A DNA stretch of 64,000 nt from Tunicatimonas pelagia. Its GTDB lineage: Bacteria > Bacteroidota > Bacteroidia > Cytophagales > Cyclobacteriaceae. A program made the translations under genes and the position numbers. Shown piece by piece: positions 1 to 64,000 of this stretch. Position 1 is the first letter of the stretch; the number at the start of each line of letters is the position of its first letter. Where the stretch lies: positions 1,922,001 to 1,986,000 of the forward strand of contig NZ_CP120683.1 in NCBI RefSeq assembly GCF_030506325.1, read 5' to 3'. The notes under the pieces are model-generated. The model was not told where the DNA came from and did no database searches. It was given only the letters and a program-made list of their open reading frames with translations.

Positions 1-1482
1 TGGTTAAAAGCGTGCGACGTCTTAATGGACGGTTCTAACACCATAGAAAAGATTTGTTGGGAAATGGACGGGGCAGGAGGTTTCGATGATATAGTCCTTC
101 TATTTATACAACCTCAATTAGATAAGAGCACCGGCAATAATTACACACGAGAGTATTATCAAATAAAATTTCACGTCAACCACAGCAAAGCGTTCTCTTG
201 TGATGCCTTAGCTGATTCCTCCTTTATTGGCAACAAGTCAGAGTCTTTGCTACAAAGGGTTCAAAATCTTCGGAAATCGCTAGGTAATCATAAGGACGAT
301 GCTTTATTTTTTGTTGTCAATACTTGGGGACTGGATAGTAACGATCGAATTGGTGAAATACTCGATAGTGATGGGACTATAATTCTAGATAAGTTGCTCA
401 ATCCTGGCCCTAAAAGCAAGCTTGGTAAAGTACGTGAAAAATGGCGAACTCACTTAGGGCTGAAGACTGATGAAGAGTTAAAAGAAGTGCTTTCCCCTCT
501 ACGTATTGTGCATAGTTACTCTGGGTTCAATTCCATTGATGACACTTTGAATGACCGTTTACGATCTGCTGGGCTTATCCCCATCTCGGCTCAAGAAAGG
601 ACAAACCCTTACGAGCAACTGATACAGAAACTACATGCTGAGGGAAAGAATGAGTTCACGAAACAAGAACTTTTCGAGGTCTGTAAGCAAGAGGGGCTTG
701 TAGCTCCTCCGCCCTCTACAGGAATACATGCAGTGGGAATCAGAAGTTTTGTAAAAGGCGCGGAGAACCTTGAAGAAGAAGTAGATGATGTATTGTGCCT
801 ACTAGAGCATTTTGATAATCGTAGGCTTGTCGATGGGGTAACTTGGGAAGGACATATATACCCCTGCTTGTGTGATTTCGCAGATTCCACGTTGGCTCAG
901 CAAAAGCCAATCCAAGTGCATATTGACTCTCATTTAGTTTTAGCTTTTACACTGGGGTACTGCTTAGATCCGAAGTACGGAGCAGATGTGTCTGTCGTTC
1001 AAAAAACAAGAAATGGCAAAATCCTGTGGCAACCTAACACAGATGAGCTGGAGTATGATAAGCCTCAGTGGTCTTGGAATGAACATGTGATTGAGAGTGA
1101 AAATCTGGCTACTGATATTGCCTTAGCGGTTAGTGTTACGCAAGACGTGTTTCAGGATGTCGAGTACTATGTATCAGAGAACTTGAATTCAGTAAGAAAA
1201 ATCATTGAAGTATCTATTCTTCCCGAACCCACTAATACGTCTGTTAAGGATGGCACTCATGCCTTAAATTTAGCTCAGAGACTGATATCAGGAGTTAAAA
1301 AACGGCGTACTATCTCAGACCGTAGAGGAACGATACATTTGTTTATGGCAGCTCCGGCAGCAGCAGTACTGTTTATGGGGCAGCATGCGAAAACTCTAGG
1401 CAGAATCAAAATTTACGAATACGACTTTAGTGGCTCTGAGCCAGGAGCATATACACCAGCACTAAATTTTCCTATCAGTTAA
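1..1482 (+). CDS. cap4: CBASS effector Cap4-like: nuclease domain plus SAVED domain (5' end outside window)
   Basis: The reading frame is open to base 1 without a stop, and the eight codons before the first ATG (25) continue plausibly, so the gene probably starts upstream of the window. The N-terminal part has PD-(D/E)xK-like features: a GGFDD segment followed by YYQIKFH, whose Q-I-K matches the (E/Q)xK half of such nuclease sites. The last 60 residues (IHLFMAAPAAAVLFMGQHAK, then IKIYEYDF) are typical of a SAVED domain, which binds cyclic oligonucleotides. In the Cap4 family, binding of the second messenger makes the nuclease degrade double-stranded DNA and kill the infected cell. The gene stands 11 nt before the CD-NTase gene, as expected for the effector of the same operon. 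Family assignment is firm from domain order and context; the true start is unknown. Confidence 0.85.
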   Translation, partial: WLKACDVLMDGSNTIEKICWEMDGAGGFDDIVLLFIQPQLDKSTGNNYTREYYQIKFHVNHSKAFSCDALADSSFIGNKSESLLQRVQNLRKSLGNHKDDALFFVVNTWGLDSNDRIGEILDSDGTIILDKLLNPGPKSKLGKVREKWRTHLGLKTDEELKEVLSPLRIVHSYSGFNSIDDTLNDRLRSAGLIPISAQERTNPYEQLIQKLHAEGKNEFTKQELFEVCKQEGLVAPPPSTGIHAVGIRSFVKGAENLEEEVDDVLCLLEHFDNRRLVDGVTWEGHIYPCLCDFADSTLAQQKPIQVHIDSHLVLAFTLGYCLDPKYGADVSVVQKTRNGKILWQPNTDELEYDKPQWSWNEHVIESENLATDIALAVSVTQDVFQDVEYYVSENLNSVRKIIEVSILPEPTNTSVKDGTHALNLAQRLISGVKKRRTISDRRGTIHLFMAAPAAAVLFMGQHAKTLGRIKIYEYDFSGSEPGAYTPALNFPIS

Positions 1483-1493
1483 TCCTATTTTGT

Positions 1494-2651
1494 ATGTACC
1501 TACCGTCTTATTTTAACGATTTCTTGTCAAATATTCGGCTGTCTCCAAATCAGAAAAATGACCTAATTAAAGGCCATAAGACCTTAGTCAAGCGTTTGAA
1601 GGAAGATAAAGACCTAGCCCCCTATATAGTAAGTATATTTTTACAGGGAAGCTATCGTAGGTATACTGCTGTTGCTCCGGTCAACGGTAAACGAGCTGAT
1701 GTTGATGTAATTATTGTAACTAGGTTTGACAAAAATAGCGTAACACCAGAGCAGGCTATAGAGAAGTTTATTCCATTCGTTGAGAAGCACTACAAAGGAA
1801 AGTATGAAATTCAAGGAAGGTCAATTGGCATTGAACTCTCGTATGTAGATCTAGATATTGTGGTGACTGCTGCACCCTCTGAAGCAGATGAAGAGCTACT
1901 CAGATCAGAGAGCGTAACAACAATGTTGACTCTTGAGGACTCAATTGTTGCTCAAGATTGGAAACTTATTAAATCTTGGTTGGAGCCAGGACACCGATCA
2001 GGCGACCTAATTGATATTCAAAAGAGCTACAGTGAACAGGCAGAGTGGAAAACGGAGCCTTTACATATTCCAGATCGAGAAGCAAATTGTTGGATTGATA
2101 CTCATCCGCTGGAGCAGATCCGCTGGACGCAACAGAAGAACAAAGACACGAATGGACATTATGTCAATGTCGTTAAATCGTTGAAATGGTATCGTAAGAT
2201 CAATCTTGTGAACTTGAAGTATCCTAAAGGTTATCCCATTGAGCATATGATAGGCGATTGTTGCCCAGACGAAATTTCTTCTGTTGCTGAAGGTATTATG
2301 TTAACATTAGAAAACATCGTCAGCAGCTATCAGACTAATTATTTAACTGGACAAGTGCCTACGTTACCGGATCGCGGTGTTCCCGATCACAACGTATGGA
2401 AACGTGTTTCTATAGAAGACTTTAAATCCTTCTATGATAGTATTAAAGAAGCGGCAGTCATAGCCAGAAAAGCATACGAAGCTGATACAGTAAAAGAAGC
2501 AGTTGCGAACTGGCAGATTCTCTTCGGAAAGAAGTTTCCCGATGCACCTGACGATGGCAATAATGATAGTGGCGACTCAACTACTAATCCGTCAGGCGGG
2601 TTTTCTAGCCGAAAGAATCCGACAATTATCGGAGGTGGTAGATTTGCCTGA
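1494..2651 (+). CDS. CBASS CD-NTase (cyclic oligonucleotide synthase)
   Basis: A 385-aa nucleotidyltransferase of the cGAS/DncV-like (CD-NTase) fold. Visible motifs are G52-S53 in FLQGSYRRYT, the metal-binding pair D69-V-D71 in the ADVDVIIV strand, and a third acidic position in YVDLDIVV (D119/D121). The role is inferred from the family: on phage infection it makes a cyclic di- or trinucleotide that activates the SAVED effector encoded just upstream. The last 35 residues are Ser/Gly/Asn/Asp-rich and look disordered, ending in IIGGGRFA. In type II CBASS, Cap2 joins the CD-NTase C-terminus to target proteins, so this tail is the likely conjugation end. Gaps are 11 nt to the upstream gene and 8 nt to the downstream gene. 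The cyclase clade and product cannot be fixed by reading. Confidence 0.9.
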   Translation: MYLPSYFNDFLSNIRLSPNQKNDLIKGHKTLVKRLKEDKDLAPYIVSIFLQGSYRRYTAVAPVNGKRADVDVIIVTRFDKNSVTPEQAIEKFIPFVEKHYKGKYEIQGRSIGIELSYVDLDIVVTAAPSEADEELLRSESVTTMLTLEDSIVAQDWKLIKSWLEPGHRSGDLIDIQKSYSEQAEWKTEPLHIPDREANCWIDTHPLEQIRWTQQKNKDTNGHYVNVVKSLKWYRKINLVNLKYPKGYPIEHMIGDCCPDEISSVAEGIMLTLENIVSSYQTNYLTGQVPTLPDRGVPDHNVWKRVSIEDFKSFYDSIKEAAVIARKAYEADTVKEAVANWQILFGKKFPDAPDDGNNDSGDSTTNPSGGFSSRKNPTIIGGGRFA

Positions 2652-2659
2652 GAAAAAGT

Positions 2660-4474
2660 ATGGAAGTTACGCAAGAAATTCTTGCTGGCAGACGCAGTCT
2701 TGAAAGCGTAGAGGGCTACCGCCTTATTGAAGACGTAGACTGGAATGAGGGTATTCAAAGATGGACAATTCGGTTTTCTCTAGCCCTTGATCTACCCCCA
2801 AATGAGTATATAGCAAGCACCACAAACTGGTATCTTGTTCTAGAGTCCTCGTACCCTAAGGGCGCTATTAAAATCTATCCTGATAAAGTAGGTGGTATTA
2901 CAGCTACGTTTCAGCATCAGAACATCAACATATCTAACTCTAAATACGCTTGGCGAACTGGAGACATATGTGTCAGTACAGGGGTCAAAAGTATAGCGAG
3001 AGGATCGTTTGATACTGAGCCCTCTAGCGCAAACGCAAGGTTATCATGGTATGTCAAGCGTTGTAGAGAGTGGATACTTGCCGCTGCTAAGAATAAGCTT
3101 TCGCTACCAGATGACCACTTTGAATTGCCTGATTTCTCTGTCGTACGTTCGGTCAGAATCGCTTTTACAAAGGATGTATGTGCGCTTGCCAGTTGGCAAA
3201 ACGTACCCTCAATATTTGGATTAGCAACATTAAGGCACCTCGGCAGATATCAACTCTACGTGATAGAAGCTTTCTCTTCCAGACAAGATGGTAGATTTCT
3301 AGAAGCGTTATGGGGAAGAAATATCAGTCATAGTATCGCTAGTAATAATGGTAGTAGCGAGGTGAAAGGTGCTTGGATATTATTTAATAGCGTTCCAGTC
3401 ATGGCCCCTTGGAAATCGCCACAGAACTGGAAAGAGTTGGTTTGCGTCGCTAAGAGCCAGGGTATTAGTTTGCTATCTATACTTATAAGCATTTATACTA
3501 ACCAAAAAATCAGTATTCCCTCATGGCTCCTAATAGGTTTTCCTATACCGGCTACTATTGGAGTACCTCCTAGCCAAATACATTGGCAAGCGTTAGAATT
3601 ACCGACTCTACCCAAAGTATCTGGATTTCGCCACGCTAGTCCTCAAGCAGTTAAAGCAGCCTTATCCGTACTAATTGGCAGAGAAAAAGAACTAAAGTGG
3701 ATAGCTACTGAAGACTGGTCACAGGAAAGTATCGCTGCAAGAGGTACTATAGAACCTTCCTTCGCTCAGCAGTCAATACTGCTGATTGGTGTAGGCGCTT
3801 TGGGATCAATGCTAGCTGAGGTTTTAGTTCGTTTAGGGTGTATAGACATAACTTTGGTTGATAACGATATAGTCGAGATTGGAAATATGGCCCGCCATGT
3901 TCTTAGCACCAACGATGTTGGTCGCTTTAAAGCAGAAGCACTTGCAGAACATTTGAATAGAATAATACCCCATGCGAACGTTAACCATCATAGTCAATCG
4001 GTTCAAGATTTATTGCAAAATAATGGGGCTAGACTACAGGAATTTGATACGGTGATAGATGCTACAGCAAGTGATGATGTTATAGAATTTCTCGATGATC
4101 ACTTAGACAATGAAGACAAATTGTTTGTTTCTGCCTCGCTAGGAATGAGAGCGAAGAGAATATTTTGTTTCACATCTTTTGCTCAAACCGAGATAGCTAA
4201 GCAGTTTCACATAAAAGTCTCACCGTGGTTAGACAAAGAGGTTACTGAAAACCAAGGAATAGATTTGCCTAGAGAAGGAATTGGCTGTTGGCATCCACTC
4301 TTTCCAGCGCGGTGTGACGATGTGTGGATGCTGGCTAATGCTTGCGTTAAAATTATAGAAAGTAATTTTAAGGGAGCGAGGAAACCTACATCAGAACTAA
4401 TTATCCTAGAGCAAAAATTAGGTGACTACGGTTTTAGTGGTATAGAAGTGATAAAAGAAAGTGCTGATGAATAA
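2660..4474 (+). CDS. cap2: Cap2: fused E2-E1 ubiquitin-ligase-like protein of type II CBASS
   Basis: A 604-aa protein with an N-terminal E2-like domain and a C-terminal ThiF/E1 adenylation domain. The E2 catalytic cysteine is probably C104 in WRTGDICVSTG. The nucleotide-binding loop is G377-V-G-A-L-G382, followed by LVDNDIVEIGNMARH (Asp, Asn and Arg of the E1 site). The probable E1 catalytic cysteine is C543 in GIGCWHPLFP, though the later RCDD cysteine is an alternative. Cap2 adenylates the C-terminus of the CD-NTase and conjugates it to cellular targets, which primes the synthase. The N-terminal 250 residues are more divergent than the E1 part. It overlaps the start of cap3 by a few bases, indicating translational coupling. 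Confidence 0.9.
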   Translation: MEVTQEILAGRRSLESVEGYRLIEDVDWNEGIQRWTIRFSLALDLPPNEYIASTTNWYLVLESSYPKGAIKIYPDKVGGITATFQHQNINISNSKYAWRTGDICVSTGVKSIARGSFDTEPSSANARLSWYVKRCREWILAAAKNKLSLPDDHFELPDFSVVRSVRIAFTKDVCALASWQNVPSIFGLATLRHLGRYQLYVIEAFSSRQDGRFLEALWGRNISHSIASNNGSSEVKGAWILFNSVPVMAPWKSPQNWKELVCVAKSQGISLLSILISIYTNQKISIPSWLLIGFPIPATIGVPPSQIHWQALELPTLPKVSGFRHASPQAVKAALSVLIGREKELKWIATEDWSQESIAARGTIEPSFAQQSILLIGVGALGSMLAEVLVRLGCIDITLVDNDIVEIGNMARHVLSTNDVGRFKAEALAEHLNRIIPHANVNHHSQSVQDLLQNNGARLQEFDTVIDATASDDVIEFLDDHLDNEDKLFVSASLGMRAKRIFCFTSFAQTEIAKQFHIKVSPWLDKEVTENQGIDLPREGIGCWHPLFPARCDDVWMLANACVKIIESNFKGARKPTSELIILEQKLGDYGFSGIEVIKESADE

Positions 4475-4994
4475 TACAGAATTCTGGTCTCCAGACCGTC
4501 TGTTCGGACTAGTGATTTCTAATGAACAGGTAGAGAGAATCATTGCAATAGCCAAAAGAGCCGGTAATTGTGAAACAGGCGGCGTACTCATTGGTTGCTA
4601 TACCGAAACTCTAGATTGTGCTTTACTTACTCAAGTTGTTGGGCCAACCCAAGATTCGACTGCTGGCAGAACTTGGTTTAGAAGAGGCATAAGGGGTTTA
4701 CAGCCCTTGATTGACTACTACTGGAAAAGCGAGCATAGTTACTACCTTGGCGAGTGGCATTTTCACCCGTTTGCTCCACCGACCCCTAGTTCTCAAGACC
4801 TTAGACAAATGAAAGATATTGCATGCTCACGCAGCTACAATTGTCCAGAACCTCTGCTATTGATTATAGGAGGTGATCCTGAAGCAGATTATATTATCAG
4901 AGCATTTGTATTTAAACAAAACGATGCTAAGCAACTGTGCTATCATAGTGAATTACATCAGATAATAGCAGGTGACAAAGCTACCCATTGTTGA
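4467..4994 (+). CDS. cap3: Cap3: JAMM/JAB isopeptidase of type II CBASS
   Basis: A 176-aa JAB/JAMM metalloprotease with a complete zinc site: E36 in the ETGGVLIG strand, then H98-x-H100, seven residues, S108, two residues and D111 (in GEWHFHPFAPPTPSSQD). In type II CBASS this enzyme removes CD-NTase from targets conjugated by Cap2. The ATG at 4467 overlaps the end of cap2 (stop 4472-4474); an in-frame GTG at 4461 would add only two residues. It closes the canonical four-gene CBASS set and is followed, after 18 nt, by the large STAND gene on the same strand. Confidence 0.9.
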   Translation: MNNTEFWSPDRLFGLVISNEQVERIIAIAKRAGNCETGGVLIGCYTETLDCALLTQVVGPTQDSTAGRTWFRRGIRGLQPLIDYYWKSEHSYYLGEWHFHPFAPPTPSSQDLRQMKDIACSRSYNCPEPLLLIIGGDPEADYIIRAFVFKQNDAKQLCYHSELHQIIAGDKATHC

Positions 4995-5012
4995 TTCTTG
5001 AAATAGACTACT

Positions 5013-8000
5013 TTGAACATTACTCAACTAAATACCTATAATGCCTCACCCGAAGGAGCTTTTGAGGCTATATGTAACCAACTTTTTGAACGATGGATTC
5101 ATCGAGAGTACGGAGAACAAGTGGGCGTTTTTTCAGTAGTCAATGGAGCTGGTGGTGACGGTGGAGTGGAAGCATACGCCCGCCTTACGACTAATGACAT
5201 CATCGGCGTTCAGGCCAAATGGTTTCCTACAGCTATTCAAAGCAGCCAAATCAACCAGATACGAAAATCGATTCGTACTGCACGCTCGAACTATCCCAAT
5301 ATTAAGCGATATATCGTTTGTGTTCCGCGAAATTTTGCGTCTAAGAAAAAGACGAAGTCCGGTAAGGAGGCTCGGGACTATGAAGAAAAGCGAGTAACTG
5401 GCCTTATCAGTGAGTTTACCAATAGTAAAGAAGACTTTCTGGTTGAGTTTTGGAACGAGCACAGATTGTTGAGTGAGCTTCAAAGAGCGGAGAACGAAGG
5501 TATTCTAAAATTCTGGTTTGAGATGGAGGTACTTTCGTCAACGTTGTTTGAACAACGATTCGAGATCGCAAAGCACGGATGGCTAAGAGAGAAATATATC
5601 CCTAAGTTACATTGCGAAGGTCATATCCAAACGGTTGTGGGGGCATCCGTTAGACGTAGGTCGTATCTGTTACGAAAAGCGAATAATGTACGGCAATGCT
5701 GTGAAGACATTAATACTACAATCAAACTTATTGACCGCTATTGTGAAGCGCAGGATAATAGTACTCCGTTATTTGCAGATTTGATCCGAATTAAGGAAAA
5801 CTTACAAGATTTTTATAACATTCTCTCCTCATTATATCCTTCTATTAGTCAGCAGGGGTTCGTTAGGTGGCCGGAACCGCAAATTGAGGAGGTGGACATT
5901 TGGCCAACTAGATTGGCTTTGGGCGAAGTTCAACCAGCCCGAGCATTACAACGATTGCATGGTCGCCTAACGGTTCAGCTAGAGAGAATGCATCAGCTCC
6001 ATCTTAGTCAGCTTGTATCTCACTGTATTCACTTCAATACTCCTTACAACAGTGTCATCTGCGGAGATGCTGGTTCAGGGAAAACGCATGGACTAGCCAA
6101 AGCAGTAGAAAGCAGTATAGCTGCTGGGTATCCAGCGTTGATCATAGAGGCAAAAAATACACCCGCCGAAAGCTGGGCATCTATCATGCAAAGTGCCCTA
6201 GGTGGTTTTGCTAACTGGAGCGATAATGAGATATTTTCAGGACTCGAAGCCTCAGCCCATAGATGCGATGTAGGTATTGCAAGTGAAAATAAAAACATGG
6301 CCAAATCGAACGTCCTAATTTGTGTCGATGGATTAGACGAAGCTAAAGACAAAGCTGCATGGAGGGATCGCATCAACGAAACTAGAGCTTGGATTGACTA
6401 CTACCCTCGCCTCCGATTTATATTTTCAGTGCGATCTCATACTTTACACTTTACAGCACTGAAATCTATAGATAACGAGGCGGACAGCACAGTTAGAGTC
6501 GAGCATCTGCCAATGGAAGGTGATGTTCCGGTAAAAGATCTTGTTCCTAACTATTTTGAACACTACAGAATTACGTACTCATATGTACCTTGGATTGTCA
6601 ATGCTTTTGACAGCCCTCTAACGCTCCGACTATTCTGCGAAGAATATCAAAATCAGGAACTCACTAACGACAATCTCTCACCAATTATCGGTCTACGCTC
6701 CTTAATCAAAAGAAAGTTTAACCGCATCCAGAATGAATTTACTAACAGCCATAGACTCCCTCAAAGCAGTGCCAATCAAGTGTTTTCTAGAGTTATACAA
6801 TTAATAGTCAGCCTTTTTCATGAGGAACAAACCATAGAACACGACCGTCTTCGCTCCCAGATATTGGATGCAGCAAGCAATTCTATGGGTGCACCAACAG
6901 TAGACTGGCTTCTAGATAGCCTCACGGCTCATGGCATTCTTATCGCATCCGTTGACGAATCGCCGGATAGCTTTGATGAAACCGTCACCTACGCTATTAC
7001 CTATCAATCCTATATTGACTATTACATTGCTATTAAGCTAGTGAATGAAATAGTTGATTCCGGAAACAAGACTATGCCTGACCGACTAAAACAGCGAAAT
7101 GATTGGAATACAATGAGTTTGGTAGCTACAGGATTGCTATCTGATCATGGTATTCTAGTAGGTGAAAATGACTATTGGGTTCATGATAATTTGTATCCAG
7201 GCCATGTTGTTAAACTTCAATACGAAGCACTAAGCCATTGTTCAGGAGAAATAGTAAGAAAGTTCCTTCCTGAAATTAGACAAAAGATACTGGCATCTTA
7301 CCCAGCTAGTAACCAAGCGATAGAGTGGTTTTTAATACCTAACCTTTACCGAAAAGACTTATCACTCGGATTAACTTTTTTACACCCACTTTTGTCAAGA
7401 TTTCCCTCTGCATATGAGCGAGATCTGGTCTGGTCAGTAGATACGTATGAGTTTTCGCACGATAACACAATACCGAGCCTACTGGATGGTTATGAGCTAG
7501 ACGCTACGCAGACCTATGATCAGCTTCCCCTTTTGTTTGCTTGGAGTTTTACGTCGGTTGACAACGTAAATAGAGAGTATTGCCGAGAACAAATGCTGAA
7601 GTGGGCCTATCACCGTCCGGAAGAATTCATCAAGCTTCTAGACCTAATGTTTTTTTGTGGCGACCCTCAGGTACAAGAAGACTTCGCTTTGGTAATGTTC
7701 GGACTCGCTAGACTTTTTAACAAACCAAATCTAGGTATCGCACCGCTGACCGCCTGGGTGCTGGAAAATATTTTCGATACAGATAAAATAAAGGATATAG
7801 AAGATATCGTAGTAAGACACGGAGCGCGAGTAGTCGTTGAGCGGGCTAGCCTACTGGGCGAATGCGATTCAAAACACCTTACTTTAGCTCGTCCACCCTA
7901 TACGCACGATGACCGATGGTTAGATCTAGATTTTTCAGGTGAAGTTGGTGTTGACGGCGAAAGATATCCTCTTGTGATGGATTTAGCTTGGTATACGATT

Positions 8001-9272
8001 AAGAAAGCATATGATAAAGTATTAGATGATTCTGATCTCGCAGAGGACTTCCTACGAGAGTATGAGCAAAAGTACGGAAAGGAGCTAACTCCACATGAGT
8101 GGGCTATGTCAGCAGCTATTGCTTATATGAAGCAGTTAGGATGGCACCACATTGCGGGGCGCGGGCATGCTGCATATTCCGGTAGCCACGGTTCGCAAGC
8201 TGGCGTGTCTTCTATAGAGGAAAAGTATGCTTGGCTAGCTGTAAGGAAATTACAAGGCTTTCTGACAGACCGCTTGCCATATATGTTTGACGACAGAGTT
8301 CTGAGACAGATAGACGATTACAGTAGGCTTGCCAATATTGGCTTCCCAGAAATAGGTGACAGAAATTCTGTCAACCAGAATAGGTACGCAAATCCATTAC
8401 TAGAAAACAGTTCCTTTTACCCGGAAGACATAGCCAGTGAAATCGCTGTTTCTGAATCAGATGTACTAGCTAAGGTGGAGAACTGGGTGCGTACAGAAAA
8501 TACTCCTGACTTCGGTCGGTGGATAGAAACTGATTTTTCAGACATATTTACTGGAAATCCGCCGATTCAATGGACTAGCTTGTATCAAGATTCTCGTTTT
8601 ACCGAAGAAAACAATCTTAGCGAAACGCATCTAACATTTGTAGCATTGACAATCCAGCAAAGCCGCTGGGACGATCTGCTCAAAGCGTTTGATGGAGACG
8701 ATCTTCAACACAACAAAAGTATGCTTGATAGCTCTCGCTCTCTGCTATCTTCACCAGACACTCACACGTATGCATCTGTCAAAGATTGGGTATGGATGCA
8801 CTGGATTAAAGATACTTACTCGGAAATTGAAATTTTTGGTGGCTTTGAAAGGCTTACACTGCATAAAACGGTATGCGAAGTTGTAGAAAACTCTCAAAAC
8901 CTCGGTGAGCAGTACTTCTATGTTCCCTCCAGAGCGTTACTTAGCGGTCTCAACGTTTCAGAAACCGACTACGTAAACTTCTGCACTAAAAATGGAGATA
9001 AAATAGGTCTCGCTCATAGCGTTAAAAGTGGCAATCCAGATGGCGAGCAAAATTTGCTATTCGTAAAGAGTGACGCTCTTCAGCATTACGTTGAGAGCGT
9101 AGACCGAAGAATGTTGTGGTTATGCTTCGAGTCAAGGGGTACTACTGCGTATTTCAGAGAAAATATAAGTAAAGATCGTTGGCCAAGCCGCTGCCGAATA
9201 TGGCTGGTATGGAAGCAGGATAACGAATTTAAAAGTATCCAGTATCATGAAGGTAGGTTTTTCAATGACTAG
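5013..9272 (+). CDS. Large nuclease-STAND NTPase (Avs-like antiviral protein candidate)
   Basis: A 1419-aa soluble protein. Residues 1-160 look like a PD-(D/E)xK nuclease of the Mrr/Cap4 type: D49 and E53 in GAGGDGGVEAY, then Q67-A-K69 in IIGVQAKWF. A P-loop NTPase follows: Walker A G351-DAGSGK-T358 and Walker B ICVDGLDE (D439-E443), with the LDE ending typical of NACHT/STAND ATPases. The remaining ~900 residues have no motif I recognise; in Avs proteins this part senses a phage protein. The start is a TTG: an in-frame TAG at 5004-5006 blocks any upstream start, and no ATG or GTG follows before the nuclease motif. It lies 18 nt after cap3, so co-transcription with CBASS is likely. The nuclease-STAND architecture is visible; the Avs identity is inference. 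Confidence 0.75.
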   Translation: MNITQLNTYNASPEGAFEAICNQLFERWIHREYGEQVGVFSVVNGAGGDGGVEAYARLTTNDIIGVQAKWFPTAIQSSQINQIRKSIRTARSNYPNIKRYIVCVPRNFASKKKTKSGKEARDYEEKRVTGLISEFTNSKEDFLVEFWNEHRLLSELQRAENEGILKFWFEMEVLSSTLFEQRFEIAKHGWLREKYIPKLHCEGHIQTVVGASVRRRSYLLRKANNVRQCCEDINTTIKLIDRYCEAQDNSTPLFADLIRIKENLQDFYNILSSLYPSISQQGFVRWPEPQIEEVDIWPTRLALGEVQPARALQRLHGRLTVQLERMHQLHLSQLVSHCIHFNTPYNSVICGDAGSGKTHGLAKAVESSIAAGYPALIIEAKNTPAESWASIMQSALGGFANWSDNEIFSGLEASAHRCDVGIASENKNMAKSNVLICVDGLDEAKDKAAWRDRINETRAWIDYYPRLRFIFSVRSHTLHFTALKSIDNEADSTVRVEHLPMEGDVPVKDLVPNYFEHYRITYSYVPWIVNAFDSPLTLRLFCEEYQNQELTNDNLSPIIGLRSLIKRKFNRIQNEFTNSHRLPQSSANQVFSRVIQLIVSLFHEEQTIEHDRLRSQILDAASNSMGAPTVDWLLDSLTAHGILIASVDESPDSFDETVTYAITYQSYIDYYIAIKLVNEIVDSGNKTMPDRLKQRNDWNTMSLVATGLLSDHGILVGENDYWVHDNLYPGHVVKLQYEALSHCSGEIVRKFLPEIRQKILASYPASNQAIEWFLIPNLYRKDLSLGLTFLHPLLSRFPSAYERDLVWSVDTYEFSHDNTIPSLLDGYELDATQTYDQLPLLFAWSFTSVDNVNREYCREQMLKWAYHRPEEFIKLLDLMFFCGDPQVQEDFALVMFGLARLFNKPNLGIAPLTAWVLENIFDTDKIKDIEDIVVRHGARVVVERASLLGECDSKHLTLARPPYTHDDRWLDLDFSGEVGVDGERYPLVMDLAWYTIKKAYDKVLDDSDLAEDFLREYEQKYGKELTPHEWAMSAAIAYMKQLGWHHIAGRGHAAYSGSHGSQAGVSSIEEKYAWLAVRKLQGFLTDRLPYMFDDRVLRQIDDYSRLANIGFPEIGDRNSVNQNRYANPLLENSSFYPEDIASEIAVSESDVLAKVENWVRTENTPDFGRWIETDFSDIFTGNPPIQWTSLYQDSRFTEENNLSETHLTFVALTIQQSRWDDLLKAFDGDDLQHNKSMLDSSRSLLSSPDTHTYASVKDWVWMHWIKDTYSEIEIFGGFERLTLHKTVCEVVENSQNLGEQYFYVPSRALLSGLNVSETDYVNFCTKNGDKIGLAHSVKSGNPDGEQNLLFVKSDALQHYVESVDRRMLWLCFESRGTTAYFRENISKDRWPSRCRIWLVWKQDNEFKSIQYHEGRFFND

Positions 9273-10135
9273 GCTGACGTAAAAATCTTTTTTATAAGTG
9301 CTGCCAATTCTGTTCTCACTCGACTATACTCCGGCAATTTATCGCCCGGAATCTGATGTGATAGGCTATTCTTCCAAGCGGCTTGTAAACGCTTATCGTT
9401 TTCGTCATTGATCATTTGCAATAAGCCGGTAAATATCAGTCCTTTGAACTTCACCTTTTGGTGAAACGCTGTGGTGATAGCGGGCCAATCCAGGTCAGGT
9501 ACACGATGAGCCAAATACCAAATGTCGTAAAAATCGCGCGGAGCGGTGTAGGAGCGTTGGATCAGGGCGCGTAGCTTCTCAGCTAACACTTCCGATAGCG
9601 AGTAGCAAGGCACTCGCTCGGCCGCCGGTGATAACGCATCGGAATAAGCATGATGCACCGGACGCTCTTCGATAGGAAACACCATCGTTTCGTACGAGAT
9701 GGTCTCTATCTTGATACTGGTTCGCCAGCGATGCGGCGGTGGAGGCGGCTGATTACGCGGATGGTCCGCGCCCCAAAACTTAACCGTAGCGGCAAAACCG
9801 GTCGGGCGTTCCTGGTGCCGAAGTACTTTAAGCTGCTGTAGATGAAGCGACATCGCGGTGCGTTCGGTCACTCGGCGCATAATCTCAGTCAGCAGCTTTT
9901 CGTCCAGTCGGAAGTCAGCATTGACTGCCGTGAAGTCCAGATCTTCCGAGAAACGGTAGTTTGGAAAGTAGCACTTCTTCAGACAGGTGCCGCCTTTGAA
10001 CACCAGTTGCTCCCGACAGACAGGAATAGAAAAAATAGCATCCACGAAGTGACCTAACGCCCAGTCTTTGTCTATGGTCGTTTTAGCTACCCCTTGCTGT
10101 TCAGCCACTGTCGCAACTTCTTTCTGCCGAATCAT
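9269..10135 (-). CDS. abiEii: AbiEii-type nucleotidyltransferase toxin
   Basis: A 288-aa protein of the AbiEii/AbiGii toxin family, the toxin of type IV toxin-antitoxin systems. The signature is VFKGGTCLKKCYFPNYRFSE, directly followed by DLDF, which is the nucleotidyltransferase GG-T/S...DxD core; the C-terminal RDFYDIWYLA motif is also family-typical. Such toxins act by transferring nucleotides to cellular RNA and cause abortive infection or growth arrest. Its ATG directly abuts the antitoxin stop (TAAATG, 10133-10138), so the two are translationally coupled. Its stop lies inside the last codon of the convergent STAND gene: both use the palindrome CTAG at 9269-9272. Confidence 0.88.
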   Translation of the reverse strand: MIRQKEVATVAEQQGVAKTTIDKDWALGHFVDAIFSIPVCREQLVFKGGTCLKKCYFPNYRFSEDLDFTAVNADFRLDEKLLTEIMRRVTERTAMSLHLQQLKVLRHQERPTGFAATVKFWGADHPRNQPPPPPHRWRTSIKIETISYETMVFPIEERPVHHAYSDALSPAAERVPCYSLSEVLAEKLRALIQRSYTAPRDFYDIWYLAHRVPDLDWPAITTAFHQKVKFKGLIFTGLLQMINDENDKRLQAAWKNSLSHQIPGDKLPEYSRVRTELAALIKKIFTSA

Positions 10136-10927
10136 TTAATACACTTTATCACAGATAGACAAGATGGCTTCCTCACTCAGGTTCATCCGTAGCCTCCAGT
10201 CGGCTACAAAGGCTCCTTCCTCCGTCCCCTGAGGGTCGAAAAGATTGTATTTCAGATTCACCTGCTGTTTAGCGTACCGAATAAACTTCTTCATCCCTTT
10301 CTTCTCTAACAACTCCGCCAAATAACCCATCCGTTTGGTAACAGCAATATTCTGCACGGATTGGCAGTACGTAATCATCTTTTCAGCGTCGACTTCTGCT
10401 TCGGCAAAGGCCCGCAGCAGTTCGGCGTATCCCCCGGAGTACTGCGGCAAATCAAAACAGTCGACCAGCGTCTTTTCTACATCCGTTATTGAGTAACTCG
10501 CACTACCGTACCCCTGAGATTCATATCCTAGTATCTTCCGGGGGTTCACCTTCACAAACTTATAGTCTACCCCGAAGATACGTTTGGCTTTTTTTTCCTG
10601 GGAAGTCTGCACGAAGACGGTATTGGCAAATTGTTCGGTGAGTCCGTGTTGATTGAGGGCCGACCAGTAAGCAATACCACCGTCTTTTACAATAAAGCTT
10701 CCGATGACCAGTTCATCCCGGAAATTATGGCGGCAGTACTTGCCCCGCTCAATGCGAGAAAGTAAGCCCTTCTGCACTAAATTCTCGACCGTTTCATTGA
10801 GTCGATCTACCGGCCCTACGATCTCTTCAATCGTGTCCAACGCAAAGAGTAAGACCTCGTAATCGTCCAGTAGCTTAAGAAATTCCACCTGGTTTTTCGC
10901 CAAGTGAGTAGATTGATAGGTTCCCAT
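10136..10927 (-). CDS. abiEi: AbiEi-type antitoxin / transcriptional repressor
   Basis: A 263-aa protein upstream of the AbiEii toxin in the same operon. It begins with an apparent winged helix-turn-helix (residues ~10-70, ending in GLLSRIERGKYCRHNF) followed by the AbiEi_4-like body with IAYWSALNQHGLTEQ and SITDVEKTLVDCFD motifs. In known AbiE systems this protein both counters the toxin and represses its own promoter by binding inverted repeats. An imperfect palindrome lies 25-43 bp upstream of the start. The protein is longer than minimal antitoxins but normal for AbiEi proteins with a C-terminal antitoxin domain. Confidence 0.85.
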   Translation of the reverse strand: MGTYQSTHLAKNQVEFLKLLDDYEVLLFALDTIEEIVGPVDRLNETVENLVQKGLLSRIERGKYCRHNFRDELVIGSFIVKDGGIAYWSALNQHGLTEQFANTVFVQTSQEKKAKRIFGVDYKFVKVNPRKILGYESQGYGSASYSITDVEKTLVDCFDLPQYSGGYAELLRAFAEAEVDAEKMITYCQSVQNIAVTKRMGYLAELLEKKGMKKFIRYAKQQVNLKYNLFDPQGTEEGAFVADWRLRMNLSEEAILSICDKVY

Positions 10928-10951
10928 TCTGATTACTTATCGATAGATTAT

Positions 10952-10970
10952 AACCCTTATAATACGGGTT
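10952..10970. promoter_or_regulatory. Imperfect palindrome upstream of abiEi (possible autorepressor operator)
   Basis: AACCC and GGGTT form the outer arms around an AT-rich centre (TTATAATAC), which on the minus strand contains a TATAAT-like hexamer. It sits 25 bp upstream of the abiEi start codon, where a promoter and operator would be expected. AbiEi proteins are known to autoregulate through inverted repeats; that this palindrome is the site is inference. Confidence 0.35.
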
Positions 10971-11099
10971 TATCGCCGAAAGAAAAGTAAATCTACGTAT
11001 TATCTTGAGAAAAGCCAATTTTTGATTAGGCAGTGAATAGCCTTCTTTGTATCAGGAAAATGTAGGTTTTTAACAAGCTACCCACCAACTCGCATCTTC

Positions 11100-11273
11100 C
11101 TACAGATCGTAGCGTACTGGATCAAAATCCATGGGATAGTCGTCCCTGTCTTCTGCGTAGTCCTCATCATTCTGCTCAATAAGCGTCGCCGCTATTTCGT
11201 GAATGGGTTGTCCACAATCCGGACAGAACTTCCAGTCGTATTTCAGGGGCCGCTTACAGTGGGTACATTTCAT
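11100..11273 (-). CDS. Small zinc-ribbon protein (57 aa)
   Basis: A short frame from ATG (11271-11273) to TAG (11100-11102). The protein begins MKCTHCKRPLKYDWKFCPDC: two CxxC pairs (C3/C6 and C17/C20) make a compact zinc ribbon. The rest is acidic (EQNDEDYAEDRDDYPMDFD), suggesting a small regulatory or binding protein. It stands alone between the AbiE operon and the Tra module, on the AbiE strand but 172 nt upstream of abiEi. No partner or pathway can be assigned. The four ordered cysteines and acidic tail make a chance frame unlikely. Confidence 0.6.
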   Translation of the reverse strand: MKCTHCKRPLKYDWKFCPDCGQPIHEIAATLIEQNDEDYAEDRDDYPMDFDPVRYDL

Positions 11274-11719
11274 AGCTTTTACGATTAAGGTGAAACAAAT
11301 CAGTTTATGATAGCGATCACTCTGGGTTTGGGGGACATTCGTGCCAATGGGGGCTGGCGGGAGGCTAAATAGTGAAACGGTTTACGGTGCGGGCATTGGT
11401 TCGATTGGCCACCACTAACCCTACCTTTCGCCTGGCATTGACTGATTGATCCATCCAGACGTATCCTACTACCAACCTGAACTCATCCGCTTCACCTTCC
11501 TCTCATCTACTTTTACTTTTGTACTTATCCAACACACAAACTTTTGAAAGGGTAAATATGTAACTATTTTTCTATTAACGCTGATTACTTATTCTTCGAA
11601 TAATTTGTTATAATTAATTCATAATCAAATACTTAAATAATAGTCAAGCATAAATTTTACATTGATTTACCGCTATTTACTTCACTAAATAAAATTGCAC
11701 TTTTAAGACCTCAACCAAA
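11274..11719. other. Intergenic region before the Tra operon, probably holding its promoter
   Basis: No convincing gene in 446 bases. The first half is GC-rich; on the minus strand it contains a 29-codon open stretch (11365-11454) without a recognisable product. The second half (about 11550-11700) is very AT-rich with several TATAAT-like hexamers and directly precedes the first gene of the + strand Tra block, so it is the obvious place for that operon's promoter. I could not find a clean Bacteroidetes TTTG/TAnnTTTG pair. Confidence 0.4.
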
Positions 11720-12016
11720 ATGACACAAAGTCTACCAAGTTTTATGAACGACCCTATCGCCCTGACGGCGATCATTTTGTGGCTGGTACTGCTGTTGCTG
11801 ACCGTACGTACCCTGAGAAAGTGGAAGAAAGAACATCGTCAGCCAACAATTTTTCAAAAAAATCATCCCAGCATTCCGGTCAAAGTATATAAACTTTCGG
11901 AGTTTACCGATGAGCCGGAAACTGTCACCAAGCCCATATCCTCGACTGCTGACACCAAAGCACAAAGGCGAAGCCAGCGGATGGAAGCTTTGCGCCACGC
12001 CTGGGATCAAAACTGA
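11720..12016 (+). CDS. Small membrane protein at the head of the Tra operon
   Basis: A 98-aa protein with one hydrophobic segment near the N-terminus (residues ~12-31, ALTAIILWLVLLLLTV) followed by a basic, hydrophilic cytoplasm-type tail. No family is recognised. It is the first gene of a same-strand run that continues with traE (VirB2-like) after about 80 nt, so a role in assembling or anchoring the conjugation apparatus is plausible from position only. Confidence 0.55.
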   Translation: MTQSLPSFMNDPIALTAIILWLVLLLLTVRTLRKWKKEHRQPTIFQKNHPSIPVKVYKLSEFTDEPETVTKPISSTADTKAQRRSQRMEALRHAWDQN

Positions 12017-12095
12017 TACACGCACTTCTTCATTTTTTTACATCTAACCCCTTATTTCCATGAAACCCTTTTTCTGTTTATGCACCACATCTCCG

Positions 12096-12437
12096 ATGAA
12101 AACTGCTCTGGTTACCACAGCCAACCGGCGCTGCTATCGCTCTTTGGCTTTGCTGGTCGGGATGCTGCTACTGGTCACCCCTTCCTTTGGGCAAGCATTA
12201 GTAGAAAATGCTATGGCTAGTATCCGCACCTGGATTATTGTCATCCTGAACGTGGCCTTTTTAATTGGTATTGCTATCGGCATTTTTAAAGCGGCGATGA
12301 AATTCTTTACCGGAGCTCCCGACAAGATTGAGTTTATGATCGGGATGGTAATTGCCATTGCCCTGTTCGGTGGCTTTCAATTTATCGTTGATGACCTGGC
12401 TACGTTCTTAGGCGGAGACATTGTTCTGGATCCTTGA
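12096..12437 (+). CDS. traE: TraE-like (DUF4134) VirB2-type pilin-like conjugation protein
   Basis: A 113-aa protein with a cleavable-looking signal segment ending in SFGQA and two further hydrophobic helices (WIIVILNVAFLIGIAIGIF and MIGMVIAIALFGGFQF), the layout of VirB2-like DUF4134/TraE proteins of Bacteroidetes conjugative transposons. The ATG at 12096 gives a normal signal peptide; the longer version from 12060 adds 12 residues and is less likely. traF follows after 3 nt. Role from the family: inner-membrane pilin or channel component. Confidence 0.8.
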   Translation: MKTALVTTANRRCYRSLALLVGMLLLVTPSFGQALVENAMASIRTWIIVILNVAFLIGIAIGIFKAAMKFFTGAPDKIEFMIGMVIAIALFGGFQFIVDDLATFLGGDIVLDP

Positions 12438-12440
12438 TGC

Positions 12441-12761
12441 ATGAAAACTTTTAAGACGATTGAAAAAAAAGCCCAACTGCTGGGATTGCCTATGCAGGAT
12501 CTGTTTGCCTTGCTCTTTGGTCTTTCGCTGGCCATGGTGGCAGGCATCATCCTGAACTTTTTCATCGCCGTCTCCAAGTACTACTTTTTAGCGGTGTTGG
12601 TCTCGGTGGTTGGTGCTTTCTTTCTGTTGAAGCGCATCAACCGGCAAAAGCATCCGAGCTTTTTGTTCTCGTACCTTTCCTACCGCCTGTGGCAAGTCCG
12701 TAGGCTAGAAGTCTGGGAAAGTCCGCGCATTCGCCGAAAACCTAAGCGTCGTCCATCCTAA
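12441..12761 (+). CDS. traF: TraF-like (DUF4133) VirB3-type membrane protein
   Basis: A 106-aa protein with two adjacent membrane helices (residues ~20-42 and ~46-63) and a basic C-terminus, matching the short VirB3-like TraF/DUF4133 family that always precedes TraG in Bacteroidetes conjugation operons. It starts 3 nt after traE and ends 29 nt before traG. It should work with the TraG ATPase at the inner membrane. Confidence 0.8.
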   Translation: MKTFKTIEKKAQLLGLPMQDLFALLFGLSLAMVAGIILNFFIAVSKYYFLAVLVSVVGAFFLLKRINRQKHPSFLFSYLSYRLWQVRRLEVWESPRIRRKPKRRPS

Positions 12762-12790
12762 CCCAGTGATCTAAGCATTTTAAAAGTATC

Positions 12791-15448
12791 ATGTTACTTA
12801 CGAAAACAGTAAAAAAGTCTCGCAAATCAGCGTACCTACGCCAAAAACTGCCCGTATTCACCCTGGAAGAAAACAAGGTGGTCTTCCGCGACGGACGGGT
12901 CGCGGTGGGTTTTCGGGTGTACGGGGCTCCCCTGGAATCCTGGACCGAAAGCGACTATGAGCAGGCCAACGAACTGCTGACCCAGCAGTTGAAGATGCTG
13001 CCGGTCGGTACCGTTTTGCAAAAAACGGACATCTACTACGATCATGAGTGGGGCGCCACCCGGTGGTCTCACGATAAGTATCGCCCGGATAATGCCCCTT
13101 CAGGCTATTACGAAGGTAAGCTCTACGAACACTTCTTCGCTCGTTTAGCGCTGCTGCACGAAGGCTATTTATTTCTGTCGTTTCCCTCTAAGTCACGGCA
13201 CCGTTTGAAGCGCACGAATCCGATTACCAGTCTCTTTGCCCAGGAGGCGATAATTAAGAATCCGTTTGAACGGGTGGACGAACTGCTGCAGGAAGCCGAG
13301 GCGACCGCCACCGAATTCGTCAGTGGTCTGTACGGATTAAAGCACGTAGCTTTTCAACGCCTGGAAGAGGAAGCATTAAACACCTTATTCGTTCGATACA
13401 TCAACCTGTCATTTAGCGAAGGGGGCGAGCGGCTGAACCGGGTCGTCTATAACGATCAATCAGCCTTGGTCGTGGGTGAAAAGAAAGCCAATATCATCAC
13501 GATGACCGGGCAGGGCAGTGAAGTATTTGCCAGTGTCAAAAACCACTATCGGGTGACCAGCCCCTTTAGCTATCCGCTCGCCCAGTATATGCAGTTTCCC
13601 CACGTGGTCACCCAGTGTATGCTGGTGGAAGATACCGAACGAGAACTGAAAGCCCTGGACTTTGAGCGCAAACTCAACGATTCGATGGAGTGGCTCACCA
13701 CCCAGGACCATGAGCTAAAGGCTGAAGAACTGGACGAGTTCACCGCCTACGTTCGTTCGGGCAGCGCCGGGCTGGTGAGCCTGCATCTTTCGGTACTGGT
13801 ATTTGAAAGTGACGAGCGACTCCGGAAGTCCTACGCCGAACGGAGCGTCGCGGCCCTACGCCAGATGTACGGGGCAGAGACCCTGATTGAGTCCTACGAC
13901 ACGGCCAATATGTTCTTTGCCTCACTACCCGGAAACGGTTTCCAGCACTACCGTTGGCTGACGACTTCTTCCGAAATAGCTTCGTGCTACCTGCACTTTG
14001 TGACTTCGTTCACCGGAGACAAACGGGGCGACTATCTCTGTGATCGCTTTCGCAATCTGCTACGGGTCAACCTGTTCAATACGGACCTAGCTAACCAGAA
14101 CTGCGTGGTGATTGGCCCCTCGGGTTCCGGTAAGTCCTACACAATGGGGAATTTCATTGCCCAGCGATTGGAACGGGGAGCCCGGCAGATCATCATCGAT
14201 AAGGGTGGCACCTACCGCAATGTGATGTACGCGCTGACGGGTCAAAACTTTACCCAGACCTACTTTGAGTACAGTAGCGAAAAGCCGCTGGCCTTTAATC
14301 CGTTTCTGCTAGACAAAGACGAGCAGGGCCACTATCAGCTCACCTCAGCCAAGTCCAACTTTTTGATTGCAGTACTCAGCACTATCTGGAAAGGGGGGCA
14401 GGGTGACGATGCGGTCGGCCAAGACTTAACTCCCGCCGAACGAGCGATCTTTAAGCTTATCCTACCTCGTTACTACCAGTATCTAGAGGAAGGTAAAGAC
14501 ACAGTTTTTCCTGGCATACACTCGTTTTATCATTTTCTTCGTCGGTACCAGTCCGAGCATAGCAGTGAAGCTGACTACCAGCAGGAAATCAGGTACTTTA
14601 ATGTGGAGCAGTTTCTCATTGTGCTCAAACCCTTCGTATCAGGCGAGTACAAGGAAGTGCTCAATGCCGCCTACGAATTAGACATCAGTGAACAACCGCT
14701 AGTCTGCTTTGATCTGGATAAAATCAACAGCGATCCGGTGCTGTACCCGGTCGTAACCCTATTGATTACCGAACTGGCCCTGGATCAGATCCGTAAGTTC
14801 CCAGATCAAATCAAGTACCTGTACTTAGACGAAGCCTGGGCGATGCTGTCGGGTAAACTCAAGGAGTTCATCGAAGACTTATTTAGAACAATCCGTAAGA
14901 ATAACGGCTCGGTGAATATTATCACCCAGGGACTGGCGGAGATCAAAAAGTCTAGTGTAGGCGAAGCGGTGCTGGTCAACGCTGATACCAAGATTACTCT
15001 CAAGCATCAGGATAAAAGATTGATCCAGGAACTTGCCGCGCACTTAGGTTTCACCGAGCACGAAGTAGATTTGATTCAATCCATGCGGGTAGAACAAGAC
15101 TATCGGGAGCTGTTCATCAAGCAAAGCGAAGAAGCTCGGGTGTACGTACTGGAAACCTCGCCCCACCTGGATGCAGTCCTTTCATCTAAGCCTGCCGAAC
15201 GAAATTACTTACGCAAGCTGGTTGAACGCTACCAGGGTAACTTGCCCTACGCGGTGAATCAGTTTGTCGAGAGCAAAGCGCGAGGGGCTGGGGGCGGGGC
15301 GCTGGGCGGCACTCCGCAAGGGGTAGCTAGGGATGAGGTAGGAACAGATAGCACTACTGACCAAGCTCACCGAAGGGAAAACGGTAAACAACCCCAAGCT
15401 ACGCACCCCCAGCACCAACCACCAAGCCCCCCACCCGCTCATGAATAA
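12791..15448 (+). CDS. traG: TraG: VirB4-type conjugation ATPase
   Basis: An 885-aa VirB4/TraG ATPase that powers assembly and substrate transfer of the type IV secretion system. Walker A is G442-PSGSGK-S449 and Walker B is YLYLDEAWAML (D680-E681); an RNNGSVNIITQGL-type switch segment follows. Length and order match TraG of Bacteroidetes conjugative transposons. The final ~60 residues (after FVESKARG) are a low-complexity Gly/Pro/Gln/His tail encoded by a GC-rich stretch with partial inverted-repeat character, so it may be an acquired extension. It overlaps traJ by 8 nt, indicating coupled translation. Confidence 0.92.
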   Translation: MLLTKTVKKSRKSAYLRQKLPVFTLEENKVVFRDGRVAVGFRVYGAPLESWTESDYEQANELLTQQLKMLPVGTVLQKTDIYYDHEWGATRWSHDKYRPDNAPSGYYEGKLYEHFFARLALLHEGYLFLSFPSKSRHRLKRTNPITSLFAQEAIIKNPFERVDELLQEAEATATEFVSGLYGLKHVAFQRLEEEALNTLFVRYINLSFSEGGERLNRVVYNDQSALVVGEKKANIITMTGQGSEVFASVKNHYRVTSPFSYPLAQYMQFPHVVTQCMLVEDTERELKALDFERKLNDSMEWLTTQDHELKAEELDEFTAYVRSGSAGLVSLHLSVLVFESDERLRKSYAERSVAALRQMYGAETLIESYDTANMFFASLPGNGFQHYRWLTTSSEIASCYLHFVTSFTGDKRGDYLCDRFRNLLRVNLFNTDLANQNCVVIGPSGSGKSYTMGNFIAQRLERGARQIIIDKGGTYRNVMYALTGQNFTQTYFEYSSEKPLAFNPFLLDKDEQGHYQLTSAKSNFLIAVLSTIWKGGQGDDAVGQDLTPAERAIFKLILPRYYQYLEEGKDTVFPGIHSFYHFLRRYQSEHSSEADYQQEIRYFNVEQFLIVLKPFVSGEYKEVLNAAYELDISEQPLVCFDLDKINSDPVLYPVVTLLITELALDQIRKFPDQIKYLYLDEAWAMLSGKLKEFIEDLFRTIRKNNGSVNIITQGLAEIKKSSVGEAVLVNADTKITLKHQDKRLIQELAAHLGFTEHEVDLIQSMRVEQDYRELFIKQSEEARVYVLETSPHLDAVLSSKPAERNYLRKLVERYQGNLPYAVNQFVESKARGAGGGALGGTPQGVARDEVGTDSTTDQAHRRENGKQPQATHPQHQPPSPPPAHE

Positions 15449-16433
15449 CGTCGCAGTTACCCCGGAGTTTCTGGCGGCGGTCAACGCGCTGTCGGATAAG
15501 ACGCACGCTATTGGTCTGGCTATGGTGCCAATATTTTTGATGATCGTGCTTTTCAACCAAGTGTTTGCGGCCTTGGTGTTCAGTGCTCGCTTTCGACTGG
15601 ATGTGCAACCACTTGTACGCGGACTGGTCATCATCATTGCCCTTACCTTTTACGCCGATTTCTTAGGGGTGATTAGTGGTACGATCAAGGCGTTGTCGGA
15701 CTTCATTGGTCCTGATAAAACCTTTATGCAAAAATTAGCCGACATGTGGAATTTACTACTGCCCGGAACGCAGGACGGCGGACTGCCCAGCAACATGGAA
15801 GAACTCTATCAATCATTTACCCGCCTGATGCAGTTTGATATCGTCAACTGGCTACTGGCCCTGCTAGAGGGTTCGTTCGTGCATATTGTCCGCAAGGGTA
15901 TTGAGATCATTCGCCTGGTACTACTCGCCTTCCTCTACATCGTCGGCCCCCTGGCGATTGGGCTTTCGGTGATACCGAGTTTTAATAGTTTAGCGATGAA
16001 GTGGCTCCAAAGTTACCTGACGGTACAGTTTTGGAGTGTCACGCTCATTATTCTGGATACCTTAGTTAGCCAGTTCAACAGCCTGTACTTTAACGGACTA
16101 CTCTTTACCAACGAGCTGGGAGCCGCCAACTTTGTGCTGGTGAGTCTGGTGATTGTGATTCTTTACTTTTTGGTACCACACTTAACGAGCTACTATTTGG
16201 GCCACTCCCACGCGGCCATCTTTCAGAGCCGGGTGTTCAGTACCGCCTTGCTGGGAACCGGTATGGCCTATCAGGGCGGACGCGCAGTCATGATGGGGGG
16301 CAGGGCTGCCCTGGGAGCTGGAGGTGCCGCCTTAGGCCGGGGGCAACAAGCCGTGCGCTATGCCTACCGGCGCTATCGCTACCAGCGGCAATTTAGCGGA
16401 GGTGTGCAACCAGGGAGAACCTACGATTTATAA
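15441..16433 (+). CDS. traJ: TraJ: VirB6-type polytopic conjugation protein
   Basis: A 330-aa inner-membrane protein with about six to seven hydrophobic helices (for example AIGLAMVPIFLMIVLFNQVF, VLLAFLYIVGPLAIGLSVIP, NFVLVSLVIVILYFLVPHL) and a Gly/Arg-rich basic C-terminal tail. This is the expected layout of TraJ in Bacteroidetes conjugative elements, the VirB6-like part of the inner-membrane channel. The start overlaps the traG stop (ATGAATAA). Confidence 0.85.
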   Translation: MNNVAVTPEFLAAVNALSDKTHAIGLAMVPIFLMIVLFNQVFAALVFSARFRLDVQPLVRGLVIIIALTFYADFLGVISGTIKALSDFIGPDKTFMQKLADMWNLLLPGTQDGGLPSNMEELYQSFTRLMQFDIVNWLLALLEGSFVHIVRKGIEIIRLVLLAFLYIVGPLAIGLSVIPSFNSLAMKWLQSYLTVQFWSVTLIILDTLVSQFNSLYFNGLLFTNELGAANFVLVSLVIVILYFLVPHLTSYYLGHSHAAIFQSRVFSTALLGTGMAYQGGRAVMMGGRAALGAGGAALGRGQQAVRYAYRRYRYQRQFSGGVQPGRTYDL

Positions 16434-16476
16434 GCTCAGCAAGAAGTTATTTATTAGTAAAAATACCATCAAAATT

Positions 16477-17085
16477 ATGTCTAAGGTACGAGACTTTAAT
16501 AAAACCTTTAAAACCATGCGTCTGCTAGCGGTAATCTGCCTGCTCGGCTTTATGGCAGCTACCGTAGCGTTTGCTTTTCTTTACCAGCGGGTGCAGGAGT
16601 ACTACCAACACCGGACCTACGTCATTACCAGTTGGGGCACCTTTCCGGCCAGTTACTACGACGGCCGTAAGGTATCGCGTATTGAAGTGCAAAACCATAT
16701 TGAAACCTTCGTCAAAAATATGTTCGCCCACTCGGCCGAGACCTACTACGAGCATATCAATTTTGCGCTGAACCTCATTGACGAGGAATCCGGTAAACGG
16801 ATTTATCATGACTTCGAAGAAGGCGATGTGCATAAAAACTACGTTCGCTACGGCTCGCATACCGAGATCAAACTGGATTCGGTGGTCATTGATATGAGGC
16901 AGCTACCCATTGCCGCTAAGTTCTACGCCTTGCAGGAAGTACACATTGGCGAAAACGTGCGTACCCTGCCCATTGCCGCCAGCTTTCAGGTGCTCCAAGA
17001 CTACCGGCACGACAAGAACCCTTATGGCTTGCTGCTTACCAACTTTGATTTTATTGCTTACCCAAGAAAGTCGGAAGAACCATGA
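16477..17085 (+). CDS. traK: TraK: VirB8-type conjugation protein
   Basis: A 202-aa protein starting at the ATG 16477, 43 nt after traJ; the frame is open upstream, but the residues there are encoded by traJ DNA in another frame. One membrane helix at residues ~15-37 (RLLAVICLLGFMAATVAFAF) is followed by a periplasmic domain with HIETFVKNMFAH and YEHINFALNLID segments typical of TraK. VirB8-like proteins bridge the inner membrane complex and the core channel. Its TGA overlaps the ATG of traN by 4 nt. Confidence 0.85.
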   Translation: MSKVRDFNKTFKTMRLLAVICLLGFMAATVAFAFLYQRVQEYYQHRTYVITSWGTFPASYYDGRKVSRIEVQNHIETFVKNMFAHSAETYYEHINFALNLIDEESGKRIYHDFEEGDVHKNYVRYGSHTEIKLDSVVIDMRQLPIAAKFYALQEVHIGENVRTLPIAASFQVLQDYRHDKNPYGLLLTNFDFIAYPRKSEEP

Positions 17086-17876
17086 AACATCTCGTCATAA
17101 GTAGCGTGCTTAGCCTTACTCTTTTTCACCTGGGACAAGCCCAGCGAGCCGTATCCCAGGATACCGTCTATGTATCCGATCAAGCAAAATCGTATCTGCT
17201 GTTTGACCATCCGGTGAGTTTGGTAGATGTAGGCAACCCTGCTTGGTACGAAGCCCAGATTGAAGGAAATGCCGTACTAGTCGTAGCCCGAGCGGACAGC
17301 GTTCCGGCGACTCCGATCTACGCGGTCGTCAATAACGAACCCTTTACGGGTGTGCTGTCCTTTCAGCCACAGCCAAATTCCTTCTACGATTTCCGAGAGG
17401 TAAAGACTCCAGCCAGCCAAGCGATAACGGGCGTTAATCCCAGGGTGCTACAAGAACGCCTACGCTCAATGCAAACCCACCTTGATCTACGCTACGGTCA
17501 GCAGCAGGAAGGGGGCATTACGTTTCGACTGGTCGGTGTCATGCACGATCTATCGGCGACCTACCTAAAATTCAAAGTAGAAAATCAATCGTCGGTGGTA
17601 TACCGAACCGATTTTATCGGCTTTCAGCGGCGGCAACGCTACCGGAAAGGTTTCTTCGCCAAAGAAAAGGAGGTCACGTTTCCGATTGAGCCACTGGTCG
17701 CCCAAAATATTCATCCGGTGTTGCCCTACTCGGAAGGCTACTATTACTACGCCTTACCACTCTGGGCCTACGGTGCCAAAGAATCCTTGCTCGCCACACT
17801 GCGGGAAGAAAGCGGCAGCCGTACATTAACCCTAAAGATTTCGCCCCGCTTAATCCGACGGGCCGACCTTTTCTAA
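17082..17876 (+). CDS. traN: TraN-like (DUF4138) VirB9-type conjugation protein
   Basis: A 264-aa periplasmic protein with a signal peptide (cleavage probably after HLGQA) and the beta-strand pattern of TraN/DUF4138 (YLLFDHPVSLVDVGNPAW, then AVVNNEPFTGVLSF). It is the VirB9-like component of the outer-membrane core complex. In CTnDOT-type elements traN follows traM; here it comes before traM. Translation is coupled to traK through ATGA. Confidence 0.82.
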   Translation: MKHLVISSVLSLTLFHLGQAQRAVSQDTVYVSDQAKSYLLFDHPVSLVDVGNPAWYEAQIEGNAVLVVARADSVPATPIYAVVNNEPFTGVLSFQPQPNSFYDFREVKTPASQAITGVNPRVLQERLRSMQTHLDLRYGQQQEGGITFRLVGVMHDLSATYLKFKVENQSSVVYRTDFIGFQRRQRYRKGFFAKEKEVTFPIEPLVAQNIHPVLPYSEGYYYYALPLWAYGAKESLLATLREESGSRTLTLKISPRLIRRADLF

Positions 17877-17885
17877 TAGCGTGGA

Positions 17886-17935
17886 GCTGGGAGCATGGGG
17901 CGGAGAGTATGTTCCTCTTACCCCACGCTCCCAGC
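17886..17935. repeat. GC-rich REP-like hairpin between traN and traM
   Basis: GCTGGGAGCATGGGG (17886-17900) pairs with CCCCACGCTCCCAGC (17921-17935) at 14 of 15 positions around a 20-nt loop. It fills the gap between traN and the traM start and is unlike the rest of the operon in base composition. A related but decayed arrangement lies in the 3' end of traG (about 15283-15430). It may be a REP/MITE-like element or an intra-operon attenuator; which one is not decidable here. Confidence 0.6.
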
Positions 17936-17958
17936 ACCCCGCCCCAAACCTCAAACAC

Positions 17959-18963
17959 ATGAAAGACTTTAATGAGAATGTCGATGACGAAAGTATTGAG
18001 CGAACCGGGCAAGGGTCTGACCGTTTTGATGAGCCAGAGCCGCCCCGGTCATTTACCCAGAAATTGGGGAAAGGACTCGCCCGCTACAGCTTGCTCATTA
18101 TTGTGGGCAGCGCGGCGGTATCCATCACCTTTTTACATTTTAAAGGGCGCAGCCTGTGGGAATCATTATCCGGGACCCCGCTTCCTTCCTTCTGGCTGGA
18201 GGAAGAAGTGGTTGAAAAGGACGTACCGGACAAGACGCAGGTCTACGATGAAACGCTCTCCCAAGAAAAAGAAGCACAGAAAAAAAGGCAGGCACGACCG
18301 GAAAAAATCACCAAGCCCTACTGGGAAGGATACGCTACGTCCGATACCGCTACTATCGATGTAGCTGCTCAGCAAAAGGACACTGTTCCAGTAAACCCTC
18401 ATCCTCCGAAACGAAGAAGAAGGTTACTCCCGGTAAAGACACCGCCTGCCGTTTCTAGTGTTCCGGATACCGTTTCGGTAGCACCGCTCAGCTTGTTTCA
18501 GGTAGTACGTGCAGACCGTGCTTCGCCCGGAACCTTTGTCCGTTGTGTGGTGCACGGCGATCAGGAAATCCGTAGCAACGATCGGATTCGCTTGCGCCTG
18601 GAAGAGCCGATTACGCTTAATGGCCAAATTATCCCGGTGAATACTATCGTTTACGGCGACGTGCGCCTTTCGCAGAACCGTCTGCAAATTAGTGTGCAGC
18701 GGATTGGCCCTCAGCTTGCTTCGCTATCGGTCCATGACCATACCTATCACGCAGGGATTATGCTGGACGAACGAAACAACGTGGTACAGGAAGCGACTCA
18801 GACCACTGCTTTCCGGCAGGGAAATCAATCCGCTAATCGGCTTCCGACTCAGGTCGCTTCTGAGCTAGGCCGCAACCTGTTGCAGCAAAGCCGCCGTCGA
18901 CAGCAAACCGTATTTCTACCCGATGGCTTTCCGCTCTTTATTCACCACCAAAACCTGCAATAA
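17959..18963 (+). CDS. traM: TraM: VirB10-type conjugation protein
   Basis: A 334-aa protein starting at the ATG 17959; an in-frame GTG at 17881 would translate the hairpin and is unlikely. It has a charged cytoplasmic N-terminus, one membrane helix (~residues 42-60, YSLLIIVGSAAVSITFLHF), a long hydrophilic Lys/Glu/Pro linker and a C-terminal DUF3714 domain (IRLRLEEPITLNGQIIPVNT, VYGDVRLSQNRLQI). This is the VirB10-like energy-transducing component spanning both membranes. The downstream gene starts 3 nt after its stop. Confidence 0.85.
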   Translation: MKDFNENVDDESIERTGQGSDRFDEPEPPRSFTQKLGKGLARYSLLIIVGSAAVSITFLHFKGRSLWESLSGTPLPSFWLEEEVVEKDVPDKTQVYDETLSQEKEAQKKRQARPEKITKPYWEGYATSDTATIDVAAQQKDTVPVNPHPPKRRRRLLPVKTPPAVSSVPDTVSVAPLSLFQVVRADRASPGTFVRCVVHGDQEIRSNDRIRLRLEEPITLNGQIIPVNTIVYGDVRLSQNRLQISVQRIGPQLASLSVHDHTYHAGIMLDERNNVVQEATQTTAFRQGNQSANRLPTQVASELGRNLLQQSRRRQQTVFLPDGFPLFIHHQNLQ

Positions 18964-18966
18964 ACC

Positions 18967-19791
18967 ATGAAAAACGCTATTTTATTTGTATCTTTCCTAC
19001 TGCTAAGTAGTCCTGTAGCACTTATCGCTCAAGGAGTTCCGGTCATGGATATTGCCCATATTGCGATGACGGTCGCCAATGGGCAAACGCTAAACGACCA
19101 ACTGGATAAGTTGGAAGAGCAAGTCGGTATTTCGTATTTGATTGAACGTAAGGTCTCCGATATCTATGACTTGCAGAAAGACTATCAAGAATTTTTAAAA
19201 CAGGCGGAAACGACAAGAGAGTTGCGCTGGGCGGATTTGGTTTCCAGTCAAGCCCACGCGCTCTCGCTGGAAACGCACATGGATGCCTACGTTCCCGCCT
19301 ACGAGAACGTCGGTACGCTAATGCAAGCCTACGCCACGCTGGAAGGGATTAACGGAGCACTGGCCTTGTACCAAGAACTGGATGGCTTTGGAGCGGATAC
19401 CCCGCTGCCACCCAGTTATGCTGCTTTGCAAGTGATGCTCTCGGATTTGTCGGTCAACCGGGGAGCCTTTGACGAGATGGCCTATAAAAAGAAGTTACAG
19501 GTAGCGCTCTCGTACAACGAGGTGGCGGAAGACTTGCTGGAAAAAGCGCAGGAGTTAGGTCAGGCATTGCTGGTAAATGAACGCTTTTCGATGACCGAAG
19601 GCGAACGACTGGCGAGTATCAAGCAGGCGCACGATTATATTCTGCAAAGCATGGATTTGAAGCTGCAATCCGATCAGTTGGTGCTGGATGTGATGAGCGA
19701 AGCCGAGCAAGGTCAGGCCGGGCTACTGAAGCAGTATGAGCAGCAGTTAGAACGGGAAGTGGTAGCGATCACTCCTTTGTATCAGTATTGA
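18967..19791 (+). CDS. Secreted coiled-coil protein, paralog 1 of 3
   Basis: A 274-aa protein with a signal peptide (cleavage after ALIAQ) and a mostly helical, Gln/Glu/Leu-rich body. The C-terminal third carries the motif ERFSMTEGERLASIKQ and ends TPLYQY, both shared with the next two genes. I do not recognise a named family. By position after traM and by being exported and helical, it could be a VirB5-like pilus-associated protein or the equivalent of the secreted TraI of other Bacteroidetes elements; this is inference. Confidence 0.7.
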   Translation: MKNAILFVSFLLLSSPVALIAQGVPVMDIAHIAMTVANGQTLNDQLDKLEEQVGISYLIERKVSDIYDLQKDYQEFLKQAETTRELRWADLVSSQAHALSLETHMDAYVPAYENVGTLMQAYATLEGINGALALYQELDGFGADTPLPPSYAALQVMLSDLSVNRGAFDEMAYKKKLQVALSYNEVAEDLLEKAQELGQALLVNERFSMTEGERLASIKQAHDYILQSMDLKLQSDQLVLDVMSEAEQGQAGLLKQYEQQLEREVVAITPLYQY

Positions 19792-19800
19792 TAAACGCTA

Positions 19801-20622
19801 ATGACGATGAAAACGCTTTTAGTTATACTTGGCTTGATAATTAGCACGGCCAACCTTCACGCCCAAAAGGTGATTCCGGTCGTGGACTTAATGCTGAAGG
19901 ATAGCATCGGTGAAAATGCTACACGCAACGGCAAACAATTTGGGTTACTGGAACTCATCCGAAGACAGACGAAGAACACCCGTGATGAAGTAGCCGACAC
20001 CCGAACGCTTCAGTACGACTACCAAGCCTTTCTGCGACAAACGACCAGCACGGCTTCGCTGGCGATCTCGGACGCTACCACCGAGCAGGAAGCGACGGGA
20101 GAGGTGCTGGGTACGGCGCAGCATCTGGGAGATTATTCCTTTGCCGCGGACCTCTATGCGGTGTATCAGGCAGCGGTAGAACCCATGGATAAAAGTGAGG
20201 CCCTGTACGAAATCTTAATTCCTTACGATGAAACGATGGTATTTGGTGCGCTATCCTCGTTGGAAGCCTACCAGAAAGCCCGGCAACAAAACGTGATGGC
20301 GCTGGAAGAAATGAATAGGCGGCGTAAGTTACAACAAGCTAAAGCCTATCAGCAACGAGCCCAGAGAAAAATAGAAAAAGCAGCGGAGCTGCGCGCACGA
20401 CTGACCACAGACCAACGCTTTTCGATGACCGAAAGCGAGCGGTTAGAAACGCTTTCTCAGATGCAAAAGACACTGCAAGAAAGTCAGCATCTGAAAGTGA
20501 AGGTGGATCAACTGATGCAACAGGTCACCCAGCCTTCGCTTGCTAAAACCCGGGTGCTACACGCCTACGAAAAACAACAAGAGCGATATGCCATAGGGAC
20601 AACCCTACTGTATCAGGACTAA
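19801..20622 (+). CDS. Secreted coiled-coil protein, paralog 2 of 3
   Basis: A 273-aa protein paralogous to both neighbours, with a signal peptide ending LHAQ, a helical body and the conserved QRFSMTESERLETLSQ motif before a TTLLYQD end. An alternative ATG two codons in (19807) is possible. Its middle is richer in Arg/Lys/Gln than paralog 1 (EEMNRRRKLQQAKAYQQRAQ). It starts 9 nt after paralog 1. Function unknown; see paralog 1 for the contextual guess. Confidence 0.7.
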   Translation: MTMKTLLVILGLIISTANLHAQKVIPVVDLMLKDSIGENATRNGKQFGLLELIRRQTKNTRDEVADTRTLQYDYQAFLRQTTSTASLAISDATTEQEATGEVLGTAQHLGDYSFAADLYAVYQAAVEPMDKSEALYEILIPYDETMVFGALSSLEAYQKARQQNVMALEEMNRRRKLQQAKAYQQRAQRKIEKAAELRARLTTDQRFSMTESERLETLSQMQKTLQESQHLKVKVDQLMQQVTQPSLAKTRVLHAYEKQQERYAIGTTLLYQD

Positions 20623-20638
20623 ATCAATCTCAGTCACG

Positions 20639-21433
20639 ATGAAACTTATCACCTATTTTTTCTTTCTGGGGATACTTCCCACAGTAGTGCAAGCACAGGG
20701 GGCTTTGGTCATCGACAAAAAAGCGATTGCCAAAAGCGGCGAGAATGTCGCGATAAACTTGGCGAAAGGACAGCAGTACAAGAAAATCCGAGACTTCACG
20801 GAAGACATTCACATGCATTACTTCGCGATAGAAGCCTTGCAACAGCAGGTGCTGAACGACTGGAAACAAGCCGAATCCGTTCGGGATTTACACTGGGCTG
20901 ATTTATCTCGCTCATTATACCTGGCTACTGAATTGGTGAAGGGGCCCATACAACCCGGATTGGAAGTGGATTTTGTTATTGAGCATCCACTGTTTCAGCG
21001 TAGTCCGGATGATATCTATCGCGATTTGTTTATGGCGGGCTCTGTCGATGCACTACCGGCGGACTTGACTTCTTTTCAGCAGGCACGGCAAACCGCCCGG
21101 TCGCTCACTGGGAGCTTTCACCAACTTGCGGCCGAGCGGAAAGCCTACGGGGCAGTCGCGTTTCAGTATTTGGCCGAAGACCTGATGATGAAAGCCACCG
21201 AAATGAATGAGGTACTCAAGCAGCCCGAACGCTTCGCGATGACTGAAGTCGAACGTATTCGCTTGCAATCCTTTTCGGAAGAATATCTGCAACTGGCGGG
21301 TGAGTTACTGGAACGTTCTGATCAACTCCTGCTGGATGTCGCCTACGTCCAACCACTGCGAAAGCAAGCAGACCAAACTCACCACCGCCTGGAACGAGCA
21401 GCCGTTGCTACGACTCCTTTGTTCAACTATTAA
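20639..21433 (+). CDS. Secreted coiled-coil protein, paralog 3 of 3
   Basis: A 264-aa protein, the most divergent of the three tandem copies. It has a signal peptide (cleavage after VVQAQ), the segment SVRDLHWADLSRS that mirrors TRELRWADLVSS of paralog 1, the motif ERFAMTEVERIRLQSF and the end TTPLFNY. It starts 16 nt after paralog 2. Conservation of the same three landmarks in all copies suggests they assemble together or on the same partner. Confidence 0.7.
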   Translation: MKLITYFFFLGILPTVVQAQGALVIDKKAIAKSGENVAINLAKGQQYKKIRDFTEDIHMHYFAIEALQQQVLNDWKQAESVRDLHWADLSRSLYLATELVKGPIQPGLEVDFVIEHPLFQRSPDDIYRDLFMAGSVDALPADLTSFQQARQTARSLTGSFHQLAAERKAYGAVAFQYLAEDLMMKATEMNEVLKQPERFAMTEVERIRLQSFSEEYLQLAGELLERSDQLLLDVAYVQPLRKQADQTHHRLERAAVATTPLFNY

Positions 21434-21443
21434 CTCCTTTATC

Positions 21444-21977
21444 ATGAAAAATTATCTCAGACTTCTAATCCTAACTATTTTATTATTTGCTACGAATGCC
21501 TGTCAACCGGATGAAGAGATCGCTCGGGACGAAAATCACTTGAAGGTATTCCTTCACCAAAAGCAGTGGCAGGTGACGGCCATGACCGCGGTGCCTTCGG
21601 ATAGTAGTACTACCCAAGACTGGTACGCCTGGCTCCCGGATTGTGTGCGGGATAACGTGTTCATTACTGAGGCTCCCGGTACTGGGGTAGTGGGCGAGAT
21701 TCATGCCGAGGAAAACGCGGGGCGATGTGCATCCGGTGACTTATCCTATCGCCCCCATATTGCCGGGTGGAAGCTCAACGACACCCACGATATCTTTTCG
21801 GTAGACCTGTTTGATACCGGTCACCGAATGCTCTACGGATACGAACTGGAACCCTCGTATCATACCGAAAACTGGCGGGTAGATATCCTGGATGAGCAAA
21901 TCTGGCAAGTCCAGGTTCGTAAAATTCGGGACAGTGCTGAATACGATGTGATCCTTCGTTTCCAATCAATTCCTTAA
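21444..21977 (+). CDS. Lipoprotein of the Tra operon, unknown function
   Basis: A 177-aa protein starting at the ATG 21444; the frame is open further upstream only through shadow sequence of paralog 3. The signal ends in a lipobox (LLFATNAC, C20), so it is a lipoprotein. The mature part contains KVFLHQKQWQVTAM and DWYAWLPDCVRDN and looks like a compact beta-rich domain resembling lipocalin-type small lipoproteins. Conjugation operons often carry a lipoprotein for outer-membrane anchoring or entry exclusion; neither is shown here. Confidence 0.65.
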   Translation: MKNYLRLLILTILLFATNACQPDEEIARDENHLKVFLHQKQWQVTAMTAVPSDSSTTQDWYAWLPDCVRDNVFITEAPGTGVVGEIHAEENAGRCASGDLSYRPHIAGWKLNDTHDIFSVDLFDTGHRMLYGYELEPSYHTENWRVDILDEQIWQVQVRKIRDSAEYDVILRFQSIP

Positions 21978-21978
21978 C

Positions 21979-22389
21979 ATGAGCACGATGGCAACAACGA
22001 TCCTTTGGCAAGCGCGTCCCTCACCGCTTCAGTACCTGCCACTCTATGTATCTTGTATACTACTACTACCGTTCCCTTGGGCACTGTGGCGGTACCTACA
22101 AACCCAAACCACCCGTTACACCCTGACCGAAGAACGGTTGATCGTGACTAGTGGCATATTTCATCAGCAGCAGGAAGAGCTAGAGTTATACCGGGTGAAG
22201 GATTATTCAGTCTCTGCTCCCTTGCTTTTTCGCTGGCTAGGCTTGGCGAATGTCCATTTGCTCACGTCGGACCATACGCATCCTGAGTTAGTACTTAACG
22301 GCATTCGGGAGGCCGACCGGGTGAAGGAGCTGATCCGCACCCAAGTAGAAACACTACGAACCCAAAAGGGAGTAAGGGAAATTGATTAA
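21979..22389 (+). CDS. PH-domain (bPH2/YdbS-like) membrane protein
   Basis: A 136-aa protein beginning 1 nt after the lipoprotein stop. It has one hydrophobic segment (~19-37, LPLYVSCILLLPFPWALW) followed by a bacterial PH fold: TTRYTLTEERLIVTSGIFHQ, then LELYRVKDYSV and the W(L)GLANVHLLTSDHTHPEL segment that is diagnostic for DUF304/bPH2 proteins. An alternative start is the ATG at 21988. Its role within a conjugation operon is unknown. Confidence 0.75.
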   Translation: MSTMATTILWQARPSPLQYLPLYVSCILLLPFPWALWRYLQTQTTRYTLTEERLIVTSGIFHQQQEELELYRVKDYSVSAPLLFRWLGLANVHLLTSDHTHPELVLNGIREADRVKELIRTQVETLRTQKGVREID

Positions 22390-22423
22390 CGATTTTTTAC
22401 GCACCGTCTAACTTTTTATTCTC

Positions 22424-23407
22424 ATGGAGCAAGAAAGAAATAAGGACGCAACTTCTCAGCAGGAATTGCAAGCAGTAGGCAAACAAGCGGCCGATGCCCT
22501 GCGGGGTTACGGTTATCCGGATATGGCTCAGGAGTATGAGCGAGCGTTGCACCGCTCGGCGTTGTATCCCAAAGATACGCTGGCGCATAGTCGCATGGCC
22601 AATGTCGCCCTCAAAGAACTTAATACCCTTTCGGAAGAGCGACAGGGGCGACATCTGGCCCTGAACCGAAACATTGAGGTTCAAGAGAAATTAGAAAACA
22701 CGCTGTGGAAAATCCAGCAGAAAGATCAGAGCTATCCTATGCCTACGCTATCGCATCAGGGTAAGGAATACCTAAAAGAAAACAGTCAACCCCTGGTCAA
22801 TGCTGCTTACGAGGTAGACCGCTACTTGCGGGACAAGCGGATACACAGTCAGCCAGAGGCAAAAATGACTTCGCTGGAACGACGGCTGAGTGAGGGCATA
22901 GATAAGCATCAGCAGCATCCTTCTACCACCTCGATGACCGAGTTGGAAAAGAACACCCGAACGGGGCTGAGCGAGATGAAGGTGGACTTTCAGCAAACCA
23001 AAGAAGCCTTCCGCCAGGAAAACGAACGCTACATTGCCGAGCGAGATTATCTCTCCGAAGCAGGAAAGAAAACCATTCGGCGGGAAGCCGACCAAGGTAT
23101 CTTTATGATGCCTAACCAGCAGCGGGGCCATACCGTAATGGATACCATTGGCCGAGTGGATGAACAGCTTAATCAGTTTAGTCAGGCAAAAAAGCAAGCC
23201 ATAAAAATGGATCAACCTGAGCGTAGCAATTCTATGGCCCGTCCACCAAATCACGAGACTTTGCTACCGGAGCCTGCGCTTGATACTACTGATCGATCCA
23301 TCCGAAATTCGCATCCTCATTTATCCTCCGAGCAGACAGAAAGGTATCAAGCCCTTCAGGGTAGCCATATACTAAAACCGGGGAAGGATAATGAAATTGA
23401 GATGTAA
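22424..23407 (+). CDS. Hydrophilic, mostly helical protein at the end of the Tra operon
   Basis: A 327-aa protein without signal peptide or membrane helix, rich in Gln, Glu, Arg and Lys and probably coiled-coil. It ends with RYQALQGSHILKPGKDNEIE. No family recognised. It is the last gene of the same-strand block, 34 nt after the PH-domain gene. Large soluble hydrophilic proteins in such positions are sometimes accessory DNA-processing or mobilisation factors, but no relaxase motif (HUH or tyrosine pattern) was seen. Confidence 0.6.
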   Translation: MEQERNKDATSQQELQAVGKQAADALRGYGYPDMAQEYERALHRSALYPKDTLAHSRMANVALKELNTLSEERQGRHLALNRNIEVQEKLENTLWKIQQKDQSYPMPTLSHQGKEYLKENSQPLVNAAYEVDRYLRDKRIHSQPEAKMTSLERRLSEGIDKHQQHPSTTSMTELEKNTRTGLSEMKVDFQQTKEAFRQENERYIAERDYLSEAGKKTIRREADQGIFMMPNQQRGHTVMDTIGRVDEQLNQFSQAKKQAIKMDQPERSNSMARPPNHETLLPEPALDTTDRSIRNSHPHLSSEQTERYQALQGSHILKPGKDNEIEM

Positions 23408-23680
23408 AAAGCTCTTTTCCTCATTACGTGCTGTATCTGAGTGATAGAATCAATCACATCGGCTTTCTTTCAAAAGAAAACATTGCCCTCATGTCTACAG
23501 TGTGTTTGTTTTAAGAGTCAAGGGTGGGTATGACCGTAAAGAAATGAGGATTAAACCAATGAGTACTAAATAATTTCACTGAAATCTTCATACATGCCAA
23601 TAAGCTTGGTCTAAGCTTAAAAAAGCATACAAGTCCCCTTTTACAAGATTACCGGATTGAAGAAGGAGCATAAGACACGA

Positions 23681-26600
23681 TTATCGTACTCTGCCTACAA
23701 CTACCAGCGTGTCGTCGTTACGGGCTATCAATAATCCGAATTGCTGATTGGCTTGCATAAAGGGTACTATCGCTCGGATTTCGCCTCTGATAGCAATACC
23801 GCTTTCAGTAGGTGCAGCTACTGAGAAGTGGCCACTGCCGTTACCGGGCATAAACAGTCCGTAGCTGGCATCATTACGGGGAGTTTCCACTTCGGAGTCG
23901 TAGAGGTTTCCTCCCAAGAATAAGTCGAGGTGACCGTCTTCGTTTAAATCTTCCAACACCATCGCATTGACCGAAGAAGCCTGCGCGTAATTGGGTAATG
24001 GATGCGCTACAAACTTTCCACTTTCGTTTATGAAGACAGTGTTGGCAAAGGTAGTAGCTTGGTATTGCCTTGCATCACTTAGCTTTTCAGAAGAATAAAT
24101 ATCTCCCAAGTTCGCTTGGGCAAAGGCGGTATAGTTGGGTATTTTTTGTTTGATAGAAGGCATCTGCTGAGAGGAGCACTCTCTACCACGCAATGGATAC
24201 AATTCTCCGTCTTCGTAGTAGCCCAGTACAATATCCAGGCTGCCGTTCTCATCAAAATCATCTGCGTAGACTTTAAATGGCTCTTCCGCTGATGCTTTGT
24301 ATTTATAGTTTAACCCTAGGTTACCTACCACTACGTCTAGGTCACCATCTTGGTCAATATCTCCTGTTACCACAGCGTTCCACCAACCTACCTGGTTACC
24401 CAGGCCGTAGCGATTGCTTGCGTCGCTAAAGATACCACCATCATTCAGCATAAGGGTTACTGACATCCATTCGCCGACAATCACCAAGTCTGGCCAGCCA
24501 TTACCATCGATGTCACTCCAGGAGGCGTCAGTCACCATACCTGTTTCCGAAAGTTGGGGGGCAATCTCAGTGGTTACATCGGTAAAGAAAGTTCGCTCAG
24601 CATTACTATCGTTCCGTAATAAGTAACTGTCAGTAGGAAGTGGGTATTTACCCGGAACCTGCCGTCCGCCAATAAAAAGATCGGTATCACCATCACTATC
24701 GAAGTCTTCCGCCCGAACCTGTGACCCACTGACGTATTGCTCAGGTAGTGCTGCTTCCGCCTTAGAAAATTTTCCTTGCTGATTATTGAGATAAAGCCGG
24801 TCTTGGTAAGCATTATCTCCGGCAGGCCTTTCATTTCCACCACTTACTACGTAGAGATCAGGAAATTTGTCGTTGTTAGCATCGAGGAAGACAGCGGACA
24901 CATCTTCGTGAGCTTTATCCTGCACCCAAGTAGTACTAGAAGCTGCTCGGAAGGCACCATTTTTTCCTTGTAGATAGAGACTGCCCGCTACACCCATTGC
25001 TCCACCCACGTAAAAATCGTCGAGACCATCCTGGTTTACATCGGCTACCGCCAGTGCCGGTCCGAACTGTGACATTCGGTGGGGAAGCAAAACTTCTCGC
25101 TCGAAATCATTAAATTCATTTTCTCGGTGCCGATAACCAGGAGATAGATCCGGCTCTTTTACGGTGAACAATGGTTGCAATTCCTTTCTTAATTCGGTAG
25201 AACTGTTTGCATCGCTTTGGGTCACCGTTACTAACTGGTTAGCTGCTACATCGTGCAAAGTTTGATGACGACCATCTGGCCAAACCACTTGAGCAGAATC
25301 GACTTTTTCAGTATCACCTAAACCAAAGTGCAGTACGGGCTCTGCTGATGATTGATAGCCTCGACTCAGGTATAAATCCTGGCACTGAAGATTAGCATCA
25401 GCGTAGATGCATACCTGGGTTCCAATACCAAAGGGGTTGCTTCCTTCGCCTTCAAATCGGAATTTCAGGAAATTAGCAGCACTGGAAGGGTCTATCACGT
25501 TCTCAAAAATGTGCGCTTGGGCATCCAGATTGTTTACGACCATATCTAAGTCTCCGTCCAAGTCCAGGTCGGCGTAAGCGGCTCCGTTGCTGAATCCTCG
25601 ATAGTTTAGGCCGTAACTGGGGTTCGGGCTACGAAAGGTAAGGTCACCGTTATTTAGAAAAGCGAAATTTTCTACTGGGTGCACCGGAATCTTCTGAAGC
25701 AAGCTGAGATATTGGGAAGGATCTATTTTGTTATAAGCCTGCTGAATCCGAAAATAAGCATTAAAGTCGTTGTCATTTACGTTACGACGCATACCATTCG
25801 TGATGAAAACATCTTTATGCCCGTCGTTATTCATATCCATTAGCAAAGCTCCCCAACTCCAATCGGTATACGCAATTCCCGCCAACTCCCCGATGTCCAT
25901 AAAGCTTTCTAAGCCGGTATTGAGCTGAAGGGTATTCTTCATGTACTGGTGGTGTAGCCCCTGGTCAACCGTAGAGTAGAATAGCTCAGGATTCATCGCC
26001 GACATATTCACCTTCTGTTGTTCGTTATTGCTCCCCATCATATCCAACTGTATCAGGTCGGAAAAACCGTCGTTATTGATGTCGGCGGCATCGGTGCCCA
26101 TCCCGAAATTAGACGTGTGACGCATGTATTTAAGAACTTCATTACTAAATGTCCCGTCTTTCTGATTGATGTACAGATAGTCGGGGGAGTTGAAGTCGTT
26201 GGAGACGTAAAGGTCCGGCCAGTGGTCGTTATTGAAATCAGCTACGCTCAGTCCGAGAGTAAGCCCGTAATTCAACAATCCTGCTTCTTGGGTAACATCC
26301 ACAAAATGATCGCCCTCATTGCGATACAGCCGGTCGGATTCTGAAAGCTCCGGGGTGCTTACCTTCTTGGCGAAGAAAGTGCTGTTTTGGCTAAATCCAC
26401 CGGGAGGATAATTACCTACGTAAAGATCCAGGTCTCCATCACTGTCGTAGTCAAAAAAGACCGACTGTATGGAATGACCATTATCGGCAATTCCCCACTG
26501 CTCAGCCTCTTCCCGGAAGGTGTTGTCTTGATTGTTTATGTACAGTAAATTTCTTCGTCCTTCGCGGGGTCCGGCTACGCTTACGTAAATATCCAAAAAA

Positions 26601-27013
26601 CCGTCGTGATTAATATCGACCATCGTAGCCCCGGTAGTCCATCGGTTGTAGATACCTTCCACCCCGGCTAGCTTACCTATTTCGCGAAATTTGAAGCCCC
26701 CCTGATTGAGATAAAGCGCATTATGGCTCATGTTGCTGGTAAAATAGATATCGGGCAAAGTATCATTATTGATGTCGCCGATAGCTACTCCGCCACCAAA
26801 GTAGATAAACGGATACAGAAAATAGTTAAAGTTTTCTGTCTCGCGGATGTTGTTAGAGAAGTTGACGTTCGTAGCCGCAGCGGATAATCGTCGGTAGTGC
26901 TGTGGAGTCGGTTCGGCAGGATTATTACTGACTTCTTCTGGTTCACTGCTCTTTTCGTTACACGATAGTGCAGCTACTATGAACCAACCGCTAATTAATA
27001 TTCGGTATGTCAT
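23681..27013 (-). CDS. ASPIC/UnbV FG-GAP repeat lipoprotein (distal copy)
   Basis: An 1110-aa exported protein with a short signal and lipobox (IVAALSC). Many Ca-binding FG-GAP/VCBS blades are visible (DINNDTLPDIYF, DINHDGFLDIYV, DYDSDGDLDLYVG) in two sets flanking an ASPIC/UnbV domain near residues 540-620 (GIGTQVCIYADANLQ, HFGLGDTEKVDSAQVVWPDG). Such CRTAC1-like proteins form beta-propellers at the cell surface and usually accompany SusC/SusD pairs; their ligands are unknown. It begins 2 nt after the stop of the upstream paralog and is the last gene of the operon. Confidence 0.88.
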   Translation of the reverse strand: MTYRILISGWFIVAALSCNEKSSEPEEVSNNPAEPTPQHYRRLSAAATNVNFSNNIRETENFNYFLYPFIYFGGGVAIGDINNDTLPDIYFTSNMSHNALYLNQGGFKFREIGKLAGVEGIYNRWTTGATMVDINHDGFLDIYVSVAGPREGRRNLLYINNQDNTFREEAEQWGIADNGHSIQSVFFDYDSDGDLDLYVGNYPPGGFSQNSTFFAKKVSTPELSESDRLYRNEGDHFVDVTQEAGLLNYGLTLGLSVADFNNDHWPDLYVSNDFNSPDYLYINQKDGTFSNEVLKYMRHTSNFGMGTDAADINNDGFSDLIQLDMMGSNNEQQKVNMSAMNPELFYSTVDQGLHHQYMKNTLQLNTGLESFMDIGELAGIAYTDWSWGALLMDMNNDGHKDVFITNGMRRNVNDNDFNAYFRIQQAYNKIDPSQYLSLLQKIPVHPVENFAFLNNGDLTFRSPNPSYGLNYRGFSNGAAYADLDLDGDLDMVVNNLDAQAHIFENVIDPSSAANFLKFRFEGEGSNPFGIGTQVCIYADANLQCQDLYLSRGYQSSAEPVLHFGLGDTEKVDSAQVVWPDGRHQTLHDVAANQLVTVTQSDANSSTELRKELQPLFTVKEPDLSPGYRHRENEFNDFEREVLLPHRMSQFGPALAVADVNQDGLDDFYVGGAMGVAGSLYLQGKNGAFRAASSTTWVQDKAHEDVSAVFLDANNDKFPDLYVVSGGNERPAGDNAYQDRLYLNNQQGKFSKAEAALPEQYVSGSQVRAEDFDSDGDTDLFIGGRQVPGKYPLPTDSYLLRNDSNAERTFFTDVTTEIAPQLSETGMVTDASWSDIDGNGWPDLVIVGEWMSVTLMLNDGGIFSDASNRYGLGNQVGWWNAVVTGDIDQDGDLDVVVGNLGLNYKYKASAEEPFKVYADDFDENGSLDIVLGYYEDGELYPLRGRECSSQQMPSIKQKIPNYTAFAQANLGDIYSSEKLSDARQYQATTFANTVFINESGKFVAHPLPNYAQASSVNAMVLEDLNEDGHLDLFLGGNLYDSEVETPRNDASYGLFMPGNGSGHFSVAAPTESGIAIRGEIRAIVPFMQANQQFGLLIARNDDTLVVVGRVR

Positions 27014-27015
27014 AA

Positions 27016-30000
27016 CTACCTAATCTTTCTGCCTTCTCCCTGCGAATTATGGACGATTATTTCCTGCATATTATCGTATAACACCATTATCCGCGACGAT
27101 TGTGATAAGTAGGTGCTACCGTAGTAAAATTCCCGTTTTGTCTTCCGCCCATCCGAAAAAGTAATTTCTGCAAAGGTATCCAGCGGGTCTAAACAGATGA
27201 TTTCAGTAGGTGTTGTCAGACCGGAATAATACTGGTAGGCTCTGAGCGGACCGGAATTCGCTCCGGCAACTACTGTTGGCTGATTGTTGACTAAGATGTT
27301 GACCAAACCCTTTTGATCACCATTCAGGAAAAGGCCACTTTCAAACGAAGGGGCTGGAGTAAATTCCCCTTGTCCGTCGCCTATAAGTAGCAACCCATCC
27401 GAAGCATCGTAGTTGCCGAATACCGGTTCGGCTGAGTACTGGTTACCCGTTAGAACAATGTCTAAGTTTCCGTCCCCATTAATATCCTGAGAGAGCATAC
27501 CGTACGCCGGGGCAACCTGAGCCTCTAACGGGAGCGGAGTGATGGCAAACTGGCCATTCCCTAGGTTTTCCAGTAAACTACTAGTCAGCATAGTTGCCTC
27601 AAGTACTTTAGTATCTTTGCGGTCACTAGGCCGTAACACATCCGAGAAGCCCGCTTCAGCAAACGCGAGATAATTAGCGAAGCGCTTTTTGTAGCCAATC
27701 ACTTGATCAATCAGCGCATCCCGAGGGTGTATCGGAAACTCTCGCCGGACTCCCTCATCATCTTCGGTGTAGTACGATAAAATGGGATCGATCTCGCCAT
27801 CTTCGTTAAAGTCTTCGGCATAGAGCCGTACCGGTTCGTCCGGTGAAGCGGTGATGTAGCTATTGAGACCAAAGTTGCCCAGCACGTAGTCAGTATCACC
27901 GTCATTATCGTAGTCGCCGGAGGTGATACTGTTCCACCAACCTGCCGTAAATTCAAGTCCGGTATTCTCAGTGTAGGATTCCAGTGTACCCTTTACGTTC
28001 ACGAAAAACATAATTTCGGTCCATTCCCCAACGGCAATAAGGTCTAACCAACCGTCGCCATTAAAATCCGTCCATAAGGCATCCGATATCATTCCGGCGT
28101 GGCGTAAAGCGGATGGAGTTTTATCAATGAGTTTGCCATTATCGTTCATTAGTAAGCTAGAAGTTGGGGACTCAGGATAGTCATCGGGAGAGATTTTTCC
28201 CCCTGCAAAAAGATCAATATCACCATCCCGGTCAAAATCAGCCCCCCGGACAGTGCCATTGCTGTGAATGTCCGCCGGTAAATCACCAGAGCGTACCCAC
28301 TTGCCGCTGGTGTTAATATACAATCTATCTTCGTAAAACTGGGGTTGATGAGGGTGATCCGTACCTCCGCTGGCTACGTACAAATCTAGGTCCTTATCAT
28401 TGTCTATATCAAACAACAACACGCCCATATCTTCGTAAGCTGAGTCTTCTTCTAGGATCGGTCTTGTCTCAAATTTGCCCTGTTTTTGAATAAACACCGT
28501 AGCCTTCTGATGAGCCGCTCCCCCGATGATAATATCGTCCGCTTGGTCGCCGTTGACATCCCCCACTGCCAAGGCCGGTCCTTCGCGGGAGTACATCTTA
28601 AGCAGCAACGGATTGTCCTTGAAATCAGTGAAGCGGTTCTCAACGTGCTGGTAGTTCAAACCCAGCGAATCGGATATCTCACGGAAAGTGTATTGCTGCT
28701 TATTTAACTTCTGATAGTTTTTTGAGGAAGGTTGGTACTTAATGAGGACTTTCTGATTGGCGGATAAATTCTTACGCACTTGGTAAGAACCGTCGGGCCA
28801 GTGTATCTGTAGGCTATCGATCGTTTTGGTACTTCCTAACCCAAAGTGAATAACCTCACTCATACTGGATAAGTACCCTCTTACCGGTGAGTGATAATAG
28901 GTTTGTCCTGAACCAGCGGCGAATAAGGTGAGGCGAGTGCCAACCGCATTGGTATTTTTGCCTGGGCCCTGAAGCGTTACTTTCAAGTAATTATTTCCTT
29001 CTTCACTATTTTGAACAGTCAGCGTATTGTTTCGGTACAGAAATGCTTCATGACCAAGGTTGTTAACGATCAAGTCCAGATCACCATCGTTATCTAAATC
29101 GGCAAAGGCTGCCCCGTGGGAGAAGGAGGGCTCGGCTACTCCCGATTCAGCCGAGATATCGGTTAGTACCATCTCGCCCGTATTTTCGTATAGAAAATTG
29201 CTAGCTTTAATGGTGCGTAGATTCGCTAACGCCTCCATCTGGTAGGCGTAGCTATATTCTTCTGAGCCAAACTTTAAATCCTGCTTGAGTCCGGATGAAA
29301 AATCCAAATCGGTGAGATCTTTGTAGTAACCGTTGGTAATAAACAAGTCAAGAGTGCCGCTATTGTTAAAGTCAGCCCAGAGTGGGGCCCAGCTCCAATC
29401 GGTGGAGTACATACCCGCCAGCGTCCCAATATCGCTAAAATGGAAGTTACCCGCCTGGTCTGGTCCCCGATTAATTTGCAGGGTATTCTTTACGTGCTGA
29501 GGAATGTAACCTAGCTCTTTCCGATACTCGAACAGGTCATAGTTGAGCGGAGCCATCATCAGCTTGCGGCGGCGGTTAGATTGAGGTAGCATATCCATGA
29601 CCGTAATATCCATGAAGCCATCTTGGTTCACATCGGCAATATCGACACCCATACCGTTCTGACTCGCGTGGCGAAGGTATTCACTCGCCTTCTCCTCAAA
29701 TCCTCCTTGCTGGTTATTGATGTAAAGTAAGTCGTTGGGAAGAAAATCGTTGGCTACGTAAATATCCGGCCAACCGTCGTTATTAATATCGTTAACCGCC
29801 ACCCCTAACGAATACCCTTCGTTAGTGATGCCTACTTCTTCCGAGATTTCAGTGAAGGTATTATCACCGTTGTTGCGATAAAATAAATCTTGTGTTTCTC
29901 TTTTCTGATTACGGGGCCGGGTTTCGTTACGGTTGTTCATCAGTTGGGAGTTCACCGCTACGAACAGATCCAGATCGTTATCCCGATCGTAATCTAAGAA

Positions 30001-30549
30001 GGCAGCGTGGGTACTGATTATTTGATCGGCTAGCCCGTACTCGGCGGCCTGCTCCTTGAATACAGATATGCCGTTTTGACCAGTTCCCTGATTGATGTAC
30101 AGTAGGTTAGGTTCACCTTTGCCTACAGTACATACAAAGATGTCCTGCCAGTTGTCGCCGTTAATATCCACGAAGGTAGCCCCGCTCGTCCAGTAGTCGT
30201 TCAACACACCAGCCTGCTCGCTAACATCCTGAAACACCAATTCTCCTTGGTTGAGATACAAGCGAGAAGGCACGTGGTTACCTACCAAATAAATATCTTG
30301 CCTTCCGTCACTATTAAAGTCACAGACCGCTACGCCCGCTCCGTTGTAGAAGTAGTAATTATAAGCCAGATTAACACTATCGGTTTCAACAACCTGGTTG
30401 GTAAAGCTAAGATGGGAATCGGTTGAATTAATCTGGGTAAAGAGGGAAGTATCCGAAAAATTGCAGCAGGTAAGAAGAGCTGCGCTCACGGTAATACCAA
30501 TTTGGTATACTGTTTTGGAAAGTACACGACACCAACGTCTCTTATACAT
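27016..30549 (-). CDS. ASPIC/UnbV FG-GAP repeat lipoprotein (proximal copy)
   Basis: A large surface protein (about 1177 aa from the ATG at 30549; an upstream start at 30585 adds 12 residues but weakens the signal peptide). Signal and lipobox end in SAALLTCC. FG-GAP motifs repeat throughout (DFNSDGRQDIYLVG, DYDRDNDLDLFVAV, DLDNDGDLDLIVNN), with a central ASPIC/UnbV domain (GTRLTLFAAGSGQTY, HFGLGSTKTIDSLQIHWPDG). It is paralogous to the downstream copy along the whole length. The position after SusD suggests a helper of the same uptake system. Confidence 0.88.
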   Translation of the reverse strand: MYKRRWCRVLSKTVYQIGITVSAALLTCCNFSDTSLFTQINSTDSHLSFTNQVVETDSVNLAYNYYFYNGAGVAVCDFNSDGRQDIYLVGNHVPSRLYLNQGELVFQDVSEQAGVLNDYWTSGATFVDINGDNWQDIFVCTVGKGEPNLLYINQGTGQNGISVFKEQAAEYGLADQIISTHAAFLDYDRDNDLDLFVAVNSQLMNNRNETRPRNQKRETQDLFYRNNGDNTFTEISEEVGITNEGYSLGVAVNDINNDGWPDIYVANDFLPNDLLYINNQQGGFEEKASEYLRHASQNGMGVDIADVNQDGFMDITVMDMLPQSNRRRKLMMAPLNYDLFEYRKELGYIPQHVKNTLQINRGPDQAGNFHFSDIGTLAGMYSTDWSWAPLWADFNNSGTLDLFITNGYYKDLTDLDFSSGLKQDLKFGSEEYSYAYQMEALANLRTIKASNFLYENTGEMVLTDISAESGVAEPSFSHGAAFADLDNDGDLDLIVNNLGHEAFLYRNNTLTVQNSEEGNNYLKVTLQGPGKNTNAVGTRLTLFAAGSGQTYYHSPVRGYLSSMSEVIHFGLGSTKTIDSLQIHWPDGSYQVRKNLSANQKVLIKYQPSSKNYQKLNKQQYTFREISDSLGLNYQHVENRFTDFKDNPLLLKMYSREGPALAVGDVNGDQADDIIIGGAAHQKATVFIQKQGKFETRPILEEDSAYEDMGVLLFDIDNDKDLDLYVASGGTDHPHQPQFYEDRLYINTSGKWVRSGDLPADIHSNGTVRGADFDRDGDIDLFAGGKISPDDYPESPTSSLLMNDNGKLIDKTPSALRHAGMISDALWTDFNGDGWLDLIAVGEWTEIMFFVNVKGTLESYTENTGLEFTAGWWNSITSGDYDNDGDTDYVLGNFGLNSYITASPDEPVRLYAEDFNEDGEIDPILSYYTEDDEGVRREFPIHPRDALIDQVIGYKKRFANYLAFAEAGFSDVLRPSDRKDTKVLEATMLTSSLLENLGNGQFAITPLPLEAQVAPAYGMLSQDINGDGNLDIVLTGNQYSAEPVFGNYDASDGLLLIGDGQGEFTPAPSFESGLFLNGDQKGLVNILVNNQPTVVAGANSGPLRAYQYYSGLTTPTEIICLDPLDTFAEITFSDGRKTKREFYYGSTYLSQSSRIMVLYDNMQEIIVHNSQGEGRKIR

Positions 30550-30640
30550 AGAACGGTTAAGTGAGGTCAGGGGACTATAACACAATCAGCACAAAAACTT
30601 AGTTCCTGTGCTGATTGGCAAGCAAGACTACTTATGGAAA

Positions 30641-32116
30641 TTAATTTTGATCCCAACCGGTCAAATCCAACTCTGACGGGGGGATAGGAAATAAATTGTC
30701 ACTCAGCTCGTAGCCCTGCGGGCCAAGTATTTCTATCGCCCGGTCGCGGTAAACCAGATCGTAGAAGCGTACTCCCTCAAAGGCCAACTCTATGCGTCGC
30801 TCTTGTAAGATGATATCACGTAGCGTATTCTGGTCTAACCCGGGACTATTGGTAGCGTTGATTGGTGCCAACCCTGCCCGAGCGCGAATCTGGTTTAAGG
30901 GAGCCAGCGCAGCTTCGGTAGGGCCGTTCAGCTCGTTCTCCGCTTCCGCGCGAAGTAGTAGAATTTCACCGAAGCGAATGACCTTCCAGTTGATATCAAA
31001 CCCGTTATTATTGGTGCCATCTAAGTTGAGGTTCGTATACTTCTTTAAACCGTACGGCCCGGCGTTGCTTAGGTGACTACCCCGAGCCGGGTCGAAGGTA
31101 TCCGGACCGTACGGGTCCCCCTCACGATAGATAGTAGCCGGCAGTCGTAAATCACCTTCTTCATAATCTTGTACCAAGTCTTCGGAGGGCGACATAAAGG
31201 CCCAGCCGGAGCCGTCAACCTGGGGGGAAGCATACCGAGATAGGCCAAACGAATTCCAGTCACCGGCTTCGTTCCAAACGTTGAGCGAGGTGTTGGTCAG
31301 CGTATACTGAATCTCAAAGATAGATTCCGAATTATTATTGCCCGTACCATCGAAGTTACTACCATAGTCTTCCGCTAACTGGTAGTTCGCTTCGCTGTTC
31401 TCTACCAAATTGATGAAGGCGAGCACATCGTCCCAGCGCCCCTGTAGGGCCGCAATCCGCGCCAGCATAGCATTAGCTGCGCCGGACGTGGCTCGTCCCT
31501 GGTTGGCCGCGTCGTAGGTAGCCGGAAGCATCATTGCGGCGGCCTGAAAGTCGGCAATAATAAAGTCCCAAGTCTCCTCTATTGACGTACGGGGCAGAGG
31601 CTCGTCACCGACCGACGGCACTTCTTCGTAGAGTGGCATTCCACCAAAGCCCAGCACGAGATTGTAGTAGTGGATAGCCCGTAGGAAGTGGGCTTCACCC
31701 AGGATTCGATCCTTTAGTTCTTGCGAAAAGTCGGAGTCTACCACCATGTCGCCGACGTTAACGAGCACTCCGTTAGCCCGGTTCACTCCACCCCAGGCCG
31801 AGCGGTAGAACTCCAGGCTTCGGGTATTCTCCGCTGTTACATTATAGTTACCGAACTCCAGATAGCCGGGGCGGTCGCCAGCTCCGAATCCGCCTTTAAT
31901 GGCATCAGCTCCCGAGATGTTCAGGATCATGGGGTAGTTAAACCCGAAGTAATCTAGGTGCTGAAACCCATCGTAGGCCGCGTTAATGGCCGCGATAGCA
32001 TCCTGGGCGTTGTTATAGAAGTCAAGTACCGTTAGCGAGTCCTGAGGTTCCTCCTCCAGAAAGTCATCACAGGCTGCCACCCCAATGATCAAGATAAAGT
32101 ATAATAGCTTTTTCAT
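30641..32116 (-). CDS. SusD/RagB-family outer-membrane binding lipoprotein
   Basis: A 491-aa SusD-like lipoprotein: signal MKKLLYFILIIGVAAC with C16 as lipid site, followed by DDFLEEEPQDSLT, the usual SusD opening. The helical TPR part includes EAHFLRAIHYYNLVLGFGGM, and the C-terminus has NQIRARAGL and ILQERRIELAFEGVRFYDLV, both hallmark SusD segments. It binds the substrate and caps the SusC pore. Its start lies 21 nt after the susC stop. Substrate cannot be read from sequence. Confidence 0.93.
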   Translation of the reverse strand: MKKLLYFILIIGVAACDDFLEEEPQDSLTVLDFYNNAQDAIAAINAAYDGFQHLDYFGFNYPMILNISGADAIKGGFGAGDRPGYLEFGNYNVTAENTRSLEFYRSAWGGVNRANGVLVNVGDMVVDSDFSQELKDRILGEAHFLRAIHYYNLVLGFGGMPLYEEVPSVGDEPLPRTSIEETWDFIIADFQAAAMMLPATYDAANQGRATSGAANAMLARIAALQGRWDDVLAFINLVENSEANYQLAEDYGSNFDGTGNNNSESIFEIQYTLTNTSLNVWNEAGDWNSFGLSRYASPQVDGSGWAFMSPSEDLVQDYEEGDLRLPATIYREGDPYGPDTFDPARGSHLSNAGPYGLKKYTNLNLDGTNNNGFDINWKVIRFGEILLLRAEAENELNGPTEAALAPLNQIRARAGLAPINATNSPGLDQNTLRDIILQERRIELAFEGVRFYDLVYRDRAIEILGPQGYELSDNLFPIPPSELDLTGWDQN

Positions 32117-32137
32117 TTTATAAGTAGTTTTTGCTAA

Positions 32138-35100
32138 TTAAAATCCAATATTTACTCCGACCGTAACGACGCGGGGAATAGGATAGCGACCGTAGTCAAC
32201 CCCATTCAGCGTGTTACTCGACTCCCCGGCGTTAGGCTCTACCGAAGAACCGATCTCCGGGTCTAATCCAAACTCGTAGTTGTCAAACGTCAACAGGTTC
32301 TGTCCGCCGACGTACACCCGAGCTTTCCGCAAATTAATGTTCTCCAACAGGTCGGCGGGCAATGAATAACCAATCTGTAATGACCGTAGTCGCAGAAACG
32401 ACCCATCCTGAATATAGTAGGTAGAATTGCGGTAGTTGTCGTTGGCATTGTCCGTAGCAATTCGGGGTACGGAGTTGCTGGTTCCTTCGCCCCGCCACAC
32501 ATTTTCGTACAGGGTGGTAAACTTGTTGTCAGGTTTGGTAAAGTCACCCGCCTGCTGAAAAATTTTGGTAAAGATATCGTTGCCCTGCACCCCCTGGAAG
32601 GCAAACGACAGGTCAAACCCCTGGTAATTGGCATTAAAAGAAAATCCGTAAGTGAAATCAGGAATCGGATTACCAATGTACGTTCGGTCGTCTTCATCAA
32701 CGACTCCGTTGTCATCGAGGTCCTTGAATTTGAAGTCGCCAGGAACGGTACCCGAAGACTGGTAATAAATATTCTCTTCAGGATTGGGGTTAAGGGCTTC
32801 TATCTCGGCTTGATTCTGAAAGATTCCTTCCACTACATAACCATAGAACGAGCCAATGGCTTGCCCTACATCCGTTCGGGTTGAGATAGCCTCGTCGATA
32901 CGAACGATCGGGCCACCCTCACCTAGGCTCAGCACTTCGTTGTCAACCGTTGCCAGGTTCGCATTGGCCGACCACTGAAAATCCCCCTCACTTTCCCGAA
33001 AGCCCAAGTCAAACTCAAACCCCCGGTTGCGAATCACCCCGGCGTTCACTACCGGAAACTGGGGTACGCGATTCCTTAGGTAGCCGTAGGCGAAGGGTAA
33101 CGTGCCTTCCAGCAGAATACCGTCGGTTTCCTTGTTGTAGTAGTCAACCGTTAAGGTTAGACGATCCTCAAAGAACGTCAGGTCAGTTCCTACCCCGATC
33201 TGGGTAGAGGTTTCCCAGGTAATATCTTCATTAGCGGGTTGAGCCGCGTAGATGCCCGGTACTACAGTTCCTCCGAATGAATACGAAGCATTGTTCACCA
33301 GCAAGGGCAGGTACTGAAACGGGGCGATCTCCTGGTTACCCAACTGCCCCCAGCTTCCTCGGATTTTGACTTGGGAGATAATACTACTATTGAAAAAATC
33401 TTCGTCAGAGATCAGCCATCCGGCCGATACAGACGGGAAGGTTCCCCACTGATTTTCTCCTGGCTGAAAGCGAGAGGAGCCGTCGCGGCGCACCGTGGCC
33501 GATAAAAAATATCGGTCACGAAAGTTATAGTTCACCCTTCCCAAAAACGAAGCCAATGCCCAGTTTCGTAGCTGGCCTCGTACGTCGGTAATCTCGCTGC
33601 CGGCATCCAGGGCAATGAGGTCGTTGGAGGGAAACAATTGCCTTCCGGAGCTATGGAACGAAAAAGTAGACTTCTGTTGCGTGGCCCCTACCAGCAGGTC
33701 AAGATTATGTCCGTTGCCGAACTCCCGTTCGTAGGATAAAGTGTTTTCTATAAGCCAAATCCACTCGCGTCGGTCGGTACGGCTACCCGAGGAAATCTGC
33801 TCCTGAGTGCCGGGAGGGGCCAACCCTACCTGAAATACGTTACTACCTCCGTACAAGAAGTCCCCTCCTAAATTTAAGCGGTAGGTAAGCCCCTCCGTAA
33901 TGTCGTATTCGGCAAACACATTGCCTAAAAAGCGAAACTCTTCGTTTTCGCGCGTGTTCAAGTCGGTTTGCACCAGCGGATTAGCCCGAATAAAGCTGAT
34001 ACCCACGTTGCCCGGGGCACCCAGTGTTCCATCGGGCAAACGAGCAGGAATCACCGGAGGATAAATGACCGATAACGGTATGGCCGCATTGAAAACCTGG
34101 TTCTCAAATATTTGGTTACCCTCGGTGCGCGAGACAGTAGCATTGTTACCAATACGAAACCGTTCGCCCACATCGTTCGTCGTATTAACTCGTAGCGAAA
34201 AGCGGTCGAAGCCCGATCCACGAATGATCCCCTCCTGACCGAAGTAGCCCAGCGAAAGAAGATAAGTAGACGTTTCGCTTCCGCCACTGACACTAACCGT
34301 AGCATTCTGCATAGGTGCTGTTCGGAATATTTCATTTTCCCAGTTAGTATTGGCCGGGTTGGTAAAAATATTCTGGTCGTCGTCAGGGTTATCGTTAAGG
34401 GCATTAAAGTCGCGGATGAACTCCTGATAGGTAGGACCATCCAGCACATCCAAATTTTTCTCTTTGCTCTGAATACCGTAGTAGTAGTCAACGTCGATCT
34501 GCGTTTTGCCCGCATGCCCACGTTTGGTAGTAATGATCACCACTCCGTTAGCGGCCCGTGATCCGTAGATGGCTCCGGAAGCGGCATCCTTTAGTACTTC
34601 TATTGACTCGATGTCATTCGGGTTAAGGGTGCTAAGTGTATTACCGAATACCGGTATACCGTCAATGACGTAGAGCGGCTCGCTGTTGCCCGGGGTTCCA
34701 ATACCGCGTACGCGAAGGGAGATAGACCCGCCCGGAGCTCCTGAGTTTTGTGACACTTGCACTCCAGCCACACGACCGGCCATCGCCTGATCGACACTGG
34801 GAACCGCTTGCTGGGTAATTGCTTCGGAAGAGATAGAGCTAATGGCACCGGTTACTTCTCGCTTCTCCTGGGTTCCGTAGCCGATTACGACTACTTCTGA
34901 CAGCGATTGAATGTCGGGTGCTAAGGTTAGGTTAATAACTGACTGACTACCTATTTCCACCTCTTGGGTGAGGTATCCCACGGAGGAAAAGACCAAGGTA
35001 GTTGCGTCGTCGGGAGCCTCTATGCGATAATTGCCCTCTACATCCGTTACGGTTCCGATGGTAGTACCTTGTACTAATACATTGACTCCGGGTAAACCCC

Positions 35101-35632
35101 CGCCTTCTTCGGCATCGGTGACGGTTCCCGTAATCACCTGTTGAATACGAGATATGGACGAAGCTAGATTCCACGACTGGCTCACAACCGAAGCTAAGGA
35201 TGAAGAATTTGCATCCGATGAATTGTCCTCCTTAAGCGGCCCAATATTGATTTTCTCCACCGGGCGCACATTCAATCTATCGGCCCGAATGATGTAGACT
35301 TCATCTACTTTAGTGAAAGTGAGCTGATGAGGCTGGAGGGTTTTCTTTAGCACTTCCTCGATATCGGCTTCCGGACTACCGCCCCTAAATACTCCGGTTG
35401 TTTTGCCTTCTAGCAACTTACGCTCGTAAGCAAAATTCACCTTATACGCTACTTCAAGTTGATCTAACAGTTGTTTTAGCGATTGGGTTGGCTTCTGATA
35501 GGTAACGTAGGGCTGGGTAACCTCGGAGTAATTTCGGGCTACCAGTTCTTGGCTAAAAGCCTTACCAAGCAGGCAGCACATCAGTAGCAACATGCCTCCG
35601 GATTTTTGAATAAGTGGTACAGTAATTTTCAT
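32138..35632 (-). CDS. SusC/RagA TonB-dependent transporter with STN signalling domain
   Basis: An 1164-aa outer-membrane transporter. In order: signal peptide, an STN (secretin/TonB N-terminal) domain at ~50-115 (LEVAYKVNFAYERKLLEG), a CarboxypepD_reg-like beta-sandwich at ~165-255 (ITGTVTDAEEGGGLPGVNVL), a TonB plug with SEVVVIGYGTQEKREVTGAI, and a 22-strand barrel with ANGVVIITTKRG. The STN domain is the part that contacts FecR anti-sigma factors, matching the FecR and sigma genes directly upstream. It should import an oligomer captured by the downstream SusD. Confidence 0.94.
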   Translation of the reverse strand: MKITVPLIQKSGGMLLLMCCLLGKAFSQELVARNYSEVTQPYVTYQKPTQSLKQLLDQLEVAYKVNFAYERKLLEGKTTGVFRGGSPEADIEEVLKKTLQPHQLTFTKVDEVYIIRADRLNVRPVEKINIGPLKEDNSSDANSSSLASVVSQSWNLASSISRIQQVITGTVTDAEEGGGLPGVNVLVQGTTIGTVTDVEGNYRIEAPDDATTLVFSSVGYLTQEVEIGSQSVINLTLAPDIQSLSEVVVIGYGTQEKREVTGAISSISSEAITQQAVPSVDQAMAGRVAGVQVSQNSGAPGGSISLRVRGIGTPGNSEPLYVIDGIPVFGNTLSTLNPNDIESIEVLKDAASGAIYGSRAANGVVIITTKRGHAGKTQIDVDYYYGIQSKEKNLDVLDGPTYQEFIRDFNALNDNPDDDQNIFTNPANTNWENEIFRTAPMQNATVSVSGGSETSTYLLSLGYFGQEGIIRGSGFDRFSLRVNTTNDVGERFRIGNNATVSRTEGNQIFENQVFNAAIPLSVIYPPVIPARLPDGTLGAPGNVGISFIRANPLVQTDLNTRENEEFRFLGNVFAEYDITEGLTYRLNLGGDFLYGGSNVFQVGLAPPGTQEQISSGSRTDRREWIWLIENTLSYEREFGNGHNLDLLVGATQQKSTFSFHSSGRQLFPSNDLIALDAGSEITDVRGQLRNWALASFLGRVNYNFRDRYFLSATVRRDGSSRFQPGENQWGTFPSVSAGWLISDEDFFNSSIISQVKIRGSWGQLGNQEIAPFQYLPLLVNNASYSFGGTVVPGIYAAQPANEDITWETSTQIGVGTDLTFFEDRLTLTVDYYNKETDGILLEGTLPFAYGYLRNRVPQFPVVNAGVIRNRGFEFDLGFRESEGDFQWSANANLATVDNEVLSLGEGGPIVRIDEAISTRTDVGQAIGSFYGYVVEGIFQNQAEIEALNPNPEENIYYQSSGTVPGDFKFKDLDDNGVVDEDDRTYIGNPIPDFTYGFSFNANYQGFDLSFAFQGVQGNDIFTKIFQQAGDFTKPDNKFTTLYENVWRGEGTSNSVPRIATDNANDNYRNSTYYIQDGSFLRLRSLQIGYSLPADLLENINLRKARVYVGGQNLLTFDNYEFGLDPEIGSSVEPNAGESSNTLNGVDYGRYPIPRVVTVGVNIGF

Positions 35633-35660
35633 ATAGGTTGGTTTAAATAATGCTGACGGC

Positions 35661-36710
35661 TCAGCGATCTCGAAAAATAATTTGGTGCTCGGTCTGAATA
35701 ACTTTTATTCCCAGTGTTTCCTTCAGAATAGCCAGGAGTACGGATAGCTCGGTATTTGGAATGGTAGCGGTGATTTGTCGGCTTTTCAGAGAATCCGACT
35801 CAATAGTTACCTGCTTTCCGTAAATATTCTCAATGAGGGTTCTTACATCGGCCAAGGCCATATCTTCAAAGACATAGCGACTTTCTTTCCAAGCCGTATA
35901 CACCTGTGGGTTCACTTCAGTTTTAGACGCTTGGTGGGTTTGAAAAGAATACTCAACCAATTCTCCGGGAGCCATAGTTAGATCTACCGTCTTAGCTGGA
36001 TTATGAAGTTGAACTTGACCCTCGGTAAGTACGACCTTTACCGCTGCTTCCTGCTGCTTCACGTTAAATTCCGTACCGAGTACTGATATGGATAGGTCTT
36101 GCGTATGCACCGTAAACTTTACCGGTTGATCTCGCGGGTTAATACGCTTGTTCACCTTAAAAAATGCTTCGCCAGTGAGCTTTACCGAACGGTCAGCCAC
36201 CGAGAACTCGGCCGAATCCTGCCATTGGGCACTATAAGAAAGGGCAGAGTTGGCATTTAAGATAACCTGAGAACCGTCGGGAAGAGTGATATTTTGAGTC
36301 TCACCGGCGTTTGTTATAAAAGTTGTCTCGTCAGAAGCTGAAATGATCTTTAGGTAGAAAAAAGTAAAAAATGCTAATCCTGCAATAGCTGCAGCACTAA
36401 GCCAGTGACGTAACTTAGGCGAGCGAGCAGTAGAAATTGGCGATGCTTTACTACCTTCGCTAGTAGCTTGTAGATTGTCGTACAGCGTTTCCCATACTGT
36501 AATAAAGTCGGCATTATCCTTCGGGTCAGATCGTAAGTTAAGCGTCTGAATGTCCTCCCAGGCTTGGGCAACGGTTGGCAGTTGTTCGGGGTGCTCCCTC
36601 AGCCAACGATTCCAAAAAAGATGATGCTCATCCTGAGGGCGAACCACCCACTGCTGAAAATAGGGATCTCTGACAAAATCATCTACCGAGAACCGCTCAT
36701 AATCGGGCAT
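35661..36710 (-). CDS. FecR-type anti-sigma factor
   Basis: A 349-aa protein with a cytoplasmic N-terminus (~1-105), one membrane helix (~107-127, LSAAAIAGLAFFTFFYLKII), a periplasmic FecR domain (TFITNAGETQNITLPDGSQV, LNANSALSY) and a C-terminal DUF4974-type domain that resembles an STN fold. It should hold the sigma factor encoded upstream until the SusC STN domain signals substrate import. It lies 28 nt upstream of susC. Confidence 0.92.
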   Translation of the reverse strand: MPDYERFSVDDFVRDPYFQQWVVRPQDEHHLFWNRWLREHPEQLPTVAQAWEDIQTLNLRSDPKDNADFITVWETLYDNLQATSEGSKASPISTARSPKLRHWLSAAAIAGLAFFTFFYLKIISASDETTFITNAGETQNITLPDGSQVILNANSALSYSAQWQDSAEFSVADRSVKLTGEAFFKVNKRINPRDQPVKFTVHTQDLSISVLGTEFNVKQQEAAVKVVLTEGQVQLHNPAKTVDLTMAPGELVEYSFQTHQASKTEVNPQVYTAWKESRYVFEDMALADVRTLIENIYGKQVTIESDSLKSRQITATIPNTELSVLLAILKETLGIKVIQTEHQIIFRDR

Positions 36711-36833
36711 AATACACAGCTTTTACTCACTAGTGCATTATCCCATTAAAATCTCATCGGTTTCTCGAGTTTTTTTAAGAAACAGACCAACCGGGCAGGT
36801 AGAATATACTTGATCGCGGGTACGCGATTTGGA

Positions 36834-37436
36834 TTAGATGTTATTCCAGAAAAGAGCAAGTAATAAAGCGGCCTTATCAATATTTCCTCGAAGCACCTTC
36901 AGGGCTTTGGATACAGCATTATATACTGCTTCTCGGGAGATGTGCATCGTAGCAGCAATCTCATCATTACTTAATTCTTGGTAGAACTTAAGCTGTATAG
37001 CTTCTTGTTGCCGCGGGGTCAATAGCCGCATTAAGGCCTGGTAAATCTTTTTTCGCCTTTCGTGATGTAGTTCTTCTTTTATCCATTTGCTTTCCTGCGA
37101 ACTAACAGTGACCTCGACAGCGCGAGTTTCTTTGGGTGGGTTGACTTGCTCCAGCTTTCGGTAGAGTTTGTATTTAAGGGCTGAGGCTAGGTAGCCGCGG
37201 ACAGATGTGGCGACCGCTAAGTTTGATCGGTTATTCCATAATTCTAAAAACAGGTCTTGGATAGCATCCCTGATAAGTTCACGATCACTAGTAATTTTTC
37301 TGCCATAATCTAATAGATAAAAAAAATGTTGCTGGTAGATCGCGGCGTAGGCTTCTTGAGACCCAATTTGGAAATCTTTCCAGAGCGTATCCGAGGAAAT
37401 GGACGATACGTTTTTGTCAATAGGGTAGGTTACCAT
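36834..37436 (-). CDS. ECF RNA polymerase sigma factor (Bacteroidetes FecI/RpoE type)
   Basis: A 200-aa sigma-70 family ECF factor. Region 2 includes AIYQQHFFYLLDYGRKIT and RDAIQDLFLELWNNR; region 4 is LTPRQQEAIQLKFYQELSND followed by EIAATMHISREAVYNAVSKA. It heads the FecR-SusC-SusD-ASPIC series on the same strand, 123 nt upstream of fecR, and should direct transcription of that series when released by FecR. Confidence 0.92.
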   Translation of the reverse strand: MVTYPIDKNVSSISSDTLWKDFQIGSQEAYAAIYQQHFFYLLDYGRKITSDRELIRDAIQDLFLELWNNRSNLAVATSVRGYLASALKYKLYRKLEQVNPPKETRAVEVTVSSQESKWIKEELHHERRKKIYQALMRLLTPRQQEAIQLKFYQELSNDEIAATMHISREAVYNAVSKALKVLRGNIDKAALLLALFWNNI

Positions 37437-37760
37437 GCAAATTATTGCAAAATTGCCATTCTCTTATCTAAAAGAAGCATTGTTTTTTTAATATAAAAAG
37501 AAATTTGTTGAAATGGCAAATAAATTGGTAGATAAATAGACATTATCACATGTGAACTCTTATGAAACTTCAAAGAGGCAAAATCCCCTTTTACTAAGAG
37601 AGAGAAGGGGAAAGCTGATTAGTAAAACTTGTTTTACAGACCCATTTGTGATAATCATTAATGAAGAAGGTCTTTCGCTTTGGCGAATTATAAAGCTCAG
37701 GCTGAGAATGAGTCAATAGCAATTCTTATGAGAAGGCCGGGTAAAGCAAAAGGGAAGCCA
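37437..37760. other. Intergenic region between manA and the sigma gene
   Basis: No gene seen in 324 bases. The part next to the sigma gene (37440-37560) is strongly AT-rich and should contain its minus-strand promoter. The part nearer manA contains the hairpin listed at 37584-37611. Confidence 0.5.
37584..37611 (-). terminator. Candidate intrinsic terminator after manA
   Basis: TCCCCTT (37584-37590) and AAGGGGA (37605-37611) form a 7-bp stem with a 14-nt loop. Read on the minus strand, the stem is followed by TTTTG. It lies about 150 nt past the manA stop and before the sigma promoter region, a suitable place to end the Nramp-manA transcript. Confidence 0.4.
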
Positions 37761-38852
37761 CTACGAGGACGTAACTCCTGTCCGGGGTGGAAACGCTAGT
37801 ACTACTTCTAATGGTTCGTCGGCCTGATACGTTACCGTTTCGGTAGCAAAAGGTATCATAAACCGATCTCCCGTTTGCACCGCTAGCTCTTGATCGCCAG
37901 CCCGGAGCGTACCGCTTCCGCCCGTCACGATACCCACGTAGAATGAATCCGCTCGCTTCTCGCACGAGCCACTCACCCGCAAGCGGTGCACACGGAAGCA
38001 AGCAGTTTGCTCGGTGTCGATAAGTACGTACTCTTCCCCTCCGCGTTGTTGATTCAGCATTCGGGGCGAACAAAAGTAGTGCGCCTTGATCTCTTCTACC
38101 GAAGTTTCCTTAAACTCAATCATATCCATTCCGAAGTCAATGCCCCGGTCCATAAACCGGGCCGCTTCCGGCAGCACGTAGCCCCCGCGCTCAAACTCTA
38201 GCCGGGCTACAAAGTCGGTCGGCTCCATGATCTCGATCATCAACACTCCGGGACCGATAGCGTGGGGCATGCCGCCTGGCACAATAAATACATCGCCAGG
38301 CTGTACCGTAATTTTATCAAAACAACTTTCCAGGGTGGCGATGTCCTGCCCGGCTACCGCTCGTTTAAACTCCTCTCGGGGCCGAGGGTGCTGAAACCCC
38401 AGAAAGATGTAAGGTTCTACTTCCGGACGAACAGCTAAGATGACGTAGGCTTCGGTTTTTCCGTGGTTACTGTTAAGGTGCTGCTGAGAAAAAGCCACCG
38501 TGGGGTGCGCCTGAATGTGCAGCCGGATTGACGAATCCAGAAACTTCAGCAGAAACTGCGTTTTGGCTCCGTACTGCGCGTAGTGCGCCGGCCCCACCAG
38601 CTTGTGAGGATGCGCCGACAGCAGTTCGGTAAGCAAGTGCGGCTCACCATCTACCTCTACCCTAGAAAGCCCCTCTTCGGTATGTTCTTCCCGCCCCTGG
38701 TTCACCGCACGGGTGGTGGAGGCAATCCAGTCTTCCGGAAAATGCGAGTCTTGGGGTTCGGCTTTCCCTTCGCGAATATCGAGCATTTTACCACCCAGAT
38801 AGGTACGCCAAACCCGATTGGGAGTTAAAGAAATAATGGTTGGAATCGTCAT
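37761..38852 (-). CDS. manA: Class I mannose-6-phosphate isomerase
   Basis: A 363-aa cupin-fold isomerase that interconverts mannose-6-phosphate and fructose-6-phosphate. Zinc ligands are visible: Q114 and H116 in LHIQAHP, E134 in GKTEAYVILA and H196 in VPGGMPHAIGPG, followed by the family segment MIEIMEPTDFVARLEFERGG. Complete length with a C-terminal cupin half. Its ATG overlaps the stop of the upstream transporter gene by 1 nt (TAATG), so both are made together. It provides mannose-derived sugar phosphates or GDP-mannose precursors. Confidence 0.92.
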   Translation of the reverse strand: MTIPTIISLTPNRVWRTYLGGKMLDIREGKAEPQDSHFPEDWIASTTRAVNQGREEHTEEGLSRVEVDGEPHLLTELLSAHPHKLVGPAHYAQYGAKTQFLLKFLDSSIRLHIQAHPTVAFSQQHLNSNHGKTEAYVILAVRPEVEPYIFLGFQHPRPREEFKRAVAGQDIATLESCFDKITVQPGDVFIVPGGMPHAIGPGVLMIEIMEPTDFVARLEFERGGYVLPEAARFMDRGIDFGMDMIEFKETSVEEIKAHYFCSPRMLNQQRGGEEYVLIDTEQTACFRVHRLRVSGSCEKRADSFYVGIVTGGSGTLRAGDQELAVQTGDRFMIPFATETVTYQADEPLEVVLAFPPRTGVTSS

Positions 38853-40093
38853 TAGATAGATTGTAAGGTGGCAATAATACTGGTGAAGCTAAGGTAACTC
38901 ATCACCAGCGCAAAAGCGAATACTAACAGCAACACACCGTTGGTAAATAGAGAAAAGCGCCGTTCACCCATCAATGACTCCCGATTTCCCAGCAGCGCAA
39001 TACACGCCACAGTGGCGGGTAACACTAAGGCTCCGAAGGCCTGGGAGGTAATCATAATAGCAATAGGCTTGGCGTTAAAAATCGGTACGACTAATCCTAA
39101 GCCAGACATGACCAGGGCGATGATCCGGTAGCTGGGCCGTTTGAGGTTCGGCTTACGACCGTAGTAGTCGTCCAGCAGCCAAGGCAGCAGGGCCACATTA
39201 GGAAATTGTGACGAGACACCCGCCGCTATCAGCCCTACGGTGAAGATGGTGACTGCCAGCGGCCCGGCTAGCGGTTCCAGTAGATTGATCATCTCGGTCA
39301 CATTAGTGAGGGTAACACCCTGAACGTACAGGGTTCCGGCGGCCGCGGCCATGATAGAGCCGCTCACCACAAACATCAGAAAGCCTGAGAAAAGCGCGTC
39401 GCGTTGCTGAATACGCAAATCGGCCATCGTCCAGTTCGCTTCTTTCACCAGAGTGGTTCGCAGAATGAACAAGCCCGAAAACAGTGTAGTACCTACCATA
39501 GACGCAACCACCAAAAACGAGTTTTTGTCGGATCCGGCCTCCGGAATATTGGGCACCATACCGTGGGCTATGTCCGCCAACGGCGGGGTAAGTACCAGAA
39601 AATTAATCAAAAAACAGATCGCCATGATGCCCACAAACACCGCCAGCACGTTCTGGAATACTTCAGTATTACCTCGCAGGAAGATCAGGTACACCACTGC
39701 CACAAAAAACAGAGCAAAATAAAGCGGGTCAATGCCCCCGTCGATCACTCCCTTTGACCATTCGTAACAGACGTTGCCGATAATCCCCATCACGCCGATA
39801 ATGCTACCACATACGTGAGCCGTTAGCGTAATTACGAAGAACCAGCCCACGGCGGGGTGCAGATGGTTACGGAAAGCCTGGAGGGCGGTCTCGCCCGATA
39901 CGATGGTAAACTTGCCGAATAAGTTAATCAGAAAATAGGTAATAGCACAGGATAGAAAGATAGCCCACAATAGCCCCATACCATAGTCAGCCCCGGCCTT
40001 GGCCATGGCGGTCACGCTACCAGTGCCTACGGTGAATCCAAATAAGAAGATGCCGGGTAATAGCGATTTGAGGAACTTCTGTAACTTACTCAT
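38852..40093 (-). CDS. Nramp-related membrane transporter lacking the canonical metal motifs
   Basis: A 413-aa protein with about 11 membrane helices and the Nramp fold pattern (SLLPGIFLFGFTVGTGSVTA in helix 1, GAAxGVSSQFPNVALLPWLL-like late segment). The usual helix-1 DPGN is replaced by GTGS and the helix-6 MPH by MVG (VASMVGTTLFSGLFI), so the standard Mn/Fe site is absent. It may carry another cation or a different solute. It is translationally coupled to manA, which may hint at a link to sugar metabolism. Fold assignment is confident; substrate is not. Confidence 0.75.
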   Translation of the reverse strand: MSKLQKFLKSLLPGIFLFGFTVGTGSVTAMAKAGADYGMGLLWAIFLSCAITYFLINLFGKFTIVSGETALQAFRNHLHPAVGWFFVITLTAHVCGSIIGVMGIIGNVCYEWSKGVIDGGIDPLYFALFFVAVVYLIFLRGNTEVFQNVLAVFVGIMAICFLINFLVLTPPLADIAHGMVPNIPEAGSDKNSFLVVASMVGTTLFSGLFILRTTLVKEANWTMADLRIQQRDALFSGFLMFVVSGSIMAAAAGTLYVQGVTLTNVTEMINLLEPLAGPLAVTIFTVGLIAAGVSSQFPNVALLPWLLDDYYGRKPNLKRPSYRIIALVMSGLGLVVPIFNAKPIAIMITSQAFGALVLPATVACIALLGNRESLMGERRFSLFTNGVLLLVFAFALVMSYLSFTSIIATLQSI

Positions 40094-40203
40094 AGGATTA
40101 GCACCTCGGGATAAGGCGATGCCTACCGGTTAGTGTTAATTGTTTTAGGAGAAAACATGAAAAGATAAGTAGAATATTCATGATTTCTTGGTTAATTACA
40201 TAA

Positions 40204-40413
40204 AACATACAAACGATCTATCCTATTTCCTTCTTTCAACTAGTCACTGGGGGTTGTCAGCCCATCAAAGACGGCTCCCCGCGGAAAGTGTTCAAGAGAA
40301 AGGACATCTTTGTCGGTGGATTTAAGATTATTCACCCCGACGACGTGGCCTACGCCATCATAGAGCAGATAAAGCATCCCGTTAACCATAAGATCACGGG
40401 GGTGTGGTACTGA
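40204..40413 (+). pseudogene. C-terminal remnant of an enzyme, possibly a short-chain dehydrogenase
   Basis: An open frame from just after a TAA (40201) to TGA (40411-40413) with no start codon. The last ~50 codons read like a protein end: KVFKRKDIFVGGFKIIHPDD, then VAYAIIEQIKHP and ITGVWY. The PDDVAxAI pattern resembles the C-terminal part of short-chain dehydrogenases. Upstream codons (40204-40239) lose that character, so the 5' part of the gene is gone. The remnant stops 5 nt from the end of the convergent oxidoreductase gene. The rest of the 40094-40418 gap holds nothing else recognisable. Confidence 0.4.
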
Positions 40414-40418
40414 CCAGC

Positions 40419-41360
40419 CTAGCCCATATTCACTACCACTTTACCGGTCGTTCCTCCTCTTTCAGCGTATTCATACGCCTGCTGTATATCTTCCAACGGA
40501 AACGTCCGATCAATCATTATCTCAAATCCATTCGCCGCGTGCTTCACCAGTTCGCTCAGGCGGTGTTGGTCCGGGCTGCCTAAAATAACCCGGTGCTTCT
40601 TACCCCCGAACGTGCTGCCAACCAAGCTTTGGATAATTTGTGGCAACGTTGGCGTAGGATTTAAAAAGATACCCTTAGTATTCAGCAGCCGCTTCGCCTC
40701 CTGAAATGATAACCTATCCGCCGTGTCAAATACCACGTCATACGTATCAGTCAGCTCACTGAGCTTCTGCTGACGGTAGTCGATCACCCGTTGGCACCCC
40801 AGTTGCTTCGCCAACTCCTGGTGAGCCTTGCTACAGACCCCAGTCACCGATAGTCCATAGCTATTGGCCAGGTAGGTAGCCCACATGCCCATGTTGCCTG
40901 TGCATCCATTGATGAGGATGGATTGACCGGCCTTTATCTTCGCCCTAGCGAACAAGCCCAGGTGAGCAGCCGTGCCCACCACTGCCAGGGAGGCAGCCTG
41001 CTCAAAGCTGATACTATCAGGCTTTATCGCAATTAGATCCGGAGTCACCACCACCAGCTCCTGCATGGCTCCGCCCTTCTTTTTGTTAACAAACCCCAGC
41101 ACTTCATCCCCAGGTTTAATATTTTGCACCTTCTGGCCAACTGATTGAACGACGCCCGAAAATTCACCCCCTACGTACTGGGGGAATTTCTTGCCTGACA
41201 TCATCTTCATTTCCCCTCTTCTGAGCTTTCCGTCAATGGGATTAATGGAGGCAGCTTTAACCGCTACCAGCACTTCGTGATCTTGGTGAGAAGGGGTAGG
41301 AACCTCAGCTACTTCTAACTGCTCGGTTCCGCCAAACTGATTATATCGTACTGCTTTCAT
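40419..41360 (-). CDS. MDR-family NAD(P)-dependent oxidoreductase (quinone-oxidoreductase-like)
   Basis: A 313-aa medium-chain dehydrogenase/reductase. A GroES-like N-terminus (KAASINPIDGKLRRG, GGEFSGVVQSVGQKV) precedes a Rossmann domain with ILINGCTGNMGMWATYLAN. The zinc-binding Cys/His set of alcohol dehydrogenases is missing, which points to the zinc-independent quinone oxidoreductase branch. It lies 54 nt downstream of an AraC-type regulator on the same strand, so the pair may form a small stress or redox operon. Substrate unknown. Confidence 0.85.
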   Translation of the reverse strand: MKAVRYNQFGGTEQLEVAEVPTPSHQDHEVLVAVKAASINPIDGKLRRGEMKMMSGKKFPQYVGGEFSGVVQSVGQKVQNIKPGDEVLGFVNKKKGGAMQELVVVTPDLIAIKPDSISFEQAASLAVVGTAAHLGLFARAKIKAGQSILINGCTGNMGMWATYLANSYGLSVTGVCSKAHQELAKQLGCQRVIDYRQQKLSELTDTYDVVFDTADRLSFQEAKRLLNTKGIFLNPTPTLPQIIQSLVGSTFGGKKHRVILGSPDQHRLSELVKHAANGFEIMIDRTFPLEDIQQAYEYAERGGTTGKVVVNMG

Positions 41361-41414
41361 CCTCTTGTTTTAGTACTGCGCCACGTTGACAGCCCAAAAC
41401 TAACGAGCGGTTCT

Positions 41415-42161
41415 TCACCAAACTTGTATCAGTTTACTGTTTTTGCGGAAGACCCGGGGAGGCACCCCGATCATCTGCTGCATGTATTTATTGAAGTTAG
41501 AAGCGTCGTAAAATCCGGTTTCCAGGGCGATCTCCGTGATGGTTTTGGTGTCGTCCTCCAGCAGCAACCGTAGAGCTGCCTTCAGTCGGTTCCACAGCAA
41601 AAACTGCGAAAGGCTACTTCCTACCTGTTCTTTGAATAGGGCTGATAAACGAGAAGAAGACAAGGCCACCGAATCGGCCAGGGTTGCCGTACTGAGCATC
41701 GACCAATCGGGAGACGTTTGTACGATTTGTAAAGCGGCCAGTACCCGTTCGTCCATGATATTGATGACGGTTCGCTGCGCCATCTGCGCCAATAATAGTT
41801 CAACCCCGATAACAGACGACTTGCTATCCAACAAACCCATCCACTCGAGCAGGTGGCGACGTTCGCGAAAAACCCTCACGGGCCGCTCCGCCAGCGATTG
41901 AAGTAAGTACTGCCCCACTCGGGAATGAGGTTCGGCGTTGATAATGGTAAAAGCTCCAACCACCGAAGTACAGCGGTGGGCTACCTGGGGTCTGATCACG
42001 AAGCCGACGATATTTTGGTAAAATGTGCTATCGATCCGTGAGTTGAACGGTTGGTCTTGCGCGTATACCCACTGTAGCGAGGCGTGACGATGAATCTCAA
42101 CGTCTAAGCTGTGCGTGACAAAAGATATCGTACTGCCTCCGAAGGTTTCTGTTTTTTCCAT
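41415..42161 (-). CDS. AraC-family transcriptional regulator
   Basis: A 248-aa regulator with an N-terminal ligand-type domain and C-terminal double helix-turn-helix at ~150-245 (TLADSVALSSSRLSALFKEQ, ITEIALETGFYDASNFNKYM, GVPPRVFRKN). It likely controls the oxidoreductase gene transcribed with it. Only about 60 nt separate its start from the left end of an insertion sequence, so its original upstream control region may have been displaced. Confidence 0.88.
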   Translation of the reverse strand: MEKTETFGGSTISFVTHSLDVEIHRHASLQWVYAQDQPFNSRIDSTFYQNIVGFVIRPQVAHRCTSVVGAFTIINAEPHSRVGQYLLQSLAERPVRVFRERRHLLEWMGLLDSKSSVIGVELLLAQMAQRTVINIMDERVLAALQIVQTSPDWSMLSTATLADSVALSSSRLSALFKEQVGSSLSQFLLWNRLKAALRLLLEDDTKTITEIALETGFYDASNFNKYMQQMIGVPPRVFRKNSKLIQVW

Positions 42162-42226
42162 AACATTCGTTACTTTACAACCAACATTTGGCCATCCAAG
42201 GTGGAAAGTTAGCCATAAAACTACCT

Positions 42227-43686
42227 AGTCAACCCTGAAGAAGTCTCATATTCGCATCTGCTGCATTCATCAGAGTGTAAATCCACCGTTGCAGCCAGTG
42301 GACAAAAATGGTGTTTTGCTTTCTGATCCAACTTTTCAGATTGAAGGCCATAGCCGCTAGATTGAGATTGATTTCATCGCCCAAAAAGCTCTTGAGATAG
42401 TTTCTTTCTAATCGGAAACCTTGTTTGGTGTGACCAATGACTGGCTCAATAGCCGCTCGGCGACGGAACTTCTTTCTAGTTTTCTGTTTCTGATAATTAT
42501 TTCTATGTTTTTTAGCTTTGGGAATACTGATCTGCGTGGAGCCGACCCTAGCCTTACCCCGATAGCCTCGGTCGCAAATACCCTCTTTGGGACGTTGCCC
42601 AGAAGCGCGTTCGACGGCATTTAGTGTCTCTTCCAGGGTGTGACTGTCATGGGGATTCCCCTTGAAGCTGGCTACCCCGACAATTAAATTACTTTCTTTG
42701 GTCAAGGCCAGGGATGCTTTACTGCCAAACTCGTATTTCTTCGCTACTTTGCCTTTGATGATGCAAGCTACATCAGGTTCGTGTAGGCTGTAGATTTTGT
42801 TTTTATCTGTGCGCTGTTGTTTAATGACTCGTTCAAAACGCTTCAATACATTCCGATGGTAGGCTAATGAGCCAGTAGGAAGCTTACGGCGCAACTCTCG
42901 GATGAGTCGCCCGGCAATGGTTTTCAGGCTACGTAAGGAAGACCTAGCTTTCTTGCGGTTCTTAGGGTGGGTCGCAAAACGTTGATTGAGTAGGTGTGAC
43001 TTGACCACTCTTCGGTAGGATTGTCGCAGTTGAATACCTTCTTTGGAAGCTATCTTGCGACACTTATCAATCACCCTAACTGCTAACTTGGCATCTGTGG
43101 GATACGTAATGTTCTTCTCTTGGACAGTCGTGTCAATGAGCACCTGATCTACTTTTCGCACTGCTTCGGGATGAATATGCAGCGAATAGGACAGTAATTT
43201 TTCAGCCCCTTCTTTACCGATACGTTTTCGGAAGTAGACCAGATCAGTAGGATGGCAAGGCGCTTCCCACTGAAAAGTAGCCATGCCACAGAAAAATTGG
43301 TAATACGGATTCTCGCACCAACGTTCTACCAAGACTTCATCACTGAGATTTTCTAACTGCTTCAACATCAGCAGCCCGACCATTAATCGTATTGGTTTGG
43401 CCGGTTGCCCTAGCTTAGAATAGTAGCCTTCAAAGTCCTTCTCAATAGCAGCCCAAGGTAGTCGCTGAGCTAATTGATACAGGCGATTGTTCGGATTAAG
43501 GCAATCAATCAAATCAGTAGTAAACAGTGACGTTTGCTGCTGGTTAGGCGAGTCGCTTTTCATAAATATTGCAAGCTTTTGAAGCAAGGTAAGCAGAAAC
43601 TGGCAAATTTAATGAGCTTTGTTGCGTCATTTTATGTCGCATTTTATTTGATAATCAATTCTTTAGATACTTCTTCAGGGTTGACT
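42227..43686 (-). mobile_element. Intact IS5-type insertion sequence with inverted repeats and 4-bp target duplication
   Basis: Perfect 18-bp terminal inverted repeats: AGTCAACCCTGAAGAAGT at 42227-42244 and its complement at 43669-43686. ACCT flanks both ends (42223-42226 and 43687-43690), consistent with a 4-bp target duplication. Total 1460 bp with a single transposase gene on the minus strand. Both repeats and the gene are undamaged, so the insertion looks recent. Because the outer bases are TA on both sides, the exact end could shift by one base. Confidence 0.88.
42229..43587 (-). CDS. IS5-family DDE transposase
   Basis: A 452-aa transposase: N-terminal DUF772-like part (PAKPIRLMVGLLMLKQLENL, RWCENPYYQFFCG), catalytic Asp in KVDQVLIDTTVQEKN, second Asp in GICDRGYRGKA and Glu in RRRAAIEPVIGHTKQGFRLE. 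Length and motifs are complete, so it should be active. The stop codon and last codons (RLLQG) lie inside the terminal inverted repeat. A second ATG at codon 9 is a possible start. Confidence 0.9.
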   Translation of the reverse strand: MLQKLAIFMKSDSPNQQQTSLFTTDLIDCLNPNNRLYQLAQRLPWAAIEKDFEGYYSKLGQPAKPIRLMVGLLMLKQLENLSDEVLVERWCENPYYQFFCGMATFQWEAPCHPTDLVYFRKRIGKEGAEKLLSYSLHIHPEAVRKVDQVLIDTTVQEKNITYPTDAKLAVRVIDKCRKIASKEGIQLRQSYRRVVKSHLLNQRFATHPKNRKKARSSLRSLKTIAGRLIRELRRKLPTGSLAYHRNVLKRFERVIKQQRTDKNKIYSLHEPDVACIIKGKVAKKYEFGSKASLALTKESNLIVGVASFKGNPHDSHTLEETLNAVERASGQRPKEGICDRGYRGKARVGSTQISIPKAKKHRNNYQKQKTRKKFRRRAAIEPVIGHTKQGFRLERNYLKSFLGDEINLNLAAMAFNLKSWIRKQNTIFVHWLQRWIYTLMNAADANMRLLQG

Positions 43687-43814
43687 ACCTAACCTGCTGT
43701 ACCGCAAATAATTGAAGGCTTCATAAATTCTTCTGGCCAGACTGTTTGAAGCTCGACTTATGGCCGTAGTAGTAGCCAGTAGTTAAGAAGCTTCTGACTT
43801 TTATAATCATCGGA

Positions 43815-45131
43815 TTAGTCTTGTCGGATTGCTTCAGTCGGTGGTAGCCAGGCGGGTCCTACTTCCTGGTATGATAGCGGAGAAGGCCGGGGGGTATTAA
43901 TTGGCGCTTGGCGTACTCCCGCTTTTATATTGCTTGTGGATAGAGTGGCCTTTCCTTCGCCTACGTTGTCTATCCATTGAATATTTTTCAGGTCGTCAGT
44001 ATCTTGATAATACATAACTCCATTATTAGTTTGTATTTTGTTATTGCGAATGATAATGTCGTGAATGAACGCTGGACGGTCGCCAATGCGAATGCCCTGT
44101 TCCATGGAATTAACAATTGTATTACCCTCTATCACGCAGTCGTAGGTCTCAGCGTACTTATCACCGTCACCGCCTAGCAAGCGAATACCGAGCACATTAT
44201 TTTGTAGGTAGTTCTCCCGGATGATATGCCCTGTACCGTAGGCCCGAATGCTACCCCGATCCATGTAGTTATATTCCACAATACAGTCGTTACCGCCCCG
44301 CAGTACCAGCTCTTTGTCCGGCTCATTACGGATGAAGATATTATACCGAAAAGTATTTCCCTTTGATTTATTAGAGATAAGTTCGCGATCGGCATCGCCG
44401 CGCATGTTCTCAATTAAGTTGTATTCTACCAACGTACGATGCTCGTGCTCGTAGTGTTGTTTTCCCTGCCCTACCTGAATGGGTTCCTGCCCGTTGAATA
44501 ACCCGTCTTCTTGGGTGCCATTGATCCAGTTGTGGTGAATATGATTATCCGTATTACCCGCCCCTCCGTCAATACCAATTCCTTGTCCGACGATGTTTTC
44601 CAGATAATTGTGGTGGACTTGGTTGTTAGTGCTACCATTCGTCACCGATATGATATGTATCCATTTATGATGACCGCAGGTAAAAAAGGCGGAGTGGCGA
44701 ACCTCACAGTAATTAGCACTATCCAGCAGGATAACTTCATTTACTGTATCATTCATCTGAGGTACCTTGGAAAAAGTAAATCCATCCAGGATGATATAAT
44801 CAGCCGCTATACGAATGCCGGAGTTTCCGGTGAATTTAACTTTGCCTCCTTGCGCAGCCGAGAAAACAATAGGTCGTTGAGTAGCCCCTGCGGTCGTTAT
44901 GGTAAGCTGAACATTCTCGTATTCACCGTTCTGTAATACTACCGAATCGCCAGGTTGAGCTTGGTTAAGATACTGTTGGGCTTCTGAGCCCGAGCGCGCT
45001 TGGTAGGTAGTTCCATGAGCTGATGTTATACAACCAAATGCTGCTATAGCTGCCATTAGCGCAACATAAAACGGTTGGCCTTTCCGGTACACTAGCCGGA
45101 AATGAATAAAAGTGTCTGATTTTACACCCAT
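43815..45131 (-). CDS. PL6 family polysaccharide lyase without T9SS tail
   Basis: A 438-aa right-handed beta-helix lyase of the chondroitinase B/alginate lyase family. The predicted catalytic base K255 is in ELISNKSKGNTFRYN and the acid R278 in LVLRGGNDC, both as in known PL6 enzymes. PL6 members cleave alginate or dermatan sulfate by beta-elimination. The N-terminus has a membrane-type segment (~22-40) ending in SAHG. Unlike the other PL6 genes here it has no C-terminal sorting domain, so it may act in the periplasm or be exported by another route. It is divergent from the DUF1961 gene (102 nt apart). Confidence 0.88.
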   Translation of the reverse strand: MGVKSDTFIHFRLVYRKGQPFYVALMAAIAAFGCITSAHGTTYQARSGSEAQQYLNQAQPGDSVVLQNGEYENVQLTITTAGATQRPIVFSAAQGGKVKFTGNSGIRIAADYIILDGFTFSKVPQMNDTVNEVILLDSANYCEVRHSAFFTCGHHKWIHIISVTNGSTNNQVHHNYLENIVGQGIGIDGGAGNTDNHIHHNWINGTQEDGLFNGQEPIQVGQGKQHYEHEHRTLVEYNLIENMRGDADRELISNKSKGNTFRYNIFIRNEPDKELVLRGGNDCIVEYNYMDRGSIRAYGTGHIIRENYLQNNVLGIRLLGGDGDKYAETYDCVIEGNTIVNSMEQGIRIGDRPAFIHDIIIRNNKIQTNNGVMYYQDTDDLKNIQWIDNVGEGKATLSTSNIKAGVRQAPINTPRPSPLSYQEVGPAWLPPTEAIRQD

Positions 45132-45233
45132 AGAAAAAATGTTAAAGCCCTAGCAATAATGAGAATATAGCCAACTTACACTATTTTTAGCAAGATTTTT
45201 AATGAGCTGATTACTGTTTGCCCAATTAAATTT

Positions 45234-46031
45234 ATGAAGTACCTAGTTTTCGTTCTTTGTTGTTGGTGTGTTAGTATTACTCAGACGTGTGCTCAAACAC
45301 CAGACTCTATTTACCGTTCGCTGGAACAGTTAGCGTGGAAGCCCATATTGGCCGACACGGGGCAAACCGATTGGCAACAGCACTGGTCGGTCGATGGAGA
45401 CCGGGCTACTCTCAAAGCAACTCCCCAAGGAAGACTTTTTTGCGCGGGCCCAATCGCCTACGACAATGGCTCACACGCCGTGATGTGGACCAAACAAAGC
45501 TTTAGCGGCCCTATCAAGGTTGAGTACGACTACGTACGGGCCGACGATATCAGCCGATTTGTGAATATCATTTATGTGCAGGCGACGGGTATTGGCGAGC
45601 CACCCTACACCAAGGATATCAGTGAGTGGGATTCGTTGCGAACTATCCCGACCATGAGTAAGTATTTTACGTACATGAACGCCTACCATATTAGCTTTGC
45701 CGCCTTCGACATGGACAATGAGGATCCTGATAATGACTATGTACGCGCGCGACGCTATCCGGTAGCTCCCGATGGCAATTTTACTGAAGATACCGCTCTG
45801 AAGCCGGACTATACCCAAACCGGGCTGTTTAAGCCGGGAGTACGATACCACATTACGATTATTAAAAATAACAACCATCTGACGATGCACGTAGAGGGGG
45901 ATGAAAAATCTTCGCTATTCTACTGGGATACTTCCGCTTTCCCTCCTGTAGAAGCTGGTTGGGTAGGATTCCGTCATATGTATACCCGCTGCGCTAAGTA
46001 CGATAACGTCAGAATTTACGGGTTACCCTGA
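45234..46031 (+). CDS. DUF1961 family exported protein (jelly-roll fold)
   Basis: A 265-aa protein with a signal peptide (cleavage after TCAQ) and the DUF1961 pattern: GRLFCAGPIAYDNGSHAVMW, FSGPIKVEYDYVRAD and a final WVGFRHMYTRCAKYDNVRIY. DUF1961 proteins have a concanavalin-like fold and occur in polysaccharide-degradation loci; a lyase, hydrolase or binding role is possible. It is the only + strand gene in the polyuronate region and diverges from the PL6 gene at 43815, so the two may share a control region. Confidence 0.75.
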   Translation: MKYLVFVLCCWCVSITQTCAQTPDSIYRSLEQLAWKPILADTGQTDWQQHWSVDGDRATLKATPQGRLFCAGPIAYDNGSHAVMWTKQSFSGPIKVEYDYVRADDISRFVNIIYVQATGIGEPPYTKDISEWDSLRTIPTMSKYFTYMNAYHISFAAFDMDNEDPDNDYVRARRYPVAPDGNFTEDTALKPDYTQTGLFKPGVRYHITIIKNNNHLTMHVEGDEKSSLFYWDTSAFPPVEAGWVGFRHMYTRCAKYDNVRIYGLP

Positions 46032-46081
46032 AGAAAGTAAGCAATACGCTGAATACGATTAAGAAAAGACGAGTTTCAGTC

Positions 46082-46136
46082 ATGAGCAGTAGGTAGAGAG
46101 GCTGAAGGAGGTGCAGCTTCTCCACCTACTGCTCAT
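46082..46136. terminator. Strong bidirectional hairpin between convergent genes
   Basis: A perfect 13-bp inverted repeat (ATGAGCAGTAGGT at 46082-46094, ACCTACTGCTCAT at 46124-46136) continues inward for ten more positions with one mismatch and one G-T pair, leaving a 9-nt loop (46105-46113). It lies between the stops of the convergent DUF1961 (46031) and beta-helix (46236) genes, so it probably terminates both transcripts. The flanking T/A runs are short. Confidence 0.7.
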
Positions 46137-46235
46137 AAAATATAACCACACTTGATAAACCTCTTCTGAGTTCACGGCGTAGCTGACCGCTTCGTTCATC
46201 TAGGAATAGATTCGTATTTTTTTGTTTACTAGCCG

Positions 46236-48527
46236 TTACTCGATCAGCAGTTTCTGGGTCGTGATAACTGCACCCTGCCGTACCAGAACGGTATAGAGTC
46301 CTTTAGGTAAGGTTTGAATACCCACCGTCTGGCTTCGGGCGAGCCATTTTTCTAGCACTACCCGACCGGTCAGATCTAATACCCGCAGCTGAGCCGCTGA
46401 CTGCTCATCGAACAACTGTACCCGCACTTCGCTGTGCGCTGGGTTGGGATAGAGAGTCAACTGTTTGTCTACTCCTGGCACTTCCTCAGCTAAGCCAGTT
46501 TTGCCTACGGAGGTTGTCCGACGAGCGTTGGTATCATTTATCCTAACCAGTTGCCACTGTTGATTGGCCTTATCAAAGGAAGTCCACTGCTGCACGTTGG
46601 CCCCGTCCTCAGTCGACTCCGTCCATACGTCCAATACTTTACCACTGTGACGGGCCGTGAGTGTATAGTAGCCCTCACCACTGGGCTCAATCTTCCATTG
46701 CTGGTTGTCGTTGTCGTTGTAGGCCCACTGCTGTACGTTGCCCCCATTCGCGGTCGACCAACTTCGCACGTCGAGGGCCTTGCCACTGTACTTGGAGACG
46801 ATCTTATAATAGCCTTCCCCCACCGGGGTAATTTCCCACTGACGGTTTTCAGCGTCGTTGGTGCCGTACTGGAACACGTTTACCCCGTTACTACGGGCGT
46901 TGCTGAACCCACCGTTGGTGGCCGGGTTAGTGTCTACCGCCAAGGCCTTATCCGAATGACGGGCTATTAGTTTATAAGTGCCCGCTACCGAACCAGATAC
47001 ATCGGACTGAACTTCGTAGGCCCCAATGTCAGGTGCATTACCTGAGAAGGGAAGACCCACGTCCACTCCGCGGTCGTGGGCAAAGCTGGCATCATCAATC
47101 TCAAAGAAGGGATAAGGCTTACTGCCGGAAAGCAACAAACCCGCCCTTTCATTGTAGTTACCCGTGACCCGGCTGTGGTTCATATCCACGTTTTGGTACG
47201 TATTGTTAGTTACTTCCAATCCCGGTGCGTTCACGTTATTGGTCTTGAACAAGCGAACCTTTCCCGGCAGGGCGTACTCCAGAATATTATTCTTGATCTG
47301 AAAATTAGTCCACTCACCGGGGTCGCCCTCAAACAGAAAGGGTTGGTTGTTGATGTTACCGGAATAGGTAGAGTAGATGGTGTTGTTGAAAAACTTCCAG
47401 TCGGTGGCCGGGCCGTTCATTCTACAGAAAGTACGGGGATAATACATGTTGAACACATTGTGGTGATAACTCTGATGAGATTCGTTTTGAGAGCTTCCCG
47501 CATTATTAAACACCATGCTGAAGCTTGAGCCGTTGATATAGTTGTGGTCAAACTCTAGGTAAAACTGTCGGGTTTCCATACATGACCACACGAACGAGGC
47601 ATTGTCATTCATCTCCCAGCGGTTATGGTGCACTCGAATAGCATTCGTGATAGGTTCCGGGGCAAACCTGGGAGCATGCGGCGAACTCAGACTAATCTGC
47701 GAATGAATAAAGGTACAGTTACGAATCTCGCTGTTCTTGAGCGTGATATTAAAGTACTCAAGGGAAAACGGAAACTGACCGGGAAATATCTCGAAGGTGC
47801 AGTTGTCCACAATCAGGTCTTCTACTAAGTGCGCTGCAATCTCATCCAACCAGTGCCTTCCCCCGTAGAACTGGATACCTACTCCCACCCGTTCCGACGG
47901 ATTAGATGGATTCGGGTGAACGTCCTGTACAAAACTACTATTAGTGATATAGATGCCTTTGCTACGATTGGCCACGAAAGCCGTACCATAGTCAATTCCT
48001 GCTTTGACGAAGTTATAAAAGTCGCACCGATCAACAGTCACGTTGGTAAGTTCTCCCCGTAGCAAAAGGGAGGTGTTGCTGATCCAGTTGAACGCCACAT
48101 GCTCGACGGTGAAATCCTGGACATCGCGGACGAAGAGACCATTGGATCCCGTTCTTTGGTTGCCATTGATTTCCAAATGGGCGATTCGGTTGCCGTCCAA
48201 ATCCCGGCCATAGATTAAAGTTTCTGAGGTGAACGATAGCACTGTTCGGCTACTACTGCTCTTGCCATTTCCAATCAGGTCTACCCCTGAAGCCAGGGTC
48301 ATGGTGGACTCCTTGAAGGTACCGGCTCCGACTCTGATCCGGTCGTTGGGGTTCGTCACTCGGGTGGTCGCGTACTTTACCGTACGCCAGGGCTTGGCTT
48401 CGGTGCCGTTGCCCGTGTTGTCGTTGCCGTTGGTCTTTACCCAGTAGTCGGTGGCGTGGACTACGAACCCGCAGAATATCAATACCAGAGTAGCTAACGT
48501 ACTTATCGTGGTTTGGATGTTTTTCAT
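46236..48527 (-). CDS. Secreted beta-helix protein with ricin-type lectin and T9SS sorting domain
   Basis: A 763-aa protein: signal peptide ending VVHA, a right-handed parallel beta-helix (~27-510, opening YWVKTNGNDNTGNGTEAKPW, with many NCTF/NNTI turns), a ricin B-type trefoil at ~515-655 carrying three QQW/RQW repeats, and a T9SS type A tail at ~690-763 (LYPNPAHSEVRVQL, LDLTGRVVLE, TTQKLLIE). It probably binds or degrades polysaccharide outside the cell; the helix does not show the PL6 Lys/Arg signature, so the reaction is unknown. Confidence 0.82.
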   Translation of the reverse strand: MKNIQTTISTLATLVLIFCGFVVHATDYWVKTNGNDNTGNGTEAKPWRTVKYATTRVTNPNDRIRVGAGTFKESTMTLASGVDLIGNGKSSSSRTVLSFTSETLIYGRDLDGNRIAHLEINGNQRTGSNGLFVRDVQDFTVEHVAFNWISNTSLLLRGELTNVTVDRCDFYNFVKAGIDYGTAFVANRSKGIYITNSSFVQDVHPNPSNPSERVGVGIQFYGGRHWLDEIAAHLVEDLIVDNCTFEIFPGQFPFSLEYFNITLKNSEIRNCTFIHSQISLSSPHAPRFAPEPITNAIRVHHNRWEMNDNASFVWSCMETRQFYLEFDHNYINGSSFSMVFNNAGSSQNESHQSYHHNVFNMYYPRTFCRMNGPATDWKFFNNTIYSTYSGNINNQPFLFEGDPGEWTNFQIKNNILEYALPGKVRLFKTNNVNAPGLEVTNNTYQNVDMNHSRVTGNYNERAGLLLSGSKPYPFFEIDDASFAHDRGVDVGLPFSGNAPDIGAYEVQSDVSGSVAGTYKLIARHSDKALAVDTNPATNGGFSNARSNGVNVFQYGTNDAENRQWEITPVGEGYYKIVSKYSGKALDVRSWSTANGGNVQQWAYNDNDNQQWKIEPSGEGYYTLTARHSGKVLDVWTESTEDGANVQQWTSFDKANQQWQLVRINDTNARRTTSVGKTGLAEEVPGVDKQLTLYPNPAHSEVRVQLFDEQSAAQLRVLDLTGRVVLEKWLARSQTVGIQTLPKGLYTVLVRQGAVITTQKLLIE

Positions 48528-48666
48528 AGATGTGTTTATTAATTGTTGCTGTCTTAAAATTAGTTTTGTCAGCCTATTATGGGCTGTCGGTTATAAAAAT
48601 GATGCGGTGTACACCGGCCAAGCGACCCTAGCTTCAGGATGACCTGACCGGTGGTGGTATATACGC

Positions 48667-51621
48667 CTATTCTATCAATAGCTTTTCCGATGTGGTTACC
48701 TTGCCCTGTTGTAGGCGGATGGTGTAGAGTCCTCGGGGGAGGGTTCGGATATTGATCGTTTGACTTCGCTGTACCCGCTCTTCCAACACCACCCGACCAG
48801 TCAGATCCAGCACCCGTAGTACGGCGGGCTGCTCCTGATTCGGCAGACGAAGCTGCACTTCCCCCCGAGCCGGGTTTGGATAGAGCGTAAAGTTCTCGCC
48901 TTGGTTTGTTTCTTTTTCTCCAGACAAAGAGACTTTGCTCACCTCACTGCTTTGGCGGGCGTTGCTGCCACAGCCAGGGTTACCGTAGTTGTTGTCCCCG
49001 TTGGTGAACAAGATTTGCTTATCACCGTTGGTCCAGGTGCTGGTCTGCGTCACCGCACTACTCTCGCTCTGGATGCGACTACCGCATACATCTACGTAGT
49101 CTACGTACAGGTTACGATCACAACCGGTGTTGTCATTGTTGGTGAACACTACCTGAATGGTACCCCCACTGTAACCGGAGTAGGTATAGTTGGTGTAGCT
49201 GGTGCTCACCGTCTCGCTCAGTACTTCGCTACCGTCTACCCACAGTTGCATCACTTCGCTTCCGCAATTACCCCGCGCCCGTACCACAATGTTGCCCGAA
49301 CCGCTGCCCCCGCCGTCACCGACGCTGATTGTGCCGAAGTCGATGTGACCCTCGCAAAACATCGTCTGACTGAAGCTGCCCCCGCAGGAGCCGTTCTGCC
49401 AGGTGGCCGTGTTCACCTCCTGGGCTTCAGCTTGATAGGTCGTACCTTCCACTTGTAGCCAATCCACTTCCATATCGGTACCGTTGTCGGGAAAGTAGAG
49501 TTTCACGTTGCCCCCGCTGCTCACGCTATGGGTATACTCTTGGTAGCTGCTACCGCTTACGGTCCAGGTCTTGACCGTTTGGTCATTGATCCGCAACTGT
49601 AGCTGATCCGAGTTGCCATTACGCATCCGCACCCGTACTCGTACATTAGCCGTCGGATTAGGATCGGGATCAGGGCCGCTGGTCACAAATTGGATGGCAT
49701 CTACGTTGAAAGACCCGTTTAGCATCTCTAACCGAAGAATTTGCTCTCCCCCAGACAAGGTTACCCCCGGAACCGTTACCATACGGAATTCATCGAAGCT
49801 ATCGGTATTGGTATCCAGTTCGGCAACACCTAATTCCGTAAATGTTTCGTTGCCTACCAGAATGCGCATACGCCGACCATCTTGGGGGCTGGCCATGGGT
49901 ATCTGCAGGTCGTAGGTACCCGCGGTGGCCGAGATACTGTACTCCAACCATTCGCCGGTTTGTATCCATCCCACGTAGGTGGCACCACCACCAGTGGATC
50001 CGATATCTACACCATCGTTACGGTACTGGTTGCCAGCGTTGTTGCTAGGTGTATTGTCGTTGTAGGCTACCCCTTGTCCGCCCCGGTCATAGTTTTCGGC
50101 CTGTAAGGTAGTACCGTCGGTCACTGGCCAGGGGGCGCCGTTGTTACCGAAGGGAGATTGGGCTACTGGTTGGGCGGTATCGCCGGTCTCGGTGACCATT
50201 AGTACCCCTACCAGTGCCAGAAAGCCGTTGTTGCCCAGGGCAGGTTCGGTAGCAGGTACGTCTGACCGCCGATTGCTGTAGACATCGTCCAGGCGGGGTC
50301 CCATTACCAGAGCACCAGTCAGGGTATTAGTATCAAATTCGGGACAGCAGTCGATTTGGCCAGCGGTGGGATCGTGAGCTCCCCGATGGTGCGTCTTTCG
50401 TGGCGGGTTGTTGCCATAATCAACCACATAGGATCGATTGGCCGGATTGCTGCCCAGTGCGTAGTTTACCTGACCGAACGCAAAGTCGCGCGCGCTATTG
50501 TAGCTGTCGTTGCTACTGCCTACCAGTTCGGCATAACGGTAGGCCAGGGAAGCAGCCGCCAGCGACAGTGGCAGCGCAAAACCGGTACCGGTATTCACTG
50601 CGGCGGGCTGCCACATACCGCCGGGTGAACGCTTGCCTTCGCTACCGTTAGAGATGGCCACCACATAACGCTCCACCGCACTCAGGTAACGGCTCTCACC
50701 AGTAGCTTTCGCCATTTGGTAGGCTCCTTCGTACTGATGATCGCCCCAACCGGGAGCCCACCCGCCGACGTAGTTACCTATTTGCTGAAACGCAGCTTGG
50801 GCCTCATCACGATAGCGCTGTTCCCCGGTCGCCCGGTACAGCCAAGCAGCCCCTACCATGATTTCGTCTTGATACCCGTTGTTGTCCTTGTAAAAAGCAA
50901 ACTCACCCGTAGGGCGGCTGAGGTAGGGGTTGCCCGGTAGCGGGCCACCATCTACGGTAGACGACTTATTATACGAAGCTTGATAATTGTATCCAAAGTC
51001 ATACAACTCTCTGGCGTGTTGTAGCAGGGTTGCACTGTAGGTCTCATCTCCCCCCCTAAAAGCCATGCTTAGGGCAGCAAAGGCGGCGGCGTTGGCACAA
51101 GCCAGGTTGGTGTTCGGATTGCTCAGATCGGCCATGAAGCTTGTTCGTTCGTAGGTGTTATCTTCAGGCTTTTGCCAAAAGGAGTGGTCGACCGTACCTT
51201 CTCCCACCTGTATCACGTACTTATTGGGTTCGGGATGGCATTTTATCATATAGTCGCCGATCCAGCGCAACTGTTTGAGCAATAGATTGCGGTTGCCCGT
51301 GGCATCCACCTCATCCCTACGATCTACATAGAGCGTGGCAAGGTTGTAGACCGCCTGAGCCATGGGAAAGTTGAATTTGACATGGTCTCCGGCATCATAC
51401 CATCCACCGGTAAGGTCGAGGCTAAGGTCTTGTCCATCGGTGGTATGGGAAGGCCCGCGCCAATCGAACGAACTGTAACTGCGGACATCTGGACCAGAGG
51501 CCTGTGCCTCAAAGAATAAAATAGATTTTGTGAGTAGGTCGGCGTAATCGCGATCGGCGAGTTGTGCAAAAGAAGCACTGCCTACAGTCAATAAAAGAAA
51601 AGTCAGTTGTAATTTTCTCAT
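48667..51621 (-). CDS. GH9 endoglucanase with CBM6, CBM60-like modules and T9SS tail
   Basis: A 984-aa multidomain cellulase. GH9 catalytic domain at ~22-475: DLTGGWYDAGDHVKFNFPM with D76/D79, THHRGAHDP, and the proton donor E459 in RSDVPATEPALGNNG. A CBM6 follows at ~505-645 (LQAENYDRGGQGVAY, YVGWIQTGEWLEY), then two CBM60-like Ca-dependent modules (the second with GNCGSEVMQLWVDG and GCDRNLYVDYVDVCG) and a T9SS tail (~912-984, LYPNPARGEVQLRL to SEKLLIE). It should cut beta-1,4-glucan chains in cell walls. CBM60 modules are otherwise known from xylan- and galactan-binding enzymes. Confidence 0.88.
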   Translation of the reverse strand: MRKLQLTFLLLTVGSASFAQLADRDYADLLTKSILFFEAQASGPDVRSYSSFDWRGPSHTTDGQDLSLDLTGGWYDAGDHVKFNFPMAQAVYNLATLYVDRRDEVDATGNRNLLLKQLRWIGDYMIKCHPEPNKYVIQVGEGTVDHSFWQKPEDNTYERTSFMADLSNPNTNLACANAAAFAALSMAFRGGDETYSATLLQHARELYDFGYNYQASYNKSSTVDGGPLPGNPYLSRPTGEFAFYKDNNGYQDEIMVGAAWLYRATGEQRYRDEAQAAFQQIGNYVGGWAPGWGDHQYEGAYQMAKATGESRYLSAVERYVVAISNGSEGKRSPGGMWQPAAVNTGTGFALPLSLAAASLAYRYAELVGSSNDSYNSARDFAFGQVNYALGSNPANRSYVVDYGNNPPRKTHHRGAHDPTAGQIDCCPEFDTNTLTGALVMGPRLDDVYSNRRSDVPATEPALGNNGFLALVGVLMVTETGDTAQPVAQSPFGNNGAPWPVTDGTTLQAENYDRGGQGVAYNDNTPSNNAGNQYRNDGVDIGSTGGGATYVGWIQTGEWLEYSISATAGTYDLQIPMASPQDGRRMRILVGNETFTELGVAELDTNTDSFDEFRMVTVPGVTLSGGEQILRLEMLNGSFNVDAIQFVTSGPDPDPNPTANVRVRVRMRNGNSDQLQLRINDQTVKTWTVSGSSYQEYTHSVSSGGNVKLYFPDNGTDMEVDWLQVEGTTYQAEAQEVNTATWQNGSCGGSFSQTMFCEGHIDFGTISVGDGGGSGSGNIVVRARGNCGSEVMQLWVDGSEVLSETVSTSYTNYTYSGYSGGTIQVVFTNNDNTGCDRNLYVDYVDVCGSRIQSESSAVTQTSTWTNGDKQILFTNGDNNYGNPGCGSNARQSSEVSKVSLSGEKETNQGENFTLYPNPARGEVQLRLPNQEQPAVLRVLDLTGRVVLEERVQRSQTINIRTLPRGLYTIRLQQGKVTTSEKLLIE

Positions 51622-51965
51622 TTTTTTCGTTTTAGTTTACCCAAACGACCGCTAGAAAACGTATTAGGGGTCGGTAGGGCATTGAAATTAATTAGAAGAT
51701 TTAAAGCGGTTAAACTGTCATTCTATCAGCAGCTTCTCCGACAGGGTGCCCTGTGCCCTTCCCCTGCGGATGTCTACCGTCCTGGAGTTATGCGGACGAG
51801 TGAGCAGAAATAGGCTCACCCCTACGCTCAGGAAAATCAAGTGAACAATAGACATGCTAGCCAGGTACGCCTGTCACTACACAAACAATGCATTGAGAGT
51901 GAATTTCATCCAAAAAAGAACAGACCAGCTAGCTGATAGCAGCTAAGCTGGTCGCTGGTGCGATA
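51622..51965. other. Intergenic region between the GH9 and heparinase-type genes
   Basis: 344 bases holding only the remnant at 51718-51855 and the upstream region of the GH9 gene. No complete gene or hairpin terminator was recognised. Confidence 0.45.
51718..51855 (-). pseudogene. Remnant ending like a T9SS sorting tail
   Basis: A 45-codon frame whose last residues, GTLSEKLLIE then stop, match the ends of the neighbouring sorting domains (TTSEKLLIE in GH9, TTQKLLIE in the beta-helix protein), preceded by RTVDIRRGRAQ, similar to the QTINIRTLPRG stretch but with an internal loss. The N-terminal half is unrelated and hydrophobic. It looks like the leftover 3' end of a deleted secreted-protein gene; a small expressed membrane peptide cannot be excluded. 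Confidence 0.5.
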
Positions 51966-53924
51966 CTACTGCACAATTACTTTTCGTCTGAGCTGGTACC
52001 CTTGCTGCCCCTGCATCTTCAGGAAGTAAATACCGGGGCGTAGGTGGCTAATGTCTAACCTAGCCTTTCGCCCTGACTGCCGGTGCTGCATTACCTGCTG
52101 GCCGTTCACATCGTGTACTACTACTTGGTACTCATCCTCTCCCTCGATGATTAGCTGGCCGGAAGCCGGGTTAGGGTACACCAACCATTCGCTCTCCAGC
52201 GGTGACGTTACTTCCCCGAACAAAGATACTTTGCTCACCTCACTGCTTTGGCGGGCATTGCTACCACAGCCTACATCCCCGAAGTTAAAATCACCATCGG
52301 TGAACAGCTTGTCGGGACGGTTCAAACAACAGGTTGCTGTCTCCACCGCATCCGTCTCGGTCTGGTAGCGTACCCCACACACATCAATGTAGTCCACTTC
52401 CAGGTTGCGGTCACAAGGACTCACCTCATCGTTGACAAAGGCCACCACTACCTCACCCCCCGAATAACCCGCAAAAGAGTAGTCGGCAAAGCTCGTTGAT
52501 ACATCCCAACGCTCTACTTCCTCTCCGTCTATGCGCAGCACCATCGTCTCACTGCCGCAGTCCCCCTTGGCCCGGATGCTGATCTGTCCTTCGCCTTCAT
52601 TTCCCCCCTCTTCTGAGCAGCTGCCCTGCACTTCCACCTCCCGTAAGCTGACCCAGCTACCGCTATAGCCTTCCGCCCCACTCACCTCCACACGAAGGTA
52701 GCGAGCCGATACCGTTGCAAAGCTGGCACTGGGCTGCGTGGTAGAAGACACCACTCGGGAGGAAGCCGACTTATTCTGCACTTCTGACAGGCTCTGGCTG
52801 GCGTAGACCTCGTAGCGGTAGGTGCGGTCCTGGATGGCTTGCAGGCGGACTCCTTCCACGGACTGCTCGCTACCCAGGTCGAGGATCACCCACTGCGGAT
52901 AGCCGTTGGCCGACCAGCGGTTGGCATCCGTGTCACTGACCCCATCGATGAGCTTATTGGCTTCGTTACCTGCCTGCTGCCCCGATACGCTATGGATGCT
53001 ACCCCCCCGGGCTAGGTTGTCACCATCGCACGGTTGAGGGTCAGGGTCTGGGTCCGGATCTGGCGGAGTGGTGCCTCCGTAGGGGGTGGCTGACAGGAAC
53101 TGATTCAGATTCGAGTATCCTTCTCCCGCGTAGAAACCATCGGTGATTACCCGGCGCGTTCCGTGGTTAGGGTCGCCCACATAGGCACCGTACTTCCACT
53201 CGCTGTTGCGAGCTCCCGGACGGTTTACACTCTGGTTGCGCGAAAATATCTGGTTACCGTTATGCCACATCTCGATCAGGCCGTTGCCGCCGGAGGGGGC
53301 CAGCACCACGTGCCACACGATCGTATGCCATTGGTTGAGACCTGCCGAAAAGTTGATCTTATCACACTCGAACCGGGACTTCCCCCCTGATTCGCCCGTG
53401 TAATACTTAATGGTATAGGTGAATTGATTCCCGGCCGGATCGACGGTTAGTTCGGAAGCGGGCGCTCCGCGGGTACAGCCTCCGCTTATCTGACGGTTAC
53501 ACGCAAAGGTCGTCCGGCAATTGCCTTGATCCTGGGTAGCTCCTTGGTAGCTCAATTGGTTCAGGATGGTATAGGTAGGCTCGCCCGGAGTGGCAGTGTG
53601 CCATCCAGTAGGAAAGTAGTAGCTTACTACGTACCACCAGTCTTCCCCTGGGACAATAATGCCGTTGTCAATGCCCCGAATCTCAGCCCGCTCATCGCTG
53701 TTGGAGATAAAGTGTTCCATCGAACGGTTACTCCCCGGCAGGGTGGAGCTGGTCTTGGATGAGAACGATCCATCGCCGGAACGGGCACCACTGGGGGGAA
53801 GTCCGTTTTCGTAGTCGTAGGAAAATTCAATAGATTGAGAATGTGCTTGCGGAAGCATGAAACTCAGTAAGAGAAAACTTCCGATGATAGAAAGGTACAG
53901 TCCTCCTTTCGTAAAGTGTCTCAT
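51966..53924 (-). CDS. Heparinase-I-type polysaccharide lyase with discoidin, CBM60-like and T9SS domains
   Basis: A 652-aa secreted protein: signal peptide ending AHSQ; a Polysacc_lyase (PF14099-like) jelly-roll at ~32-285 (SNSDERAEIRG, WWYVVSYYFPTGWH, NQWHTIVWHVVLAPSGGNGL, EMWHNGNQIF); an F5/8 type C domain at ~300-435; a CBM60-like module at ~445-560 (GDCGSETMVLRIDG, CDRNLEVDYIDVCG); and a T9SS tail at ~575-652. Families of this fold cleave uronic-acid chains such as heparin or glucuronan; alginate or glucuronan would fit the neighbours. Exact specificity is unknown. Confidence 0.8.
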   Translation of the reverse strand: MRHFTKGGLYLSIIGSFLLLSFMLPQAHSQSIEFSYDYENGLPPSGARSGDGSFSSKTSSTLPGSNRSMEHFISNSDERAEIRGIDNGIIVPGEDWWYVVSYYFPTGWHTATPGEPTYTILNQLSYQGATQDQGNCRTTFACNRQISGGCTRGAPASELTVDPAGNQFTYTIKYYTGESGGKSRFECDKINFSAGLNQWHTIVWHVVLAPSGGNGLIEMWHNGNQIFSRNQSVNRPGARNSEWKYGAYVGDPNHGTRRVITDGFYAGEGYSNLNQFLSATPYGGTTPPDPDPDPDPQPCDGDNLARGGSIHSVSGQQAGNEANKLIDGVSDTDANRWSANGYPQWVILDLGSEQSVEGVRLQAIQDRTYRYEVYASQSLSEVQNKSASSRVVSSTTQPSASFATVSARYLRVEVSGAEGYSGSWVSLREVEVQGSCSEEGGNEGEGQISIRAKGDCGSETMVLRIDGEEVERWDVSTSFADYSFAGYSGGEVVVAFVNDEVSPCDRNLEVDYIDVCGVRYQTETDAVETATCCLNRPDKLFTDGDFNFGDVGCGSNARQSSEVSKVSLFGEVTSPLESEWLVYPNPASGQLIIEGEDEYQVVVHDVNGQQVMQHRQSGRKARLDISHLRPGIYFLKMQGQQGYQLRRKVIVQ

Positions 53925-54098
53925 AGCTCATGGTTGTTTTAGGTTGAAATTGTTACAGTCAAGGCTGCTGGCAACTAGCTACTCTGCCACGCATCAGCAA
54001 TCATTGATTGGCTTAAAGTTACACTTTTGGAATCTTCCGCAGGGTGGAAAATAGTCTCTAGTAGGAAGAATATTATCTCGGAAAGCGTGTAGCCTACC

Positions 54099-57000
54099 CT
54101 ATTGGACGAACTGAGAGGGTAGTCGACCGTAAAATTTCTTAAAACATTTACTAAAATACTTGGGATCATTAAACCCTACTTCGTAAGCTATTTCTTTGAG
54201 AGAGTCGGGTTGTTGGAGGATTAGCTCAGCCGCTTTTCGCAGCCGAATTCCTTTGATAAACTCGTTAGGGGTTTCATTGAGCAGTGCTCGAAATTTTCTA
54301 AAGGCCACGGGCCGACTTACGCCAAGTGTCTTAATCAAATCATCAACACTAAGCGAAGAGTCACTCAAGTTATTACGGACAAACTGCTCGGCTTTGTTCA
54401 GAAAGTCTCTGTCTGCTTCGGAAGTAGCTACCTCACTGATCGATTGGTAATGACCCTCTTGGTACTTGTTGATGAGCCGTTGCCGAGTAAGCACGATATT
54501 ATTTACCTTCATCCGCAGAAAATCCGGACTGAAGGGCTTGCTGATATAGTCATCGGCTCCTCCCTCCAGGCCCTTCCGATGGTGATGGTGGTTGTTGAGA
54601 GCGGTGAGTAAAACAACCGGAATATGGTTGGTAACGGGATGGGATTTTAGCTGGCGACACAGCTCAATACCATCGCGCTTTGGCATAAGGACATCACTAA
54701 CTATAAAATCGGGCACGTGTTGATGCGCTTGGTTCCATCCTTCTTCCCCATCATACGCTCGATAGATCACGTAGTCTTCTTCAAATTCGGTAGCAATAAT
54801 GCGCGATATGTCAAGATTGTCCTCTACAATGAGCAGACGAGGCTTGATTACCTTTTTTCGAGTGTCAGCCGCCGTACGCACCTCAACCTCTGGTATCCAT
54901 TGGGGGGTAACATCCTTGGCAACAACTTTAATTTCGTGGGGTTGATAAGCATTTCGCTCAGTGGGTAAGAACAAGTGAACGGTGGTGCCGTGGTTGGGTT
55001 TGCTCTCAATGTGGATGACCCCTTGGTGCAAATCAACAAGTTCCCGCACGTGGGCTAAGCCAATACCTGTGCCTTCGTATCTTCTCCGTCTTCCCTCCAA
55101 ACCACGATAGAAACGATCAAATACAAAGGGGAGGCTATGCTCATCAATGCCGATGCCCGTATCTTGTACGCTGAGATGTATCCAAGCGGTAGAAGTAATC
55201 CATTGGTTCCCTGAGCTTGCGACTTCGGGTGGCTGAACATCAAGGCCTACACGTACCGTTCCCCGGGCTTCGGTGAACTTAAAAGCATTAGAAAGTAGGT
55301 TGTACAGTACTTTTTCCACAATGTTTTCGTCGAACCAGCCAAAGTGGGAGAACAACGAATGTTCGAGCAACAAATTGATGTTACGCTCTTGGGCCAGTGC
55401 CCGAAAGGAGTCTACTACGTCTTGCGCAAGGGTGACCATATCGCCGTAGCCTACTTCAATCCGAAACGTACCTACCTCAATACTTCTAAAGTCAGACAAC
55501 TGATCGACGAGTTGGTGCAAGTGGTCAGCGTTCTTCTGCATTACCGCCAGCCATTCCGGATCAGCTACGCCGGTTTTTACCATTTTGTCGAGCGGGGTTT
55601 TTATGAGTGTGAGCGGAGTTTTAATTTCGTGCGATACATTGGCGATGAAATGTACTTTCATCATATCTAGTTGGAAGAGCTTTTCTTTTTCTTTTTTTTC
55701 GTACTGCCACTTCCAATGCAAGCGCATAATCAGATAGAACGCACCTGCCGATAATAGCACATAGGCGACGTTCGCCCACCAGGTTTTCCACCAGGGGGGC
55801 AGTATGTAAATACCCAGGGTGGTTACCGAACCCGCTGGTTCGCTGCGATGGTCGCTGCTTTTTACCTTGAATACGTATTGGCCGGGCGGCACGTCGGTGT
55901 AAGTAGCCAGCCGTTCACTTCCGGCTTTGTGCCAACGGCGGTCGAAGCCTTCTAGCCGATAAAAATACTCTCGTTCGGCGGCGTAAGCAAAGTCAATGGT
56001 ACGGTACTCAACGCTGAACATCCGCTGGCGGTGTGTAAGTCTTACTTGGTCTCCTGCTTTTACGGATTGAGTACGTCCGTTGGTTCCGGCAATCGCAGTA
56101 GGATGATGGTTTACCTTGAAGGTAGTCAGGATTACCGGTGAGGGATTTACCGCCCGTGACAGATTAGCCGGTTGAAAGACATTGAAGCCGTTGACTCCCC
56201 CCATGTAGATCGATGCACCAACACGAAGCGCGGCGGCAGGCAGAAACTGATTACTCTGAAGCCCGTCCTCCCGGTAAAAACGCTGGCTAGGCTGATCAGG
56301 ATGAAAACGACATAGCCCCTGAGCCGTGCCTAGCCACAGGTAGCCCTCTTCATCTTCTACAATGCTTTTTACGGATTTGTCCGGTAGACCATCAGCTCCT
56401 CGGTAGGTAGTGAACGTACTGTCTTCCGGGTAATAACGGTTTAAGCCATCTTCGGTACCAATCCACATCTGTCCCTGACGATCCTGGAATATGGCTCGGA
56501 TAACGTTGTGGCTAATGGAAGTGCTATCTCTAGGGTGATTTGCAAAGGTGACATGTTGCTGCGGACGATAGATGTCGTTGATCAGGATTAAGCCACTGAC
56601 GGTGCCGATCCATAAGCGCCCTTCGGCATCACGATAGATGGTTTCTACCCCCTGGTAGTCTATTTCCTTCCCCAGCCATTTCGTGGCACCCGTAGCCTGA
56701 TTAATCCATCCTACTCCACCTTGATGGAGCCCTACGAACAGCTGACCGGTGTGATCGCTGAATAGGGTCTTTATCGAGTACGGGCGACCCGGATGTTCAA
56801 CTTCGGGGGGTAGCGTAATTTTTTCCAGCGTTTCTTTTGAGGGGTCATAGACGAACAGACCGTGGCGATGCGTACCAATCCACACCTTTCCCGCAGTATC
56901 GGTTTGCAGGGATTTTATATGCTGTATCATGTGAGCCTGTTCGTTGGTTAGTAGTGCAACTATTGATGTTAAACTTTTTTGTTGAGGATCAAACTGGTTG

Positions 57001-58106
57001 AGTCCGCCCCGCGGGCTGCCTACCCACACCGTACCGTCAGTAGCGATAGCAAAGGCATTTACCGCACGATTATCAGCCCCACCCGCCCCCGGGAGGGTAT
57101 AATGCTCAAACACCTGTTGGTTTTTTAGCAATAAATTGACTCCCCCGTGATAAGTGCCCACCCAGAGATTATCTTCTCGATCCCGATAGAGTGCCGTAAT
57201 TGACTGGTCTGACAGACCTTCATTACCTGCGGTGAATTCCCTCTGGTTGCCGGACTGGGTATTGACCTCCACCAATCCTTGGTTACTACCTACCCACAGT
57301 GTGCTGTCGTCGGTATATCTCAGGGTACGGACATGCTGGTATTGTTCTGCTAACGGCGTTGAAGACTGCCAAGTGGCTGTTTTCGGGTTAAACGTGGTGT
57401 ATCCGTAATCTTTAGTTGCTACCCAAAGTTGCCCGTCTTCCCGTTCCAGCAGATAGTTAATATGCATTTCGCTAAGATAGCGCGGTGCGAGTGCCAAAGA
57501 GAAGGCTTTCTTAGGATCTAGCATAAGCAATCCCTGTCGGCTTCCTACCCACAAGCGGCCTTGGCGGTTGACCAGCAACGATAATACGTGAAGCTCGTCC
57601 TGCGTGTCGGCAATGACTACTACTTGCTGGCTTCGTGGGTCGTAGCGGTATAAGCCTTGGTCTTTGTAACCAACCCACAGCCATCCGTGAGCGTCTTCTG
57701 TGATGGCTTTCACCTTGCCCTCGGGCAGAGACTTCACCTGGGTGAAAGAACCTTGTGAACTTGAATATCGGCTCAGGCCACTGGATGTCCCTACCCACAG
57801 ACTGTCTACCCCACCCATGTACAAGCAAGTGATGTGATCGTCGTGAAGGCTGGTTGTATCCTCATCCTGATACGCAAAAATGACCACTTCGTGACCGTCG
57901 TAGCGGTTAAGTCCGTGGTCGGTACCGATCCAAATAAATTCTTCCTCATCCTGAACAATACTACTTACCTTATTGTGCGAAAGGCCGTTTAGTACATTAA
58001 GGTGGTTGAAGTGTAGATGCGGCTGAGCTACTGCCCGCTGCGGTTCTGCCCCGAGAAAAAATATATAGAAGGCCAGTAATAGTAATCGCAGGTGTAGTTT
58101 CTCCAT
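54099..58106 (-). CDS. Hybrid two-component system regulator (HTCS)
   Basis: A 1335-aa one-protein sensor/regulator. After a signal peptide come two-component-regulator propeller repeats (e.g. VWIGTDHGLNRYDG, LWVGYKDQGLYRYD) to ~650, a Y_Y_Y domain (~690-760), one membrane helix (~775-795), a HisKA site with H826 in NVSHEIKTPLTL, an HATPase with GTGIGLAHV, a receiver with D1138 in IVSDVLMPKRDG, and a C-terminal AraC-type helix-turn-helix. Such proteins sense oligosaccharides in the periplasm and switch on their degradation locus. It sits in the middle of the lyase genes and is the natural regulator of the whole 43815-64000 region. Confidence 0.94.
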   Translation of the reverse strand: MEKLHLRLLLLAFYIFFLGAEPQRAVAQPHLHFNHLNVLNGLSHNKVSSIVQDEEEFIWIGTDHGLNRYDGHEVVIFAYQDEDTTSLHDDHITCLYMGGVDSLWVGTSSGLSRYSSSQGSFTQVKSLPEGKVKAITEDAHGWLWVGYKDQGLYRYDPRSQQVVVIADTQDELHVLSLLVNRQGRLWVGSRQGLLMLDPKKAFSLALAPRYLSEMHINYLLEREDGQLWVATKDYGYTTFNPKTATWQSSTPLAEQYQHVRTLRYTDDSTLWVGSNQGLVEVNTQSGNQREFTAGNEGLSDQSITALYRDREDNLWVGTYHGGVNLLLKNQQVFEHYTLPGAGGADNRAVNAFAIATDGTVWVGSPRGGLNQFDPQQKSLTSIVALLTNEQAHMIQHIKSLQTDTAGKVWIGTHRHGLFVYDPSKETLEKITLPPEVEHPGRPYSIKTLFSDHTGQLFVGLHQGGVGWINQATGATKWLGKEIDYQGVETIYRDAEGRLWIGTVSGLILINDIYRPQQHVTFANHPRDSTSISHNVIRAIFQDRQGQMWIGTEDGLNRYYPEDSTFTTYRGADGLPDKSVKSIVEDEEGYLWLGTAQGLCRFHPDQPSQRFYREDGLQSNQFLPAAALRVGASIYMGGVNGFNVFQPANLSRAVNPSPVILTTFKVNHHPTAIAGTNGRTQSVKAGDQVRLTHRQRMFSVEYRTIDFAYAAEREYFYRLEGFDRRWHKAGSERLATYTDVPPGQYVFKVKSSDHRSEPAGSVTTLGIYILPPWWKTWWANVAYVLLSAGAFYLIMRLHWKWQYEKKEKEKLFQLDMMKVHFIANVSHEIKTPLTLIKTPLDKMVKTGVADPEWLAVMQKNADHLHQLVDQLSDFRSIEVGTFRIEVGYGDMVTLAQDVVDSFRALAQERNINLLLEHSLFSHFGWFDENIVEKVLYNLLSNAFKFTEARGTVRVGLDVQPPEVASSGNQWITSTAWIHLSVQDTGIGIDEHSLPFVFDRFYRGLEGRRRRYEGTGIGLAHVRELVDLHQGVIHIESKPNHGTTVHLFLPTERNAYQPHEIKVVAKDVTPQWIPEVEVRTAADTRKKVIKPRLLIVEDNLDISRIIATEFEEDYVIYRAYDGEEGWNQAHQHVPDFIVSDVLMPKRDGIELCRQLKSHPVTNHIPVVLLTALNNHHHHRKGLEGGADDYISKPFSPDFLRMKVNNIVLTRQRLINKYQEGHYQSISEVATSEADRDFLNKAEQFVRNNLSDSSLSVDDLIKTLGVSRPVAFRKFRALLNETPNEFIKGIRLRKAAELILQQPDSLKEIAYEVGFNDPKYFSKCFKKFYGRLPSQFVQ

Positions 58107-58325
58107 AAATAGCCGTACTTATTGGTGAACAGGTTTTGACAAGAAAGCGACTTTCCATATGAATAGGGTGATTTTTAGAGCTTTTACCATGATGTCATAT
58201 GCCTAAAAATCAGTATTTGCGACTACTATGTTCTTATTTTTTTTACTTTACAACCTCGCCTTATTTTTCTGTATGCTTGTCATTATTCTGAAAGTTTACT
58301 AATGATCCGGAGCTGTCTGACACGG

Positions 58326-59996
58326 TTATTGTATAATGATACGGCGGCGTAACTCCGGCTGTTCGTCACTGACCAGTTTGATGATATACATACCAGGGCG
58401 CACCTCGCTAACATCCAGGGTAATGTCTCCTTCCACTTCTTTCTGCTGCAATACAGCCCGGCCGCTTAAAGTATACAGCGTGACATCATACTGTCCCACC
58501 CCTTCAATCAATAGCGTTTCAGTTGTAGGATTAGGATACGCTCGGAATGCTGAGTTGGCTACTATTGACTCGCTTTCTGGCATCTTTTTGGTCTCGCTTG
58601 CGGTTCGGCTACTGGTGTGGAACCAGCGGGGGCCTACTTCGTACCACTCCAGTTTAGCGGCTGCGGGGTTGCTAGTACTGATGTTTGATACCTTCTTTAT
58701 CTTTCGGGAAGGTATATTTTTTGTCAGCGTAGCATTTCCTGATCCTTCATTCGAGCCGGTAGCCCAATTAATACCCGAACTGTTTGAGTACTCTTGAACG
58801 TACATGGTTCCTCCGTTGGTCTTCACCCTATTTTTGTATATAATAATATCGCTTATCCTGTTTCCACCGTCGTTCGCTCCCACGTCTCCGATACGAATCC
58901 CCGATCTACTGCTGTTGATGACGAGGTTGTACTCAATAAGACAGTCTCTGGTATCGGAGTAGCCACCCCCATCTCCTCCCGGTAAACGGATACCGTAGCG
59001 GGCATTTTTCGAGTAGTTACTGGTAATCTTATGTCCTCTTCCATAAGCGCGAATACCGTCTCCCAACTGGTAGTTGCCCCGCACTTCGCAGTCGTTTCCG
59101 CCACGCAGCACAATCCCCATCCGGGGGGAATTGTACAGGGTAGTGTTGTAGCGAATTTTGTTCCCCGAGGTTTTGCTGGAGATCAACTCACTATCGGCCA
59201 TGTCGGCATCGGTCATGTTCTCAATCCGGTTATACTCTACTTTGGTATTCAAGTAGTTTCCGAACTGATCGGACGACTGACCGATTTGAATAGGCTCCTG
59301 TCCGTTAAAATCATTATCGTTTGTCGTACCGTTGATCCGGTTGCGGAAGATGCGGTTGCCCGAGTTGCTAGATTCGCCAATAACCCCGATACCTTGTCCC
59401 CGGATGTCCTCTAAATAGTTGTACCGTATCTGGTTGTTCTTGCTACTGTTTCCCATCAGTATGATGTGTCGGCGATAATTGTTTCCACACTTATAAAACG
59501 CACAGTCGGTGAGAATAGAATTATCAGATCCATTGAAGTAGACCACTCGGTTGTCACCGTTCATGTTTCGTACATCGTCAAAAACGAAGCCTTCTATTTT
59601 GACGCGGTTGCCCGTCACCATAAAGCCCGACTTTCCTTTAAACTTGACTTTGCCATTAGTTTGCGCCTTTATGCCGATGTATTTGGTAGACGTACCACTG
59701 CGCGATACCTTTAGGGTAAAATCATAATACGTGCCGTTTTGAATGATAATTCGATCACCCGGCTGAGCGATGTCTAATCTTTCTTGAGCTTTCTTTTGGG
59801 AGTTGACCGGATAATCCTTAGCGAGCGCTTCGCTGCAGTTAACCAAGCTAATGATCAGCAAAAGCCTCAAAAAAAGCGAGGTAGCAGTCGGTAGTCGTAA
59901 CGGCACGATAATACGAGAGAAAATAGGGAAGGATACCATGCTTAGTATGTTTAAGTGGAAAAAAATCGGTACGAACCGCTCTTGCGAATAAATCAC
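58326..59996 (-). CDS. PL6 family polysaccharide lyase with T9SS tail
   Basis: A 556-aa secreted PL6 enzyme. The signal segment lies at ~36-58 from the first ATG; a start at codon 20 (59939) gives a more usual leader. Catalytic K275 is in ELISSKTSGNKIRYN and R298 in IVLRGGNDC. The lyase part ends at ~465 (WYEVGPRWFH), followed by a linker and T9SS tail (~480-556, YPNPTTETLLIEGV, RRRIIIQ). It probably depolymerises alginate outside the cell. It starts 30 nt downstream of the tandem PL6 gene and is likely co-transcribed with it. Confidence 0.9.
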   Translation of the reverse strand: MIYSQERFVPIFFHLNILSMVSFPIFSRIIVPLRLPTATSLFLRLLLIISLVNCSEALAKDYPVNSQKKAQERLDIAQPGDRIIIQNGTYYDFTLKVSRSGTSTKYIGIKAQTNGKVKFKGKSGFMVTGNRVKIEGFVFDDVRNMNGDNRVVYFNGSDNSILTDCAFYKCGNNYRRHIILMGNSSKNNQIRYNYLEDIRGQGIGVIGESSNSGNRIFRNRINGTTNDNDFNGQEPIQIGQSSDQFGNYLNTKVEYNRIENMTDADMADSELISSKTSGNKIRYNTTLYNSPRMGIVLRGGNDCEVRGNYQLGDGIRAYGRGHKITSNYSKNARYGIRLPGGDGGGYSDTRDCLIEYNLVINSSRSGIRIGDVGANDGGNRISDIIIYKNRVKTNGGTMYVQEYSNSSGINWATGSNEGSGNATLTKNIPSRKIKKVSNISTSNPAAAKLEWYEVGPRWFHTSSRTASETKKMPESESIVANSAFRAYPNPTTETLLIEGVGQYDVTLYTLSGRAVLQQKEVEGDITLDVSEVRPGMYIIKLVSDEQPELRRRIIIQ

Positions 59997-60025
59997 TCAA
60001 CGTACTGTCCGTACCGATGCTATAG

Positions 60026-63000
60026 TTACTCTATAATCAGTCGCTGACGGAGATCGGGTTGGTTGTCACCGTGCAAGCGGATAATATATACTCCTGATTG
60101 CAGGTGCTGTACATCGATACCCGACTTTCCGTGCAAGTCCGAACGTTCTAACACCTGCTGTCCACTCAGATCGTAGACACTCAACGTGTAGGCTTCCGGT
60201 CCAAAAATGGTCAGGTGCTCGCTCACCGGATTAGGATACGTCTCGAAGGCGGTGGTTTGTTCGCTCACTTCCCAAGTACGTTCTGCGCTAGTGCCCTTCG
60301 TATTCTGATTAGCTATCCGCGCATTATCTGTACCACAACCAACGTTACCGAAGTTGAAGCTACCGTTGCACCATAGCCATTGACTGGGCGGCCCACAACT
60401 GCTGCGCACGGCCTCTTCGGCCTCTACGACAGTGCCACACACGGTGATCTTATCGACGATCAAGTTCTTGTCGCAACCGGCGGTAGTACCGTCGTTGGTA
60501 AAAAACACCTCGATCGTTCCGCCACTGTAGCCCTCGTAGGTGTAGTTGCTGAAGGTGGTCGACACGTTCATCCACGTCTTCACATCCTGACCGTCTATCT
60601 GGAGCACCATCGTTTCCAAACCACAGGTGCCTCGGGCCCGGATGGCTAAGGTTCCACTGTCAGGAGGATTGCCACATCCCACGTCGCCGAAGTCAAAGTT
60701 ACCATTGCACCATAGCCACTGGCTGGGAGGGCCACAGCTACTACGAATAGCGTTTTCTGCTTCCAGAACAGTTCCGCACACCGTAATTTTGTCGACGATC
60801 AGGTTTCGGTCGCAGCCTTTCTTCTTTTTGCCTTTCTTCTTACCCTTTTTCTCATCTACTCCATCGTTGGTAAAACGTACTTTAATCACCCCACCGGAGT
60901 AGCCATCGTAGGTATAATTAGTGAAGCTTGTGGCCACGTTAGTCCACGCCTGCACGTCCACCCCGTCAACTTCCAGTACCATCGTTTCTGATCCGCAAGA
61001 CCCTTTGGCTCGTATGACAATTGATCCAGAGGGGGGCGCTATTTCGCAATCCGCCACTTCGCCTTTTCCTCGGGGAGTATCCCCGTCTTTGGTGAGATAG
61101 AGTTTGTCGAGCTGGGATCCGTCTTCCCGATAGGCAATATCAATGGTGTTACTACCGGCGGTTAGATCGTAGTTGGCGTTACGGACCCACGACCATTCGG
61201 TAAACACCCCGGTGAACCAGATTTGCCAATCGCCGCCGTTCACCCGCACCCAAAATGAGTCATCGCTGTTGGAAGGGGTTAGCACCCGGCCCCACAGGGC
61301 GTACCGGCCAGCTTCCTCTACCTCTACGCTGTAGCTGATGCGATCTTCCGGGGCGGTAGGGGGCTCAGGCTGGCTAGTGTTGCCATCGGCGATCTCTACG
61401 TACTCTCCTCCCGAAGCATTGGGGTCTTCCTTCACTTCCCAGGTAGCCCCGATGGTGCCACAGGTTTCGGCCTCTAAAAAGATTCCTGGAGCATCGGAGC
61501 CTCCGCCACCATCACTGCCCAGCCAGTCAGGCCCTACCTCATCTTCCGTAAGGGGTACCAGATCAGTGGCTTCATTCACGTCACCTAGCACTACTCCGGA
61601 AGTAATGTTATCTGTCTTGAGCGTAGCACTGCCCTCGCCCACGTTGCCCGACCAGTTGATGTTGCCGTTGTTAGGCTCTTGCAAGAAAAACATAGTACCC
61701 TGATTGGCCTGCACCTCGTTGTCGCTGATGGTAATATCACTGATAAACGGTCCGCCTAGGTTCGCACCAGTATCACCAATGCGAATGCCTTCCCGCTCGC
61801 TGTTAACCACTAAGTTGCCTTCTACCGTGCAGTTGGTCGTCTCTGAGTACGAACCTGTGCTACCGCTGGCATCGCCGCCGGGTAATCGAACCCCGTAGCG
61901 AGCGTTCTCGCTATAGTTATTGCGGATGACGTGGCCGCTACCGTAGGCGCGAATGCTATTGCCACTGAGGTAGTTACTTTCTATCACACAATCTTCGCCA
62001 CCGCGCAGCACTAGCTCCATCCGGGGGGCGTTGTTCCGAGTGGTATTAAAGCGCAGGGTGTTGCCCGCGGTTTTATTAGAGATTAACTCGCTATCGGCTT
62101 TGTCCTCGTCGCTCATATTCTCAATGAGATTGAACTCTACTAGCGTGTTCAGATTATTGACGTACTGATCGGATGACTGGCCTAGCTGAATAGGTTCTTG
62201 ACCGTTGAACTCACCATCATCCTGCGTGCCGTTGATCCAGTTATGGTGAATGAAGTTGCCGGTATTATTGGCCTCCCCGATTACACCAATACCCTGTCCA
62301 ACAATATTTTCCAGATAGTTGTAGCTTACTTCGTTGTTAGCACTGCCCCCGGCCATCAACACAATGTGCCGGAAGCGGTCGTTACCGCAGGTGTAAAACG
62401 CACAATTCGTGAGCCTGGAATTGCTGGCCCCCTCAAAGCGTACCACCCGGCCTTCTTCGGCACTCATGCGGGGTACTTCGTTGAACACGAAGCCATCAAT
62501 CACCACATAGTCGCCAGTCACAAAGAAACCCGACAAGCCTGTAAAGGTAACCTCACCTCCCGTCTGGGCCCGTAGCAAAATAGCGTTTTCGCTGGTACCG
62601 CTGGTCGGGAGCGTAAGCATAAAGTCAGCGTAGTCGCCATTGGCAATGATAATCTCGTCGCCGGGTACGGCAGTATTCAGTATATCTTGGGCCTCGGCGG
62701 CACTACTTACGGTAAACGTGCCGGGTTCCCGGTCCTGACCCTCCCGCTGCCAGTCGGGACCCACATCATCCGACGTAAGTGGTACCAGATCAGTGGCGGT
62801 GCTGGCATCACCCAGGGCTACGCCCGAGGTAATATTATCCGTTTTAAGAGTAGCACTTCCTTCGCCCACATTGCCCGCCCAATTGATGTTGCCTCCGTTT
62901 TCTTCACGCAAAAAGAACATGGTGCCCTGGTCGGTGGTCACCTGATTACCGTCAATGGTTAGATCACGAATAAACGCCCCGCCTAGATTCTCGCCAGTGT

Positions 63001-64000
63001 CACCAATACGAATGCCCTCGCGTTCACTGCCAATGATGATGTTATTCTCTACTGTACAGTTGAAGGTTTCGGCGTACGAGCCAGTATTTCCTTCCGCGTT
63101 ACCACCGGGTAGCCGTACTCCGTAGCGGGCTCCTTCGGTGTAGTTGTTGCGGATGACGTGGCCGCTGCCGTAGGCGCGAATACCACTGGACTCCAGGTAA
63201 TTACTCTCTATGATACAATCTTCTCCACCACGCAGCACCAGCTCCATGCGGGTATCATTGTCCACGCAGGTATTGAAGCGAATGGTATTACCCCTAGTCT
63301 TGTTTGACACTAATTCACTATCAGCATCTCCCCGCATATTTTCAATCAGGTTGTACTCAACCAGGGTGCTAAGCAAATTGACGTATTGGTTAGATGACTG
63401 CCCCAGTTGGATCGGCTCTTGCCCGTTGAACTCGCCATCATTCTGCGTTCCGTTGATCCGGTTATGGTGAATGTGGTTACCACTATTCTCTTCCTCACCA
63501 GTCACCCCAATGCCTTGCCCGACGATGTTCTCTAAGTAATTGTAGCTGATTTCGTTGTTGGCACTACCACCAGACATCAATACAATATGACGGAAGCGGT
63601 CGTTACCGCAGGTGTAGAAAGCGCAGTTAGCCAGTTTAGAGTTACTAGAGCCCTCAAAGCGAACTACCCGCCCTTCGCTAGCACTCATCTGGGGGACATT
63701 CGTGAAGCGAAACCCATCGATGATAATGTGATCTCCGGTGACAAAGAAACCCGAAGTATCCGTCAGGTTTACGCCCCCACCGGTTTCGGCTCGTAGGGTG
63801 ATAGGGTTATCACTGGTACCGCTGGTAGATAGGGTGAGCATGAAGCCAGTGTAGTCGCCATCTCCGATAATAATTACATCGCCCGGTACGGCATTATCCA
63901 GCAGTTGCTGGGCTTCGGACTGGGAGTTAGTTTGGTAAGTAGCACTGTATCCGGTCAAAAAAGAGAACGACAGCAACAGCGCAAACCAAACGGTTAGCAC
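60026..64000 (-). CDS. Tandem double PL6 lyase with CBM and T9SS domains (5' end at window edge)
   Basis: At least 1324 aa, open to the last base, so the start codon may lie outside the window; a GTG at 63998-64000 is the first possible start seen and the visible signal peptide (LTVWFALLLSFSFLTGYSA) is nearly complete. Two full PL6 domains follow in tandem: ~20-420 (K234, R257) and ~428-828 (K643, R666). Then a CBM6/35-like module (~838-985), two CBM60-like modules (~992-1110 and ~1116-1223) and a T9SS tail (~1253-1324). Both active sites look intact. The first CBM60-like module carries a lysine-rich insertion at residues 1051-1061. It should be the largest extracellular alginate-type lyase of the locus. 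Confidence 0.9.
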   Translation of the reverse strand: MLTVWFALLLSFSFLTGYSATYQTNSQSEAQQLLDNAVPGDVIIIGDGDYTGFMLTLSTSGTSDNPITLRAETGGGVNLTDTSGFFVTGDHIIIDGFRFTNVPQMSASEGRVVRFEGSSNSKLANCAFYTCGNDRFRHIVLMSGGSANNEISYNYLENIVGQGIGVTGEEENSGNHIHHNRINGTQNDGEFNGQEPIQLGQSSNQYVNLLSTLVEYNLIENMRGDADSELVSNKTRGNTIRFNTCVDNDTRMELVLRGGEDCIIESNYLESSGIRAYGSGHVIRNNYTEGARYGVRLPGGNAEGNTGSYAETFNCTVENNIIIGSEREGIRIGDTGENLGGAFIRDLTIDGNQVTTDQGTMFFLREENGGNINWAGNVGEGSATLKTDNITSGVALGDASTATDLVPLTSDDVGPDWQREGQDREPGTFTVSSAAEAQDILNTAVPGDEIIIANGDYADFMLTLPTSGTSENAILLRAQTGGEVTFTGLSGFFVTGDYVVIDGFVFNEVPRMSAEEGRVVRFEGASNSRLTNCAFYTCGNDRFRHIVLMAGGSANNEVSYNYLENIVGQGIGVIGEANNTGNFIHHNWINGTQDDGEFNGQEPIQLGQSSDQYVNNLNTLVEFNLIENMSDEDKADSELISNKTAGNTLRFNTTRNNAPRMELVLRGGEDCVIESNYLSGNSIRAYGSGHVIRNNYSENARYGVRLPGGDASGSTGSYSETTNCTVEGNLVVNSEREGIRIGDTGANLGGPFISDITISDNEVQANQGTMFFLQEPNNGNINWSGNVGEGSATLKTDNITSGVVLGDVNEATDLVPLTEDEVGPDWLGSDGGGGSDAPGIFLEAETCGTIGATWEVKEDPNASGGEYVEIADGNTSQPEPPTAPEDRISYSVEVEEAGRYALWGRVLTPSNSDDSFWVRVNGGDWQIWFTGVFTEWSWVRNANYDLTAGSNTIDIAYREDGSQLDKLYLTKDGDTPRGKGEVADCEIAPPSGSIVIRAKGSCGSETMVLEVDGVDVQAWTNVATSFTNYTYDGYSGGVIKVRFTNDGVDEKKGKKKGKKKKGCDRNLIVDKITVCGTVLEAENAIRSSCGPPSQWLWCNGNFDFGDVGCGNPPDSGTLAIRARGTCGLETMVLQIDGQDVKTWMNVSTTFSNYTYEGYSGGTIEVFFTNDGTTAGCDKNLIVDKITVCGTVVEAEEAVRSSCGPPSQWLWCNGSFNFGNVGCGTDNARIANQNTKGTSAERTWEVSEQTTAFETYPNPVSEHLTIFGPEAYTLSVYDLSGQQVLERSDLHGKSGIDVQHLQSGVYIIRLHGDNQPDLRQRLIIE
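61515..63945 (-). repeat. Internal tandem duplication of the PL6 domain
   Basis: Residues ~20-420 and ~428-828 of the double lyase align along their full length with long identical blocks (CAFYTCGNDRFRHIVLM, NYLENIVGQGIGV, MELVLRGGEDC, GEGSATLKTDNITSGV), and the DNA is visibly similar too. The copies differ at scattered sites, for example around the loop after NLIENM. This is a within-gene duplication of about 1.2 kb per unit. Confidence 0.85.

Follow-up and report, generated by a model that had tools for sequence, protein, structure and literature searches.

A tandem trio of TraI/VirB5-like paralogues most likely stands in for TraI in a Tunicatimonas pelagia conjugation operon

Three paralogous genes downstream of traM

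We analysed a 64,000-nucleotide stretch of the Tunicatimonas pelagia genome (contig NZ_CP120683.1, positions 1,922,001 to 1,986,000), hereafter referred to as the window. It contains a tra operon in which three similar ORFs, T1, T2 and T3, follow the gene encoding TraM. The operon and the genes downstream of it comprise:

12060..12437, + strand: TraE-like small membrane protein (position and iterative profile; no Pfam match)
12441..12761, + strand: TraF-like protein (position and iterative profile; no Pfam match)
12791..15448, + strand: TraG ATPase, VirB4-type (TIGR03783, E 4.3e-71)
15441..16433, + strand: TraJ, VirB6-like (TIGR03782, E 1.9e-7); overlaps the end of TraG
16480..17085, + strand: TraK (TIGR03781, E 2.9e-17)
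17082..17876, + strand: TraN, DUF4138 (TIGR03780, E 3e-9); before TraM
17956..18963, + strand: TraM (PF12508, E 1.5e-24; TIGR03779, E 2.1e-14)
18967..19791, + strand: T1, TraI/VirB5-like paralogue 1, ORF of 274 aa; most conserved of the trio
19801..20622, + strand: T2, paralogue 2, ORF of 273 aa; fastest evolving
20639..21433, + strand: T3, paralogue 3, ORF of 264 aa
21444..21977, + strand: lipoprotein-like gene after the trio (no family match; relatives in loci L011 and L050)
21979..22389, + strand: bacterial PH-domain membrane protein (PF03703, E 5.9e-15); downstream of the trio in most related loci
22424..23407, + strand: coiled-coil protein belonging to this cluster (relatives in L009, L011, L047 and L049)

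The four genes from traM to T3 are all on the + strand and are separated by 3 (traM-T1), 9 (T1-T2) and 16 bases (T2-T3), so they can be read as one transcription unit. An earlier note on this DNA had described three tandem paralogous, secreted coiled-coil genes after traM, each with a signal peptide, and this description holds: the ORFs are in place, the upstream gene is TraM by its match to PF12508, and a Sec-type signal sequence with AQ at its end, as expected of VirB5/TrbJ proteins, can be read directly in every copy, export itself being predicted. When T1 was queried against the six-frame translation of the whole genome, T2 and T3 were retrieved with E-values of 6.5e-21 and 1.5e-17. These values show that the paralogy of the three is real and far beyond chance, at a pairwise identity of 29–35% within the window and 26–35% among paralogues across loci. 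The motif RF[SA]MTExER[LI] near the C-terminus (RFSMTEGERL in T1, RFSMTESERL in T2 and RFAMTEVERI in T3) and the aromatic C-terminal tails (LYQY, LYQD and LFNY, respectively) are also as first described, with the refinement that the MTxxER part is kept throughout the family, single-copy relatives included, while the aromatic ends occur only in the closest branch.

Compared with the gene order of CTnDOT, the window has TraN ahead of TraM, a reversal, and TraG runs directly into TraJ with the place of TraI vacant; the usual TraI slot is empty because TraJ overlaps the end of TraG. The 7.3-Mb genome contains three intact tra loci, namely the window, L009 (C1:1.145 Mb) and L010 on the 97.7-kb contig C2, and the trio follows TraM in each of them. 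A search of genome contigs with the pair of T1 sequences returned two loci only, both already found by the genome search. A further locus in this genome, L011, is a remnant with a broken T3.

Relationship to the TraI and VirB5/TrbJ families

None of the three window proteins had a match over the cut-off in Pfam, NCBIfam or PHROGs, and the Pfam scan returned no match of T1, T2 or T3 to DUF4141 (PF13605), the family of CTnDOT-type TraI. Higher scores were found among their relatives. The first copy of the plasmid-type trio is the best DUF4141 match in the whole genome, scoring 27.7 bits in hmmscan (cut-off 30) and 30.4 bits together with its neighbours in the genome scan. A single-copy relative, L051, scored 24.8 bits (E 1.4e-5), below the cut-off, and the scanned TraI-slot proteins of L056, L057 and L061 exceeded it. 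For PF07996 (VirB5/TrbJ), the two best matches in the genome were T1 genes (E-values of 0.002 and 0.009, the next being 0.84); the cut-off of 24.7 bits was not reached, with 21.2 bits for the best T1 (L066, E 4e-4) and 14.3 bits for the window T1.

Searching the phylum with the family alignment gave, outside the order, mostly N-terminal matches with E-values of 1e-3 to 1e-6 that included the signal peptide. Several of the retrieved proteins were single proteins located in the TraG-TraJ slot, and profiles of the trio and of the TraI-slot proteins matched each other. To check that the signal peptide did not produce these matches, we built a trio profile from mature sequences and searched the 1,202 ORFs of all loci with it. 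The 13 top-ranked non-members were all TraI-slot proteins. Profile-profile comparison of the mature sequences (hhalign) gave 58–65%, while reversed and unrelated decoys did not exceed 5%. These scores are moderate, fall further when T1, T2 or T3 is taken singly, and derive from alignments that cover the N-terminus or the MTxxER hairpin. By profile ranking and hhalign, the similarity to TraI thus extends beyond the signal peptide. A PDB profile match of the trio to a solved VirB5 (TrwJ, 7o3v, E 5e-5) was lost once signal peptides were removed, and we rejected it as strong evidence; the other PDB profile matches were coiled-coil or repeat proteins.

The resemblance to TraI is also visible in the features of the proteins. 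Both TraI and the trio are secreted helical proteins of the same tra operon family that share an N-terminal xVVxDP-type start and the MT[ED]xER motif near the C-terminus. In our class-wide sample, however, TraI is about 210 aa long and present in one copy between TraG and TraJ, whereas the trio proteins are 264–274 aa long with a larger middle part and form three copies after TraM. As to VirB5/TrbJ/TrwJ, T1 and its orthologues weakly match the N-terminal half of PF07996, the proteins are predicted to be all-helical, and VirB4- and VirB6-like partners are encoded alongside. Structure prediction added little: AlphaFold2 models built from nine sequences only were all-helical and of low confidence (pLDDT of 56 and 52), with a long helix, small helices and then two to three long helices. 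Fold searches with these models found generic helical bundles and, among VirB5 proteins, only a poor match to CagL. The family placement rests on sequence and context rather than structure.

Genomic context separates the two arrangements cleanly. In all 20 distinct loci with a trio-type copy after TraM, the TraG-TraJ slot was empty, and in all 23 loci lacking such a copy, that slot held at least one ORF; in 17 of these loci the profile recognised it as TraI-like. No locus thus combined trio-type genes with an occupied TraI slot; the loci were chosen by TraM or profile matches and represent a sample rather than a census. In the window, the operon has no TraI-type genes other than the trio, which is located after TraM instead of between TraG and TraJ. 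The trio most likely stands in for TraI, moved from its usual place in the operon. It had been thought to lie outside the standard CTnDOT-type tra set, but it replaces a standard component of that set. We suggest that T1, T2 and T3 are most likely divergent, relocated and distant members of the TraI (DUF4141)/VirB5-TrbJ family, the putative pilus-tip subunit of type IV secretion systems. The pilus-tip role proposed earlier gains support from this distant homology and from the empty TraI slot. Our literature search found no paper treating DUF4141 as VirB5, an absence that proves little.

Age, constraint and possible roles of the three copies

Maximum-likelihood phylogeny resolved each of T1, T2 and T3 as a single clade (supports of 100/99, 100/100 and 100/99), with sequences from four or five loci in three species of the genus. 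The complete trio, in unchanged order, is present at all six of the genus's intact tra loci (the window, L009, L010, L047, L048 and L049), of both chromosomal and plasmid type. With one very long sequence left out, plasmid-type copies paired with the chromosomal ones by position (T2 with P2, 73/80; T3 with P3, 90/94), and the T and P copies as a whole formed one group (86/97). These three support values lie below the usual threshold of certainty. Because the three clades are separate and all six loci keep three copies in order, the trio is, by this phylogeny, an old and jointly inherited set. The copies are ancient in the tree, which rules out recent local duplication, and gene conversion among the copies of one locus is ruled out as well, since in the tree each copy joins those in the same position at other loci.

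Outside the genus, the nearest relative (L051) and other Cytophagales loci (L012-L018) have one copy after TraM, and L020-L025 have two, arising from a separate duplication (99/95). These relatives share with the trio the family, the position after TraM, the TraN-TraM order and the empty TraG-TraJ slot. They differ in having one copy, or two of which the first contains an insert of about 110 aa. This insert is rich in glycine and hydrophobic residues and lies just before the MTTGERI motif. Loci L032-L035, from three families, contain three TraI copies within the standard TraG-TraJ slot, and their first, second and third members form separate clades (100/99, 100/98 and 98/92), which identifies them in the tree as a second, independent ancient triplet. 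The ordinary state is represented by the class-wide single-copy loci L054-L057, L061 and L062. Judging from the two-copy loci and the separate triplet, the TraI-type component has been multiplied several times and then kept. The family thus has multiple copies in parts of the order rather than being a strictly single-copy Tra family, a possibility the earlier note had raised. Contrary to what that note suggested, tandem TraI-like copies are likewise not specific to this branch, having arisen independently in other Cytophagales systems, and the trio is older and more widespread than was assumed.

We determined how the copies differ in constraint by comparing L009 with L066. As dS was near saturation, dN/dS is not a test of selection here; dN was 0.07 for T1, 0.33 for T2 and 0.18 for T3, compared to 0.03–0.06 for TraJ, TraK and TraG and 0.10–0.16 for TraM and TraN. 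T1 is about as conserved as the core Tra proteins, most strongly at residues 160–240, the hairpin around MTEGER (87–98% identity), while T2 changes about five times faster. The three copies thus appear to be under clearly different constraint, as divided roles would predict.

Two known systems are relevant for interpreting this pattern. VirB5 of R388 sits as a pentamer on a VirB6 stalk, and the proposal is that the growing pilus carries it outward at its tip (PMC9259494; reviewed in PMC12857230). R388 VirB5 is the product of one gene and forms a homopentamer, whereas the trio consists of three diverged genes that fall short of the PF07996 cut-off. In Bartonella, tandem duplications of trwJ are documented, and TrwJ1 and TrwJ2 are surface-exposed and host-binding (PMC3406051). 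The Bartonella Trw system resembles the trio in the tandem duplication of a VirB5 component, but trwJ is duplicated along with trwI and trwH and serves red-cell adhesion, whereas the trio is fixed at three without its neighbours and belongs to a conjugative element.

Considering the paralogy, the distant homology to TraI, the complementary placement and the ancient joint triplication, we regard it as probable that the trio represents subfunctionalised TraI/VirB5-TrbJ paralogues that assemble on TraJ into a mixed pilus tip or stalk. T1, T2 and T3 would be exported by Sec and would come together on the VirB6-like TraJ, with T1 as the conserved core and the fastest-changing T2 as the outermost or partner-facing subunit. 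Divided roles are suggested by the strong differences in constraint among the copies. The main rival is that each copy forms a homo-oligomeric tip of its own, the three serving as alternative adhesins that differ in recipient specificity; such a scheme has been proposed for the Bartonella trwJ copies. The surface-exposed TrwJ1 and TrwJ2 provide a precedent, and the fast evolution of T2 would fit. However, an interchangeable pool would be expected to vary in number, while none of the six intact loci of the genus has lost a copy or changed the order, and T1 is constrained like a core Tra protein. We consider this rival unlikely, as the invariable retention of all three favours their joint use.

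An assignment of the tip to T1 alone, with T2 and T3 having a different periplasmic function, for example as chaperone or assembly scaffold or in entry/surface exclusion, would explain why T1 matches VirB5/TrbJ best and is the most constrained, and why T2 and T3 have diverged so far from T1. Since T2 and T3 retain the signal sequence and the MTExER motif, and T3 also the predicted helical layout, this seems improbable to us. The lack of any match over a curated cut-off and the uninformative fold searches might even suggest that the trio has no relationship to TraI/VirB5 and consists of secreted coiled-coil proteins that are encoded in the operon by coincidence and resemble that family only through low-complexity helices. 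Considering that the profile specifically ranked TraI-slot proteins at the top, that the two slots are mutually exclusive and that decoys scored near zero, we regard such a chance resemblance as highly improbable.

More generally, Bacteroidota conjugation might use hetero-oligomeric tips of two or three obligate, ancient VirB5-type paralogues, evolved independently several times and unlike the homopentamer of R388, a generalisation that we propose tentatively. Recipient recognition and pilus start are poorly known for the Bacteroidota-specific conjugation apparatus, and our results place a likely tip component in it, one that has repeatedly been moved and multiplied. Loci with one, two and three copies form a natural series for addressing whether tips are homo- or hetero-oligomeric and which copy sets recipient specificity.

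The elements carrying the trio

Every tra locus of this genome has a corresponding DUF5712 gene with a coupling protein gene after it. For the window, the pair lies on C1, about 20 kb before the window begins; for L009, it lies about 30 kb away from the tra genes, where a tyrosine integrase gene is also found; and for L010, it is on C2 itself. Since every tra locus has such a pair, the loci probably represent conjugative elements, two of them chromosomal and one on a plasmid-like contig. The DUF5712 gene always lies just before that of the coupling protein (L067:9775-10770, L070:5779-6774 and L071:12144-13403). Because of this position, and because a PF03432 relaxase search of the genome found none over the cut-off, the DUF5712 protein is a candidate relaxase of these elements.

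Two remnants (L011:7000-9600 and L050:9509-11900) lack a tra operon but contain T2/T3-type genes alongside genes for lipoprotein, PH-domain or coiled-coil proteins, and are likely decayed elements. The plasmid-type copies have their own peculiarities. Copy 2 (L010:12558-13805 and L048:9903-11291) has an acidic N-terminal extension of about 150–190 residues that is absent from the chromosomal type. In copy 3 (L010:13726-14622 and L048:11269-12096), a conserved cysteine immediately follows the hydrophobic leader, and the protein is possibly a lipoprotein.

Upstream of the tra genes in the window, on the same presumed conjugative element, is a complete-looking type II CBASS set (25-4994) consisting of genes for a SAVED-type endonuclease effector, a cyclase, an E1-E2 protein and a JAB protein. 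It is followed by a gene for a 1,419-aa Avs2-like defence protein (5013-9272, E 1e-75) and, adjoining it on the opposite strand, by an AbiEii/AbiEi pair (9269-10927; the region as a whole spans 5013-10927). The element thus appears to carry a defence island, and such elements would also carry defence genes between cells.
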